Part shown: one piece after another, positions 1 through 64,000 of the stretch
Position numbering within the stretch: the first letter of the stretch is position 1
How the letters are laid out: every line of letters starts with the position of its first letter
Assembly (NCBI RefSeq): GCF_018143015.1
Contig: NC_054740.1
Span: 50,774,240 to 50,838,239, forward strand
Direction: 5' to 3'
DNA length: 64,000 nucleotides
Origin: Lytechinus variegatus
Lineage: Eukaryota; Echinodermata; Echinoidea; Temnopleuroida; Toxopneustidae
Notes under the pieces: model-generated
What the model saw: only the letters and a program-made list of their open reading frames with translations
Told to the model about the DNA's origin: nothing
Databases searched by the model: none
Translations under genes and position numbers: made by a program

Positions 1-640
1 TTGTAAAGTATTTTGGCTTAGATGACATTTACGATGAGAAGACAAACCTAATGACAAATGACGACAGGATATGAAACAAAAAAGCCGCTTTGCGTTTTCA
101 TTGATAAACCGGTTTTACATTAATGCAAAATATATATATATAAACTCCTTAAAAAAAGTTTGATCGATAACCCCTCCTCGGTTTTATTAGATGTCAATGT
201 GTAATTAATATCAGTAAAAAGATCATTTAATTTTCTTTAAAATGATACCCTACATGATATAATCTTGTGTTACATGGAGGTGCAGTGCCTTGAAATGTGG
301 GGCAAGGTTAAGATTCAAAAGTTGCAAATTGACACAACATTGACAGTCACTGTTCTTTTTTCCGTCTTGATGAGTGAGTTTCTCAGCGGTTTCTTTTGTT
401 TTCATGCACCTTTTCTATCATTATTAACATGGAATCAAACACATCTCTGCACAGCAAACGCATATAACAAACATGCATGGGTGTTTCAAACCACGACTTA
501 AACCAGAACGATCACTGCATAAACCACAACAAAACGTCAAAAATTAAGAAGCAAGGGCTTGATTTGAATGGAATTTTTAATCTCTATTGACGTAGACAAA
601 AGAATCGTGTTCTGTATTGACCCTTCATGACTATTATTGC
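1..640. other. No gene seen
   Basis: AT-rich sequence with only short ORFs (up to 78 codons) that lack family signatures or matching splice sites. I see no gene, RNA or clear repeat here. Confidence 0.5.
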
Positions 641-649
641 TCGTTTTGC

Positions 650-1032
650 AGCTTTTCAATTCAGACCTCATCAAACACTTTTGAATCCTGCTCTTTTTGT
701 GATGGCATGATCATAAGAAGCAGAGTATCATTTTAAAGATATTTAAATGATCCTTTGAATGATATCAAGTATGCATTGTGTAAAATTGAGAGTTGGGAGA
801 AATAAATGGCCAAACTCAGATTTTCAAACTTCCTTATACTCGATTAGCAGCTTTTCGATTCAAACATCATCCAACACTTTTGAATCCTGCTCTTTTCGTG
901 ATGGCATGCTCATAACAAGCATGGTATCTTTTTAAAGAAAATGAAATGATCTTTTGAATGATGTCAAATATGCATTGTGAAAAAATTGAGAGTTGGGAGA
1001 AATTAATGGCCAAACTCAGATTTTCCAAACTT
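650..1032. repeat. Two-copy tandem duplication, ~199 bp period
   Basis: Copy 1 (650-830) and copy 2 (849-1032) share almost the whole sequence, from AGCTTTTC-ATTCA through GAATCCTGCTCTTTT, a GATGGCATG block and AATTGAGAGTTGGGAGAAAT to the CAAACTCAGATTTTC end. Substitutions and small indels indicate moderate age. The short ORFs across it on both strands have no recognisable product. Confidence 0.8.
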
Positions 1033-1317
1033 TTTTTGATGGGTTTATATTGCGAAACTCTGAAATATCTTGAAAGACACGCAACATATTCTTGCAAACT
1101 TTTGTTCATATTGCTGCATCCGCTGCACTTCAATTTCAAATGGCCTATTTTCACAAAATTTTATGTTTATTTCACGACGTCATTGTCGTAATCGATTTTA
1201 ACTGCTTTAATTTCAAATACCTCACCGTTCTCTGTCTTGATAGGCTTATGTAAATTTACACACCGAAGGCCAAAATAAACTGTTTTTACCGACTATGCGG
1301 CACTATTGGCATTTTGG

Positions 1318-1412
1318 CATTTTATTGTGCAAAGTATTTCTATCTCTACTTCCTTTATACTTCATTTTCCTTTTTTTAACCGCTTAGAAGCAATTTTGCG
1401 AATTTGCGGGAT
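1318..1412 (+). repeat. Dispersed repeat, inverted partner at 32328-32424
   Basis: This ~95 bp block (TTGTGCAAAGTATTTCTATC, then TTCCTTTATACTTC and GCTTAGAAGCAATTTTGCGA) reappears as its reverse complement at 32328-32424 with scattered differences. It is non-coding; the family is not recognised. Confidence 0.7.
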
Positions 1413-2177
1413 ATAATTTTTTTTTAAAGATATTACGATATTTCCGTGTGGTGTGTGTGGATGTACATGTCAAAAAATTAGATATGCACACTATATATTC
1501 CTGGATCAAAATCTCATTGGGGCCCTATTTAAGGAGTTCGTACAACCCACACCACAGAAAAGATTTGACATCATGGACCCTCTAGATTACTGTTGGGTAG
1601 GTAGTTGTCTCTAATTGTGGTATCACTTTATTTCTACATGTACAGTCGAATTTAAGAGCAATGTAAAATAGCAAAACATTGAAAAATCAATAACCTTTAA
1701 GGGTAAATTGCCATATCTCCGCTTGTATTTGACATAAATACGTCATTTATGTATCAAAGTGATGCTTGATGACAGCTCTAACGTTACAGTAACTTTTAAA
1801 AGTTAGATTTAGATATCAAACCTTCAAAATAAAAATACACTCCATCTCACATAGATATGAAAAATTTGATACGTTAAAGTGATTTTGTGTTGTTAAACAT
1901 GAGGCGCTCTATATAACTACGGTGCATGGGAAAAAATATGCGTTTTTCCTAACAAAATGAAGATTTTGGCAATATTTCTACAGATTTCAGATAATGTTTT
2001 AATTACCAGAAATGGGCTACTTTTCACAATCTTGTAGAGCCGTTAGTTTGAGATCAAACGCTGCATGAATCAATTTGCAGATATAATCTGATCCCAAACA
2101 TATTCCATTTTCTTTCTTCAAACTCATTTTTTTTCGAATTTCTCAAAGTGAAAATTCTTTTAACGGGTTCATTGATC
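1413..2177. other. No gene seen
   Basis: AT-rich non-coding stretch. A TATTTAAG box near 1527 lies about 45 bases before an ATG at 1573 that opens eight codons ending at a GTAGGTAG donor-like site. This is too little to call a promoter or exon. Confidence 0.4.
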
Positions 2178-3545
2178 AAAAAGCATCCCAATGGGGGGGG
2201 CTGCCAAATTCACCCCATTCTTTTTCTGAAGTTTGTCTATTTCTTGGAAAATTTGCCAATTTGAACTCTCTATGATTGGGGCAGATAGCATTTCTATTAT
2301 GTACCAAACCCTCTTTTATATATGAAACCACTTTATGACTCTTAATTATCTATTTGTTAGAAATAGAGAGGTGCTGGCAACCTTCTCGCTCAAGGGGGCT
2401 GCCAAAGTCACGCAACCATTTTTAGTATGTTGTCTACTTTTGTAAAAATCTGGCATCATGAGGCCCATTAAGGCAAAAAGAACATTTCTGCTATGTAGAA
2501 AAGTCACTTTTATTGTCATGAAATCACTTAGGGACAAAATAGTAGGCTTCTCTTTATCAGCTACATTATAAAGAAGTGCTGGGACATCGAAGCCTCTACC
2601 ACACTGAGGGGCTACCGAAGTTACACACCCCCTTTTCCGTATTTTGCCTATTTATGGGAAAATCTGCCATTTTGTAGCCCCCGTTGAGGCAAAAAGCTGT
2701 TTCCGCTCTAAAGCAAGCCACTTAAAGGGGAATCCAACCCAAATAAAAACTTGTTTTTATAAGGAAAAGAAAAATCAGACAAGTTGATTGGTGGAAGTTT
2801 GAACAATATTGGACAAACAACAAGAAAATTATGAATTTTTAAAAGTTGTAAATATTGGGAATCACTATACCCATGGAGACTTCAAATTGGCCGCATATGG
2901 GATGTGGTAGTGATGTAAGGCAAGGACTACTCTTCCATGTACTCCAATACACATTATGGCTAAAATGTCATTTTTCCCAAAAGTTTTATTTCAAATTATA
3001 TTTTTCTTTCACGAGGACATGAAACAATATACTCCCTGGGTTATATTTAGATTACTGCCACAGGGGAATGGGTACTTAGGAGAAAACCACAAATCCCTGA
3101 TAATAAAGTACATGGCCTATGGGAAAGTTGTCCTTGCCCCTTGTCATAATTTACTTACTCAGTTGCCAATTTGAAATCTACATAGTATTAGTGATCTCAA
3201 TTTTAAAGCAGCTATAACTTCCTTATTACTTGTCCGATTTCTTTCAAACTTTCACCATTCTGTTTAATTGATTTTTCTCCTTCCCAACACAACTTTTATG
3301 ACCAAGGCTGGATTCCCCTTTAAATCGTCTTAAAACTACGTTGAGTCAAAAGAGTATACTTCTTTCTCTATCACTCAGCTGCATATAAAGATATGCTAGG
3401 AAATTGGAGCCTAACCTCCTGGGAGCTGCCGAAATTACTTACCCCTTTTCCATATTTTGCCAAATTATGGGAAATCTGTCATTTTGAAGCCCCCATTGAG
3501 ACAAAAACCTGTTTCCGCTGTTAAGCAAGCCACATAAAGCGTCTT
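2178..3545. repeat. Degenerate tandem array, ~190 bp unit, four copies
   Basis: Units near 2178, 2371, 2556 and 3325 share a GGGGGCTGCCAAA/GGGAGCTGCCGAAA block, a TTTTGCC-ATTTATGGGAAA block, AATCTGCCATTTTG, a GCCCCCATTGAGGCAAAAA block, and TTTCTGCT followed by AAGCAAGCCAC. The third unit is interrupted by the MITE at 2726-3319; removing it restores the continuity of the unit. Divergence between units is substantial, so the array is old. Confidence 0.75.
2722..3323. mobile_element. TTAA-flanked MITE (piggyBac-like target), AGGGGAATCC ends
   Basis: The element (2726-3319) starts AGGGGAATCCAACCC and ends GCTGGATTCCCCT. Terminal inverted repeats are imperfect over ~110 bp, and TTAA lies on both sides (2722-2725, 3320-3323). 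There is no transposase ORF. Subterminal sequence has the AATCAGACAAG / GGACAAATAA / AAGTTATGA blocks shared with the elements at 10131, 11385, 15899 and 41140. TTAA duplication is characteristic of piggyBac; assignment to that superfamily is inference. Confidence 0.85.
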
Positions 3546-3842
3546 TTTCAATGATATTAAAAAAAAACAGGGAATAATCTGACCAGTACAGTGCAATGGC
3601 TATCCTCCCTTCATGCACTTCGAGATTAATTCAGAATTTTGTCTCCCTCTCTTTTCGCTTCTTGTAATATTATTAAACATCAATGAAAAAGTGATATCTC
3701 TCTAAAGGAAAATTAGTTTCTCATTAAGGGTTGTTTTACAACCAGGGTTTATCCAGCTCTCTCATTTAACTAAATGAAAGTTGTGTGTTTTATCCTCAAT
3801 TTCCTATGTGTGTTTTAAATAAGTAAAATTAGATTTTCTTCT
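3546..3842. other. No gene seen
   Basis: Non-coding AT-rich sequence between the tandem array and the reverse-transcriptase scrap. Confidence 0.4.
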
Positions 3843-4080
3843 CTATTTGCCATGGCTAAGAACAAATCACCAGGTAACGACGGAATAAACGTCGAATTTT
3901 ATTGTCATTTTTGGAGCAAAATTGGACCGTTGGTCGTAGATACTCTTAATTATAGTTTTGAACGAGGAATGGCGTCTACGTCACAGAGGCAAGGCATAAT
4001 TACACTAATAGCAAAAAAAGGGAAGGATAACATGTTAATTGAACATTATAGGCCCGTAGCTCTCTTAACATGTTTTGGAT
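3843..4080 (+). pseudogene. Tx1/L1-like reverse transcriptase fragment
   Basis: About 77 codons in frame resemble the early reverse-transcriptase region of Tx1/L1-type LINEs: KSPGNDGI followed by EFYCHFW, SQRQGIITLIAKK, and HYRPVALL. The similarity stops abruptly after the RPVALL motif, where an unrelated sequence with a stop takes over. The catalytic YADD/FADD region and the endonuclease are absent here. It is a dead fragment. A 3' piece of the same kind of LINE lies at 8682-10894, but the sequence between does not supply the missing RT, so the two need not be one insertion. Confidence 0.8.
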
Positions 4081-4094
4081 TGTTTTGGTTTTAG

Positions 4095-5250
4095 CCTGTT
4101 TGCCGAAGTAAGTTGAATACTTATAATCGATTACTAGCTCTTTTAAATTTACCAACGAAATTTACATCAATATAGTGATAAAAAAGTACCAACTTATTTT
4201 TGTAATGTTGTCATGCATGGGTTTCGACTTATGGTGAATTTCTCAACCATTTTGTATTGAATGGACAACATTTTTTCATTCATTAAAGTACATAATGATT
4301 CAAAATATGTAATGGCTGAAGAAATACTTACAATCGATTGCTGGAATTCACAATTGAGAAAATAACTTTCAAGATTAATGGCTTACTATTCGATTACCAG
4401 CAATCGATTGCTGCCAAGTTCACCATTACATACACTCTTTGCATTCTGGACGGCTTGATGCCTGCTTTATTTTTGCCTTTTTATTTTTTTATTTTTGCCT
4501 TTGGTGATATTGCAATCTTTTAAATTGATACATAACAAAATTTAACATTACAACACAGGTGAAATCAATCGAATTTGTACAACCGATTACAGGTAGTTAC
4601 ATGTACTTTGCTTTGTTTATAATAATGGATACTAAATTTAATAAAAAAAAAATCAATGTTAAAGTGTCAATGACCTTACGTCATTATGATATTTTTGTGC
4701 ACGTAATCGCTGAATGATCTATGTAGCTATACTTGTTAGGTATCGTATATAGCTAATTATTGTAATGTTGTAGGAAAAAACAGTTTGTCTAATTTATTTT
4801 CAATATACGAAGGAGCCTTTAAATACTTTTTTGCTGTCAATATTCTTGCAAGTACATGCTCAGTGGTATTTATTTTAAATCACTTTAGCATATAACTGTC
4901 TCTGAATTCATTTTTCTCAAAGGCATTGTACTAGCCTTGCTTCGCACCACATGTTTGCTGAATTTCGTTAATTGTAATCCAACAAGAAATACTCTTTAAT
5001 ACCTGTACTGAAATTAATCGATCTGTTACCCGCAATTTTACACTGCATGTATTCCGATTTTTACTATTCTTTTTAATTTATGTTTGGTTCTTTGACTAAT
5101 CGATAGATTTTTATAGAATTATTTAGACAGGTTTCATTTCTTTATTCACTTTTGTGATTACAACAATTCTGGTTCTACTTTCTGTTAACGTAAAGGTGGC
5201 CAGATGCTCGCAGGTTATGACTTCATTGACCTCCCGTATGATTTGCTATC
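4095..5250. other. No gene seen; CAATCGATT-rich stretch
   Basis: Non-coding AT-rich sequence. The words ATCGATTACTAGC, CAATCGATTGCTGG and CAATCGATTGCTGCC recur between 4120 and 4415, possibly old repeat remnants. ORFs of 61-98 codons here have no recognisable features. Confidence 0.4.
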
Positions 5251-5289
5251 ATTGTCATCATCATCACCACCACGACCTTCATCATCATC

Positions 5290-5321
<32 letters not shown>

Positions 5322-5361
5322 CACCACCACCATTATCATCACCATTACCACCGTCATCATA
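5251..5361. repeat. (CAT/ATC)n microsatellite
   Basis: About 110 bp of CAT/CAC trinucleotide repeat with interruptions. It creates artificial poly-His, poly-Ser and poly-Met reading frames on the two strands. Confidence 0.95.
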
Positions 5362-5488
5362 CTGTTCCGGCACAGAAAGTTTACATACAAACCAGTTATC
5401 ATATCTTCGATCTTAAAATCTTGGTAATATCGTTTTTTCTTCACGAGTAATGACATAGAATTTTTTTTCTATTTTCAATACAAACAAT

Positions 5489-8407
5489 GCATCATGTAAT
5501 AAATATTACTCAACTGAGGATTTTACTTCTAAATTTAGAGACACAGAACACAAATTCAGTTTGCTTCACGTTAATGCCCGAAGTTTGAACAAAAACTTTG
5601 AATCATTGGAATCATTACTCTTTACTCTAAATAATTTGAAATTCTCCATTATTGGTGTCACGGAAACTTGGCTTCGTAATAATTTACCTAACATATTTAA
5701 CTTGCAAAACTATAATCTTATAAGGCGAGATCGTGAAGATCAAAGAGGAGGTGGTGTAGCATTATACATCAATGAACATTTGCAGTTTAAAATAAGAAAA
5801 GAAATATCATTAAAACAAAGTGAAACTTTATTCTTAGAACTCATGAAGCCGAAAGGCAAAATATAATTATTGGATTAGTTTACAGACCCCCTCATGGCAA
5901 TGCAAATTTATTTTGCGAAGAGCTTGAAATATGCCTTCATACCATAACAAAAGAAGATAAACAAATATATATTAATGGGTGATTTTAACATTGACCTGTT
6001 ATCCCAAAATAATGAAAACGATTTATTCCTACACACTATGCATTTATTTGGTTATTATCCCCACATAGATCAACCGACCAGAATTGATAGCCATTCATCA
6101 ACACTTATCGACAACATATTTTCAAACATACTAAACAGAGATTCTTCCAGCGGATTAATAATATCTGATATAGCTGATCATTTACCGTTTTTTTTTATTA
6201 TGTAATAATGATATTTCAAAAGAAAATTCACCTAAATCTACAATGTATAGTAAAGAATCACCAATCAATATTGAATCGTTTAAAAGTGATCTTGCGATTG
6301 AGGAATGGTTATATGTATTTAATGAGTCAAATTCAGATATTGCTTACACAAATTTTAACCAAAAATTGCAGAAATATTACGATAAAAATTGCAGAAATAT
6401 TACGATAAAAATTTTCCTCTATCACCTATCAAAAAAAGGAAAGCAAAAATGCAATGGATTACTAAAGCTATTCTACGATCCATACATACCCGAAATAAAC
6501 TATACAAGACATTTTCAAAGAACCCTTCTATTCAAAACAAAAATAAATATAAAATTTATAGAAATAGACCAACCAATATAATTCGGGCTTCTCGCAAATT
6601 GTTTTATTCCGAGAAACTTAACAAAGTTAAATCAAACATGAAAGCTACATGGGAGATCATCAATGATTTGATTGGCAAGAAACCCAAAGTATTACCTAAA
6701 GACAATTTCACAGTTCATGCTGCTGCAATAAATTCAGATGATGTAGCTGATACCTTTAATTCCTTTTTCGTTAACATAGGACCCTCTTTGGCAAACAACC
6801 TTGCCAGACCAAACCAAAGTTTTGCAAAATTTCTTCCCACACCCATCAATTCTTCCCTATTCTTTAACCCCACAAATGTTCAGGAAATAATTGAAATAAC
6901 AAAAAATCTCAAATCCAGCAAATCACAGGGATATGATAGAATTAGTACTTTCCTTCTTAAGCAGATCATACATTATATTGTCTCTCCATTGTGTCATATT
7001 TTTAATCTGTCGATCAGCAACGGTAAATGTCCAGACTCCCTAAAAATTGCAAAGGTAAATCCTGTTTTAAGAAAAGACAATCCACATGAAATAACAAATT
7101 ATAGGCCTATTTCTATTCTCCCCAGCATATCCAAAATATTAGAGAAGATTATTTACAAAAGACTTTATAAGTTCCTAGATTCTTTTCAGTTTCTAAATTC
7201 AAACCAATATGAATTCAGGAAAGGGCATTCAACTGATCAGGCTTTAATACAAATATACGATAAAATTACAAATGCAATGACAAATAAAGAACACATAATA
7301 GGAGTATTCATGGACCTAAGCAAAGCATTCGACACTCTTGACCACCAGATTCTACTTAAAAAACTTGAAAATTATGGAATTCGGGGAATCACACTATCAT
7401 GGTTTGAGTTATTTGTCTGATAGAAAACAATATGTCACTCACAATAATATTTCTTCTAATTTCAGACAATAAAATGCGGAGTTCCACAAGAATCGATCCT
7501 TGGCCCCCTACTTTTCCTTATATATATTAATGATTTGACTACTGTAACGCCTTTATTATCATTTGTATTATTTGCCGATGACACAAACATTTTTTGTTCA
7601 AACACTAGCTTCGAAACTTTAGTAGATACATTTAATCGTGAATTACCTAAACTATCTTTATGGTTTAAATGTAATAGGCTCTCACTTAATATAGACAAAA
7701 CAAACTTTATGTATTTTAAGCATACAAGTTCACATATTACTGAGTTTCCATACGACATAAGCATAGATAATATTCCACTCAAAAGGAAAAAAGAAACAAA
7801 GTTTTTAGGTGTCATAATAGATGAAAATTTAAATTGGAATGAACATATACGTTGTATAACTACTAACATCTCCAGAAACGTAGGTGCACTTTACAAAATG
7901 AAAAACATAATTCCTCATACTACACTCGTTTTACTATACAATTCATTGATATTGCCGTATATATCGTACTGCAATATAGTTTGGGCAACGTGTGCAAAAA
8001 CTAAAATTAATACAATATACTTATTACAGAAAAAAGCAATTCGAATTTGTACTAATTCGCAATATTTATCACACACAAATCCATTATTCCATAAACTAAA
8101 GACTCTAACTATTTTTGACATAAATTCATTTCAAAGCTTACTGCTTATGTTCAAATACGTAAATAACATGCTCCCACCTTCATTTCACAATTTTTATACT
8201 ATGAACACATCTATCCATTCATACCCTACGCGGAACTCTTCTAATTTCCATTTAATCAACCACAAATTGCTTATTGCGCAGAGATCCATAAGACACCATG
8301 GTCCTGATTTGTGGAACTCTCTACCAGAATCTATAAAAAGATCCACGTCTCTTTACTCATTTAAGGCAAACGTTAAATCTATGTTGATATCAGAATATTT
8401 GAAGTAA
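5489..8407 (+). pseudogene. LINE ORF2: APE endonuclease + reverse transcriptase, frameshifted
   Basis: The endonuclease runs from about 5550 to 6205 and shows the LLHVNARSLN start, TETWL, GGGVALYI, VYRPP, GDFNIDL and a late DHLP motif. The reverse transcriptase follows, with NYRPISILP, FRKGHSTDQAL, DLSKAFDTLDH, CGVPQ.SILGPLLF and the catalytic FADD near 7570. The C-terminal part ends with SYPTRNSS and HHGPDLWNSLP motifs before a stop at 8405-8407. Frame breaks: about one base lost near 5860 (causing a stop), a stop plus frame change near 6205-6240, a 23 bp tandem duplication at 6366-6411, an approximately two-base loss near 7408, and another slip near 7467. Catalytic motifs remain legible, so the copy is fairly young. 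Confidence 0.88.
6366..6411 (+). repeat. 23 bp tandem duplication inside the LINE ORF
   Basis: The 23-base word TTGCAGAAATATTACGATAA plus AAA occurs twice in direct succession (6366-6388 and 6389-6411). Because 23 is not a multiple of three it shifts the reading frame between the endonuclease and RT parts. Confidence 0.95.
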
Positions 8408-8681
8408 AATTTCTGTGTCGATGTGTCATCATTAAAGCATCATCACCATCATCATCCTCTCTATCGCCTTCATCTTCACCATTTCACCGTCATCTTTATC
8501 CTTATCATCTCCATCTTCATTGCTCAAATTACATTACTGCTGTTTTTCATAAAATGTACTGTATATCGATTCTGCTGTGTTAATGTATTATATTAATTAA
8601 TGAGTTTTAACCTGTATCTAATACTATACCTTATTCACTACTATACCTTATTCATTTATTCATAAGTCGAACACATTACTG

Positions 8682-9732
8682 TATGAATTCATTTGGGGTG
8701 GTCCTGATAGAGTAAAACGTGAAGTGTTGGTTAAAGAATACGATGACGGGGGGGTTAAAGATGACTTGCATCAAATCAATTATTCAAGCTCAGAAAATGA
8801 AATGGGTTTCGAGACTTTTCCATTCAACTTCGAAGGGCTGGAAAGATATATGGATAAAATTGTTGTCACCTGTCGGTGGAGAATACATTTTTATTGTGAT
8901 TTTGTTATGAAATATCTGAATATTGAAGTGTCAAATTGGTTGATGGACATTTTACAAACATGGTGTTTATTGGAAAGGAAAATAATTACCAATGAGTTTA
9001 TATCATGTATATGGACAATCAATATATCACATTTAAAGGAAAATCTATCTATAGACCAAACATGAAAGAAAAGGGATTCACTAAAATTACTGATATGTTA
9101 GATGAATTTGGACGCCCACTACGCTGGAGGGAAGCGAAGGGAAAGGGGTTAAAGTTTACTGAGTATTTTGAATTGTTAGATTGCTATAAAATAATGCCAG
9201 GGAAATGGAAAGTTTTCTTTTTACAACAAAACTACCATCATCTTGTAAAAGAACCTGGGGATTTCCCTTCTCATTTTTGTGAATCTGCATTTAGACAAAT
9301 TCAGAATATATCGACAAAGGAATTTTATCGCACTTTTTTAAACATTGATAACTCTGAAACCTCCAAGGTGTTTACTGACTTTAATCAACTTTACAACATC
9401 GATAGGCAACAGACTTCCAAATTGTTCACTCTTCCATTACGAATCACTATTGACACCAGACTCCGAATCACACACTGTAACATTTTAAATACCTTAATAC
9501 CTACAAATGAATGGCTCACAAGAATAGGAAAGAAAACCAACGCATTATGCTCTTTTTGCAATGCGACACCCGAGACATTGGATTATTTGTTCTTTGCATG
9601 TCCTAAAATAGCATCCTTTTGGAATGCGTTGCGTATGAGAGTGACTGACTTTAATCCTAATTATTTCCCTTTCACGAGATACTATTTTATTTGGATTACT
9701 AGAACCACTTACTCCATCCACCTTAGCATTTA
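8682..9732 (+). pseudogene. Tx1-like LINE ORF2, C-terminal part
   Basis: The translation resembles the C-terminal region of Tx1/L1-type ORF2. It starts with FIWGGPDRVKR and LVKEYDDGG, followed in another frame by LKMTCIKSIIQAQKMKWV. It ends with a cysteine cluster of the RT-associated zinc-binding type, WLTRIGKKTNALCSFC then ETLDYLFFACP and FWNAL (about 9510-9640). A G-run near 8747-8753 produces a frameshift, and another frame change lies near 9005. The RT catalytic core is absent, as expected for a 5'-truncated copy. It begins directly after the CR1/L2-like element's 3' tail. Confidence 0.8.
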
Positions 9733-10126
9733 ATTTTCTAATTTTACTTGGTAAACAATTCATTTTGCGATGGAAATACCAAGAGACTCGCCCTAGTTGA
9801 AAACAATTTAATTATCTTTTATCTTATAAAGTTACTGAAGAAATAATTGCAAAAACGAAAAACAAACTCAATAAACACAATGTAAAAAGGCAAAATATAA
9901 ACAAGTATTTTTCCATTGCATAAATTGTAATCACTATATATTAATATTTTGTGTTAATCGTCTTTTTGTGACTTTGTTTTATCTTCTGTTCATGTTGTAG
10001 TGGTGCTGTTTACTTTCGGTCATGTTAATACATGAAAATGTCATTTTTGGGTTGCGCTATACCCCGGTGATGCCGCCAGGACGACAATGGACCGTTGGGT
10101 ATTACCGTACCCCTTTTCTTATTCGG

Positions 10127-10734
10127 TTAAAGGTCAAGTCCACCTCAGAAAATGTTGATTTGAATCAATAGAGAAAAATCAGACAAGCACAATGCTGAAA
10201 ATTTCATCAAAATCAGATGTAAAATAAGAAAGTTATGACATTTCAAAGTTTCGCTTATTTTCAACAAAATAGTTATATGAACTAGCCAGTTACATCCAAA
10301 TGAGAGAGTCGATGATGTCACTCACTCACTATTTCTTTTGTTTTTTATTGTTTGAATTATACAATATTTCCATTTTTAAGAATTTGACGATTAGGACCTC
10401 CTTGCCTGAAGCACAAAATGTTAAAATAATGGAATTCCACGTGTTCAGGGAGGAATAAAACTTCATTTCACATGACAATGACGAGAAAATAAAAATATTT
10501 TATATTTCATATAATAAAAAAGAAAAGAAATAGTGAGTGAGTGATGTCATCAACTTTCTCATTTGGATGTAACTGGCTCGTTCATATAACTATTTTGTTG
10601 AAAATAAGCGAAACTTTAAGATGCCATAACTTTCTTATTTTACATCCGATTTTGATAATTTTTTAGTGTTATGCTTGTTGAAGTTTTCTCTTTTTATTCA
10701 AATCAAGTTTTTTGGGGGTGGACTTGTCCTTTAA
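10127..10734. mobile_element. TTAA-flanked MITE inside the LINE 3'UTR
   Basis: The element (10131-10730) begins AGGTCAAGTCCACCTCAG and ends GGGTGGACTTGTCCT. TTAA lies on each side. The subterminal block AAAATCAGATGTAAAATAAG / AAGTTATGACAT occurs inverted at the far end, giving TIRs of well over 100 bp. The central GGTCCTCCTTGCCTGAAGC block is shared with the element at 11385, in the opposite orientation. No ORF. Confidence 0.9.
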
Positions 10735-10894
10735 TGGATCGTCCTGTCGGCAGCGCCAGGGTACAATTTGCTTGTAAATTAAGATTATGTTGTATGTACT
10801 TAAACAATGTTCTGTTTGATTGAAGTGCAACGATATGTTTTGTATACTTTGATTGTTTTTGTGACGAATAAAAAACTACCAAGATAAAAAAAAA

Positions 10895-11380
10895 GTTAGA
10901 TTTCTTTTGAACTGTGAGGTAACAAGGTCACCTACTTATTTTTTTTCTTTACAAGGGATTAATCTTTCAATTATATGTCTAGTTCACTCTATTGCTTTAT
11001 TTTTCAGAGAGGTCACTTTTGAACATAAATGGCTTTAGCAACATTAAAATGTGAAATGTCTGAAAATAAGTAAACATGGGCAAGATCAACATTCTTTAAA
11101 TTTCGTTGCATAAAAAAACAGTTATGATCAAGTAATGTCTTACTATGCGAAAAAAGGGACCAAATTCGGAGTGGACAGATTTGGAGAGAATGGACATCCC
11201 TTGTTTGGTTATTGGTCACATAGAATAAAAAACTCTAGCTTTGCTTTTGTATTAAATGAACAATCGCAGCTCGATAATAAATTGTGATTGGTAAAAGAAA
11301 ATCCCCCTTTTATGTACCCTAGTTATAAGACAACCCTTAAGAAAAGCACCAATTGCCTGTATCATAATCATATGCCGATA
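10895..11380. other. No gene seen
   Basis: AT-rich intergenic sequence between the LINE poly(A) and the next MITE. The 68-codon minus-strand ORF at 11013-11219 has no recognisable features. Confidence 0.4.
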
Positions 11381-11952
11381 TTAAAGGACAAGTCCACCCC
11401 AACAAAAACTTGATTTGAATAAAAAGAGAAAAATTCAACAAGCATAAGATTTCATCAAAATCGGATGTAAAATAAGAAATTTATAGGATTTTAAAGTTTC
11501 GCTTCATTTCACAAAACAGTTATATGCACATCTCGGCCGGTATGCAAATGAGGAACTGATAACATCACTCACTATTTCTTTTGTATTTTATTAGGCCTAT
11601 AGGAAATATGAAATTTTTTATTTTCTTGTCATTGTCATGTGAAACGAAGTTTCATTCCTCCCTGAACACGTGGAATTCCATCATTTTAACATTTTGTGCT
11701 TCAGGCAAGGAGGTCCTAATCGCCAAATTCATAAAAATTGAAATATTGTATGATTTAAACAATAAAAAACAAAAGAAATAGTGAGTGAGTGACATCATCG
11801 ACTCTCTCATTTGGATGTAACTGGCTCGACTTTTTAATGTCATAACTTTCTTATTTTACATCCGATTTTGATGAAATGCTCAGCATTGCGCTTGTCTGAT
11901 TTTTGTCTATTGATTGAAATCAACATTTTTCTGAGGTGGACTTGATCTTTAA
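11381..11952. mobile_element. TTAA-flanked MITE, same family as 10131
   Basis: The element (11385-11948) starts AGGACAAGTCCACCCCAAC and ends GAGGTGGACTTGATCT, with TTAA at 11381-11384 and 11949-11952. It shares TIRs and an interior (ACACGTGGAATTCCATCATT) with the 10131 element, with the interior inverted. Short ORFs on both strands are by-products. Confidence 0.9.
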
Positions 11953-12167
11953 TTCTAAGATGGTATGAGCGTGATGAGCGATGCATGTATCCCGATAGGA
12001 GGGGATTGACTGGACCAGGTAGGCATACGAAAAGTGCGGTGAATGTGGCGGATACTATAACCTGGCGGAATGGATCACCCGTTCCAGGGACAAATCTGCT
12101 GATGCAGAAATGATATACTTATAATACTGATGGCGTGTTCGAAACAGCTAGAAATGATCGCGGAAGA

Positions 12168-12349
12168 TCATTTATGATCATTTTTGTCAATTCCTCTATC
12201 TACATTTGTGTACTGTTTCGCACTGGAAAAAGTTGAATATAACTTTTGACAAGCAGCTGGGATGAGAATTATTATGATGGCTGCAATATCGATGAGTCCA
12301 GCAACGATGAAGGCGAAATTATAAGACTGAAGTTTGTCGTAGAGTATAC
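12168..12349 (-). CDS. MCT-like gene, exon 5 (TM12 and C-tail)
   Basis: The acceptor TACGTACCTAG precedes 12349 and a TAA stop ends at 12168. It encodes ILYDKLQSYNFAFIVAGLID, the expected TM11-12 region, then a hydrophobic run and a short polar tail (NVDRGIDKNDHK). Phase matches exon 4 (G|GT). Confidence 0.85.
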
Positions 12350-15300
12350 CTAGGTACGTATAAAAACAAATAAGATATTTAGAATTAATATTCATATAAA
12401 AATATATTTGATTTGATTTATTCATTTCCACATTCCAATAACAAAAGTATCTACAAATGTTATCATTTTGTCTCAGCATAACATAAGCAAATGACATAAA
12501 GAGTAACATAATACATACATACATTCTAACAATGTACTTGAAGTATATCTGTACCTAATCATTTTTTTTCTAAATTATCACATCAAATATCAGAAAAAAT
12601 ACATATATGAACATAGCACATTTTGGAATGTGGGAGACCTCCATCTTAAGCTTAGAGCTTCAAATTGATAAAGGTCTCGAAAAGAAAGGGGAAGGAAAAC
12701 CCTTATAAAAACAGACAAGTATATATAGTTCCTTATTTTTTAGTACCAAGTAAATGTTCATTTGGTTATGGTGATGAAATAAATAAAGATGATGGTAATT
12801 GAATTATCATGGCTATTTCTGTTAATACTATCATTATTATAATTGTTATTATTATCATTATCATTATTATTATCATTATCATTATTAATTATCATTTTTA
12901 TTATGATCATTATTATTATTATTATTATTATCATTACTTTTATTATTATTATCATCATTATTATTATCATTATTACTAAGTATTATTATTATTATCACCA
13001 TCATCAGAAACCTTGAATAAATCAATAATTCATTTTGATTGAATGCCACAATTTATTAAAACTTTACATCAGTATCGTCGAAAACGATCAAACAATAATT
13101 ACATCAATACATTCACCTGTATAAACATTAATACCCAGTATATTAACATCAACCATCATACAACAACAACAATGATAAAAATATCGATGATATTCAGATT
13201 AAAAAATAAGATAATAATCGTAATAAAGATGAAACATTATAACATTCAGAGGGTCAGATCCAGCTTTCTTCAATGGCTAAAAGCTTTTTTTTGTAAATGG
13301 GGGGGGGGCTGTTAAGGGAAGTCCTTTACAAAAGACGGAAGTTCTAAATTCATCGTAAGTTTATTCGTATTAACAAGATAAAATTTCTCATGGCCTGAAA
13401 TAATGTAAACGTGATTCCAAAGCTGAAAATTTTGGATATTTCATGTAGGCCTATTCAGACCTGAGAATTGAATATTTTTAGCAGTTTGTGTTTTCATTTA
13501 CATGATGGACATATCAATAAATGATGCGAGTGCGAAGCACGTGCTTACTTTTTCTGGCGATATAGACATAAAAAAATTAAGAACGAAACATAGTAAGCAC
13601 TATCATGATATGATGCGTTTCTAACTAAAGTAATTCGTGCGAATGCAAAACGCGGGCTGAAGATATTTTACACACTGACTTTAAAAGAGAATATTTAAAG
13701 GAGCGTTATTATTTCCCTTCCCTTTTTTATTTAATTTTCTTCCTCTTATCTTTTTTTCATATTTTCTCCTCTCCTATATCTTTTTATTTCCTTTTATATT
13801 TTTCAATTTTCCATTTTTTCCGCCCCTCCCCGATCCGTCTATGATTATAAAAATGACGAATGCAACACTTACCGACAACAGCCCCTCCTCCGACCTCCCC
13901 AATACCAATCAGGTAATGAAGGGACAATGCTACAACAGCCAGATCAGGTGGAACTGAAGACTGCGGCAGGCAGGCATTGGTTACTATCAGACCACCAAAT
14001 AAGAAGCCACTTGCAAACGAAAGGAAAGCGAGCGCAGGAAAGGAGTGGGCAACCGTGTTGAGGAAGAAGACCACGGCGGTGACGAAGTGCAGGAGACAGA
14101 AGGTCACCCAGTCTTCCAGGAGTTTCCTCGAGGAGAAGAAACCAAGGGAAAACCGCCCGAGGATGTTCGCTGCTCCCCCGATGGTAGCGAAGAAGACGGC
14201 ATCGCTGGATGGGAAACCTTTTTCCTCGGCGTTGGGGATGACGAAGATGACCCAGGCTGAGTAGCTTGTGCCGGTGATAACGACAGAGGTAACGATGGCT
14301 AGGTAAAGAGGGTGCCTTTGGAATAGCTCGGTGAATGAGGAGTGTTGTTCTATCACGTTGCTCGAAGACGTGTCCATGGTGCCATGGGAGTTGAGGAGAT
14401 GAGAAGTACTCGAGGCATGATCGTCTTCACTCTCGTTAGCGTCTCCTTCGTGGATACTCTGAGATTTAAATACGGATGTAATCGCTCAATGTACAAGTAG
14501 TGCTTAATAACAGAAGGAACAGAAGTCATCCTAATTCGTCAGTATTGGCTCATACACAATGATTTTCAGGCAAAGGCGTCGATCCTGGGGGGCAGGATGG
14601 GGCAAACACTACCGGATATGTAAAAATAAAATAAAATTGGAATTTTACACAGAAATCTACAAGCGAAATTGAAATGCTAATTCGTTCTTTATTTAAAATC
14701 GTGCTCAAAATGTCCGTTTTTTCAGAGTGGAATATAAAAATTTTCAGCTCGCGCTTCGCTCTAACATCACTTCTTTAGCAATAAATCCATACTTTTCATG
14801 GTTAAAAATGTGAATAGATTGTCCCGTTTTCAGGTAAACCTCCAAAGAACTCCCGCTTCGATTTGCAATAATATTTAGTTGGATATACATCTTGTTCCCT
14901 ATTAAAATCGTCCACTGAACTGTTTTTCAGATCGAAATATCAAAATTTTCAGCTCGAACGCTTCGCGCTTGCGTCTATTGTTCTTTCAGTTGCCCATCTT
15001 AATCACTGTTACCAAAAAGGCTTTGAATATTTAACTTTCAGGTCAGAATATTAAGAAATTTCAGCTCGCTCTCGGCACTTGCATTATTTGCGTATAGTAG
15101 TGAGATATGTATCCTCCTCTGAGCTATTCCAAACAGTTCTAAACAGGTACCTTTTTCATTTTTTCGGGTCAGTATACGAACAAATTTAAGCTCGCGCTTC
15201 GCGCTCGCATTATAATTTGTTGGTGAGACATGTGTCTCCTTCTCATGAGTCATATATATATGTACATATATAGGTCTCTGTGTGTGTGTGTTTGGATGAG

Positions 15301-18300
15301 TTGTGTGATCAAGCGCCTTTGGAACGTTGATTCATGATTTTGCCCCCCTCCCACCCCAATTTGAAAAATATAATTAGGTTGCTTTTTCAGTAACATTCGC
15401 AAATAGCACTTAGGATAGTTTTTTTTCTCACTCATCAGGTCATTCTGTGTTACTAATTGGAATCGCAAGTGTTTTAGTGAGTCTCTTATAAGTTATGTGT
15501 TGCACACATATTTTAGTTGATACGGACTGACACTTTAGTAACAGAAATTCGGAATACCAAGCTACTGCAGTAAAGACGATCTCCTCCGTTGACCATGCAG
15601 TTTAAGAAAGCCATTATTATATATCTATTTTCGTAAGATAACAATTATTTGCATGGCCTAAGCTGATGGGTTGAATTATTTCAGTTGGCCACATTTGGAG
15701 TAGTGTGTAAGCAGCGCTTTTTGACTAAAGGGAAAATGTGCTTCATCAAACTGACTTTTGTATTGAATTGGATGGATTTCATCATTCATGCCACGAAGAT
15801 ATGAAATAAGGGATTTCCGTATTCACGGCACTAAAATTATCAGAAATAGTGGATATCCACTGTCGCGCCACTAAGATCATGTCTTTTTATGCCATTAAAG
15901 GGGAAGTTCATCCTGACAAAAAGTTTATTGTAAAAATAGCAAAAAAATAATAAAAAATATTACCGAAGGTTTGAGAAAAATTCATCAAATAATTAAAAAG
16001 TTATTAGAATTTCAGTTATTTGATTTGTGACGTCATATGCGAGCAGCATTCCTACATAGCGAATGGTAATTTTTTTTTTTTTTTTTTTATTTCTGCATTC
16101 AATGAAATGTCAATGAAATGTCATTTTCTCAGAAAATTGAAAATGGTTTTCACTGTAACTTTTGCATATCAATAGACAAATCTTTTCACACCCGATCATG
16201 AAAAGAAAATAAAATTAAATCATCAGGAACCATACAAAATTTGAATTTCATACATTTTATATTACATAACACATGGGGCAGCTGCTCGTTTATGACGTCA
16301 CAAATCCAGAATTTTAAACTCTAATAACTTTCTTACTCTTTAACGGATTTTCCTCAAACCTTCACCAATAATTTTTACTGTTTTTCTGCTATTTTTACAA
16401 CAAAGTTTTCTTCAGGGTGAACTTCCCCTTTAACGATTAAGTAGCGATTGGACGTTCTCGATTATGCAATCTTGGCTAAATTTCATGCTCCATCGGATTT
16501 GACACTTTTATGTCAAAATGATTTTAGCAAGTGGGTTTATATGGCTCCAATATTTCCAAATTTCCTAATTCATTTGAACATAAATGATATAAGATCAAAA
16601 TAATATTCAGCAAACTCACAGGTAAATCGGTCACGACTTCATCAATATTTGACGGCGTTGATTGATAGGTCTTTGGTCGGAAGAGGGCGCAACATGGTAT
16701 ACAGTGAAGACTGATTCCACCCAATAGAAGCATTGCACCACGCCAGGAGTAGATCCGTCTCAGTTCTTCGGCCAGGACTGGCAGTGTCATCATTCCGACG
16801 CCCCCAGCGGTGAAAGTCACAGCAGTCACAATTTTGTAAATTGGGGAGAAGTAGTCGAGGAGACTGGCATGCGTAGGGAACATGACCAAGCCATAGCCTA
16901 TACCTAAAAGTTGATGGTATCGGTACAAAGCCAGGTGAGATTAAACTTAAAGAAGATTAAAATGTAAGAAGATCAATGATCAATTGATAACTGTACAAAT
17001 TGATTATGTGAGCATTTTCGGATTTCAGAGTTTTCAAAGTTTCTGGGAATTCGATAATGGCCAAGGTGTTCCAAGGATATTTATGGATTCCACGAAGAGC
17101 TAGAATGACAAACACATACATAAAATATTGTTTATTTTCTTGACCAAACAGAGCAATGCCAAGGTCCTGTAATTTCCATTGTTCACTATTAAAAACTCCC
17201 CTCCCACCCATGGGAGCATTTTCTTGATCCGCGCCTGCCTCAAGTTGCCCCCCCCCCCCCCCATACACACAAACAAGTAGGCCTATATCAGATTGGTTAA
17301 TTTAGATTACAACACAACGAGGGGTTACCCACCTACCTGATAAAATGAGACAGAGTAGAAATTGGATTCCCGTTCTAGAGAAAGATCCTAGAATAATTCC
17401 AACGGAACCCATGACGCTACCAGGAATGATAACCGTCCTCATGTACATTCGCTTCATTAACCATGGGCAAATTATGGCTACAACAAGGAAATAAACAACA
17501 ATAATACTCTGAGTGAGTTTTTTTTAATTATCAAATAATTATTCAATTATCTCTTCATCAGCTCTTTTGTATTTTTATATCATGACATCTCTGAAATTTG
17601 AAATATTTCATATTTCACTTATAAATATCAGCCAAATGAATATTGACTATGTGACGTCATCGGCTCTGTCATTTTGCATAAACACCTGTGTCGCTCTGTA
17701 ACAATCTTCTGAAAAATTAAAGCGAAAGTTTGAAGATGTCACAACCCTCAAAATTCACAATGAGATTTAGATAATTATATACACATTCACAAATTCCAGT
17801 TTCTGCTTATTCAAATCAACTAGCTGTTTGAGCGGAGTTGACTTTTCATAAAATCGGAGGTGATATCGCTCACAGGTCTATACCAAGAATAAATCCAAAT
17901 CCAAATGCTACGGCAGTGTGCATTTTTCTTTGAAGCATAAAAAACTAAAACACACTACATTGGACACAGACAAAGAAATGTTTGAGGTTGAAATTCAATG
18001 GACATTTCTGCTGCTAAAATAGAATAAGGTGGCTACGGGTAGTGCAATCATATTTATTTATTCTTCTATAAAAATCTGTTTCAATGACAGATACCGTTTG
18101 CAATCTCCTGTTGATGGATCTTTTTTTATCTTCAAATCCCTTTGGGTCCATATGGCTGTTGCATCTGTCTACTTTTCACGATGCCAGGATACTACATCGA
18201 AAAATGATGATCGATCATAATTTTGATTTTTTTTCACAGGTGTTTTTCGCATACGCTTGTAAGAACTAAGTTCTTTAAAGCGTATGCTTAAGAAGCATAC

Positions 18301-21300
18301 GTTTCACTTACATTATGAAACTATAATCTATATTCAAACCTCACATTACTACTATAACTACCAAAAAAAATTGCTAACAGCTAAAAATGCAAGTCAGAGA
18401 AGTGCAAGTGCATCCTCCCCCTCCCCCCCCCCCAAAAAAAAAAAGGTCAAAATACCCTGATATGCCTGCGTCCGACCAAAAATATTTGTCAAAAATGAAA
18501 AAAAGTAAGTTATTCTAAGCAATTTATTTTTTTCTGTCGGTCAAATACTCGTGACTTTTGCCCAGTACTGCAAATATTCACGAGGGGATCCAGCTTCCTT
18601 CCATAGCTAAAAGCTTCCCTATTTTTTGGTTCGTTTCTGGTAGACTCTTTACAAGTTGTATCTTTAATATAGTACATTACGAATCAGAAGGAAATCGTTC
18701 TGCGTTATCATATGCTTAGATTAATGGCGAATCCATCCGTCCCCTGTCCCAACCCCCCACCCTCCTCCACATGAGCCATTAAAAAACTTGTACAAGAAAA
18801 TGTCGGGCATACCCAAGTAAAGACCTTTTTTTGCTTGGCAAATTTTTCATGACAAAAATATTGGATACCAAATATTGGGTACCAAGTGTGTGCAGAATCA
18901 GAGACAAGTGGATAATAGTCGGGTGCTTTTATTTTGTCCTCTGTCGCCGAACCTTGGAAATAGCTTCCCCAGCAGCCATGCCAGCCATCGCCTTAAACAC
19001 CCCCAAATACACACACAGTTATGAATATGAAGATAAAATAGAATCCGTAACCTAACCGAACATCTATACGTCTATTCATATATCTGAACTTTAAACTCCC
19101 TGTATGACAAAAGATGGAGTCTGTTCATTATTGTAGTTATACTCCCCAACGCTCTTTAAAAAATAATCAATAGTTTGCATTTTTCGAATATAGGGCATTA
19201 TTGCTGTAATTCAGTAGTGGGTACATATCAGTTCAATTATAATATTCCATTATCATCCTTATGTAGTCAGGTAACACATGATTGGGTTCTTTTGCCTTTT
19301 TCCTCGTTACTTACATGATCATACATGCATAAAGGGACCCATAACCCTTTTTTATGTACGATAGGAATGATAATAATTTACTGCTAGCATCATAAACAAT
19401 ATGATAATCGAACAAAATAGAAATTGAAAAGAGATTGAAATTCTCCTGAACACTTTACAGTATTAGCCAGATCGTGGTCATTTTGCGCAGGATCGGAAGA
19501 AGGTCATTTGTACTAAAGTGCATGATGAGATAAGCACCAACTTTGATGACTTGATTATTCATATAGTTTTTAATTGATTGAGTTTTTCATTAAATCCACA
19601 AAAAACAACAATACGTCCACGAGCAACTGGTATTTCACAGTTGGCCAAGTACATTGCTATCATGCATTGAAATAGAAATTCCAACAAATACCTAGAGTGT
19701 TTATTGCTGTGCTCATTCTAGCCACCTGGTATACACTGTAAAACGCTGTTTAAACTTTTAAGCAGGTTGTTTGAGCCATCACTCTAACAACAATTGTTCA
19801 AAAATTTTAAACAACTGTTTAAACTTTTTAAACAAGTTGTTAGAAAAATTAACAATTATAAAAAAAAAGTTTAAACAGCTTGTTGTTAGATTGACAGGCT
19901 TAAACAATGTGCTATTCTGCATCCTGCTATGTATGGCGTGCTGTCATTATATTTTACATTGAAATTTGTCTATCATAATGAAAGAAGTGAACGATAATTG
20001 AATCATTAATGAGAGAGGAGTAGGTTTCCAGTTGGCTTGTTTGTTTCTGTTGATGAAGTTTATCGTAGTAGGATTGGCAGTTGATTTCATAACTTTGGGC
20101 CTATGATAAAATATATTATGTAAGATATTATGTATGTATAATATTTTACCCAATATTGGGAGGGAAGGGAACATGCATGTTTCCTGGGTATAATTTACCG
20201 CGTATTGGACTATTTCAACGCAACATTGTGTAAAATTTACAAAATATTGGGTTTGGGTCTCATCTATCCAATGAAAGTAAGTTTTTAAAGATTGTTACAC
20301 TTGAGTGAGCACTCTCCATTTTCGTAAAGCTCGCAGAAATCTGCGCAGAAATGCTTGTTTTCATGCTGTGTCAAGAGAAAGGGCGAACTCAAACTTACCC
20401 TGCGATAAATTTCTCATACATTTCCTTTGCACTTTTAGTCAATTGAAATAAAACGGACACATTCAAGCATTTAATATCAATTTTTGCCACACAACTTTTA
20501 CCCTTTATGTGCCTGCTGGATCTGAGTACTTAACTGAATCTGAACAAAAGTTTATACCAGACATCTCCAGCGTTTTTCCACTAAGTTTTTATTATTTAAA
20601 GTGGATTTACATTTCATTTAATATGTACTTGTTTCCCCACACTTTTTCCAAGCTTCACAATGATTACCGAAAGTTAATGAAAATCTAGTCTAAGCCATTT
20701 CATGTATATTACAGCTCAATGTAAAGCAAATATCGTCCCGATGGCCTCGGTGTGTGGGGGGAGTGGGGTAGGGCGCAATGCACTCTTCGAAGTGTTTTGG
20801 GCAAGGAAACCAGATAGAAGAAGGTAAAAGATATCTTCAAATTAATTTTACTAGCTAAATTCCACGTGTTCTTCATGATTAAGGTTTATTGTTATTTGCA
20901 TAACTATTTCAAAGTTCTGCACAAATAATTTTTTCACTAGCTTTTCAAAAGCAAGTGGTGCTTACTCAAGCGGAAATAGTTTTTGACAGTTATATCGTCA
21001 TTTACTTAAATGGATCTGTACCAATGTTAAAATGTGGACAAATCTTCAGGATATTACAAATCGTATAATTTTACAGGATTTTTTCTGAATGTAAACTTTT
21101 TTTGATACGCACTGTACCTTGCGTTATGAAAAGCCTACTTCAAAAGTCGTTATAGTGTCAAGGATGACCCGTTGCAAGTTTATTGGTTTCGCATTACATT
21201 TTCGTAATTTAAGGTTATTAATAATAAAAATAATATTTAGAGTAGGCTGGTATAGTAGTGCAGTTTGTACACAAATGTAACAACACCCTCAAAACCTAAC

Positions 21301-22466
21301 TGGAAAGAAAGCCAACAATTTATATCTCAATTTATATCATTCTTCGCAAGAATGAAAGTTTATAAGAGAGTTTGACGCCTTGTCGTAAAGGTTCCACATA
21401 CTAAATAAATTAACTTACGTTACAATAGCCTAATAATAATAATAATGGTAATACATGTATAAAAATTATAATACAGGCCATACATCTTCCTTTAACTTCA
21501 CATCATACGAAATTTAAAAAAATCTTATCCTGCACCAAATGTTTAATATATAAAAAACATGATGATACGACAGTGGAGTACCCCAGACGGCACGTCAATT
21601 TTGAAAAGGCGCAAAAATAAAGAAAAGGAGTGACATTTTATTTTTTACCACCCCCCCCCCCCACATTTGAGAGAAAATGCATAAAAACTAGCAGGTTTGG
21701 TCGTTCCGCTTCCTCGCATAATTCGATTCGATGCAATAATGGTTTTAATTCTCAAAATCGAAGGGTTTCGCGCCCTTGTCAGTGGCCACGTAGCGATTTT
21801 CAGAGTTCACGTTGGTGCCTGAAAACCCAACAACCCTCCCCACCCAATTCCGAATTCTGCCTGTTATCCAATTAAAATCATTTCTTAATTTGAATGAAAT
21901 GTAACAATCTGAATTTGAAGTGGCGCTGTAAAATAAGAGGGAATGGTAAAACATTACAATCTTTATCATACATAGAGCCTGAGTTAAATTGCAATATCGC
22001 AATTTCCAAACACTCGATACGAGATCACCACGATTACTCCATGATTAAGACCACCATTTCAATCGTGGCAAAAAGCACTATAGTGGGAACTAGGTATACT
22101 TCATTGTTCAGAATTGGAAAGTTCCCGTTTAAAGTTACAGAATGGGAAGGCCAGATTGTGCTTCTTACCATTGGCGGCGGAGCGGAGGATTATCTTTTGT
22201 GTTTAGGGGGGACGGCTATTGTTGCGTCCCCCAAACACAAAAGATAATCCTCTACTCCGCCGCCTATGCTTCTTACCCAAAGACATCGAGATTCCATGCG
22301 ACAGACCTACGGCTGTACCCACCAATCCAGTGGATACATTGAGGCTCGATGAGACGTCGTTGATGAAAATACCAAACGATTTTAGAATTCCAAGCTCCAA
22401 ATAAACAACAACACCGATCGCAATCAGGAGTAACCAATCGTAAGAGCTTCGGGCAAACGGCGCCAT
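12168..22466 (-). CDS. Monocarboxylate-transporter-like protein (SLC16/MFS), 5 exons, 460 aa
   Basis: Coding exons in transcript order: 22466-22277, 17477-17337, 16903-16620, 14458-13873, 12349-12168 (minus strand). The lengths 190+141+284+586+182 total 1383, exactly 461 codons with the stop. All junctions agree in phase (1, 1, 0, 1) and have GT donors and AG acceptors. The product is a 12-TM major facilitator of the SLC16 type. Family signs: YFSPIYKIVTAVTFTAGG in TM5, SWRGAMLLLGGI in TM6, and ANILGR in TM8 with an Arg at about residue 307. A hydrophilic acidic loop (about 196-250) sits between TM6 and TM7, as usual in the family. Its length fits the family (about 430-520). The first-TM signature DGGWGW is reduced to YDW. 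At the position of the TM8 aspartate of MCT1 (four residues before the Arg) there is Asn, so proton-coupled lactate transport is not implied; the substrate is unknown. The first in-frame ATG is at 22466; the frame stays open upstream but has no further ATG in the part read. Confidence 0.87.
12397..12540 (-). mobile_element. Retroposon 3' end with (AAATC)n tail
   Basis: Read on the minus strand, the sequence runs to GGAAATGAATAAATCAAATC, a typical 3' end of CR1/L2-like elements or SINEs with a short tandem tail. It sits in intron 4 just upstream of exon 5. Only a short 3' part is present. Confidence 0.45.
12820..12995. repeat. (ATT/ATC)n trinucleotide-rich microsatellite in intron 4
   Basis: About 175 bp of ATT, ATC and TTA units with interruptions. 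It produces a spurious Ile/Met/Asn reading frame. Confidence 0.9.
12996..13866. other. Intron 4 of MCT-like gene, remainder
   Basis: AT-rich intronic sequence with a G-run near 13303-13312 and a pyrimidine-rich stretch near 13715-13830. No gene is seen inside. Confidence 0.5.
13873..14458 (-). CDS. MCT-like gene, exon 4 (loop, TM7-TM11)
   Basis: The acceptor TTTAAATCTCAG precedes 14458; a GTAAGT donor starts at 13872. The exon opens with a polar acidic segment (SIHEGDANESEDDH), then TM7 to TM11. It contains ATIGGAANILGRFSLGF, the family's TM8 signature, and ALSLHYLIGIGEVGGGAVVG near the end. GC content is clearly higher than in the flanking intron. The acceptor could also be two bases downstream, but that would break frame with exon 3. 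Confidence 0.88.
14575..15480. repeat. Repeat with recurring CTCGCGCTTCGCGCTCGCAT motif, in intron 3
   Basis: It starts GCGTCGATCCTGGGGGGCAG, then carries tandem degenerate units (about 130-160 bp) with TTTTCAGCTCGCGCTTCGC near 14742, 14950, 15057 and 15187. The same family occurs at 23180-23610 and 57700-58400, with fragments near 24295 and 28705. Minus-strand ORFs at 15038-15468 are artefacts of it. Confidence 0.75.
15895..16433. mobile_element. TTAA-flanked MITE in intron 3
   Basis: The element (15899-16429) starts AGGGGAAGTTCATCCTGAC and ends CAGGGTGAACTTCCCCT, with TTAA at 15895-15898 and 16430-16433. TIRs extend through AAAATTCATCAAATAATTAA / AAGTTATTAGA. It contains a T-run and no ORF. 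Confidence 0.92.
16620..16903 (-). CDS. MCT-like gene, exon 3 (TM4-TM6)
   Basis: The acceptor CAACTTTTAG precedes 16903; a GTGAGT donor starts at 16619. It encodes GIGYGLVMFPTHASLLDYFS, then the TM5 alanine/glycine-rich helix and RRIYSWRGAMLLLGGISLHC, and ends VVTDLP. Phase 1 in, phase 0 out. Confidence 0.9.
17337..17477 (-). CDS. MCT-like gene, exon 2 (TM2-TM3)
   Basis: The acceptor TTTCCTTGTTGTAG precedes 17477; a GTAGGT donor starts at 17336. It encodes IICPWLMKRMYMRTVIIPGS and then GSVGIILGSFSRTGIQFLLC, matching the MCT TM2-TM3 region. Phase 1 in and out; 141 bp. It is not visible as a long ORF because the exon is short. Confidence 0.88.
17478..19732. other. Intron 1 of MCT-like gene, 3' half
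   Basis: Repeat-rich intronic DNA. A decayed member of the GGACAAGTCC/GGTGGACTTG MITE family lies at about 17510-17850 (its GGAGTTGACTTTTCAT end is recognisable). A C/A homopolymer stretch is at 18415-18445. No exon with matching phase was seen. Confidence 0.45.
19733..19905. mobile_element. Palindromic MITE-like element, ACACTGTAAAA type end
   Basis: Contains ACACTGTAAAACGCTGTTTA and repeated inverted GTTTAAAC / AACAACTTGTT / TTAAACAA words, so most of it can fold back. The left end is like that of the palindrome at 53572. The right end is not clearly defined. Confidence 0.5.
19906..22158. other. Intron 1 of MCT-like gene, 5' half
   Basis: No coding exon was recognised. Contains an AATATTGGG-rich patch at 20140-20255 and a 14-base C-run near 21648. 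Small ORFs at 21630-22247 lack homology signs. Confidence 0.45.
22159..22277. mobile_element. 97 bp hairpin element with 11 bp target duplication at a splice donor
   Basis: Inverted repeats of about 42 bp (left starts ATTGGCGGCGGAGCGGAGGA; the right is its complement ending CTCCGCCGCCTA) enclose a ~12-base loop (22170-22266). The 11-base word TGCTTCTTACC flanks it at 22159-22169 and 22267-22277. On the minus strand this word reads GGTAAGAAGCA, which is the 5' splice site of MCT exon 1, so the insertion left two identical donor sequences 108 bp apart. Superfamily unknown; no ORF. Confidence 0.85.
22277..22466 (-). CDS. MCT-like gene, exon 1 (N-terminus, TM1 and start of TM2)
   Basis: The first in-frame ATG is at 22466. 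It encodes MAPFARSSYDWLLLIAIGVV, then LGILKSFGIF and STGLVGTAVGLSHGISMSL, matching the N-terminal MCT helices. The donor GTAAGA starts at 22276. The second donor copy beyond the hairpin (GT at 22168-22167) would add 108 in-frame bases, but a stop at 22205-22203 would end the protein. Confidence 0.87.
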
Positions 22467-23170
22467 CGCACAAGAGAAATGGATGCAACTACATACGACG
22501 GTCGACAACGAGATGGGTGCTAGAGGGCACACGAGAGTAATTCATCTGCGCGCAAAGCATGCCGGACGGGTTTAAGTAAAGATCACATGGCCTTATTGAT
22601 TAAAATAATTCATTAAAAATAGATCAAATGTTTGTATATCAAAAGAAAAACGATAGAGGTAATGCTACGTTCATACTCTTTCATAATTAAGGCGTTTGGG
22701 GAGGCTAGACTGCATTTTTAAAAATTTCATTTCAATTATTATATACCCACAATGCAGTTCTGTTTTTTCTGGCAATGAACTGGCCAAAATTATGGTTAAT
22801 CTTATTTCAGGCCATTTAAACTATTGATTGAGCTAGGCAAGTACCTGATTAACATTTCAAGTCTTAATGTACTGTTAATTAATTAATTGTGACTAATGTC
22901 AGTGAATTAAAGCAAAATCTATCGAGGGATTGATTTTTAATGATATTTTGATGAGCTATGATGTAACACGTGAATGAATGGGGGTCTGTAATACTCGTGC
23001 CCTACAGAGTTTACGTCCTACGAACAAGTAGTTACGACCAGGACGTGCTCATGCTGACGTTATGAAAAAAAATCTTGATACCAAAACTATATTGTTGTTT
23101 TAGCACTATACGCTGATTCATTCCGAAAACAGTCTTAAACCGCAAAGATGATTCTATCTTCAATGACATC
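22467..23170. other. Upstream of the MCT-like gene
   Basis: Possible 5'UTR and promoter region. CpG-containing sequence lies at 22470-22560; beyond it the DNA is AT-rich. No TATA box or other site could be assigned with confidence. Confidence 0.3.
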
Positions 23171-23179
23171 GTCGCAAGA

Positions 23180-23610
23180 GGCGTCGATCCTGGGGAGGGG
23201 GACGATCGCCCAACCAATGAAAATATTGGGGGGGGCAAACATATCGTTTTGCCCCCCCCCCCCCAATAATTCCGCATGTGCAAAAATAAAATAAGATTGT
23301 AATATGTTACACATAAACCAGCAAGCGAGATTGAGATACACAACTCGTATTTTATTAAAAATCGTGCTCAGAATGTCCGCTTTTCAGATTGGAATTCAAA
23401 AATTTTCAGCTCACGCTTCGCGCTCTGTAGCAAAAAACCCATACTTTTCATGATTAAATAGGTGAATTGAATGTCCCATTTTAAGTTCAAAACCTCAAAA
23501 GAACTCCCGCTTCGATTTGCTATAATCTTTCGTTGGATAGATATCTTGTTCTTTATCAAACACGTCCATTAAACTGTGAATTTTTTCAAATCAAAATATC
23601 AAAATCAAAA
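23180..23610. repeat. CGTCGATCCTGGGG / CTCGCGCTTCGCG family repeat
   Basis: Same family as 14575-15480: GGCGTCGATCCTGGGGAGGG, G- and C-runs at 23229-23236 and 23260-23272, then ATCGTGCTCAGAATGTCCGC and TTTTCAGCTCACGCTTCGCG. The ORFs in it are artefacts. Confidence 0.75.
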
Positions 23611-23633
23611 TATATCAAAATATATATATATAC

Positions 23634-24110
23634 AGTGCGTCCCAGAATAAACGAAACCGAGATTTAGCGATCATTTATCATAACTTACTCATAAATGAAA
23701 TAGACAAATGACCTACCAATTTAAAGCTTAGAATCTCCTCTTTCATCTGATATTACTTAGCTTATTTCTTATTCACGCATGAGTGAGCAAAAACAATTTG
23801 AAGAAAGGATATCAAAAACTCATTTGGCGAGGGGTATCTGGGTTTCAAAAAGAAAACCACATTTTTGAAAAGTTCAATATCTGTTCTTTAATTTGATACT
23901 TAAATTACAGAAAATGGTCAAGAAATAACAAAGTTCTGGTCATTTGAAATAAGGCTTGTATTTCCATAATTTCATGAGATAAACGTGTTTTCACCGGTTA
24001 CCCACAGAAGCTTTCGCATGGTGAACAAAAGATTTAATGCATGGCTGATCGTCAACAAAACGGAGTGTTGAGCCTGGAGAACCTCTTCATTATTGAAATA
24101 ATATCATTTT
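23634..24110. mobile_element. Tc1/mariner-like end (TACAGTGCGTCCCA), partial
   Basis: A (TA)n stretch is followed by CAGTGCGTCCCAGAATAAAC, close to the end of the complete element at 59076-60313 (CAGCGCGTCCC). No matching right end was seen, so the copy appears truncated. Confidence 0.45.
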
Positions 24111-25094
24111 CGTGGGTAACTGTAAGCAGTCTTTAACAGGTCCTTTTTCGATAATGCTAGAACAGTTAATAACAATTTCTGCTCGCGATTGGCGTTCGCA
24201 GTATCCATCTAGTTACATACGAATCTTGTTCAGCATCATACATAACATTGCCCAGGATATTAAATTTTCAGGGAAAACACATGAAAGTAAAAAAAATCGC
24301 TCGCGCTTCGCACTCGCACTTTTTATAAGGCTTATAAAATTATTTAATGCTTATGTTGTTTTTATAAGAATAAGACTAAAAAGTGACTGATAGGGGAAAA
24401 ATAGGTGAAGAAAATTTCGGGCCCCGTCCCGCCTATAGGCGAAAGTCGGATCAGCCCTTGTAACACATACACACACACACCAGAAAAAATGGTGCCCCCC
24501 TGAAAAAGCAAGGACCCCCAGTGCCCCTCCAGGAAAAAAATCCTATCTACGCCACTGCATTTATGGAACGGGCATACGAGTGTGCAGCTATATAGCCCAG
24601 CGGCACGGACGCCGGGTGCGCTCGCGCAGAGGCGATGGTCGGACAGCGCTCTGCGGCCGCTTTTCACCAAAATTGCAGCTCATTGCGATCGGAACGGCGT
24701 AACGAGAAATATGCGAAGCTTTGGAGTTTGGAGCGGATTTCTTATTTCTTTTTCTCAATAAGATTATTGCTATGCCCTGAAACGGAAATTCGAGTGGAAA
24801 ATGGGGGTCCCCTCCGCGGCACATACCCACTAACGTAGAAAACTGCTCTACAATCATTTCTATGCTTCGTGTTGCATGCCCTATAGATCTGCTTTTCGTG
24901 TGCAAAATTCTTTCATGCGATACCAGCATGCCATTCCAAATTGTTGAAATCCCGTTGCATAGAGCTGGTCTTCATAGCACATTATGCCTGCCTGAGCTCG
25001 CGGCGGGACTGTACCTGTACCATGGCTATCATGATTCCAGCTGGATGGTGACATGCGAAATGTAGATTATGACATGTATAAGAAAGTGGTTTTT
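24111..25094. other. Mixed repeats, no gene seen
   Basis: Contains a GCTCGCGCTTCGCACTCGCA scrap at 24299, a CACACACACAC stretch near 24470, and a minus-oriented end at 24558 reading CAGTGGCGTAGATAGGAT (hAT-like style) with G/C-rich interior. A CpG-richer patch at 24595-24830 yields overlapping ORFs on both strands without recognisable domains. Confidence 0.4.
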
Positions 25095-26009
25095 GTCTCA
25101 CCTGCATAGCAGAGTGAGACTATAGGCGCCGCTTTTCCGACGGCGGCGGCGGCGCCAACATCAAATCTTAACCTGAGGTTAAGTTTTTGAAATGACATCA
25201 TAACTTAGAAAGTATATGAACCTAGTTCATGAAACTTAGCCATAAGGTTAATCAAGTATTACTGAACATCCTATTAGAGTTTCATGTCACATGACCAAGG
25301 TCAAAGGTCATTTAGGGTCAATGAACTTAGACCATGTTGGGGAATCAACATCAAAATCTTAACCTGAGGTTAAATTTTTGAAATGTCATCATAACTTAGA
25401 AAATATATGGACCTAGTTTATTAAACTTAGACATAAGGTTAGTCAAATATCACCAAACATCCTGCTAGAGTTTCACGTCACATGACCAAGGTCAAAGGTC
25501 ATTTAGGGTCAATGAACTTTGGCCGATTTGGGGGTATCTGTTGAATTACAATCAAAACTTTGAAAGTATGTTGGTCTAGTTCATAAAACTTGGACATAAG
25601 AGTAATCAAGTATCACTGAACATCCTGTGCGCATTTTAGGTCACATGACCAAGGTCAAAGGTCAATGAACTTTGGCCATAATGGGGGTATCTGTTGAATT
25701 ACCATCATAACTTTGCAAGTTTATTGATCTGACTTTTGAAACTTGGACATAAGAGTAATCAAGTATCACTGAATATCCTGGGCAAGTTTCAGGTCACATG
25801 ATCAAGGTCGAAGGTCATGTGAGGTCAATGAACTTTGGCCACATTGGGGGTATTTGTTGAATTACCATCCTATCTCTGTAAGTGTATTGGTCTACTTCAT
25901 AAAACGTGGAAATAAGAGTAACCAAGTATCACTGAACATCTTGTGCGAGTTATAGTAGTTTTCAAAGTCAGCACTGCTGCTATGTTGAACCGCGTGATGC
26001 AGGTGAGAC
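25095..26009. mobile_element. GTCTCACCTGCAT-ended element with internal ~160 bp repeats
   Basis: It starts GTCTCACCTGCATAGCAG and ends GATGCAGGTGAGAC, giving short inverted ends. A CGG-rich patch (25128-25152) is followed by five degenerate units, each carrying TCACATGACCAAGGTC and AAAGGTCA, a GGTCAATGAACTT block and AACTTGGACATAAG with AATCAAGTATCACTGAACAT. Units start near 25160, 25340, 25530, 25680 and 25845. Non-coding. Confidence 0.75.
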
Positions 26010-26367
26010 GGCCAGAGGCATTCCACTTGTTTAAACAAATCGAGTATATATTGAGTAAGAAAAAACTTACTGAATTAAGGCTTAGATATAGATCATAGAT
26101 CATTTCAGTCAATCGATATTGCATTTAATGTGTATTAATTATTGGTGGATCACTGGCAATTGATTCCATGGGTCAGATCACCTCTCCAGCCAAAACCATT
26201 TCGCATGCGTTGATATGTACACATCATGCAATAGGCGATAATACGTCAATCACATCCAACTTTGCGGGGGGGGGTTCTTTTGCCTTCTCCTTCTACACAA
26301 CGATATGCCTCTAGCACACAATGTAATTGGCGGTATGTTTTACTTTCCGCAGAAATGGGGGATTTCT
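26010..26367. other. No gene seen
   Basis: AT-rich with a G-run at 26266-26274. Nothing else assigned. Confidence 0.4.
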
Positions 26368-26656
26368 TGGGGGTACACTTCCATTGATGAGTGGATACCA
26401 GGCGCGACCATGGGGTTTGGAAAAGCACCATAAACAAGGGAAGCAAGTCTTTTCCAGATTATGAAAATGTATCTCTTAACAATTATTTGGCTTGTGGCAC
26501 CCTAGTATTGGCAATATATCCCCTTTTCAGTATTTTAATCATCGTTTTTGACACCTTTATAAGGTTACATAGGCCTATACGTAACGTACTTACCCACTCT
26601 TTCCCTTTTTACGCGTGGTTGCGCCTGGTATCCATTCTTCAATGGAAGTGGGCCCC
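26368..26656. mobile_element. MITE with GACGAGTGGATACC-type ends
   Basis: Left end GGGGTACACTTCCATTGATG, AGTGGATACCAGGCGCGACC; right end GGTTGCGCCTGGTATCCATT then CAATGGAAGTGGGCCCC. The inverted termini are ~45 bp. A longer relative lies at 56135-56685. Confidence 0.8.
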
Positions 26657-26759
26657 GGGCGGCCTCTGGGAGGAAGCAAATGTGGCTTTGGAAAGTCGTC
26701 CTAAATCGGATGTATCGCTGTTACCATGATATTGATTATATTGATTTAATTTGACATGT

Positions 26760-26919
26760 ATGTTAATTTATATTTAGATTACTTTCAAACATGTATTTTT
26801 TTCTTCCAATATTGAATTTTGTTCATGCTATTGTTTATTTAAATTGAATCAATCTATCTTGTACTTATTTGTATCATTTTGAAGAATGAAAATAAATTTG
26901 AATTGAATTGAATTGAATA
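26760..26919 (+). mobile_element. Non-LTR retroposon 3' end with (TTGAA)n tail
   Basis: An A/T-rich 3'UTR-like stretch ends in GAAAATAAATTTGAATTGAA TTGAATTGAAT, the short tandem tail typical of CR1/L2-type elements. Only the 3' part is present. Confidence 0.55.
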
Positions 26920-28289
26920 GTAGCAACCAGAATTTTGCACACGAAACGCAAATTGAATGTTTCCGTTCCAGATGCGAAACGAAAAAAAAATCTCATGTCT
27001 CACAATTTGCATTGCAGGACAGAGTCTTACGACCCAAAAGCTCCTTCCAAAATCAACTAACGTCGTAAATAAGCGTTCGCGTTCTTCCAACGAAAGGTCG
27101 GGAATGAAGAAATGTAAGACGGAAGTGTGGTTGAAAGAGATTTATAGGTTTGAACAAGTATTCGATAATGTATTCTATCAGAAACAGGTAGCCAATGAAG
27201 TTCATTTAGAAAAGGGGTAGCATGACACCATTTTTGTTTTTGACAGATTAATCGTGCGCATTAATTTGTTCTGAAGGCTTTGAAGTCTTCCAAGATCTTG
27301 TTTACAAATACCCCCAAGCAAGCAACTCTAAACACTGGCCCACAAGTATACCTATACTGCGAGGAATAGTCACTTAGCTTGCATTACCAAAGATTAAGTT
27401 GTATCATGTATATCGTGTGAGATATTTCTTGATTTCAACTCCTGTCTGCACATTCAATGTACATTATACTTGCCGTTAAAATAGTTCAAATATGATCCCT
27501 ATATTCCGGCAGCCATACCTTGGTTTGGGGGCTTATGTTGCATTGGAATGCCATACTGGTGAGACCTTCTATTGAGGAATCGTCATGCTGGAACTCTGTC
27601 AACATTGACCAACCTGAGATATATGCCTATATGCGAAAATCCAAAGTGGCCGTCGGCAGCAATCTTGGATTTATTCACGTTTCCAAAGGGTTTATTGGTT
27701 TTAGCCTTATAGGGGGGGGGAGAATCTAAATCTGAAGTTGTCTTTGGGATACTTCCACGTTTTGAATTATAAATGACAGCCATGGTTGCCATATTACATG
27801 CATTTAAAGTATTGACTTTGTACATGCGGAAAACGTATTTATCATTTATTTCCCGGTTTTCATTTTGGACAAAAATGAGAGGATCGTTATAATGAAAAAT
27901 ATTGAAACATTAATTGAACAGTAATTAAGTACATTAAGTAGGATATCTGTGTTGTCACTGTGTATGGTATTAGGCATACTAATTATTTCTAATTCATCCC
28001 TCTGGAATGACTGTAAGTGTGGTTTTTACTTCGTTCTTAAAAAATTATCTGTGATAGTGCCATATACATATAATGATTTAATTACTTCTTAGGATTTCTT
28101 AGAGTAACCTAAAGTGTATGTAGAAGGGGATTGCCAAAATTGCTCTAAAATTGTTTCATAATTGTGCTTGATTTTTTTGCTTATCAGAGCAGCTTCACAC
28201 TTCAAAATTACCTCTGTTCTGTATCGAAACAACTGGTTGTCCTCATTTGAAGAACATGAATATTAATATTTGTTTCGATAAGTTTCTTT
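26920..28289. other. No gene seen
   Basis: Non-coding with short ORFs of up to 87 codons on both strands and no domain, signal peptide or paired splice site recognised. A G-run lies at 27712-27720. Confidence 0.4.
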
Positions 28290-28645
28290 CAACTGTATAG
28301 GCGGAACAAAGGCGAAATGATGTTCAACAAAGGGGGAGGGGGCGAATTGAGGTGCGAAATAGGGACGCTGGATTGATGTTTTACTTAGGGGCGCCAAACC
28401 GATGTTCGACATAGGGGGAGCCGAATTGATCGTCAACCTCGGTTGCGCCGAATTGATGTTCGACATAGAGGCACCGAATCGATGGTCGACATACGGGCGC
28501 CAATTTGATGTTTGTCTTGGGTCCGAAATATCATGTTCAACCTAGGGAGGGGGCACCAGGGACCAAATTCATATTCGACCTTTGAGGCCCTTATTTGATG
28601 TTTGACCGGGGAAAACGCCAAATTCATGTTTACTCGTATCAAATG
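28290..28645. repeat. Degenerate minisatellite, ~40-50 bp unit
   Basis: Units contain GCCGAATTGATGTTCGACAT AGGGG and variants (ATTGATGTTCGACATAGAGG, CGATGGTCGACATACGGG, TTTGATGTTTG). It is CpG-rich relative to its surroundings. The overlapping minus-strand ORFs are repetitive translations. Confidence 0.8.
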
Positions 28646-28774
28646 CTTAAATAAATGTCCATCTTGTTCATACCAAAGGTGCTTAGAAAGTCCAAATTTA
28701 GGTCAGAATATCAATAATTTTTATCTCGCTCTTCGCGCTTGCATCAATTGATTATTAAGGTATCCTGTTGATGT

Positions 28775-29058
28775 TTAAGCCCCAGTCACATATAGACCCC
28801 GGACCACCCCGGATCTGATCCGGGGAGAGATCCGTGTTGGCGCCTTGGAGGTCCGGGGTGGTCCGTGTTGGTCCTTGAACGTCCGGGAGGCCAACACGGC
28901 AGTTTTTGACTGTCAAAAACATCCGGCGTCATCCGTGGACTGCCGGGTAGACAAAGCCATCCGAGATGGTCCGTGTAGCTGCCGCGTAGGTCCTTGCGGC
29001 TGCCGGATCATGCCGGCATTGCTGTGTTGGTCCGTGTATATATGTGACTGGGGCTTAA
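28775..29058. mobile_element. GC-rich TTAA-flanked MITE
   Basis: The element (28779-29054) starts GCCCCAGTCACATATA and ends TATATGTGACTGGGGC, with TTAA on both sides (28775-28778, 29055-29058). The interior is GC-rich with repeated CCGGGGTGGTCCG, GTCCGTGTTGGTCC and TGCCGG words, in strong contrast to the AT-rich flanks. A different family from the AGGACAAGTCC elements. The 72-codon ORF inside has no recognisable domain. Confidence 0.9.
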
Positions 29059-29333
29059 GATAAGTGCTTAGAATTTCCAACTTTAGGACTTGTGTTACAT
29101 TCAATAAAAAAATGAATTTATTCCGCACAACTGAATCATTTGCGGACTTATATATAGTGACGCTAACTGGGGATACTGCCTAACACTACACATAGAAGTG
29201 AATTCAACTCGCATAGCGGAAACTTAAAACAAATCATTTGAACTATATGAAACGGTTTGAAATGAAATGGGGAATTTTAGTGAATTTTAAACATCAACAA
29301 GGGAGGCCCTCGAGGATAGGGAAGTTTCTCCAG

Positions 29334-29729
29334 GAAGTAGATCATTACAAACTCGCTCACACATCCACACTAACGCACACACCCTCAAAGCCTCACTCGC
29401 TTTATTTAAAACAAATGCAAACCTAGTTACAAATAATGCGTAAAGCATTTCCATTTATTTGAATGCAGGATAAAAGAGCATAGGTATGGTAGCCGAGGAT
29501 CGAATCCCGGATTTTCCATGTGTAGCCAGGCACCTTAGACCACTCGACCACGGCACATCCACTCACACACACATCATCACACCATTGTTATCTGACCATC
29601 GGACATGAGATTTATAACCATGGTTTTCCGGACCGGGTACGAAATCCGAGGGCCTTTAGCACGTCCCCGTTTGATGGGTAAAATACAAGAAAATATCCCA
29701 AGAAGTAGATCATTACAAACTCGCTCACA
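29334..29729. repeat. Two-copy repeat around AAGTAGATCATTACAAACTC
   Basis: AAGTAGATCATTACAAACTC followed by GCTCACACA and CA-rich sequence occurs at 29334 and 29700, preceded in both by a GGATAGGGA/GATGGGTAAA plus AAG-A-AT-TC-C block. This suggests a ~365 bp duplication. Confidence 0.55.
29488..29556 (-). repeat. tRNA-like sequence (tRNA-Leu-like), probably SINE-derived
   Basis: On the minus strand it has an A-box-like TGGTCGAGTGG and a B-box-like GATTCGATCC, with ends GTGCCG / CGGCTAC that can pair. A normal anticodon stem and long variable arm were not evident. More likely a SINE head or tRNA pseudogene than a working tRNA. Confidence 0.5.
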
Positions 29730-30169
29730 CACCTATCCGCACACATCCACGCACACACACACATTTTCAAAGTATTTCTATTTGGGTATAAAGTTATTAG
29801 TTTGCTGCAATATGCCGTACACTTTGACTGATGTAGGCATTTATAAGGGGTGACATATCAGCACACTATGTAAGTCAGCATGCACATGAGAAGGTAATAC
29901 TTGGGAACACTGGTACGATAGCACACTTCATAGTGTTATTTGGACAACATAATTATATACACGTCGAAAATATGACAATATGAAATAACAACATATACAT
30001 CATTTTTCATCTTTCTATATTATTTTAATGGATAACACATGATTTCATGTCACTTCTGCTTAATATATTCTGGTGTCTGTGCATTTAAGCGTATTAAATT
30101 TGTAGATCTGCAACGATAATAATGATTGTCATGATTGAGATAATGCTCAAAATATTGAGAGTTTATTAT
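29560..30169. other. No gene seen
   Basis: CA-rich stretches at 29720-29765, then AT-rich DNA. An 82-codon ORF at 29605-29853 crosses the repeat and is not credible. Confidence 0.4.
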
Positions 30170-30719
30170 AGGACAAGTCCGCCCCAACATAAAGTTGATT
30201 TGAATAAAAGAGAAAAATCCAACAAGCATTACACTGAAAGTTTCATCCAAAATCGGATGTAAAAGTAATGATATTTTAAATTTTCGCTTAATTTCACAAA
30301 AGAGCTATATTCACATTCTGGTCGGTATGGAAATGAGAGGACTGATGACATCACTCACTAACTATTTCTTTGTAGTTTATTATATGAAATTTCATAATTT
30401 TCTCCCCGTTGTCCTGTAAGAAAAAGTTTTATTCTTTCCCTGAATATGAATTTGTGGTATTACCATTATTAAACATTTTATGGTTCAGTCAAGATGGTCC
30501 TTATTGTCAAAATCTGTAAGAAATGAAACACTGTATAATTCAAACAATAAAAAACATAGAAATAGTGGGGGACATTATCGACTCTCTCATTCGTCACTAA
30601 GTTGTGCTTAACTGTTCTGTGAAAAATAAGCGAAACTTAAAATTGTAACTTTCTTAATTTATACATTTGATTTTCTCTATTGATTAAAATAAACATTTTT
30701 CCTGGGGTGGACTTGACCT
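30170..30719. mobile_element. Decayed MITE of the GGACAAGTCC family
   Basis: Starts AGGACAAGTCCGCCCCAAC and ends GGGGTGGACTTGACCT. The interior (TGACATCACTCACTAACTAT and later AGTCAAGATGGTCC) follows the order of the 11385 element. The flanking TTAA is degenerate (TATA / TTGA). Confidence 0.8.
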
Positions 30720-30944
30720 TTGAGTTAATAAGTAAGTTAAGCTGATGTTGTAAGCGTATTTCTTGGTCAGAGTGAACATGATGAACATTTTTGGGATTCA
30801 AAATAATATAATGCAGTACTGCAGATTTTGATGATGGAATATGAATGCATTCAGGATTATCGATTACGTTTGTCGACATTATGACATATGTCAATCCTAA
30901 TCGCCTTTCCAGTTCTCATTCGGGCCTCCAGATTTCCTGTGTAA

Positions 30945-31230
30945 AAAATAATAATAATAATAATGACAATGATAATTATTGGCTTTTATATAGCGCTTTA
31001 TCAATCTACGACTGTTCAAAGCGCTTCACAATTATTATTACCCAGTCACTGGATTCATAGCATTTCAGGCAGCCTGTTAGGCGCAAACTTGCTTAACCTA
31101 CCATAATGACGGTTGTTTCCTTCCGGTACCCAATTACCACCTGTGTGAGTGGCAAAAAGTGGATTGACGCCTTGCCAAAGGACGCTAGACCATGGTGAGA
31201 TTCGGACACACGAGCCTCTGATTACAACTT
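30945..31230 (-). mobile_element. SINE-like element with (ATT)n tail
   Basis: On the minus strand a degenerate tRNA-like head (B-box-like GTCCGAATCTC near 31200) leads into a body (ACCGGAAGGAAACAACCGTC, then GCGCTTTGAACAGTCGTAG and AAAGCGCTATATAAAAGCC) and an (ATT)n tail at 30950-30963. The body is of a type common in echinoderm DNA. Confidence 0.65.
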
Positions 31231-31432
31231 CCAAGAATACAATTTCATAATCAATCGATCAAAATTGAATAGTACTTAATTAATGCTTTCACCAGAAAAT
31301 CAAGACAAAAAAATATCTAAAAGTGTATTTAACCTTTCTAGGATTTCTACATCCACTGTCCTCTTCTTTCGCGTTATAATTCATGAAAACGCAATTTGAT
31401 ACAATATCGATCGTACGCAGCGATTTCCAGAA

Positions 31433-31616
31433 ATCGTCAGACCCCTGGTTTGCATACTGACCAGGGTGTACATATAACTGTTTTGTGAAAATAAGCGAAA
31501 AATTAAAAATGACATAACTTTCATACCTCACATCCGATTTTTATAAAGTTTCCAAGCGTTATGTTGTTAGATTTTTTTCTTTTTATTAAAATCAACCTTT
31601 TGGGGGTGAATTTGCC
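31433..31616. mobile_element. Half of a GGACAAGTCC-family MITE
   Basis: Only one end is present: GCATACTGACCAGGGTGTAC, ATATAACTGTTTTGTGAAAA, then CTTTTGGGGGTGAATTTGCC. The other half is missing. A minus-strand ORF across it (31289-31531) is explained by this repeat. Confidence 0.7.
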
Positions 31617-31911
31617 CTTTTAGACCAAAAGGAAGCGCAATTATTAGCAAAAGATGGAAAGTTCCATAAATACACACAAAACCACATCAGATTGTTGTTA
31701 TTTTGTGAGTAATATGACACACCACAAGTGCCAGGTATAAATGGTAATATCTCTGACTTTTTTCCCCTTCTGCAATTTTTACCCCTGCAATTTTTACTCC
31801 CGCCATTTTGTATTCTGCACTATTTACCTCTGCCATTTTTACGCCGAACCACACCAGAGGCCAGGAGGACAATCACTTTCTTCAACTGCAAAGATACAAG
31901 AAAATAAGATG

Positions 31912-32048
31912 GTAATATGCAGTAGCGGACCGTGACCTGGAGGAAACAAAGCATTGGGGTTGCACTGCATTGTCTGTGAACAATGCTGTGCCCCCCCCCC
32001 ACCCAATGCTTTGTCTCCTCCGGGTCACGGTCCGCCACTGGTAATAAG
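31912..32048. mobile_element. 121 bp hAT-like hairpin MITE with 8 bp duplication
   Basis: The element (31920-32040) starts CAGTAGCGGACCGTGACCTG and ends CGGGTCACGGTCCGCCACTG, with ~40 bp inverted arms. Flanks are GTAATATG (31912-31919) and GTAATAAG (32041-32048), 7 of 8 identical, as expected for hAT. Confidence 0.85.
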
Positions 32049-32209
32049 TTTAAAGTGGAAAAGGAATATTATACGAATACAATATGATACATTACAGTAT
32101 CCCAAACTGATTTTGACTACTTAAGAACAAGTTGACCTTAATTTACTTTTTTTAAATCAAAGATCTCCGTTAATAACGGAAATGGTCAAGTAAGCCTATA
32201 TGGCTTTTG

Positions 32210-32312
32210 AATACATCATAATGATAATGATTATAACAATGATTAAAATGACGATGATGGTGATGATGATGATAGTAATAGTAATAATAATGATAATAAT
32301 AATGATGATAAG
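32210..32312. repeat. (GAT/AAT)n microsatellite
   Basis: ATGATAATGATTATAACAAT and GATGATGATGATAGTAATAG type trinucleotide repeat with interruptions. Confidence 0.85.
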
Positions 32313-32327
32313 GGTAAAACTTTGTAT

Positions 32328-32424
32328 ACCGCAAATTCACAAATTGCCTCTAAGCAGTTAAGAGAAAGGAAAATATAAGGGAAGTATAAAGGAAATAGAA
32401 ATAAAAATACTTTGCACAACAAAA
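32328..32424 (-). repeat. Inverted copy of the 1318-1412 repeat
   Basis: The reverse complement of this stretch reads TTGTGCAAAGTATTTTTATT, then TTCCTTTATACTTCCC, CTTAACTGCTTAGAGGCAAT, matching 1318-1412. Confidence 0.7.
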
Positions 32425-32735
32425 TGTCTCAAAACTAATGTTACAATTTACAACTTTTTCTCACCAGATCATGAATAAAAAAAATGCCATCAAATGGGCC
32501 AATAAACATAATATGATCATTTTAAGAATTAGAAAGATGAGCTTTTAAAGCATAACTTTAAAGCATAACTTTAAATGTATTAAATGGGGAGATTCTTCTA
32601 AAGAAATGGAGCTGCATAAGAGAAAGAACGCTGACCGTGAGGGTGTATCACAGCAAACGCCAAAGGCATACAAATTTCTGAACTATGAGAATAAAATTTG
32701 TTTTATTGGACCATCTTTAAGATTGAATATATATA

Positions 32736-35700
32736 GTAGACCGGCCAAAACGATTTTTTATACTTTGGACGGCAAAATTTGTTAATGCTTGCTAATGATT
32801 GGCATCCCAGCTAAAAGTTTCGCAAAAATACCCAGGAATAGCGTACGGGCGGATGCCAAGCGCAATTTTGCGTGAAAGTGTCATTTTTAGCGTAAAATCT
32901 GAAAGACTGTCGAAAATCACGCATTTTGATATTTTGACGGATTATCATCATATTTTTGATTATCTTTGATATGAAATTATTTTTATTCAGAATTTCAAAT
33001 TATAAGTCTACTAAATATGCATTTCAAATTTGAATATTACACACACACATATGGCACAGGGAAACATAAAACCGCGATTTCCTCGAAATAAAAGTTTGAG
33101 TAAACTATCAATAGTTTGAAGTTTTTTTAAGCAACATAAATTCTTCGATTTAAATGCGTTTATCCATCGAAAGCATAGTAAACGTCCTAGTGCCACAAAT
33201 ATTAAAAGAATTTTCAAGTAAGATGGTAGATATCTCATTTTATGTTATCCGAAAGGAGACAATGTACATTTTACCAGGTGCGCATTTTGAAAGAAAAATT
33301 GAAAATACCGTACATTATGTACCGTACATAATTACATACTAAAGTACATACTAAAGCGAGTTTTTATTTACATGTATAAGTCCATAATAAAGCGAGTTTT
33401 TAATTGCATAGCACAATTTGTCAATTCCTTGCATCCCAGCTAAAAGTCTTGCGGAAATACTGAGGAATAGCGTACGGGCGGATGCCAAGTGCACTTTTGC
33501 GTGAAAGTATAATTTTTAGCGTAAAATCTGAAAGACTGTCGAAAATCACGCATTTCGATATTTTGACGGATTATCATCATATTTTTGATTATATTTGATA
33601 TGGAATTGTTTTTATTCAGAGTTTCAAATTATAAGTCTACTAAATATGCATTTCAAATTTGAATATTACACACACATATATGGCAATATGAAATATAAAA
33701 TCGTGATTTACTCAAAATAAAGGTTTGTAAAAATTATTAATGGTATAATGTTTGTGTTCCGCATCTCAATTTCGTCAAGATTTAGTGCTAACCGAATAAA
33801 TACTTAATAATTGTTGTCATGTCACATATAGTGAAAACAAATACTGAAATAAGATGCAAGATATATATCATTTTATGTTATATATGCGAAATATAACAAT
33901 GCACATTATTTTATCAGATGCGCATTTCTGATAAAAAAATAAACAGCGCACAATATTACATCGATATTGCACATATCTTATATCAGTGCGATACTCGGCA
34001 TGATATTATATAGGATTATGTTTGCTTTTGTAGTATAGAGTTCGATCTTCTTGCTATTTCCACGAATGAATTGGTGCTGAACTTAAATCTACCTATGTGG
34101 CGATATTCAGAAATAGGTCTGATATTTAATTTGCCGTTACCATGGTAGCATTAATTTTACAGGAATATCTATATCCAAAATCATAGAAAACATACATGTA
34201 TGAATAATGTATGTATGTATGTATGAATGTACGGCAAATTAAATATCAGACCCATTTCTGGATATCGCCACAGGCAGGGTGACCAGACGTCCCGTATTTT
34301 CCGGGATTGTCCCGTATTTTGCTCCTGTGTCCCGGCGTCCCGACAAACCCTTCCCGGGACGCCTATTTGTCCCGTATTTCAGAATATTAAACAAAATGTA
34401 GTTAATACATTTAAAAGTGACGAACTTTCATTAAATAACCAACAGCTGACGAAGCAGGAACAACAATTAAATCGATATTTACTGTAAACTTTTGCAAGTT
34501 CTGCGGTGATTTCTTGCTAACCCAATGCATTGCAAACGAACTGGTCTCCTGCCTGTGTGTGGCAGGCTACTAGCTAGACATGTAGGATCGAAGCAAATTC
34601 TCAATGGTGAAACAGTCTCACATGATAAACAGTTTTTCCACCAAAATAATCACAAAATCGGCGGGAAATTCTTATAATTATGCTATGGATTCTAAGATTA
34701 ATGATTTGGAGATGTAATCGGAGGAACAAGTTATTGAGTTTTTATAGATCTAGTTGTTTCAGCTTTCGTTTTGAGTCTTGGTGTGCACGCGATGCCGCGA
34801 TGTAGTTTTAAGTTTAACAATATTGTTTCACTTTGAAATTTTATTCATTTCTAAAACATTTTATTTTTTTAAATTTTAAAAATACATTTAAAAACACCAA
34901 ATGAAATTATGATTTTTATTACATGATTGGATTTTTTTGTTTACTTGAAGTTTGAACTTTTCCCTTTTTCTTTCTTTTATATACCCTATCCTTTCTGCTT
35001 GCCCTTTTTTGTTCCATCTATCTTTATTTCCAATACCATACTTTATCCGTATTATTTATTTTGTAATTATCTGTGTTATTGTTTGAATATTTTTTGTGTC
35101 TTTATTAATTATGAATACATCGCACTTCGGCCTTAGCCGCGATGATGTCTTGATTTTTATTAATAAACCATTTATCTATATATTAGTTTCCTATCTTTCT
35201 TTCCTAGACATTTTCTTTTCTCTCTCTGTTCATTTTTCTTTCTTTCCTTCTTTCTCTTACTTTCCTTCTTTATCAAATATCCTTTTTTATTTCCTTCATT
35301 CCTTCTTTCCATATAATTTATTAGGAGCGCCTTGAGCACCTAACAAGGTGGAAATGTGCGCATTATAAATATCCTATATTATAATTACCTTGGCTTCCTT
35401 CTCTCTTCGTCTCCTGTTTCTTTTCGTTCTTTCTCTCCTTCCATTATTTCTCTCTTTTTTTCGTTCTCTCCTCCCTTCATTCTCCCCTTCCACTCTTTCT
35501 TCCTTTCTTTATTTTTTCCCTTCTTATTCTTTTCCCTTATTCTTTCTTTCTTTCTTTTGTTTCTATCTTTAACTTCCTTCCATTTTCTTTTTTCTTTCTT
35601 TCAAAGAATGAAGGCCATGTTTATTTCCTTCATTATATCTTTCCTCCTTTTTCTAACCCTTTTCCCCCTCTAATTCTCTCCTTTATTTTGTCTTTCAGAC

Positions 35701-37372
35701 ATTTACTCATCTCCCCTTCCTTTCTTTTCTTTCTTTCTTTCTTTTTTTCTATATATCATTTCAAAGAATGCCGGAAACCTTCTTTTATCTCTTATTTCTT
35801 TCATCCTTCTTTTATTCTAACTTTCTGTTATTTTGTATGTTTTCCTTTATTTTCTTTCCTTCTCAATCATCTCTTCTTTCTCTCCTTCATTCTTTCGTTC
35901 ACTTTCCCTTCCAATTCTTTATATTTTTTCACAAGTCTAACACTTTGTGTGGGCTTCTTTGTTGATCTTCGTTTGTCAATTGTCCCGTATTTCATTTTTC
36001 GAAATCTGGTCACCCTGGCCACAGGTAGATTTAAGTTCAGCACCAATTCATTCGTGGCAATAGCAAGAAGATCGAACTCTACAAAAGCAAACATAATCCT
36101 ATATAATATCATGCCGAGTATCGCACTGATATAAGATAATGTGCAATATCGATGTAATATTGTGCGCTGTTTATTTTTTTATCAGAAATGCGCATCTGAT
36201 AAAATAGTGTGCATTGTTATATTTCGCATATATAACATAAAATGATATATATCTTGCATCTTATTTCAGTATTTGTTTTCACTATATGTGACATGACAAC
36301 AATTATTAAGTATTTATTCGGTTAGCACTAAATCTTGACGAAATTGAGATGCGGAACACAAACATTATACCATTAATAATTTTTACAAACCTTTATTTTG
36401 AGTAAATCACGATTTTATATTTCATATTGCCATATATGTGTGTGTAATATTCAAATTTGAAATGCATATTTAGTAGACTTATAATTTGAAACTCTGAATA
36501 AAAACAATTCCATATCAAAGATAATCAAAAATATGATGATAATCCGTCAAAATATCGAAATGCGTGATTTTCGACAGTCTTTCAGATTTTACGCTAAAAA
36601 TTATACTTTCACGCAAAAGTGCACTTGGCATCCGCCCGTACGCTATTCCTCAGTATTTCCGCAAGACTTTTAGCTGGGATGCAAGGAATTGACAAATTGT
36701 GCTATGCAATTAAAAACTCGCTTTATTATGGACTTATACATGTAAATAAAAACTCGCTTTAGTATGTACTTTAGTATGTAATTATGTACATAATGTACGG
36801 TATTTTCAATTTTTCTTTCAAAATGCGCACCTGGTAAAATGTACATTGTCTCCTTTCGGATAACATAAAATGAGATATCTACCATCTTACTTGAAAATTC
36901 TTTTAATATTTGTGGCACTAGGACATTTACTATACATTCGATGGATAAACACATATAAATCGAAGAATTTATGTTGCGTAAAAAAACTTCAAACTATTGA
37001 TAGTTTTCTCAAACTTTTATTTCGAGGAAATCGCGGTTTTATGTTTCCCTGTGCCATATGTGTGTGTGTAATATTCAAATTTGAAATGCATATTTAGTAG
37101 ACTTATAATTTGAAATTCTGAATAAAAATAATTTCATATCAAAGATAATAAAAAATATGATGATAATCCGTCAAAATATAAAAATGCGTGATTTTCGACA
37201 GTCTTTCGGATTTTACGCTTAAAATGACACTTTCACGCAAAATTGCGCTTGGCATCTGCCCGTACGCTATTCCTGGGTATTTTTGCAAGACTATTAGCTG
37301 GAATGCCAAGCATTAACAAATTTTGCCGTCGAATCCTTATCTAGAGCACTTTTTGAGGTTTGGCCGGTCTAC
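32736..37372. mobile_element. Giant foldback (inverted-repeat) element, ~1.4 kb arms
   Basis: The left arm starts GTAGACCGGCCAAAAC (32736) and the right arm ends TTTGGCCGGTCTAC (37372). The left arm 32736-34133 matches the reverse complement of 36026-37372 plus 34232-34274. The centre is about 100 bp (34134-34231, including a TATG repeat). Each arm holds two ~630 bp subrepeats beginning GCATCCCAGCTAAAAG (32807, 33432). Identity between arms is high with a few indels. The right arm is split by the hAT-like insertion at 34275-36017. Flanks are (TA)n, so the target duplication cannot be read. ORFs at 33154 and 36670 are the two mirror copies of one repeat frame and show no domain. No transposase. 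Confidence 0.88.
34267..36025. mobile_element. hAT-like non-autonomous element inserted in the foldback
   Basis: The element (34275-36017, 1743 bp) starts CAGGGTGACCAGACGTCCCG and ends ATCTGGTCACCCTG, with CCCGTATTT words inverted near both ends. The 8-base duplication GCCACAGG flanks it exactly (34267-34274, 36018-36025). Most of the interior (35210-35920) is pyrimidine-rich tract giving Phe/Ser/Leu frames; no transposase is visible. Confidence 0.92.
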
Positions 37373-37449
37373 TATATATATTTATCTCGCGGTTTGGACT
37401 TTTTAATGTGCTTCAAATTAATATAACAGGAAATACACTGTGTCCCTCA

Positions 37450-37555
37450 AAAAAAAAATACAACACTTTTATAGTGTTGTATTTTTTTATCATTTTACTG
37501 GTGTAAAGGTATAAATAATATATTATTTATACCTTTTCACCAGTAAAATGATAAA
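37450..37555. repeat. Two adjacent perfect or near-perfect hairpins
   Basis: Hairpin 1: AATACAACACT / AGTGTTGTATT around a TTTAT loop (37459-37486). Hairpin 2: ATCATTTTACTGGTG-AAAGGTATAAATAA mirrored as TTATTTATACC-CACCAGTAAAATGAT (37491-37554), essentially without a loop. Confidence 0.85.
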
Positions 37556-37838
37556 TAACAAAACAATTTATTTTAATGGAATCCGAAAGACGTGCCATGG
37601 ACTCGAACCTAGAACATGGCGGAGCTTCAGGGGCCTGCAGGCAGACCCTCACACATACAGCAGTTAATTCTTCCTCTTCTATTTCTTGTTAATATCCTTG
37701 TTAAATTTGTCTACTTATATCGTCATTCTTTTTTTTCTTCGTCTGTTCATTTGACAAATTTCTTCGTTATTTTTTGTATTATATATCTCCACAAAATCAC
37801 TAATGATGTGACGTAAAAAAAGTAAGATTAAAATTTAC

Positions 37839-37883
37839 CAAATGCTACTTCCTCAGCCACATCTTTAGCAGGATATACGAAAT
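37839..37883 (-). CDS. Tentative exon 5 of the mini-exon gene
   Basis: An acceptor with a T-rich tract ends GTGTAG at 37884; the GTAAAT donor starts at 37838. The 45 bp exon is phase 1 in and out, open in the required frame only, acidic, and ends AEEVAFG. Phase and composition fit the upstream exons, but 45 bases is too short for certainty. Confidence 0.35.
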
Positions 37884-40800
37884 CTACACGTCGAACAAAA
37901 ATCAAACATACTGAATAAAACCGAAGTATATAAGCCTATGACACAATTGATTCCTGTAAGAGAAACTGAATACGAATATGCCTCCTCATGTTATTGAGTT
38001 CCATCCTATAATCGTCCATTATAACTTCTGAACTGCACGATTACCAGCCATATTTCCACCTTCCCGATTGTTTTTTTTTGCCACCCACACCCAGTCGTTT
38101 AGACGATTGTTCAGAATAGAAAATGATATACATTTCAGATTTGAAAACAATACCCTATCAATTTGGTTGATTGATGAATAGTTTAAGCACTTATTCGACT
38201 TTCTTTTACATTTTAGGGAAACAATTGCGACTTCGGGAGAGAAACCCATGTTTTTCAGATCTTTATAGAATGAAATGTTGAATAATGAAACGACACGAAA
38301 TGTACAATATCTCCCAGGTTCATTCTCTATGTTTCCATTTCCTCCTCTTCTCTCTCTCTCATCTATTTTTTTTTTCCTTTCCTCATTCCTTCTCCTTTTT
38401 GACCCCTTACCCCTTTTCGTACTCCCTCCTCCTCTTTGTATTTTTTTCTTTCTTCTTCTTCTGCTTCTCTTCATATTCATCATGTTTTTCTTCTTCATTT
38501 TCTTCCTTTTTATTTCCTTCCTCTTATTCCTCATTACTTTTCCCCCAATTCTTTCTCCTTCCCATCCGAATTATCTATGAACTATCCTGATTTATTCTGA
38601 ATGATCTGGTTTGACCATTATTAGGAATTGCGGTTCAGGTTGTTTACCCCATACCCTCTTTCATGTGAGTATTTTGTCAGCTTTGAATTGATATTCTTGT
38701 TTTCATTCCCTGCTTATTCTTCATATTCCGTTTTCCTTCTTATACTGATTATTTCCTGTTTGTTTTTTGGTATTAATGTACAGTGTATATTGTTACAAAT
38801 TTCTCACTGGTTTTTAAATATTTATTTGATATGTAATTGTGAATTTAATTGTACTTCTTTGCATTGTCAATAATCCAACTGCCATGGTTGCAATGAATGA
38901 ATAAATAAATAAATAAATAAACGGAAAAGACTCAAATTAAAAAAAAAAATTATGAATTTCAATCCACTTTTAAATAGCAGAATTAAAATGAAGTAAAATA
39001 GTAGACACAAATCGGTATGTATTAGCACTAAAACAATATAATACTCACCAGACTCTTCAAGATTCACGTTCCCGTCCTCGCGCACTTCTCCTACGTTGAT
39101 GAAAAAATAACATTAGTATAAGAATAATATGCATATAATATACATTTTCAGATATGAAAACAATACCCTATCAATTCGGTTGATTGGTGAATTTTACATT
39201 TAGGAAAACAATTGCGACTTCGGGGAGAAACCCTTGTTTTTCAGATCTTTAAATAATGAAATATTGCATAATAATATGACACGAAATGAACGGAAAAGAC
39301 TCAAAGTCTATTCAAAACTTTGAATTTCAATCCACTTTTAAATAGCGGAATTAAAATGAAGTAAAATAGTAGGCACAAATCGGTATCTATTAGCACTAAA
39401 ACAATATAATACTCACCAGACTCTGGCAGTCCAGACTCTTCAAGATTCACGTTCCCGTCCTCGCGCACTTCTCCTACGTTGATGAAAAAATAACATTAGT
39501 ATAAGAATAATATGGTGTCTAAACACTCATACGCCTAGCAATCTTCATAATGGTAAGAATATACCTACTACCGAGAGCATAAGCGGTATAGTAAAGAGTC
39601 CTACTTTTTTAGAACAATCTAATATCCGTTAATTACTCCTGATCGAGTGGTATAAATTCGTATAAGGCGTCAAACTGCAGAGTCGTAATGACACGGGTCG
39701 AAAATTCCGCATACATTCGTAATTCCGACGCTTCGTTATTCCGAAGATCCGAATATTCCGAAGTTTCGTAATTTAGATTCGTTAGTCCGAAAACGAAATA
39801 AGGTTCAGTTGGACTGGCAATAACTGTTTTCATCGGGGCTTCGCCCTTCTGAGAAAATAGTGATTGCCAGTCAAACCTCGGATAAATAATTCCGAATATA
39901 CTTTCTCAAAGCCTGATATATTTGTATAATATACATTTTCAGATATGAAAACAATACCCTATCAATTCGGTTGATTGGTGAATTTTACATTTAGGAAAAC
40001 AATTGCGACTTCGGGAGAAACCCTTGTTTTTCAGATCTTTAAATAATGAAATATTGTGCATAATAATATGACACGAAATGAACGGAAAAGACTCAAAGTC
40101 TATTCAAAACTTTGAATTTCAATCCACTTTTAAATAGCGGAATTAAAATGAAGTAAAATAGAAGGCACAAATCGGTATCTATTAGCACTAAAACAATATA
40201 ATACTCACCAGACTCTGGCAGTCCAGACTCTTCAAGATTCACGTTCCCGTCCTCGCGCACTTCTCCTACGTTGATGAAAAAATAACATTAGTATAAGAAT
40301 AATATGGTGTCTAAACACTCATACGCCTAGCAATCTTCGTAATGGTAAGAATATACCTACTACCGAGAGCATAAGCGGTATAGTAAAGAGTCCTACTTTT
40401 TTAGAACAATCTAATATCCGTTAATTACTCCTGATCGAGTGGTATAAATTCGTATAAGGCGTCAAACTGCAGAGTCGTAATGACACGGGTCGAAAATTCC
40501 GCATACATTCGTAATTCCGACGCTTCGTTATTCCGAAGATCCGAACATTCCGAAGTTTCGTAATTTAGATTCGTTAGTCCGAAAACGAAATAAGGTTCAG
40601 TTGGACTGGCAATAACTGTTTTCATCGGGGCTTCGCCCTTCTGAGAAAATAGTGATTGCCAGTCAAACCTCGGATAAATAATTCCGAATATACTTTCTCA
40701 AAGCCTGATATATTTGTGTAATATACATTTTCAGATATGAAAACAATACCCTATCAATTCGGTTGATTGGTGAATTTTACATTTAGGAAAACAATTGCGA

Positions 40801-42012
40801 CTTCGGGGAGAAACCCTTGTTTTTCAGATCTTTAAAGAATGAAATATTGAATAATAATATGACACGAAATGAACGGAAAAGACTCAAAGTCTATTCAAAA
40901 CTATGAATTTCAATCCACTTTTAAAAAGCAGAATTGAAATGACTAAAAATAGTAAACTCCATTTTACTTAGAAATCTAGATTTGGTTTTAGATAACAATG
41001 TTAAATATTAATAGATAATAAGTATAATCAAAATGTGACTTTTAAGCTCAAATTCCTCTCCGAAGAGTGCCCGAGGCGCATTAATTGAATTAAAAGATTT
41101 GAGGAGATATTTAACACTCAAAAGAGACGCATTGGTTAAAGGAGAATGAAACCATTGGAACAAGATAGCTTGTGTGAAAACAGAAAAATCTAAGAAACAG
41201 ATCAATGAAAGTTTGAGAAAAATCGGACAAATAATGAGAAAGTTATGAGCATTTGAATATTGCAATCACTAATGCTATGGATATAGCAAATTTGCAATGC
41301 GACAAAGATGTGTGATGTCACTTGTGAACAACTCTCCCCATTACTTTAGTATATATTTCACTTGAATTGCCTCTTTTATCACATTTATGTGTTCTTTCTA
41401 AATGAGGGCATGCTGTAATACATATTTTTTAAGAATACATCATGGATAAAGAGTTTGTATCATCATAAGCAAAAGCAAAAAGAGACATTTTGAGGGTATT
41501 TTATAGTCCACCAAAGGGAAAGTTGTTCATCAGTGACATCACACATCCTTAATTGCATTGCCAATAGGAGGATCTCCATAGCATTAGTGATTGCAATGTT
41601 CAAATGCTCATAACTTTCTCATTATTTGTCCGATTTTTCTCAAACTTTCTTTATTCTTATTCTTTGATTTTTCTGTTTCTACACAAGCCTATTTGTTCCA
41701 AAGGTTTCATTCCCCTTTAATGTCTTCAGGAAGGTTATTCCACAATGTGGGGATATATGCAAATGCTCATAACTTTCTTATTATCTGGTACTTACTTTCC
41801 CAAACTTTCATTGATTTGTCTCTTTTATTTTTTGGTCTTAAATCAAGCTAACTTGTTACCAGGGTTTAATTTTCCTTTACCGTAAGGAAACGTTTTATTT
41901 AAAAAAAATAAAATGTTATTGTGATTATATACTTACCATGAGATGAAGAAGCTTGGTAAACAATGAAAATGAGTACCATGAAGAGAGGAATGGCGAATCG
42001 TGTGGACTTCAT
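37839..42012 (-). CDS. Secreted protein with tandem acidic mini-exons (partial, 3' end not found)
   Basis: Exons in transcript order: 42012-41937 (signal peptide), 40265-40209 (57 bp), 39473-39417 (57 bp), 39090-39049 (42 bp), and tentatively 37883-37839 (45 bp). All junctions are phase 1 with GT donors and AG acceptors, so any subset of the mini-exons keeps the frame. The signal peptide begins MKSTRFAIPLFMVL and ends near QASSSHG. The repeated exon encodes EVREDGNVNLEESGLPES (shorter copy: EVREDGNVNLEES), strongly acidic. The tentative fifth exon encodes FVYPAKDVAEEVAFG. A short secreted precursor with acidic spacer repeats is suggested. The mature domain, stop codon and function are unknown, and no family was recognised. 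The exons sit on near-identical ~792 bp repeat units, so copy number may vary. Confidence 0.62.
38119..38302. repeat. Part of the first mini-exon repeat unit
   Basis: Matches the start of the 792 bp unit: ACATTTCAGATTTGAAAACA ATACCCTATCAATTTGG, then GAAACCCATGTTTTTCAGAT and GACACGAAATG. The unit continues at 38925 after a retroposon insertion. More diverged than the other copies. Confidence 0.85.
38303..38924 (+). mobile_element. Retroposon insertion with (AATA)n tail splitting the repeat unit
   Basis: It interrupts the unit between GACACGAAATG and CGGAAAAGACTC, which are adjacent in the other copies apart from a few bases. The 3' end GGTTGCAATGAATGAATAAA with AATAAATAAA tail (38889-38921) is typical of CR1/L2-like retroposons. 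The 5' part is pyrimidine-rich. ORFs through it on both strands (38019-38590) are not credible genes. Confidence 0.7.
39049..39090 (-). CDS. Mini-exon copy, 42 bp form
   Basis: The acceptor TTTTTTCATCAACGTAG precedes 39090; the GTGAGTATT donor starts at 39048. It encodes EVREDGNVNLEES with split glycine codons at both ends. It lacks the 15 bp that adds GLPES in the other two copies. Splice signals are intact. Confidence 0.7.
39417..39473 (-). CDS. Mini-exon copy, 57 bp form (second)
   Basis: Identical in sequence and splice signals to the copy at 40209-40265. Encodes EVREDGNVNLEESGLPES in phase 1. The acceptor tract TTATTTTTTCATCAACGTAG is strong for such a small exon. Confidence 0.72.
40209..40265 (-). 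CDS. Mini-exon copy, 57 bp form (first after the signal exon)
   Basis: The GTGAGTATT donor begins at 40208 and the acceptor ends at 40266. The 19-codon phase 1-1 cassette joins the signal exon as CAT G|GA, giving SSSHG-EVRED. Lies 792 bp from its duplicate. Confidence 0.72.
41136..41720. mobile_element. TTAA-flanked MITE in intron 1 of the mini-exon gene
   Basis: The element (41140-41716) starts AGGAGAATGAAACCATTGGA and ends TTCCAAAGGTTTCATTCCCCT. TTAA at 41136-41139 and 41717-41720. Long TIRs include TTTGAGAAAAATCGGACAAA and TAATGAGAAAGTTATGAGCA, mirrored near 41600-41650. ORFs on it are artefacts. Confidence 0.92.
41750..41880. mobile_element. One-ended relative of the 41140 MITE
   Basis: TATGCAAATGCTCATAACTT, TCTTATTATCTGG, TTTCCCAAACTTTCATTGAT and CCAGGGTTTAATTTTCCTTTA resemble the right end of the adjacent MITE. 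The left end is absent. Confidence 0.6.
41937..42012 (-). CDS. Signal-peptide exon of the mini-exon gene
   Basis: ATG at 42012, 25 codons plus one base, GTAAGT donor at 41936. Basic start (MKSTR), hydrophobic core (FAIPLFMVLIFIVYQA) and small polar end (SSSHG) form a good secretory signal. Phase 1 donor fits the mini-exons exactly. Exonic extent upstream (5'UTR) is unknown. Confidence 0.78.
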
Positions 42013-42689
42013 CTTATTTCAAGACTTGAACAAAAGTTGCAGGATCGTACAGGGTCAGAAAAACTTGTTGAAAGCGAATACCGTTGTCGTCTCTGTCGTT
42101 TTTGACGTCCGAATATGTAGCTCTAGACAATCTTCTATTTGTAGTTTCAGCGATTTTGTTATGCTATTATTCGTGCAGTTATTTTAAATCACAAAATTTG
42201 ATTCATCGTGGTGGAACGAAACAATACCTGCATGATAATGACGTGATTTCACTTTCTTTCCTTTCTCATATCATGAGAAAATTTGTTTTTCTTTAATTTG
42301 CCGCTTCACTGACAAGATTGAAAGTCATTTGATGATTGATAGTGTTTTTGAATAAAAATTATGAATGCCTTCACCCTTTAAAAATATTTCAAATATATTT
42401 AAGAAAACCGAACAATTTGAGTGATCTCACTGCTCCAAACCAGTTCAACCGCATACCGTATGGTTCCACGTGGCACTTAAAGACTCAGCTGCTAAGGGAC
42501 GCACCATTAGATATATCAGAGAGATTTTTTCCCCCTTAATCCATTGAGACAAGTTTTGTTCACCTTTCAGATGATTTGTAAGTGGACCAATATAGCAAGT
42601 CAACTTTTTTAAAAAAGAAAAACTTCCACCCCCTCCCCCTGGATATCTAATGGTGAATCCCTAAGAGACTATAGACATAAAGTTGTGAC

Positions 42690-44340
42690 TTAAGGACGTT
42701 CCACGGTTAAAGTGAAGTCCATGTCATTTTCACCAAATTTTGCAGAGAGTTACTTTGGTATGTATGCATTATGAAAATGCAAAAAAATAGTATAGGTTCA
42801 TGTACTTATTTTTTTCTACGGGACTTCAAAGTCGCCGTATTTGAATGATATGAAATATTGCGCAGTCAGGAGAATAATGCCTCTCTTAGACCTCACGAAT
42901 TCACCAAATGAGTTTAAATCATCTTTACTCTGTCGATATCGCATCAAACTTCATCAAACTTTCAGGATTTGTAACTTAGTGGATACCAAAGTAGGAGAAT
43001 ATCTTTTAATTGGCAAAAACGTATCTATTTGGAGTCAGCAGCGGCTTCATTTTGACAGAAATGGTGCATAAACCTCCAAAATACAAATCTTCAAAAGACG
43101 TGAATCTACTCGAAAAATAAAAAAATATATTTTAAGCTGCACTTTATTCAAAATCCATGTCATTTTCATCAAACTCGGCAAGATTGTAGAGGAATGCATT
43201 GCAAAGGTGTAGAAAAGTTAAAAATATGGGGTCCAAGTGCTGGTTTTTAATCAGTTTCAAAAGTGTTGCGAGTTGGCTTGAAAATCGCCTAAAATGCGCC
43301 AAAACGTGCAAAAGTCTATATACCGTCTAAAAAGTAAAATGCGAATGGTTCCGTAGTTCTGCTCCCATACACTCAATATCCATGTAATTTTCATCATACT
43401 CTCTAGATTTGTAGAGAAATATATTTTGTAGACGTTAAAAGATTAAAAATATGGGTGTGCTCGTTTCTAAGCCATCAGTGTCTAAAGTGTTGCGAGTTGG
43501 CTTGGAACAGCCCAAAATGCGCCGAGAACAAACAAAAGTCTGATTATATAGTCTAAATTGCGAATGGTTCAGTTGTCTTGCTCCCAAACATTGAAAATCC
43601 ATATCATTTTCATCATACTTTTAGCATAGATACTTAAGCACCTGTATATTCCAAATATGCAAAAATTAACATGGGTCCATGTGCTTGATTTTTTTGCTAT
43701 ATAGAGCTTCAAATTTCGCCCAAATGGATGTTCTTAAGAATTGAGCATTTATAAAAAAAAATTGGGCATTTTTAGACCTCGCAAGATCACAGCAATGAGT
43801 TTAAAGCTCTATTACTCAGTTAAACTTCATTACAATTTCATCAAATTTTGCAATATAATGAATAATTGTATCCTTAAGATGGACAATGTGTTTATTTTGC
43901 TATTGATTTTGCTATTGATTATTTGCTCTTTTAAGTCTAATAGCACTCTCATTTCTTAGAAATTGCGCGAAAGATAACAAAATCTCAAGCTCAAAATGTT
44001 AAATGTCAATAACAAACTTGAGAAGTACAAGAAATGATCCACTTTATTCAAAATCCATGTTTTTTTCTCCAAACTTTGCAAAGTTGTAGAGGAAGGTCTG
44101 CATAAGAGGTGCAAACACTAAAATATATGGTTTCATGTGCTCGTTTTCAAACTATCAGCACTTTTATTAGAGCCAATGTGTTTTTTAAAACATCCCAAAA
44201 AGCACAAAAAGCTTTGTATGTATGTGAGGAAAAATTCCAAACCACTCTACCATTCATTCAAACTCGGGGTCATATTCGTCATACTTTGCTGCACTACAAA
44301 GTAAAGTATTTTGAAATTGTAGAGGAATTTTAAAAAAGGT
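42690..44340. repeat. Degenerate tandem array, ~220 bp period, about eight units
   Basis: The anchor CATGTCATTTTCATCAAAC (with variants such as CATGTAATTTTCATCATAC) recurs near 42718, 42945, 43152, 43382, 43600, 43830, 44056 and 44265. Each is followed by TTTGCA-GATTGTAGAGGAAT and then AAATATGGG-CCATGTGCT-G-TTTT. Some units share GTGTTGCGAGTTGGCTTG and AAAATGCGCC. Heavily diverged; ORFs in it (42841, 43741, 44109) are short. Confidence 0.75.
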
Positions 44341-44596
44341 CCATATGGACTAATTCCAGTTTATTAGCATCATAAAAAAACATATCGGATCTGCAGTTAG
44401 GGCAGATGAAGAGAAAAACATCAGCTCATACCTACAGCTGATTAATCACCTGTACATCCAATTTGACGTCAGCGCGCAGAGTGTAAAACATGTAGAATGC
44501 TGATTGCTAGGTGTAATAATATCTGTGAGAGCTAATGTTATGTTTTTTTCTCTATGCTAGTAATGTTATGTTTATATTGGTTCGATGCTTATTTAC
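44341..44596. other. No gene seen
   Basis: Unassigned intergenic sequence between the tandem array and the GT-rich tract. Confidence 0.4.
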
Positions 44597-44712
44597 AGGT
44601 GTGTGTATTTGTGTGTCAGTGGGTCTTATTGTCTTGGGTGTCAGGGAGAGGTAGGCCGATGTGAGGGTGTGTGCGTGCGGGTGAGGGTGTGTGAGTGTGA
44701 GTACGTGTGCGG
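44597..44712. repeat. GT-rich microsatellite-like tract
   Basis: GTGTGTGTATTTGTGTGTCA, then GTGAGGGTGTGTGCGTGCGG and GTGTGAGTGTGAGTACGTGT; purine/GT-rich and irregular. Confidence 0.7.
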
Positions 44713-45383
44713 ATGTGTCCGTAAATGACATGTGTAGTTGGTTTTATTACAGGCATTTATTGGTCAGAACCAATAAAATTAACGGTTTAGTGACCAATCA
44801 TCAGAATAACACCCAAAAAAATCAAATCACATGCAAGCTCAGACCTCTCACTCACTTTCCACAATGTACCTTTGATTCACGGATCCTAACACTCAAAAAT
44901 TTACAGACACGAACTCTCATCTCTGTACACAAACAATGTTTGCTTTAAGAGTTTCACACATTCTTTGTTAATGATGACGACTCTATAACAAACAAAAACT
45001 AAATTCACGTAAGTGATGCTTCATTCATTTTCCACGTCGATGCGAAGAAACTGCCTCACAGCGAATCAGACCCCAACCGATCTGTTTGGTTCCGATTCGG
45101 TAACTTCCTCTTACCAATAACATTTGTATGTTGCTAACACTTCAGTGTGGCTGAGCCTGGGGTAATGACAGCGATCCCCGATCATCTCGAAATCTCTATG
45201 TTGTTTCATTCTTGGGTGGGCACATTAACCGTACGTTGTGGCATGAGATCATAACTGGCCAAGATTTTTTCGTGGCGATTATTTTTTGGTTCTTCATAAT
45301 CATATTTACCATCTCAGACCCCGTCTTGCGGCAAGGATTGATCTTATTTACATGGCTTCTTGAAATCAACAGATCGTATAATC
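44713..45383. other. Upstream of the SRCR/SMB/7TM receptor gene
   Basis: Possible promoter and 5'UTR. No convincing TATA box or transcription start was identified. ORF 45212-45463 is in another frame than the signal exon and has no recognisable domain. Confidence 0.3.
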
Positions 45384-45459
45384 ATGGAACATTTGTTGCT
45401 CTTGATTGGTTTTATAGTTTTCCTGCTTCTTCGGCAGTGTTATTCTATATCACCATCGT
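45384..45459 (+). CDS. Receptor exon 1: signal peptide
   Basis: ATG at 45384, 25 codons plus one base, then a GTAAGT donor at 45460. It encodes MEHLLLLIGFIVFLLLRQ followed by CYSISPS, a strong signal peptide. Phase 1 joins T|AT to the SRCR exon. The intermediate stretch 47209-47281 looks exon-like but has incompatible phase. Confidence 0.68.
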
Positions 45460-48400
45460 GTAAGTTTTGTTTATCACCATCAAATTTATTTTAGAAAACC
45501 CAATCGTAATTTATTCTTCGTTCACATGATTACTTTTAATGCGTCAACATTAATTTGTGTGTTATTATTTTGACGATGGTTATTATTGATATCATTGTCT
45601 TTGATATCTTTGTACTATACAATTGATGCGAGCGCGAAGTGCGAGCGGAAACCAAATTGAGACTTCAGGAGCCCGTTGCAGAGTTGCAATCGATCGCAAC
45701 TCTAAAATCAAGCGCAACTTGATTTTCAACCAATCAACAGCGTGCATTTGGGACTTGCGTTTGATTTTTTGACTTGCGTTTAAACGCAACTCTTTCTGCA
45801 ACAGGCCCCTGGCCTAAAAACGGGACACTCTATTCATGTTTTGTAAATCAGGAAAGGGATGGGTAATTGGGTAGCTTCTTACGTTAATAATGTGAGCACA
45901 AAGCGCAGCACACATTTTTTTATATTCTAATCGGAAACTATAATTTAAACACGTATATAAAAAAGAAATGCCTATCTGAATAAACATGCGTGGCTGGGCG
46001 TGTTTAGATTAAAACTAGAATAGTACATTCTAAATTGTTTTATCATGAAAACCAATAATGCGAGCCCGACCTGAAAATATATCGTATTCCGATCTGGTAA
46101 AGGGGTGATTCGAAGCACTATTTCAAGCACTGTGTACATGGTATAGAAAAATCCTGAATGGGGGAGGGTCCTCCAAAATATCTTTCATTTTCATTACATT
46201 TCTGTCATTCATCACACTTGTCAGATTTCCAGGGGATGCTTGCGTATGGAAAATAACACAGCTCAAGGCGCTCCTATATTACCCGGCTAAGCTAGGCGTT
46301 CATAGCGCACACAGCTTTTTAAAGAAATTACTTCCTACCGGTACCCATTTACCTCACCCGGGTTGAGTGCAGCACATTGTGGATCAGTTTCTTGCTGAAG
46401 GAAATTACGCCATGGCTGGGATTCGAACCCACGACCCTCTGTTTCAAAGTCCGAAGACTAATCCACTGGGACACAACGCTCCAATCATGATAGCACTCGT
46501 CATTATAATAACAATAGTGATATTGATATTGATTACGACTACAAGATCTTTGCTCCTGCAATATTGCTCCTGGCTATATCTCTTCTAAGATGTAGGGGCA
46601 GGGATTTATGTCAGGTTTCAGTTTAGCTTTAGGGTTGAGTGTACATGTAGTGTTAAATCCGGGATTGAAGTTAATACTTCGATTATTGTGTGGAATTTAT
46701 AGCGGAGCTTATAACCTTTATAAAGTGTGGTAGGTGTGCGATCTCCCATTATTTTTCAAATAGCGAATCGTATGATTTCAATTATAATTGAATATTACGA
46801 TTCGCTATTTGAAAATCATATGGGAGGTCGCTTACGATTCGATATTTGAAAAACCATATGGGAGGTCGCAACCCGCTACCCCTTCACACACAACCCCTGA
46901 CTATCAACCCTTGTTCTTCCCAACTATCTTTCTCATCAACATCACACTATCTCTACGTTTCCTTGGTCATCAACAATTGTACATATCACCTCTTGTTTTT
47001 TTGTCATTTATTCTCAATCTACATGTATATTCATTTATAGATTTGTCCGCATGTAGCCGCGTTTGTTTATGAGTCTTCGTAATACGTTTACTTGTAATTT
47101 TTACTAACAATGCAGAATTCTGAATAATGAAAGTAATTATGTATAATGTAGTAGTTTTCAAAAAACTTATCAAACTAACTACATTATATTACGTGCATGA
47201 TTAACAGCAATAAACGAGACAGTCTCTGCTACCATGGCTAATAGCATTTGTTCAGATTTAGACTGCATTCATGGCATTGGGTAAGGAATTGTTATCTTAT
47301 AAAGTCAAATAATTTTAATTGATTTCATGATATACAGATGAAGTACGTTTCCATGGATCTAAGTCAAATAAGACAAAGCATGGAATGCTTCAGATTCGGA
47401 AATCCTCATCCGACGGATCGTCCCCTTGGCAGTATCTTGAGCCCGAGAGTATCGGCCTCACCGGGGCACGACTGGTTTGTCGTCAGCTTGGCTTCCCTTA
47501 TGTCTGTGGTATGGGTAGCGAGTTAATGATGAACATCACGTCAGAAGATATTTTCTGGTTTGATACAAGTTGTACCGGTGATGAGGTCTCTCTTCAAGAT
47601 TGCACCATGAATTTGCGGCAACAATCTCTCCTGCAAAGGGTCCCAAAGACGATGGATGTCCTCACAGTGACGTGTGCCTCTGGTGAGTTGATCTTGTAAG
47701 ATTATTTCTATGGTTAGGTTTGATTTCATTGCCGCAGCCGTAGTGATTTCATAACACAATTTGCATAACCTTAGACCTGAAAGAGTCCCATAAAATCCTC
47801 TCAAACAAAAAAGGGTAATAAGATGTATTGATATTAGAGGCCCATGGTTTTCACTCTTTCAATATAACGTGAACTATGTCGATCAAAGACGTTCCTCTCC
47901 TTAACCCTTAATTGAAGAAAAGTGGCTACCAGCTATTCTATTTTGAGATCTATCATTTGTCCAGCCCTTATAGGATTAGTCAACATATTTCATCATGCTT
48001 GCAATATGTGCCATTTTAAGTGGTGAAATCGTTTAATCATAATCTTTTCCATTTCACCATCGAACGTGCAGAGGACGATATCGAAGTGCGCTTATCGAAC
48101 AGTTCATCCATTGGAAAGGGTACTGTTGAGTACCGTTGTATGGGTGATTGGATGAACATTTGCTTCGATGCGTGGTATCCATCTACGGCTAACACACTCT
48201 GCAAGCAACTTGGGTATGGAGGAGTGGTCGAGGATGTTCAGGTTGCCATGCCAACTGCATCACTCTCGAGTCGAAGTTTTTATTGCTCCATCACGACGCA
48301 TAAGGACCATATATTCGATTGCCTGATGGCAGAAGAAAGTTGCGTTTCGAGAAAGGCAGCATCCGTAACCTGTGGGATAGGTATATTAGATATGTGTTTT

Positions 48401-51384
48401 TAATTGACCATTGTCTTATTGAAAAAGTAAATAAACCTGGCAATGTGAAAAGTTATACACACGGATGGTACCAATAATGCCTGATAGGTATTTTCATTTA
48501 TTGAATGCATTATTAAGGAGCAATATAGATGCAATTTTTTGTTCAAGAATATGTCGGTGCGTCCCAAGCCGGGGATCGAATCTTTGACTTAAAGTGCCTC
48601 TTGTTCGGATGGTCCTAGCCGCTGTGGCATCTTAATGATAATGGTAATGACAGATCAGAGTAACACAGATTGTAAGAAAGTAGTATATGATTTAAAAGGA
48701 AATTCCAGGGTAAACATTTCCCTTTGCATTATCATTAAGATTGAATTTAATGCTATCAGCTTGCCACTACTGATTATCATACTAAGAAGCGAAATATAGA
48801 TGATAAAGCTCATTACGATAATTGGTGCTTGTTTTATCTTTTTTCAGATATCACAGTTGAGAAGAGAGGTGTCACCCTATGCGATTCTACAATGACGTGC
48901 AGAGGGAACTGTGGTAATGCAACAATGACCGGTTGTCGCTGCGACAGTGCATGTTATCTTTACAATGATTGCTGTTATGACTTTACTGAAGAGTGTGGTC
49001 TGCAAGGCGAGCAAATGCTACATCATACCCAAGGCAACATCCTAGATATGTCATTATATTCTTGTGAGAAGCCGCTCGGAGGAATGAGCAATATCTATCA
49101 ACAAGCTGAATGGTTTTATTTCATAAGGAAATGCCCATCCATGACAGAAGAAATGCTTAGAGATCGTTGCGAAGGTCCAAGTTCGGTGGATGATGTTCTT
49201 CGTAACTTGCCAGTTTACGACCATGAAGGAGACGTTTTCTACAACGTCTTCTGTGCAGCATGTAATGGAAGGAATTTAAAAGATCTGACTGCCTGGAGGG
49301 TTGAGGCGGAACCTGAAGAGAATTTCTACACTAACGAAAAGCAAATTTATTATGTAGTACTACCGCCGTGGGAAGAACGAGGCAAAACAAGACTATGCTA
49401 CGCTGAAGGGATGGTCACGGATTATTGTCCTTCCTTCACCGGATCACAGCTTGAAAGTGCATGTCAGAACTACCAGGCTCCAGTTGTACATTCTGGTGGT
49501 GCTGTATATCGCAATCCGCATTGTGCCAAGTGTCATAGCAAACGTATAAGTGAGATTCCCATTGAGTCCTGCACTGGATGCCAGTGTCAGACTCCGTATT
49601 GTTTCTTGAAATGTCCGGACGGTCGAACAGGAAGACTAGCATCAGTCACTCTCCTATTTGACTTTTTCACTTCGGATGATGTCCAGTGCACGGGAATTGG
49701 AGAGATATATGACATGTTCCTCGAGCGGTGCCGAGTGCTTGTCTGTCCACCTGGCACGATATTCGTAGCAGATTCTTGCGTATCGATGGAGTCTGGGTCA
49801 GATGATCCTACCTTACAATCAACAATGAGTTGTCTGATTTCTGCCATTGCGTCAAGTTTAACTGAAATAGCCGAAATAATTCTTGATCGCAATGTAACTT
49901 CAAATGAGAGCTCAGCTTTCCTCTTTGCTGAAAATGTTAATGACGCCCAATCTGTCGCTTTGACCCTAGGAGCAATTGTAGACTATTCAAATGAAGTTCA
50001 TCAGATGATATGTAATCTCAGTGACGTCATGCTCATCGCACCGCCTCCTTTTAATGATACTGTACCAGATGTTTGCAGTCAGTACTCTGTTGCACCTGCA
50101 ATAACAGAAAATGCCTTTAGAGCAAACAATGGTGACTTATGGCATCTAAATAGAACATTCTTGATGTTCAACGAATATCATTTCATTGGTAACTCTTCGG
50201 TTTACGTTAGCAGTCAGCCTTCAGGAAAGTGTTGGTTTGCACTCTTAAATACTCTTATATGTGAGTTACAAGTTGTACCCGAAGGGAAATTTGCAATTGA
50301 TGGAAACCTAGCTGTCCATATTCCAACAGGTACAGAACTGACATTTGACGAATATTTCCGTTTGCTTAATGGAAGTTACGTCGTATGTTCGGAGAATCTC
50401 AACGGATCTACTGATGTACAAACCATAATGTATCTAATCGGGGCAAGTATGTCTATTTTATGTCTCCTTGCGACACTGGTCACTTATACTGTCCTGCCGA
50501 AGCTCAGGAATGTGGCTGGTAAATGCCTGATGAATGTCGCTTTGGCACTACTTGGAGCAAACCTGATCTTCGTGTTGAACCCTTTGATGAGTTACAACAC
50601 GATCCTCTGCTCAATCATGGCTGCATTTGCGCATTTCTTCTGGCTAGGTTGCTTCAGCTGGATGAATGTCGCCGGCTTCAACATGGCTCGTACATTCGGA
50701 TGGAATGCCTCGGGAACATCCATCCAATCTACCAGAAGTTGCTCCAAAGGGACATTGGTGTCCTACATCCTCTACGGCTGGGGCGTACCTTTCGTGATTG
50801 TTGTCATCGGAATCTGCTTCCATTTGTGCCAGTGCACGGGACTGAGGTTTCAGTATGGTGGACCACTTATCTGTTGGATTGAAGGGGAGCGTAGAGCCAT
50901 GATGTACGCGGTCGGTATACCTATCTACAGTTCTATTTTACTTAATGTTTTACTGCTCTGCTTCACAGCTGTTTCTCTAATTAGGCATCGGAGAGAAGGC
51001 AGGTCATTAAGAGCGAATCAGACGTTTATCTTTAAAGAGAACCTGACCATTGTTGCCAAGGTATGTATTTTTCAATGCTTCTGTAATTAAACCAGTCAAG
51101 AAAAATACTTTTTTTTCATACAACAATAACACCCAAAAGACGTGTGTGTAACAAAACAATCTTGTTCAGCCGCTCAGGCTAACGTCACTCCTCCTCCATC
51201 TATCATGTCCATCTGTCTATATATCGTTATATTCATCACTCTTTCACTACATTCTTCGTGGTTTAGTCCCTTCTTTCTCCAAATCTCTCCCTCCTCACGT
51301 TTTTTGTCGGGTGACGTTTTTCACTGGTTCTTTTTTTTTAACTACATGTATATCTCATTCATTTTTACTTCTTTCTCCCCTATC

Positions 51385-51429
<45 letters not shown>

Positions 51430-51700
51430 GCTGTCAGTTGTTCTCGGGACATCTTGGACGTTCGGCGTCGTGTACAGTTTCACCGAGGACGTCGTTGTCA
51501 TGTACATCTTCGTAACGCTAACTTCATTACAAGGTGTCCTCCTCTTTGTCTTCTTCGGAATCACCAAGCGAGTCCGACGGATGTGGAGGGCGAAGTTCCG
51601 GCCAAGTGTGGCTGACGTGACGGTCTACACAGTGAAAGGTGTGTCTACCCAATGGCGTGATTCCACTGCGGGTTTGACCACTCGGACCTCATCCTTGTAG
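45384..51700 (+). CDS. SRCR-SRCR-somatomedin-B-7TM receptor (secretin/adhesion-like GPCR), 5 exons, 1070 aa
   Basis: Exons 45384-45459, 47338-47682, 48072-48380, 48848-51060, 51431-51700. The lengths 76+345+309+2213+270 total 3213, exactly 1071 codons with the TAG. Junction phases are 1,1,1,0. Domains: signal peptide (1-~22), SRCR (~27-140), SRCR (~142-243), somatomedin-B (~255-293, Cys pattern ending CCYDFTEEC), a Cys-rich and N-glycosylation-rich ectodomain (~294-765), and 7TM (~768-1045). 7TM signs: Cys at the top of TM3, the ICWIE cysteine of ECL2, and TM7 SLQGVLLFVFF, typical of family B2/methuselah-like receptors. No canonical GPS cleavage motif was recognised before TM1. Likely a plasma-membrane receptor for ligand or microbial/matrix recognition; ligand and coupling unknown. 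Confidence is lowest for exon 1. Confidence 0.82.
45669..45808. mobile_element. MITE with GGGGCCTGTTGCAGA ends, in receptor intron 1
   Basis: GGAGCCCGTTGCAGAGTTGC at the left and CGCAACTCTTTCTGCAACAGGCCCC at the right (read in two parts) form inverted ends. The interior repeats GCAACTTGATTTT / GACTTGCGTTT words. Non-coding. Confidence 0.75.
46262..46503 (-). mobile_element. tRNA-derived SINE
   Basis: On the minus strand the head GAGCGTTGTGTCCCAGTGGA has an A-box-like CCAGTGGATTAG and a B-box GGGTTCGAATCCC. It is followed by a body (TTCCTTCAGCAAGAAACTGA, TCCACAATGTGCTGCACTCA, CCCGGGTGAGG) and an end at the TTGAGCTGTG near 46262. This resembles sea-urchin tRNA-derived SINEs from memory. Confidence 0.78.
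46738..46831. repeat. 94 bp near-perfect palindrome plus partial third copy
   Basis: GCGATCTCCCAT, TTTTTCAAATAGCGAATCGT and ATTTCAATTATAATTGAA are mirrored by CGATTCGCTATTTGAAAA and ATATGGGAGGTCGC. A further half-copy (TTACGATTCGATATTTGAAA, ATATGGGAGGTCGC) follows to 46868. Confidence 0.88.
46869..47337. other. Receptor intron 1, last part
   Basis: Includes an exon-like stretch (AG at 47207-47208, GTAAGG at 47282) that would shift phase; not annotated as coding. Otherwise AT-rich. Confidence 0.4.
47338..47682 (+). CDS. Receptor exon 2: first SRCR domain
   Basis: The acceptor TTTCATGATATACAG precedes 47338; a GTGAGT donor starts at 47683. It encodes DEVRFHGS-type start, GARLVCRQLGF, FDTSCTGDE, LQDC and LTVTCAS, the SRCR framework. 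It lacks the usual GTVCDD cysteine (the position reads PWQYLEPES), so it has five rather than six to eight Cys. Confidence 0.85.
48072..48380 (+). CDS. Receptor exon 3: second SRCR domain
   Basis: The acceptor TTCACCATCGAACGTGCAG ends at 48071; donor GTATAT at 48381. It encodes IEVRLSNSSSIGKGTVEYRC, MNICFDAW, ANTLCKQLGYGG, FYCSI, HIFDCLMAEESC and ASVTCGI. Seven cysteines, close to the classical pattern. Phase 1 in and out. Confidence 0.88.
48545..48635 (-). repeat. tRNA-like SINE remnant in receptor intron 3
   Basis: Minus strand: AGCGGCTAGGACCATCCGAA and B-box-like GATTCGATCCCCGGC. Degenerate head of a SINE; not a working tRNA. Confidence 0.4.
48848..51060 (+). CDS. Receptor exon 4: somatomedin-B, ectodomain, TM1-TM5
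   Basis: The acceptor TTTTATCTTTTTTCAG ends at 48847; donor GTATGT at 51061, phase 0 out. A single 2.2 kb exon carries the SMB module (CRGNC, GCRCDSAC, DCC, EEC), many Cys in pairs (CTGCQCQTPYCFLKC, RCRVLVCPPG), N-glycosylation sequons (NVTSNES, NLSD, NDTV, NRTF, NSSV, NGSY), and TM1 to TM5. The third cytoplasmic loop ends RANQTFIFKENLTIVAK. Large uninterrupted exons for such receptors often arise by retroposition or intron loss. Confidence 0.9.
51389..51428 (+). repeat. (CT)20 microsatellite acting as polypyrimidine tract
   Basis: Twenty uninterrupted CT units run directly into the AG of the last intron's acceptor (51429-51430). The tract is thus both a microsatellite and the splice-acceptor pyrimidine stretch. 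Confidence 0.92.
51431..51700 (+). CDS. Receptor exon 5: TM6, TM7 and cytoplasmic tail
   Basis: In phase 0 it encodes LSVVLGTSWTFGVVYSF, then DVVVMYIFVTLTSLQGVLLF and FGITKRVRRMWRAKF, and ends TRTSSL at a TAG. The tail is short and basic, with no recognised docking motif beyond a Ser-Ser-Leu end. Confidence 0.9.
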   Translation: MSVVLGTSWTFGVVYSFTEDVVVMYIFVTLTSLQGVLLFVFFGITKRVRRMWRAKFRPSVADVTVYTVKGVSTQWRDSTAGLTTRTSSL

Positions 51701-51797
51701 AGATGTGATGGCTTCTTGAGGATTTTTTTTTCGAAACTACCATCATGAATAGTCTGCCATTATAAAATCGTCTTTAAGAGTTGATATGTGCAAGGAA

Positions 51798-51803
51798 AAT
51801 AAA
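51798..51803 (+). terminator. Poly(A) signal AATAAA for the receptor gene
   Basis: The canonical hexamer lies 98 bases after the stop codon, in the right orientation and distance for a short 3'UTR. Confidence 0.65.
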
Positions 51804-52583
51804 ACAATGTGTATCGATTATTCTAATTAACATATTGTTTTTTATAAAAAAAAATAACCCTATTCAACGATCAATATTCATAGTATAAAGATTTGGAATA
51901 CTCTTTAGGGGTTGTACTGGCTACTTACATCATCATATGTATAGGCATGTATCAAGGTTAACGGTGATTTCAACTCAAAGATTAATTTCTTGAAATGAAG
52001 GCTTAGCTCATCGTGCTTATCTGCTGTAACACGTTGAGATTTGGCTTAATTTTAATCAAAGGTACAAGAGCATTACAGTTTGGCTTTTTCAATGGTGTGT
52101 ATACAAGAAGAATGCAAATGCCTATAGGACCTTGTGATGTGCATAATGACGGTTAACACTGAACAATATTTATTACCATATACTTAAGACGAATTTAGTA
52201 TTAAAAATATGATAAAATTAGTGGGAACTAATGTCAAACGACAGTGGATAAGATATCTGATATTTCATATCTGGTCAGAAAATGGTAAGTCAACCGACTC
52301 ATCAAATTTACTTTTAAGAATGCATCTTGTGACGAGATGTCATTCATTCCGGCACTCATCACCTGAAACGATAAAAATATTCATGATTTTTTTTCCGCCA
52401 GTAATAAAATTCCAAAATTTGGATAAGGAAGTTCAGTGATTGCCCTTTCAATAATCAGCGTTAGATGATGAATCATATCCATATGCCTATGTACCCTAAT
52501 GTCAATCAGCTAAAATAAATCCAAAACGTTAGCTTGGGGCGAATGGGTAGCCATTTTATTGTATTTCGGCTCATGACACCCGT
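51804..52583. other. No gene seen
   Basis: AT-rich DNA downstream of the receptor. The ORF at 52209-52439 is not supported by any domain. Confidence 0.4.
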
Positions 52584-52745
52584 TGTTTCATAAAGCTGTT
52601 CGTAAGATAAGAGCGACTTTAAGAACGACTGGTGATCCTTTCTTTTGGTAAATGGTATACACCATTGACGATGGTTTAGTGCGTAAGAAGGGTTCACCAG
52701 TCGCTCTTAAAGTCGCTCTTAACTTACGAACAGCTTTATGAAACA
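52584..52745. mobile_element. MITE with TGTTTCATAAAGCTGTTCGT ends
   Basis: Left TGTTTCATAAAGCTGTTCGT, AAGATAAGAGCGACTTTAAG, AACGACTGGTGA; right TTCACCAGTCGCTCTTAAAG, TCGCTCTTAACTTACGAACA, GCTTTATGAAAC. Arms of ~55 bp around a ~45 bp centre. ACACCC occurs on both sides but the exact duplication is uncertain. Confidence 0.88.
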
Positions 52746-53571
52746 CCCACCTGAAGAGACATTAATTTGCATTTACCTTGCATTTTGGCTCAGATGTCGT
52801 CTGAAGGTAGAGCGCCCCGCCCCGCCCCCCCCCCCCCTTGATTGGGAAGTCGAGGGTTTGATCCACGGCCAAAGAGTTCAAAAATTGAAACTTCTCAGTT
52901 CTGACTTTTGGCTACCCTGGGTAAATAAAATTGTTAGTAGTGAATAGTTTGTTATAGTATATAAATCACGGGTATTCATACTAAGAATATCCGCTTAATC
53001 TGTATACAGAACTTGATCGTGCTACTTTTCTAAAGAAAGACTTCATTCGATATTTCTTCACAAATTATATAATTAGATATACAAAATGCATGTAATACAT
53101 AAAATTATGCATGTATAGAAAAACTGAAAATAAGATAAGTTCGATGTGCCTGGATCCATCAAAATCTACAATAATCTTAATTTGTTGCATATTGCATATT
53201 CATAATGCGTTCTAATTCGTACTGATATTTATCGAAAACGATAGCAACATTGAGTTGAAATAAAATATTCAACAGATTAACTTGAAAATGAAAAGAAAAA
53301 TAGTTTTCGCCTGGTATATGCCCAAAATGATACAATATCATATTAAAAGATGATTTAATTACAATTTTAATCATGATCATGTTGTTAGTGCATTTTTCAA
53401 AATCAACCAATAGGACTAAAACCTAAAAACGGGTATGCGATTTCTGCATGGCCTAACATTTTGCAATTATGATTAATACATTCGCTGGAAAGGCGATTTT
53501 TGTTTTGAATCATGTTTCAGTTTTATGTTGCTTTATTTTCATATCTCACAAAATTTAATAAACACTGTAAC
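52746..53571. other. No gene seen
   Basis: Contains a C-rich run (52819-52838) next to a GATTGGGAAGTCGAGGGTTT tRNA/SINE-like scrap, then AT-rich non-coding DNA. Confidence 0.4.
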
Positions 53572-53737
53572 AAATTAAGTGCTAATTTAGCACTTACAAT
53601 ACTAGTGCTTGTATAGTGATTGCACTACTACGAGTGCTGATTTTTTAGTTCAAATTTAAACTAGAAAATCAGCTATGGTAGTGCAGTCACTATATAAGCA
53701 CTGTAAGTGCTAAATTAGCACTTCATTTTTACAGTGT
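53572..53737. mobile_element. 166 bp near-perfect palindromic MITE (ACACTGTAA ends)
   Basis: ACACTGTAACAAATTAAGTG, CTAATTTAGCACTTACA, then CTAGTGCTTGTATAGTG and GTGCTGATTTT are mirrored by AAAATCAGC, CACTATATAAGCACTGTAAG, TGCTAAATTAGCACTTC and TTACAGTGT. Almost the whole element is palindrome. Confidence 0.9.
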
Positions 53738-53904
53738 AAAAACGAGAAGTTATATCATAATCACTGAATAGAAATAAGGCAATGGTAATCATATTTTAAA
53801 ATTGCAGATTGGAGACAGATTAAAATCAGAATATGATGGGTAAACTCTTAAAAAGCAGAGATTGGTATTTATAGTTTCTCGATGAATGACATAACTAGTC
53901 ATAC

Positions 53905-53987
53905 TGTCACTTTTACTACTACTACTACCATGACTATACTACTACAACTATCATCATCATCATCATCGTTATTAATATCATTATTGC

Positions 53988-54030
<43 letters not shown>

Positions 54031-54036
54031 CGTAGT
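53905..54036. repeat. (ACT)n ... (TAG)n microsatellite pair
   Basis: TACTACTACTACTACC and ATCATCATCATCATC at 53910-53968, then about 16 TAG units at 53987-54036. ACT and AGT runs are complementary and could fold back. Confidence 0.88.
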
Positions 54037-54350
54037 ATTATGAATAACAATAAATGAAAATAAAATATACCTGGAAAGGAGGGAAAAAATGGAAAGAAGT
54101 GGATAAAACTATTAATAATAGACGTTTAATTAGGTCATGCTGTATCCAATTTATCCGTGGAAATTCAGAGCTGTTGGAAAACAAAGCTTGGTTGAAAAGA
54201 TATTATTTCGTGTGTATCACTTCGTTTGTCGTGGCATAGAATATAAATTTTTTCAGTATATATTAAGAAACTGCTTTATATTTAAAGATAATCAAAATAA
54301 TTTGTTGGACGTTTTTCGTTTCTCTCATCATGCTCGTTATCCCATACATA

Positions 54351-54495
54351 GGGCGACATTCGTTATTCCGAATGTTCGAATGGTATTCCGAAGGTTCCTA
54401 ATCGCGAAGTTTCGTCTTTCCGAAGGTTCGTTAATCCGAAAACAAAATAAGGGTCGTTAACTATATAGTCCGAAAATGAAAAAAAGGTTCGTTTT
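54351..54495. repeat. TTCG/CGAA palindromic-motif array A
   Basis: ATTCGTTATTCCGAATGTTC, then TATTCCGAAGGTTCC, TTCCGAAGGTTCGTTAATCC and GAAAACAAAATAAGG. Same motif as the arrays at 57249, 58815 and 61421 and the segments at 39690 and 40482. Confidence 0.85.
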
Positions 54496-55200
54496 TTCAT
54501 TCTCGTAACAAAAACGGTGTTGAAGTTAAAAAGAATAACCGGATATTATGCAGTAATAGTTTCAATGGAGGATTGTGTGTATAATGTGGTCATACTATGT
54601 ATTTCATCGCTTGGATCAAAACATCTTATTTTTTTATTTTCCCTGAGCAATAGCTGCCAGGTCGAGCGAATGGATTAAAACATTCGGCACTATGTGTTGG
54701 TCACATGTGACAGGATGGGCCCCATAGAAAATGTCCAAATCTTGTTTTTCCACAATATTTTTTTGTGGAATCTTGTCAATTCGAGGGTTCTGATTACGAA
54801 TCGTAATGATGCCAGTCGTGTAACCTTGAGCATTTTCCGCAAACTGGCAAAATCCAATATGGCCGCCTAAATATGCAAATTACCCATTAAAATCATAAAA
54901 TTGCCCGCACATTGGTAATAAAATGTATGTATTTGTGTTGCAGGAGTGAAATACTCTCTGAACAAACGATTTTTTTTTTGGAAAAAAAAACATTTTCTAG
55001 ATATTCTAAATGGCCGCCATAGATCCCTGTATACTATATCATGTTCAATGTGAATAAGGAAAAACGAAATTTCACTCAAGTGAGCACTAATTGCAAGTAA
55101 TTGTGATTTTCTAGTTAAATAATGGATGAAAACATGATTGCCAAAGAAATGTATCATTAAGTTATGCCATGAATGTAATAAATGAACCATTTTAAGGCCT

Positions 55201-55361
55201 GGTCACTTGTCATTTCCGTTCTCCAATCTAAATGCTGAGTGCCTAGCAAGAAGGCAGAAGGTCCCATTTTCATAAGTCTTTGTTATGACTCGGCCGAGGA
55301 TCGAACCCACGACCTCCCGTTCATGAGGCGGACGCTCTACCGCTGAGCCACCATGCCCGGT
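55201..55361 (-). mobile_element. tRNA-derived SINE (Met-like head)
   Basis: Minus strand: GGGCATGGTGGCTCAGCGGT (A box), CGCCTCATGAACGGGAGGTC, GGGTTCGATCC (B box), then body AACAAAGACTTATGAAAATG, GGACCTTCTGCCTTCTTGCT, AGGCACTCAGCATTTAGATT. The acceptor-stem ends do not pair well, so it is a SINE and not a tRNA gene. It splits the foldback arm. Confidence 0.82.
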
Positions 55362-56134
55362 TATGTACAATGCGAATGGAAAAAATGATTTTTCACAAGA
55401 GTAAGAACTATAAAATGCATGTAATTGTGATCACCGAGTAAAATAATGTCTGAAAACATGTTTTCTAGCGAAACATATCATTTCTTTTGTCATGCATGAG
55501 ATGTGAAATTAAACATGGCCCCTATAGCCCCTAACAGTATCTACAATGTGAATGGGCACATGTAATTTTGTAAGAATTTTGATTTACCTGACTATGAAAT
55601 CCATAAAGTCATGTTGTATGATAAAACATTATTTGAAAACATGATTTTCATGAAATATAGCATCTCTTCTGCCATGTAAGTGATAAATACTGTATTTTGA
55701 CATTCATATAGAGAATCTACGTTTTACAAGAGTGAGAATCATAAAATGCATGTAACTGTGATGTATTAGTAAAAATATTGTCTTAAACATGATTTCTAGA
55801 TAAATACATCACACATTGGTCATGGAGGTACTAAGTGCTGTACTTTGAAATTAAAAATGACTGCCATATAATAGGTCCTAAAAGTATTATGTACATTGTA
55901 ATTTTGGACAAATTATAATTTGACAGAATTTGGCTTTGCTTGACTACAAATATTGCATATAAGATAATTGTGATGTAAGAGCGAAATATTGTCTAAATCC
56001 ATGGTTCCTAACGAGGTATATCATCTGGTGCATTTAAGGTGATAAATGCTGCATTCTGAAATGGAAAATGGCCTCCATGGACCATTATTGTATTATACAA
56101 TTTGAATGAGGACAGATAATTTTTGCAAAAGGCC

Positions 56135-56685
56135 GGGGGGCCACTTCCATTCACGAGTGGATACCATGCGCGACCATGTGGTCTCGAAAAGCACCCGAAA
56201 CACGTAATTTCCATTTCTTGAAAATGCACCCCTTAACAAGTATTGGCGTGTGAAACCCTATACCCTTAACAAGTATTGGAAACAAAATGATAATCTTATT
56301 GGTAATATTCCCTGAAATGAACCCCTAAACAAGTACAGGAATGTTTTATTGTTACGGGTCCTTCGGTCGTCGGCTTTACCTTATTTTGGTTTAGTACGAC
56401 CCCACCTTCTATACACCTCGCGCAAATCGGACTCTAAACACGAAGTTTTGGGGCAAAAAGGACATCCTTTATAAAACATTTTAATTTTGTTTTATCATCC
56501 CCGCATATTCGACCCTAAACACGTCATTTTCCTAGCGAAATAGATACCCTTTTTTCATTGTTTTTGTGCTTTTGACACCCTTATCACGTTACGTACGTAA
56601 CGTGCCCTATCGTAAAAAAGACATCCTTTTTACGTGTTTTTGGGGTCGCGCATGGAATCCACTCGCCAATGTAAGTGGCCCTCGG
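56135..56685. mobile_element. MITE with GAGTGGATACC-type ends, long form
   Basis: Left GGGGGGCCACTTCCATTCAC, GAGTGGATACCATGCGCGAC; right GGGTCGCGCATGGAATCCAC, TCGCCAATGTAAGTGGCC. The interior repeats CCTAAACACG / CTTAACAAGTATTGG. Relative of 26368-26656. Confidence 0.85.
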
Positions 56686-57248
56686 GGCAAAAGGGAATAT
56701 GGCGGCCATTTGAATTTTGAAATTCAACATATATCACCTAAATCTTAGATGATATGATATATTTCGTTAGTAATCATGTTTTCAGACAATATTTCAATCA
56801 TACAACACCATTATTTTAGTCAAGCAAAGCCAAAATGTGTTAAAATCATTTGTCCCCATTCACACTGTACGTAATACTGTTGAGGTCTGTAGCGGCCATT
56901 TTGACTGTTAAGATACAGTATTTATCACATACCTGGCATAACAATTGATATATCTTGTTAGAAATTATACTTTCACAACAATATTTTACTCATAGATCAC
57001 AATTACGTGCATTTATGGTGCTCACTCGTGTGAAAATTTATTCCTAGTTCGCATTGTACGTATACATTCAATGTCTATGGTGGTCATTTTGAAAGCTAAA
57101 ATACAGGACGTATTAAACACAAAACTTAAACCTGAATGATATATTTTGTTAAAAAATATGTTTTTAGATAGTATCCCATTTATTCATCACAAATAAATGC
57201 ATTTCAAGGCTTACTCTTTTTCATTTCGTTAATTGGTCCTCTTTCTCG

Positions 57249-57657
57249 GTTACACTTCGTAATTCCGAAGCTTCGTAATTCCGAAGGTTCTTTATTCCGA
57301 AGGTTCGTAATTCCGAAACACGTAAATTGCCTATACCTCGATGTTCGTTAATCCGAAAACGAAAAAGGGTTCGTTAATCCGAACATTTGTGGCGTTATTC
57401 CGACGGTTCGTTATTCCGAAGGTTCAATAATCCGAAAACGAAATAAGGTTCGTTGTTCCGAAGGTTCGTTAATCCGAAAACGAAATAAGGTTCGTTAATC
57501 CGAAAACGAAATAAGGTTCGTTTTTCCGAAGGCTCGTTAATCTGATAACGAAATAAGGTTCTTTAATCCGAAAACGAAATAAGGTTCGTTGTTCCGAAGG
57601 ATCGTTAATCCGAAAACAAAATAAGGTTCGTTAATCCGAAAACGAAACAAATTAAGT
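57249..57657. repeat. TTCG/CGAA array B
   Basis: Starts GGTTACACTTCGTAATTCCG and repeats TTCGTTAATCCGAAAACGAA, ATAAGG and TTCGTTATTCCGAAGG many times. Its outer end and a CCTATACCTCGATGTTCGTT block are mirrored by 61590-61660, making arrays B and D the termini of an inverted structure. Confidence 0.92.
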
Positions 57658-57699
57658 TGCTAGAGCTAAATCGCCCATGCTCCAAAATCTTGCTCGCTT

Positions 57700-58060
57700 C
57701 ACTCAGGGTGGCGGAACCGGGGACAGGGGGGCCGGGGGGTGGATAGTTGCCCCCAAAAATCCCGTCGGAAAAAAAGTAACTTTTTCAAAATGGAATACCC
57801 TTTTGGGTATTCCATTTTTTTCACAAGAATGCTTAGAATGTCCAGTTTTCAGGTTGGAAAATCGGAAAAATTTGGCTCACGTTTCTCGCTCGCATCAAGT
57901 ATTATTTATTGAGGAACTCATTCTATTCCTTGTTACAAAAAAAATGTATAAAATGTCCAGTTTTCAGGTTGGAATATCACAAATTTTAAGCTTGCGGTTC
58001 TCGCTTTCATTATTTAGTTCGTGAGATATATATTCTATTCATGAGTCACTAAATGCAGTT
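57700..58060. repeat. CTCGCGCTTCGCG family repeat
   Basis: GGCGGAACCGGGGACAGGGG start, then TTAGAATGTCCAGTTTTCAG, GTTGGAATATCACAAATTTT and GCTTGCGGTTCTCGC units. A 115-codon ORF at 57677-58024 arises from it. Continues after the MITE at 58075 to about 58400 with CAGCTCGCGCTTCGCGCTCG. Confidence 0.72.
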
Positions 58061-58074
58061 TAAAAGGTAACTTT

Positions 58075-58238
58075 CTGAAGCCTATATTGCATAAAACTTT
58101 CTACCTGAGAAAACTTTGGTAAAAACTGAAAACTAAGGTTAGTCTGATTTCCGCCATTGACTTTAGCACAGGGCAAAAACTCAGGTAAAAACAATCTGAG
58201 TTTTTTCAGGTAAAAAAATTTATGCAACGGGCCCCAGG
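58075..58238. mobile_element. MITE with GGGGCCCGTTGCATAAA end
   Basis: Left AGCCTATATTGCATAAAACT then CTACCTGAGAAAAC; right CTGAGTTTTTTCAGGTAAAA then TTTATGCAACGGGCCCC. The inverted ends are interrupted but clear. Inserted in the CTCGCG family repeat. Confidence 0.78.
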
Positions 58239-58814
58239 TCAGTATATAAACAAATTACAGCTCGCGCTTCGCGCTCGCGTTAATTCTTTAGTCAGATACA
58301 CATCTTTCTCACGAATACAAAAAATGCTCAGAATGTTTAAGTTCAAGTCTTGTTACATAAAATGTCTTCTAGTTTGAGCTTGCTATTCGCGCTTTCAACA
58401 TCTCACAAGGATCATTATTAGTATTATTTTCATTACCAGCAGAAGCTGTTATTAAAAGTGACATCCCCTCCAATACAAATCCTATTATCTAGAGGTTACT
58501 CACACACGACCAACGAACTTAATCCCCTGCATCCTTAAACCATTTGCTAAAGGCAGCAATTGCTCAGATAAAATCGAAATTAGCCTATGCTTGATCCGGG
58601 CGCTATATTCTTAATGAAATACATGCTCTTGGCCACAACACACACATGTATCATCGATCGTTATTACTATCATTTCAAATAAATCTGAAATAAATAAATA
58701 AATTTAAATGCTATATGCATTACTGGTTAACTAGGTGTGCACTTGTTAAAAAAAAATCATTGCATAATATCGTGTTATCTTGTAATGACAACACCGTGTT
58801 ACCAAAATGAATAA

Positions 58815-59054
58815 TTTTCGTTTTCGGAAATACGAACCTTATTTAATCTTCGGATTAACGAACCTTCGGAATTACGAACCTTATTTCGTTTTCGGATTAA
58901 CGAACCTTCGGAATTACGAACCTTATTTCGTTTTTGGATTGACGAACCTTCGGAATTACGAACCTTATTTCGTTTTCGGATTAGCGAACCTTCGGAATTA
59001 CGAACCTTCGGAATTACGAACCTTCGGAAATACGAACCTTCGGAATTACGAATG
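58815..59054. repeat. TTCG/CGAA array C, inverted orientation
   Basis: Repeats of GAACCTTCGGAATTACGAAC and CTTATTTCGTTTTCGGATTA. Gives long repetitive ORFs on both strands (for example 58799-59109) which are not genes. Confidence 0.92.
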
Positions 59055-59073
59055 TGTGCGCTCTTTCTCATTG

Positions 59074-60315
59074 TACAGCGCGTCCCAAAAAAATGTCCCT
59101 CTGACATAGGAGTGAATTAATTCTAAAATGTGGTAGGATTCCCCAAAAAATGTTCATGAGTAGAAAGCTCATTTCATGTTCTAACTTTTATGAAAATTTC
59201 ATTGGTCGCGCTTCAGCGGTTTTGAATACACACTCTGTTACGTAACAGTGGTGCATTTTAGCTCATTCCAAGTTTGCAGCATTGATGCATTTCGTCATTG
59301 TCTATGGCATGTTAACCCCCATTCTTACATCCAGGATCTGAGCAGGGATAATTCCCTAAACATATCTAGGCTCGTCAAATCATAAACTTGAGCATGTTCA
59401 GAAGGACAAGAAATATAAAAAATTAAGTTTGTTTGATGATTGATAAGGGGAATCAGTGCACCAACTTGAAAGAAAATGTAAATGATGGATGAGTTAAATA
59501 AGCTAAAAATAGGGGGAATCAACAAGTTAATCACCCTTTGCAAAAAGGAACTATACCAAAGAAAATTTTGACTTTTTTCTTTTAAAAAGTTACACTGAAT
59601 TATTGAACTTGACCTCAGTAGCTAATTAACTAAAAAAAAAAAGTAATGAAAACAAAAATGCAGTATTGTTGGAATTATGCATGAAGCAGACATGACCCGT
59701 TGTCTCAATCATTGTGCATCTCCCGTTTATCAAACATGAAATGATTTGTCAATACTCTTTTTGCCCTTCTGAACATGCTCAAGGTTGTGATTTGATGAGC
59801 CTGGTTAGATCATGGATATTTCCCTGGTCAGATCAGGGAATTCCTTGGTCAGAACAAGGAGATAGAGGTGATATCTCCTTGGTCAGAATGGTCAAAGGGA
59901 GTTGATATGCAAGAAAGTGCAGAACACAAATCAGTGTTAGTCTGCAGGCACAGACCCTCATTGGAACTTTGATCAACAAGTGTGCCTTCACGCGAAGACT
60001 AGCACATAGAGAGCCTTCAGTACACAAGGCATGAGTAGGCTGCACATTCAGACCCTTGTTTCGAGTGAAGGGTTTTCCCAGCAGACTAAATCAGTGTTGC
60101 ATGCATGCATATAAACTTGGAATGGGTTGAAAAGCACTACTGTTAAATAATAGGCTGTGTATTCAAAACCACTGAAGCAAGACCAATGAAATTTTTATAG
60201 AAGTTAGAACATGAGATGGGCTTCCTATATCCATACATTTCATTGAGAATAATTTTAATTTTTGGAAATTATTAAGCCGAATATCAGAGGGACATTTTTT
60301 TTTGGACGCGCTGTA
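59074..60315. mobile_element. Tc1/mariner-like non-autonomous element, TA target
   Basis: The element (59076-60313) starts CAGCGCGTCCCAAAAAAATG and ends TTTTTTTGGACGCGCTG, with TA at 59074-59075 and 60314-60315. TIRs are ~215 bp (TGTCCCTCTGACAT, GAAAATTTCATTGGTC, GGTTTTGAATACACA mirrored). The interior has no transposase ORF. Removing it rejoins a CATTGTACATAATACTGTTA stretch similar to 56870. Confidence 0.9.
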
Positions 60316-60905
60316 CATAATACTGTTAGGGCATTTGGCGGCCATTTTGAATACTAGTATCAAAATCAGACACATGGCATATGAAATAATATATTTCCTC
60401 AGCAATTATTGCGTTTTCAGTCAGTACTCCACTCGTTTCTCTTAATATTATGCACTTTAGTGCTCATCGTGCGATTTTCGTTGGCCCCTTTAGAAAATAT
60501 GGGCCAGTAGCAGCTATTTTGAAAATTAAATACAATTGTCCCATAAATGACATAATAAATGATATACATGTTAGCATTGATGATTTTCATATATTACTTC
60601 GTCCACAGATCACAATTACTTGCAGTTTAGCGATCATTTATGTGAAAATTAATTTTCCCTATTCATATTGTACATAATAGGGTATACAGAGGTTTGTGGC
60701 GCGGCCATTTTGAATATCAAGAAATAAATATTTTGTCAAAAAATGTTTTTCAGAGAGTATTTCACTCCTGCAACACAATTACAAATATTTTATAGCCAAT
60801 TTGCTGGCAATTTTAAGATTTTCATGGGTTATATGCATATTTTGGCGGCCATATTGGATTTTGCCAATTTCCGAAAAATGCTCAAGGTTACACGAATGGC
60901 ATCTA
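60316..60905. repeat. Right interior arm of the foldback complex
   Basis: Reverse complement of the 54808 region: GGCGGCCATATTGGATTTTG, CTCAAGGTTACACGAATGGC, and CAGAGAGTATTTCACTCCTG, CAACACAATTACAAA. Moderate divergence. Confidence 0.75.
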
Positions 60906-61420
60906 TCCTGGACTAAAGAGGGTTTTTTAGAAGAGGGACGTCATTTTTAACAGCTTCTGCTGGTTATGATTAAAAAAAAAATCCCGTAGGTAAAAATCCT
61001 TTTTTTTCATATTAATGGAAAAGAAAAATCACTTTTTTATTCAAAAGGGGTTTGATCCACAATGGTGATTTAAAAATAAATATTTGAAATACCGATTGTA
61101 TGTTCACAACTCATGATAGGGTAGTTTATCATGACAATTTAGTTTCGCATTAGAATATTGCAATATGGGAGAATAAAAACAAAACATGATTTTCTCGGAA
61201 TGGTCTAAATCTAATCCCTTTTGCAAACAAATTATTCATAATTAGAAGTACCCTTTTTGGCTTTGCCCCCAAATGAAAATACGTTCGGCCACCCCCCCCC
61301 CCTGCCTTCACATCATCATAATAATTGAAATTGAAACGGTGTTTCTAGCCCCCCCCCCCCACTCCTATCCTCCACCACGCTTGCCCTTCCGATATTCCCG
61401 GCTTCGCCACAGATTTGTCA
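60906..61420. other. No gene seen; C-run clusters
   Basis: AT-rich followed by C-runs at 61294-61303 and 61350-61360. Possibly the end of another repeat (GCCACAGATTTG near 61405). Confidence 0.4.
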
Positions 61421-61660
61421 TTTTTCGGATTAACGAACCTTCGGAATGACGAACCTTATTTCCTTTTCGGATTGACGAACCTTCGAAAATCGAACCTTAT
61501 TTCGTTTATGACTAACGAACCTTATTTTGTTTTTGGATTAACGAACCCTTTTCTTTTTAACTTTTTCTTTTTCCTTTTTCTGATTAACGAACATCGAATC
61601 GAGGTATAGGCTATTTACGTGTTTCGGAATTACAAACCTTCGGAATTACGAAGTGTAACC
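61421..61660. repeat. TTCG/CGAA array D, inverted terminus
   Basis: TTCGGATTAACGAACCTTCG units, then GAACATCGAATCGAGGTATA, GGCTATTTACGTGTTTCGG and a CGAAGTGTAACC end. The last ~70 bp mirror the start of array B. Confidence 0.9.
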
Positions 61661-61696
61661 AGAAAATGCACTCGAGATAATTATGTTTGTTTAATG

Positions 61697-61900
61697 TTTT
61701 AGATTTAGATTTATTCATTTCCGTTCACAAAGCACAACAAAATCAAAGTAACAATACATCGTCAAATTTAAAGTACAGCATCAGTGATCCAATTGCTATC
61801 CTGTATTTTGTTAAGTTGTAAAACACTTTTGGTTCAAAATATGTCATGTAAAAATCACTTTTCATGCATTTTTTGTTAATAAAAAATGCTGTATATTATC
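61697..61900 (-). mobile_element. Retroposon 3' end with (AAATCT)n tail
   Basis: The minus strand reads TGTGAACGGAAATGAATAAATCTAAATCT, in the style of CR1/L2-like tails. Only the 3' part is present. Confidence 0.5.
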
Positions 61901-62780
61901 ATAAGGTGTATTTCCTCTTTTGTGTTTTTTTTTATTTCTACCTCGCGCTTGGCTTAAGAACCATGCATGTCTCACTGATCAAAATGCAAGCGAGTCATGC
62001 GGGTTGATAAGTCTTGCCAATCATATCTCAATAGGGATATTAGATAACTTGTGTAACTCACAAAGTACCTCACAAATCAAACCGCCTAGCGATTATTTGC
62101 TCTCCTTTCTATCACATAGTTTTGTCTTAACTTTCTTCTTCGTCTTATTTTCTCCTGTCCCGCCCTTTACTTCCCCCTTCCTATATCCTCCCCCCCCCCC
62201 CCGGTCTGGATCTGCCAATGGGTTGGGTCTATGATGCACAGGAGTATCAGGGGACTCCCGAAGTATTGCTGATTAAAATTATTTATTGTTTGTTTTAAAA
62301 ATCTGTTAAAATCTGTTTATTTGTCATCTTTTTATGTTGTTCCCGTCAATTCTGTATTACTTTGCATTTTTTTCCTAACGATTGACATGACAAAAATGGG
62401 AAAAATACATCTGTTGAGTTTCAAGAGTTTTTTGATAGCCGCCTCAGACTTTATTTCAAGCTTTCATATAAAGACAATTTCCCTTAATGTATTTTCATTT
62501 AAAATCAAGAGAAAAGCTTCCCAAACTGTTAATTCTGTAAAAGGGACCCTTAAACATTATTACACATATTTTTCTTGAATGTCCGGTTGTTAACACTATG
62601 TGGCTAATTAGCGATAACAAATCCAAAACAACATTTGAATATTGAATTACCTGTAACGTTAGCTAAACATATGATATAAAAAATGGAGATTTGATATTTG
62701 TCTTTTTTATCTGTCTTATAAGTGCTGTCTTGTTTAATCATGTAGGCCTAAATATCTTGTTGACGTGTTTGATTTATATT
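61901..62780. other. No gene seen
   Basis: ORFs of 104 and 85 codons (61920, 62321) are low-complexity or unfeatured. A C-run lies at 62190-62201. Confidence 0.4.
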
Positions 62781-62937
62781 GCAGGCGCGTATCCAGGGGG
62801 AGGGGGTACGAAATATCCTTAATTTGTGGTTGAAAACCTTTTTTTGGGGGGGGGGCTTGTCAAAAAGTTTCCTCCGAGTAAAATTGCCTCCCCCCCCCCC
62901 CTTGGAAAATCCTGGATCCACCCCGTATTGTGATTTA
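62781..62937. repeat. Short imperfect inverted repeat with G/C runs
   Basis: GGCGCGTATCCAGGGGGAGG at the left and TTGGAAAATCCTGGATCCAC at the right, with G-run (62846-62855) and C-run (62889-62900) inside. Resembles GGATCCAGG-ended MITEs. Confidence 0.55.
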
Positions 62938-63324
62938 TACAATGGAGATTGAAAGAAAAAGAAAATGATATCTTTAATTTACGAGAACTTTGTTATGGTG
63001 TTTTATTTTTAGTGAATTAGTCTCATTTCTACAATCAGTTTTGAAAACTGCACATCTGAGCTGTTTTCATTTAAATGAAAAAAAAAACATATATACCGTA
63101 CGGTAAATGAAAAAGAGAGATTTCGAAAATGAAAGCCTGATTTATCTGTTGTGTCTGATTGATGATTTACATTTTGTTTTGTTGATAAATACAATGTATA
63201 TGTCATAATCAATTTACTTACTGTAGTAAAGTTAGATTTCAAAGGTCTGAACAGACAAACTAGTTCCCGGAAATAGTACAATCAAATGACGTCAACGTTA
63301 CTGGGCAATGGTATACAATATGGC
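62938..63324. other. No gene seen
   Basis: AT-rich sequence. The minus ORF 63009-63281 has no recognised domain. Confidence 0.4.
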
Positions 63325-63443
63325 CGCCGTTCGGCTGCAACATTCTGTTGGTGAAAGAAAGAAGTTTATCTTTATTTAATTTAGCAAGAGCTACCGTACG
63401 GTACTTGGTGTGCTGACTTCTTTATTCCTGTTCGAAGAGGTGG
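63319..63443 (+). promoter_or_regulatory. Weak candidate promoter/first non-coding exon
   Basis: An ATGGCCGCC core (YY1-type, often at start sites) at 63320-63328 is followed by a stretch ending GAAGAGGTGG and a GTAAGT donor at 63444. The next 250 bp turn CpG-rich (63585-63665). A gene entering the window's right edge is possible but unproven. Confidence 0.22.
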
Positions 63444-63686
63444 GTAAGTTCAATTAAACTACGGGTTAAGATTAAGAGGTAGACCTTGCCCTTACTACTA
63501 ACACAAAACAGTCAGTTGAGTTAATCGGGGACATTGACATTGCATCGACAGAGCAATGCAATAACCAATACATCCGTCACCTCTGTCGTCGGCCGCGCGG
63601 GGCACGGCGGCGGCGGAGCGGCTTAGCCTGAGGAGTGAGCTGTACCTGCTGCTTAGGCCCGTACCGTATTCTGAAAATTGTCTTGA

Positions 63687-63860
63687 AGGACAAGTCCACC
63701 CCAGCTAAAAGATGATTTGAATAATAAGAGAAAATCCAAGAATCTAACACTGAAAATTTCATCATAATCGGATGTAAAATAAAGTTACGAGTCATAGGCC
63801 TATATCTAACTAAATCTAAGTTTCGCTTCTTTTCACAAAACCACAAAACAGTTTGTTAGG
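63687..63860. mobile_element. One end of a GGACAAGTCC-family MITE
   Basis: AAGGACAAGTCCACCCCAGC, then ATTTCATCATAATCGGATGT, AAAATAAAGTTACGAG and CTTTTCACAAAACC match the left part of the family. The rest is missing. Confidence 0.7.
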
Positions 63861-64000
63861 CCTAGCCTGGGGCGTTTTGGGGAGTGAAAGTCATATACTG
63901 TGCGTATGGTCACTCCCCACTTAAACGCCTGGCATGGGGATGTATAGGGTCCCACGCACCCAAGGAAAAGGCAACTAGGCCTAGGGGCCTATACAAATGC

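Follow-up and report, generated by a model that had tools for sequence, protein, structure and literature searches.

The window analysed here, the whole 64,000-nucleotide stretch of Lytechinus variegatus DNA, holds on its minus strand a gene model of six exons with an intact frame of 107 residues, whose C-terminal end reads ...ESDCPPGLWCGSA. The original prediction had placed five of these exons, and all of them lie where it put them, on the minus strand and bounded by AG acceptors and GT donors. It ended the gene at 37839, however, and this extent has to be revised, since a terminal exon at 31885-31839 lies beyond it and closes the frame. The features of the locus are:

42013..42300, minus strand: conserved 5' flank, probable promoter and 5' UTR
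41937..42012, minus strand: signal-peptide exon, 76 bp, ending in phase 1, MKSTRFAIPLFMVLIFIVYQASSSH plus the first base of the next codon
40209..40265, minus strand: cassette A copy 1, 57 bp, phase 1-1, (G)EVREDGNVNLEESGLPES
39417..39473, minus strand: cassette A copy 2, 57 bp, same sequence as copy 1
39049..39090, minus strand: cassette A copy 3, 42 bp, 15 bp shorter than copies 1 and 2
37839..37883, minus strand: cassette B, 45 bp, phase 1-1, (G)ATTTC... = DFVYPAKDVAEEVAF, with a weak donor GTAAAT
31839..31885, minus strand: terminal exon, 47 bp including the stop, VEESDCPPGLWCGSA, acceptor pyrimidine content 0.78
38123..40954, minus strand: interrupted tandem array of a 791-792 bp unit of intron plus exon, with two units almost complete, a third shortened, and a diverged end without an exon
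32734..37375, no strand assigned: insertion of about 4.6 kb in the last intron, outside the coding gene and missing in the paralogs

The four cassettes (three A and one B) account for 201 of the 324 coding bases, and the acidic part of the protein has a pI of 4.05 and a charge of -19 over 70 residues; the putative signal peptide was called by eye. The three copies of cassette A share the donor GTGAGT and an acceptor pyrimidine content of 0.72, so that their earlier description as having a good acceptor and a GTGAGT donor holds for the donor and for the pyrimidine tract, but not for every acceptor position (the simple splice-site score is a modest 2.3). Simple splice-site scoring across 26-42 kb, which was too strict, missed the correct exons and instead listed one internal and two terminal candidates, all unrelated. 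The window gene gained its three copies of cassette A by tandem duplication of intron plus exon. Units 1 and 2 of the array align over 746 positions at 98% identity, and the third measures 368 bp, about 400 bp of intron being missing. Downstream of copy 3 the flank shares ~90% identity with the flanks of copies 1 and 2, which suggests that copy 3 is an older duplicate; the 15 bp absent from this copy correspond to the stretch between two GAGTCTG words.

The last-intron insertion, on either side of which the paralog alignments end (32733) and restart (37376), has long inverted arms (651 nt at 100% and 534 nt at 97%) and is probably a foldback DNA transposon. Part of the intron sequence of the window gene has a short palindromic repeat in common with 54.4-61.5 kb of the window; the intron sequence that carries this repeat is also present in the paralogs.

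Whole-gene alignment matched 30.2-42.6 kb of the window to a tandem cluster of seven paralogs (g1-g7) spread over ~95 kb of another chromosome (C5), with the same exon types: signal, A, B and a two-cysteine terminus. The C5 models have four exons each, compared with six in the window gene. A script joined the exons of seven of the eight models into a frame of 66-107 residues with a single stop at its end; the eighth is g3, whose altered signal-exon donor, GTATTT, it rejected. The donor of cassette B is GTAAGA or GTAAGT in the paralogs versus GTAAAT in the window gene. All 18 cassettes of the eight models (10 A of 33, 42 or 57 bp and 8 B of 45 or 48 bp) have lengths divisible by 3, and the introns flanking them carry indels of 1, 4 and 10 bases. 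Because the exon types recur in seven paralogs and every cassette is divisible by 3, a chance origin of the mini-exons is disfavoured. The original reading, a gene for a secreted protein whose mini-exons are frame-neutral, duplicated in tandem and code for an acidic repeat, is supported. The arrangement varies: five of the eight genes carry a single copy each of A and B, with the A exon reduced to 11 codons in two of them (g3-g5), and in g6 and g7 cassette B precedes cassette A.

Between the window gene and the seven paralogs, identity is 93-100% in the signal exon and 79-95% in the 100 intron bases that follow it. Identity in the 5' flank is 81-97% from -1 to -100 and 79-92% from -101 to -300, g2 being an exception to the contrast between exon and flank (97% in the 100 bases upstream, 93% in the exon). 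When the alignment of five paralogs from signal to terminal exon was searched for conserved phase 1-1 exons, on the basis of 94 conserved AG and 131 conserved GT positions and with donor and pyrimidine filters chosen after the exons were known, three candidates emerged: the two cassettes, A and B, and a 24-bp piece lying inside B; no further conserved exon meeting the criteria used was found in the three introns examined.

Cassette A with its flanks matched nine places in the 869.6 Mb genome, every one within the family, in a search that skips very common words and missed the divergent copies (g7 and chromosome 9). Thus a dispersed transposable element, named at the outset as the finding that would overturn the gene, is rejected as the source of the exons. 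The protein search proposed for the repeat, carried out on the genome with 36 residues, gave no matches, which reflects the insensitivity of the search, the exons being present.

Two further loci, C9a and C9b, lie on chromosome 9, each with its own cassette array and with many more candidate cassettes than the C5 models. Their two signal-exon copies are 84-86% identical to that of the window gene, and the next 100 intron bases 41-42%. The amplified cassette differs by locus: A is tripled in the window gene, and B is multiplied on chromosome 9 (about a dozen copies at C9a, a second array at C9b). Cassette copy number, expected from the start to vary, does so between genes, with 1, 3 or about a dozen across the paralogs. 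No terminal exon was found at the chromosome-9 loci in the sequence read (up to 15210000 and outside 16928-16955 kb), and C9b holds only a broken fragment of one; hence the two-cysteine tail appears not to be universal in the family.

Where present, the terminal exon codes CPP[G/D]LWC plus 1-3 residues in seven of the eight models; g7 instead has CNQVGLWC plus one residue, so that the cysteines are five residues apart in seven models and six in g7. Between the cysteines, the seven five-residue loops are identical except for a G-to-D change in g6, and the last cysteine is followed by GSA, RSA, F or T. DNA coding CPP[GDE][LF]WC occurs seven times in 869.6 Mb, always in family terminal exons, and not once in the reversed control. 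The terminal-exon protein of the window gene differs by one residue from g1-g3 and is identical to that of g4 and g5, three differing codons notwithstanding. The tail has no basic residue in the window gene, g4 and g5 and one Arg in g1-g3, and no dibasic site was found in the 30 residues before it in the seven translated models.

Between the window gene and g1, the signal and terminal exons show 5 silent changes and 1 replacement, whereas the cassettes show 1 silent and 12 replacements (Fisher p 0.003). Against g3, g4 and g5 the contrast has p 0.013, 0.022 and 0.017, and against g2 it fails (p 0.16). Thus in four of the five window-paralog pairs, which have one sequence in common and are not independent, signal and terminal exons carry mostly silent changes and cassettes mostly protein changes. 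The contrast is absent from the within-cluster pairs g1-g4, g2-g5, g6-g4 and g6-g7 (all p = 1).

On this sequence evidence we regard the locus as a member of a small prepropeptide gene family that probably encodes a precursor carrying a cyclic peptide at its C-terminus and an acidic spacer that can expand. The precursor would be secreted by way of the exon 1 signal peptide, the tail would fold as a one-disulphide cyclic peptide and constitute the conserved active part, and cassettes A and B would form a spacer or propeptide of freely changeable length, which their common phase permits. Their number may have changed by unequal exchange between near-identical introns, possibly also by exon skipping. 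Of the guesses made initially, the second, a bioactive peptide flanked by acidic spacers, agrees best with the data: the terminal exon, which was missed at first together with the paralog cluster and the chromosome-9 loci, codes a conserved Cys-loop peptide. Several observations count against the cyclic-peptide precursor: the missing dibasic site, the weak cassette-B donor of the window gene, the order of B before A in g6 and g7, the failure of the silent/replacement contrast against g2 and within the cluster, the lack of an intact terminal exon in what was read on chromosome 9, and the exception of g2 in the comparison of exon with flank.

A less likely reading, to which we nevertheless give some weight, is that the acidic cassettes are themselves what the gene is for: it would make a secreted protein built of repeats, with a role in matrix, mucus, adhesion or calcium binding and a length set by cassette number, and the Cys-loop would be a small anchoring or dimerising tail. 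The separate amplifications in the window and at C9a and C9b would fit it, as would the failure to find the loop on chromosome 9 and the lack of a dibasic site ahead of the tail; but CPP[G/D]LWC is kept in seven of eight terminal exons while the cassettes change in protein, and most of the genes do with a single A and a single B. It is improbable that the locus encodes an immune effector or antimicrobial precursor like sea-urchin centrocins and strongylocins, in which, according to passages of PMC10608444, anionic propeptides of 15-30 residues neutralise cationic mature peptides. Secretion, an acidic prodomain, a tandem gene cluster and fast-changing cassettes agree with such a role, but the tail is not cationic, and diversification would be expected in the signal and terminal exons, not in the tail. 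A decaying pseudogene cluster, with the window copy a relic swollen by tandem repeats, could account for the weak or altered donors (window cassette B, g3 signal exon), the broken fragment at C9b and the 4.6-kb insertion, but is very improbable given a frame intact across six exons, cassettes all in multiples of 3 and a terminal protein kept despite codon changes.

The cyclic-peptide precursor matched no known family in Pfam, PDB or the literature searched. The 107-residue model gave five Pfam matches at E up to 10, all below the curated cut-offs (best SET7_N, E 0.0028, 17.9 vs 27 bits). In PDB, with the same E limit, it hit three C5a-peptidase chains, the best at E 0.64. Both sets of hits seem to be fortuitous similarities between acidic stretches. 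The open-licence literature searched, peptide strings included, yielded no account of the family, which is weak evidence of novelty, and PMC6209648 gave no passage on disulphide or cysteine.

Sea-urchin 185/333 (Trf) genes are likewise arranged in tandem and code secreted proteins whose length varies through repeats, but each consists of a signal exon followed by a single large exon; in the present family the variation lies in separate mini-exons. Contryphan (O2) conopeptides have a dibasic or basic release site before the mature peptide. S. mansoni reportedly has tandemly repeated 81-base exons. Like cone-snail contryphans, as portrayed in parts of PMC4278219, the family has two Cys near the precursor C-terminus (a single disulphide in contryphans) and a five-residue loop starting with Pro and ending with Trp, and, as in sections of PMC10501145, a separate signal exon followed by a phase-1 intron. 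Unlike contryphans it has no dibasic release site, extra residues after the last Cys, an otherwise different loop interior (six residues in g7) and acidic cassette exons, and the resemblance is likely due to chance or convergence. Centrocin- and strongylocin-type precursors, compared by the descriptions in passages of PMC10608444, likewise combine a signal with an anionic prodomain, but the tail here is neutral or acidic with two Cys only, and cassette exons are present. Also similar in gene design are the schistosome micro-exon genes (MEGs), for which excerpts of PMC10526429 give 10-20 exons, mostly of 15 bp, secreted products, a conserved signal peptide, very short internal exons mostly in multiples of three, long introns and gene duplication. 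The family here shares a putative signal peptide on the first exon and a coding part built mainly of very short exons whose lengths are multiples of three. It differs in having 4-6 exons, cassettes of 33-57 bp and a conserved Cys-loop terminus, and belongs to a different phylum. Alternative splicing is shown for the micro-exons of MEGs.

We suggest tentatively, as a possibility we hold with less than even confidence, that echinoids evolved their own micro-exon-type secreted peptide system independently of schistosomes. In it, frame-neutral acidic cassettes would lie between a constant signal exon and a constant cyclic-peptide exon; recombination between near-identical introns, perhaps also splicing, would alter the number of cassettes and so make precursor length tunable, different loci amplifying different cassettes. 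If expressed, these genes would constitute a secreted cyclic-peptide family absent from the searches made. They show exon amplification at several stages, with one cassette, three or about a dozen, and same-phase cassettes with copies as little as 2% apart would let changes in exon number by recombination be followed within and between individuals. The family, if expressed, would also allow one to ask what the length of an acidic spacer does and would extend the micro-exon design of secreted genes beyond flatworms.

All exons of the original prediction, namely a signal-peptide exon, three acidic mini-exons (cassette A) and a fourth small exon (cassette B), are present on the minus strand of the window, but the gene does not end at 37839 as had been supposed, and its last exon with the stop codon was found further on. 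The features of the window are:

42012-41937, minus strand: signal-peptide exon
40265-40209, 39473-39417 and 39090-39049, minus strand: three copies of cassette A
37883-37839, minus strand: cassette B
strong acceptor at 31885, same gene: terminal exon, encoding VEESDCPPGLWCGSA and then a stop
39.7-40.6, 54.4, 57.3-57.6, 58.8-59.1 and 61.5 kb: short palindrome-rich repeat of the TTCGGA...TAACGAA type, seen in cassette-A introns and elsewhere
47331-51087, plus strand: probable adhesion-type receptor gene, with SRCR and somatomedin B domains and a seven-helix region of secretin type
13787-16940, minus strand: transporter gene, of which two exons match the major facilitator superfamily
6386-9730, plus strand: remains of a LINE-type retrotransposon (reverse transcriptase and zf-RVT matches)

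The large distance to the gene's end is due to an insertion of ~4.6 kb in the last intron (32734-37375), with long near-perfect inverted arms (651 nt at 100% and 534 nt at 97%). It is not present in the paralogs on contig C5 and is probably a recent foldback transposon. The mini-exons themselves sit inside a tandem unit of 791-792 bp. Across 746 positions the first two units have 98% identity, the third is shortened to 368 bp and is followed by an exon-less, diverged and interrupted unit; duplication therefore took place at two different times.

DNA searches of the genome, each of which overlooks divergent copies that another recovers, gave nine matches for cassette A with flanks (three in the window, six on C5 at 7.436-7.500 Mb), ten for the signal exon (one in the window, seven on C5, two on chromosome 9) and seven for the terminal exon (one in the window, six on C5). 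The seven genes of the C5 cluster (g1-g7) fall within 7435248-7529785; all but g7, which is on the minus strand, are encoded on the plus strand, and the window gene can be aligned to them across 42.6 to 30.2 kb. When the exons of these eight genes were joined by script, seven models closed in frame with a single final stop, with 107 residues for the complete frame of the window gene, 69 for g1 and g2, 66 for g4 and g5, 68 for g6 and 70 for g7. In g3 the script did not accept the signal exon (donor GTATTT); the exon lengths of this gene would preserve the frame. In g6 and g7 cassette B precedes A. All ten cassettes A (33, 42 or 57 bases) and all eight cassettes B (45 or 48) are divisible by three, whereas the adjacent intron sequence carries indels of 1, 4 and 10 bases. 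A scan for conserved phase 1-1 exons over the aligned signal-to-terminal span of g1-g5, with filters chosen after the exons were already known, returned cassettes A and B and a piece of B as its three candidates, and none within introns.

The two-cysteine tail reads CPPGLWC+GSA in the window gene, g4 and g5, CPPGLWC+RSA in g1-g3, CPPDLWC+F in g6 and CNQVGLWC+T in g7. A degenerate DNA pattern for C-P-P-[GDE]-[LF]-W-C matched the genome seven times, always in a terminal exon of the family, and its reversed control had no genome match.

Between the window gene and g1, the signal and terminal exons differ by five silent changes and one replacement, versus one silent and 12 replacement changes in the cassettes (p 0.003). 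The same contrast was found against g3, g4 and g5 (p 0.013, 0.022 and 0.017) but not against g2 (p 0.16), all five comparisons having the window gene in common; that with g6 covers only part of the sequence, and in four within-cluster C5 pairs the contrast is absent. With modest statistical weight, these substitution patterns suggest that the signal and terminal exons are constrained, while the cassettes may change loosely or diversify.

Two chromosome-9 loci carry the signal exon, C9a with a cassette array of its own and C9b with a putative one. At C9a, where the signal ATG stands at 15169678, the stretch 15180.0-15209.2 kb holds 12 cassettes each of A-like and B-like type according to a profile search, and eight units span the whole 1,621-base query unit (identity 90-100%), each as a single piece or as two. 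The pyrimidine tract of cassette A is lost there (0.28-0.33 in all 11 copies that have an acceptor region, which the twelfth lacks), while that of B is kept (0.61-0.83, 12/12), so B is probably the functional cassette amplified at C9a, as A probably is in the window. One B unit used as query gave 20 matches, all on chromosome 9: 13 at C9a and seven between 16927983 and 16945554. These seven share their strand with the second signal exon (C9b, 16972309) and lie downstream of it; we infer that they belong to this locus. A tree built from cassette A and its flanks groups the three window copies (support 0.97) and sets all chromosome-9 copies apart (1.00), so the amplifications were separate events. 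Within the stretches examined no terminal exon was found at C9a or C9b, C9b having a broken fragment of one. A long minisatellite (16954.6-16968.7 kb), whose unit resembles the sequence immediately after the family's stop codon, lies in a gap of intron size below the signal exon of C9b.

Pfam and PDB searches gave no match above cut-off, and no paper describing the family was found in the open-licence literature searched, which is weak evidence of novelty. In the same genome bindin (PF02084), a marker of echinoids and their close kin, matches with E 4e-66 at two separate loci on C13 (18.60 and 24.95 Mb, two exon matches each), and has no match among 14 control genomes. Taken with the SRCR and somatomedin-B exons of the adhesion-type receptor in the window, it is consistent with an echinoid genome.

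Judging by passages of PMC10608444, the family does not belong with the cationic antimicrobial precursors described there. Schistosome micro-exon genes, likened by description from part of PMC10526429, are nearest in design but differ in exon number and size as described in it. The tail is contryphan-like in the length of its loop and in where Pro and Trp stand (from part of PMC4278219), although the release site of contryphans is absent from the family precursor.

The best explanation is an acidic-spacer precursor of a C-terminal cyclic peptide. The product of the signal exon would send the precursor out of the cell, the acidic cassettes would form the spacer, and the tail would close a small ring and may be released. 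Since the cassettes share the same phase, their gain or loss, possibly also by variable splicing, would leave the frame unharmed, and the near-identical introns would favour unequal exchange.
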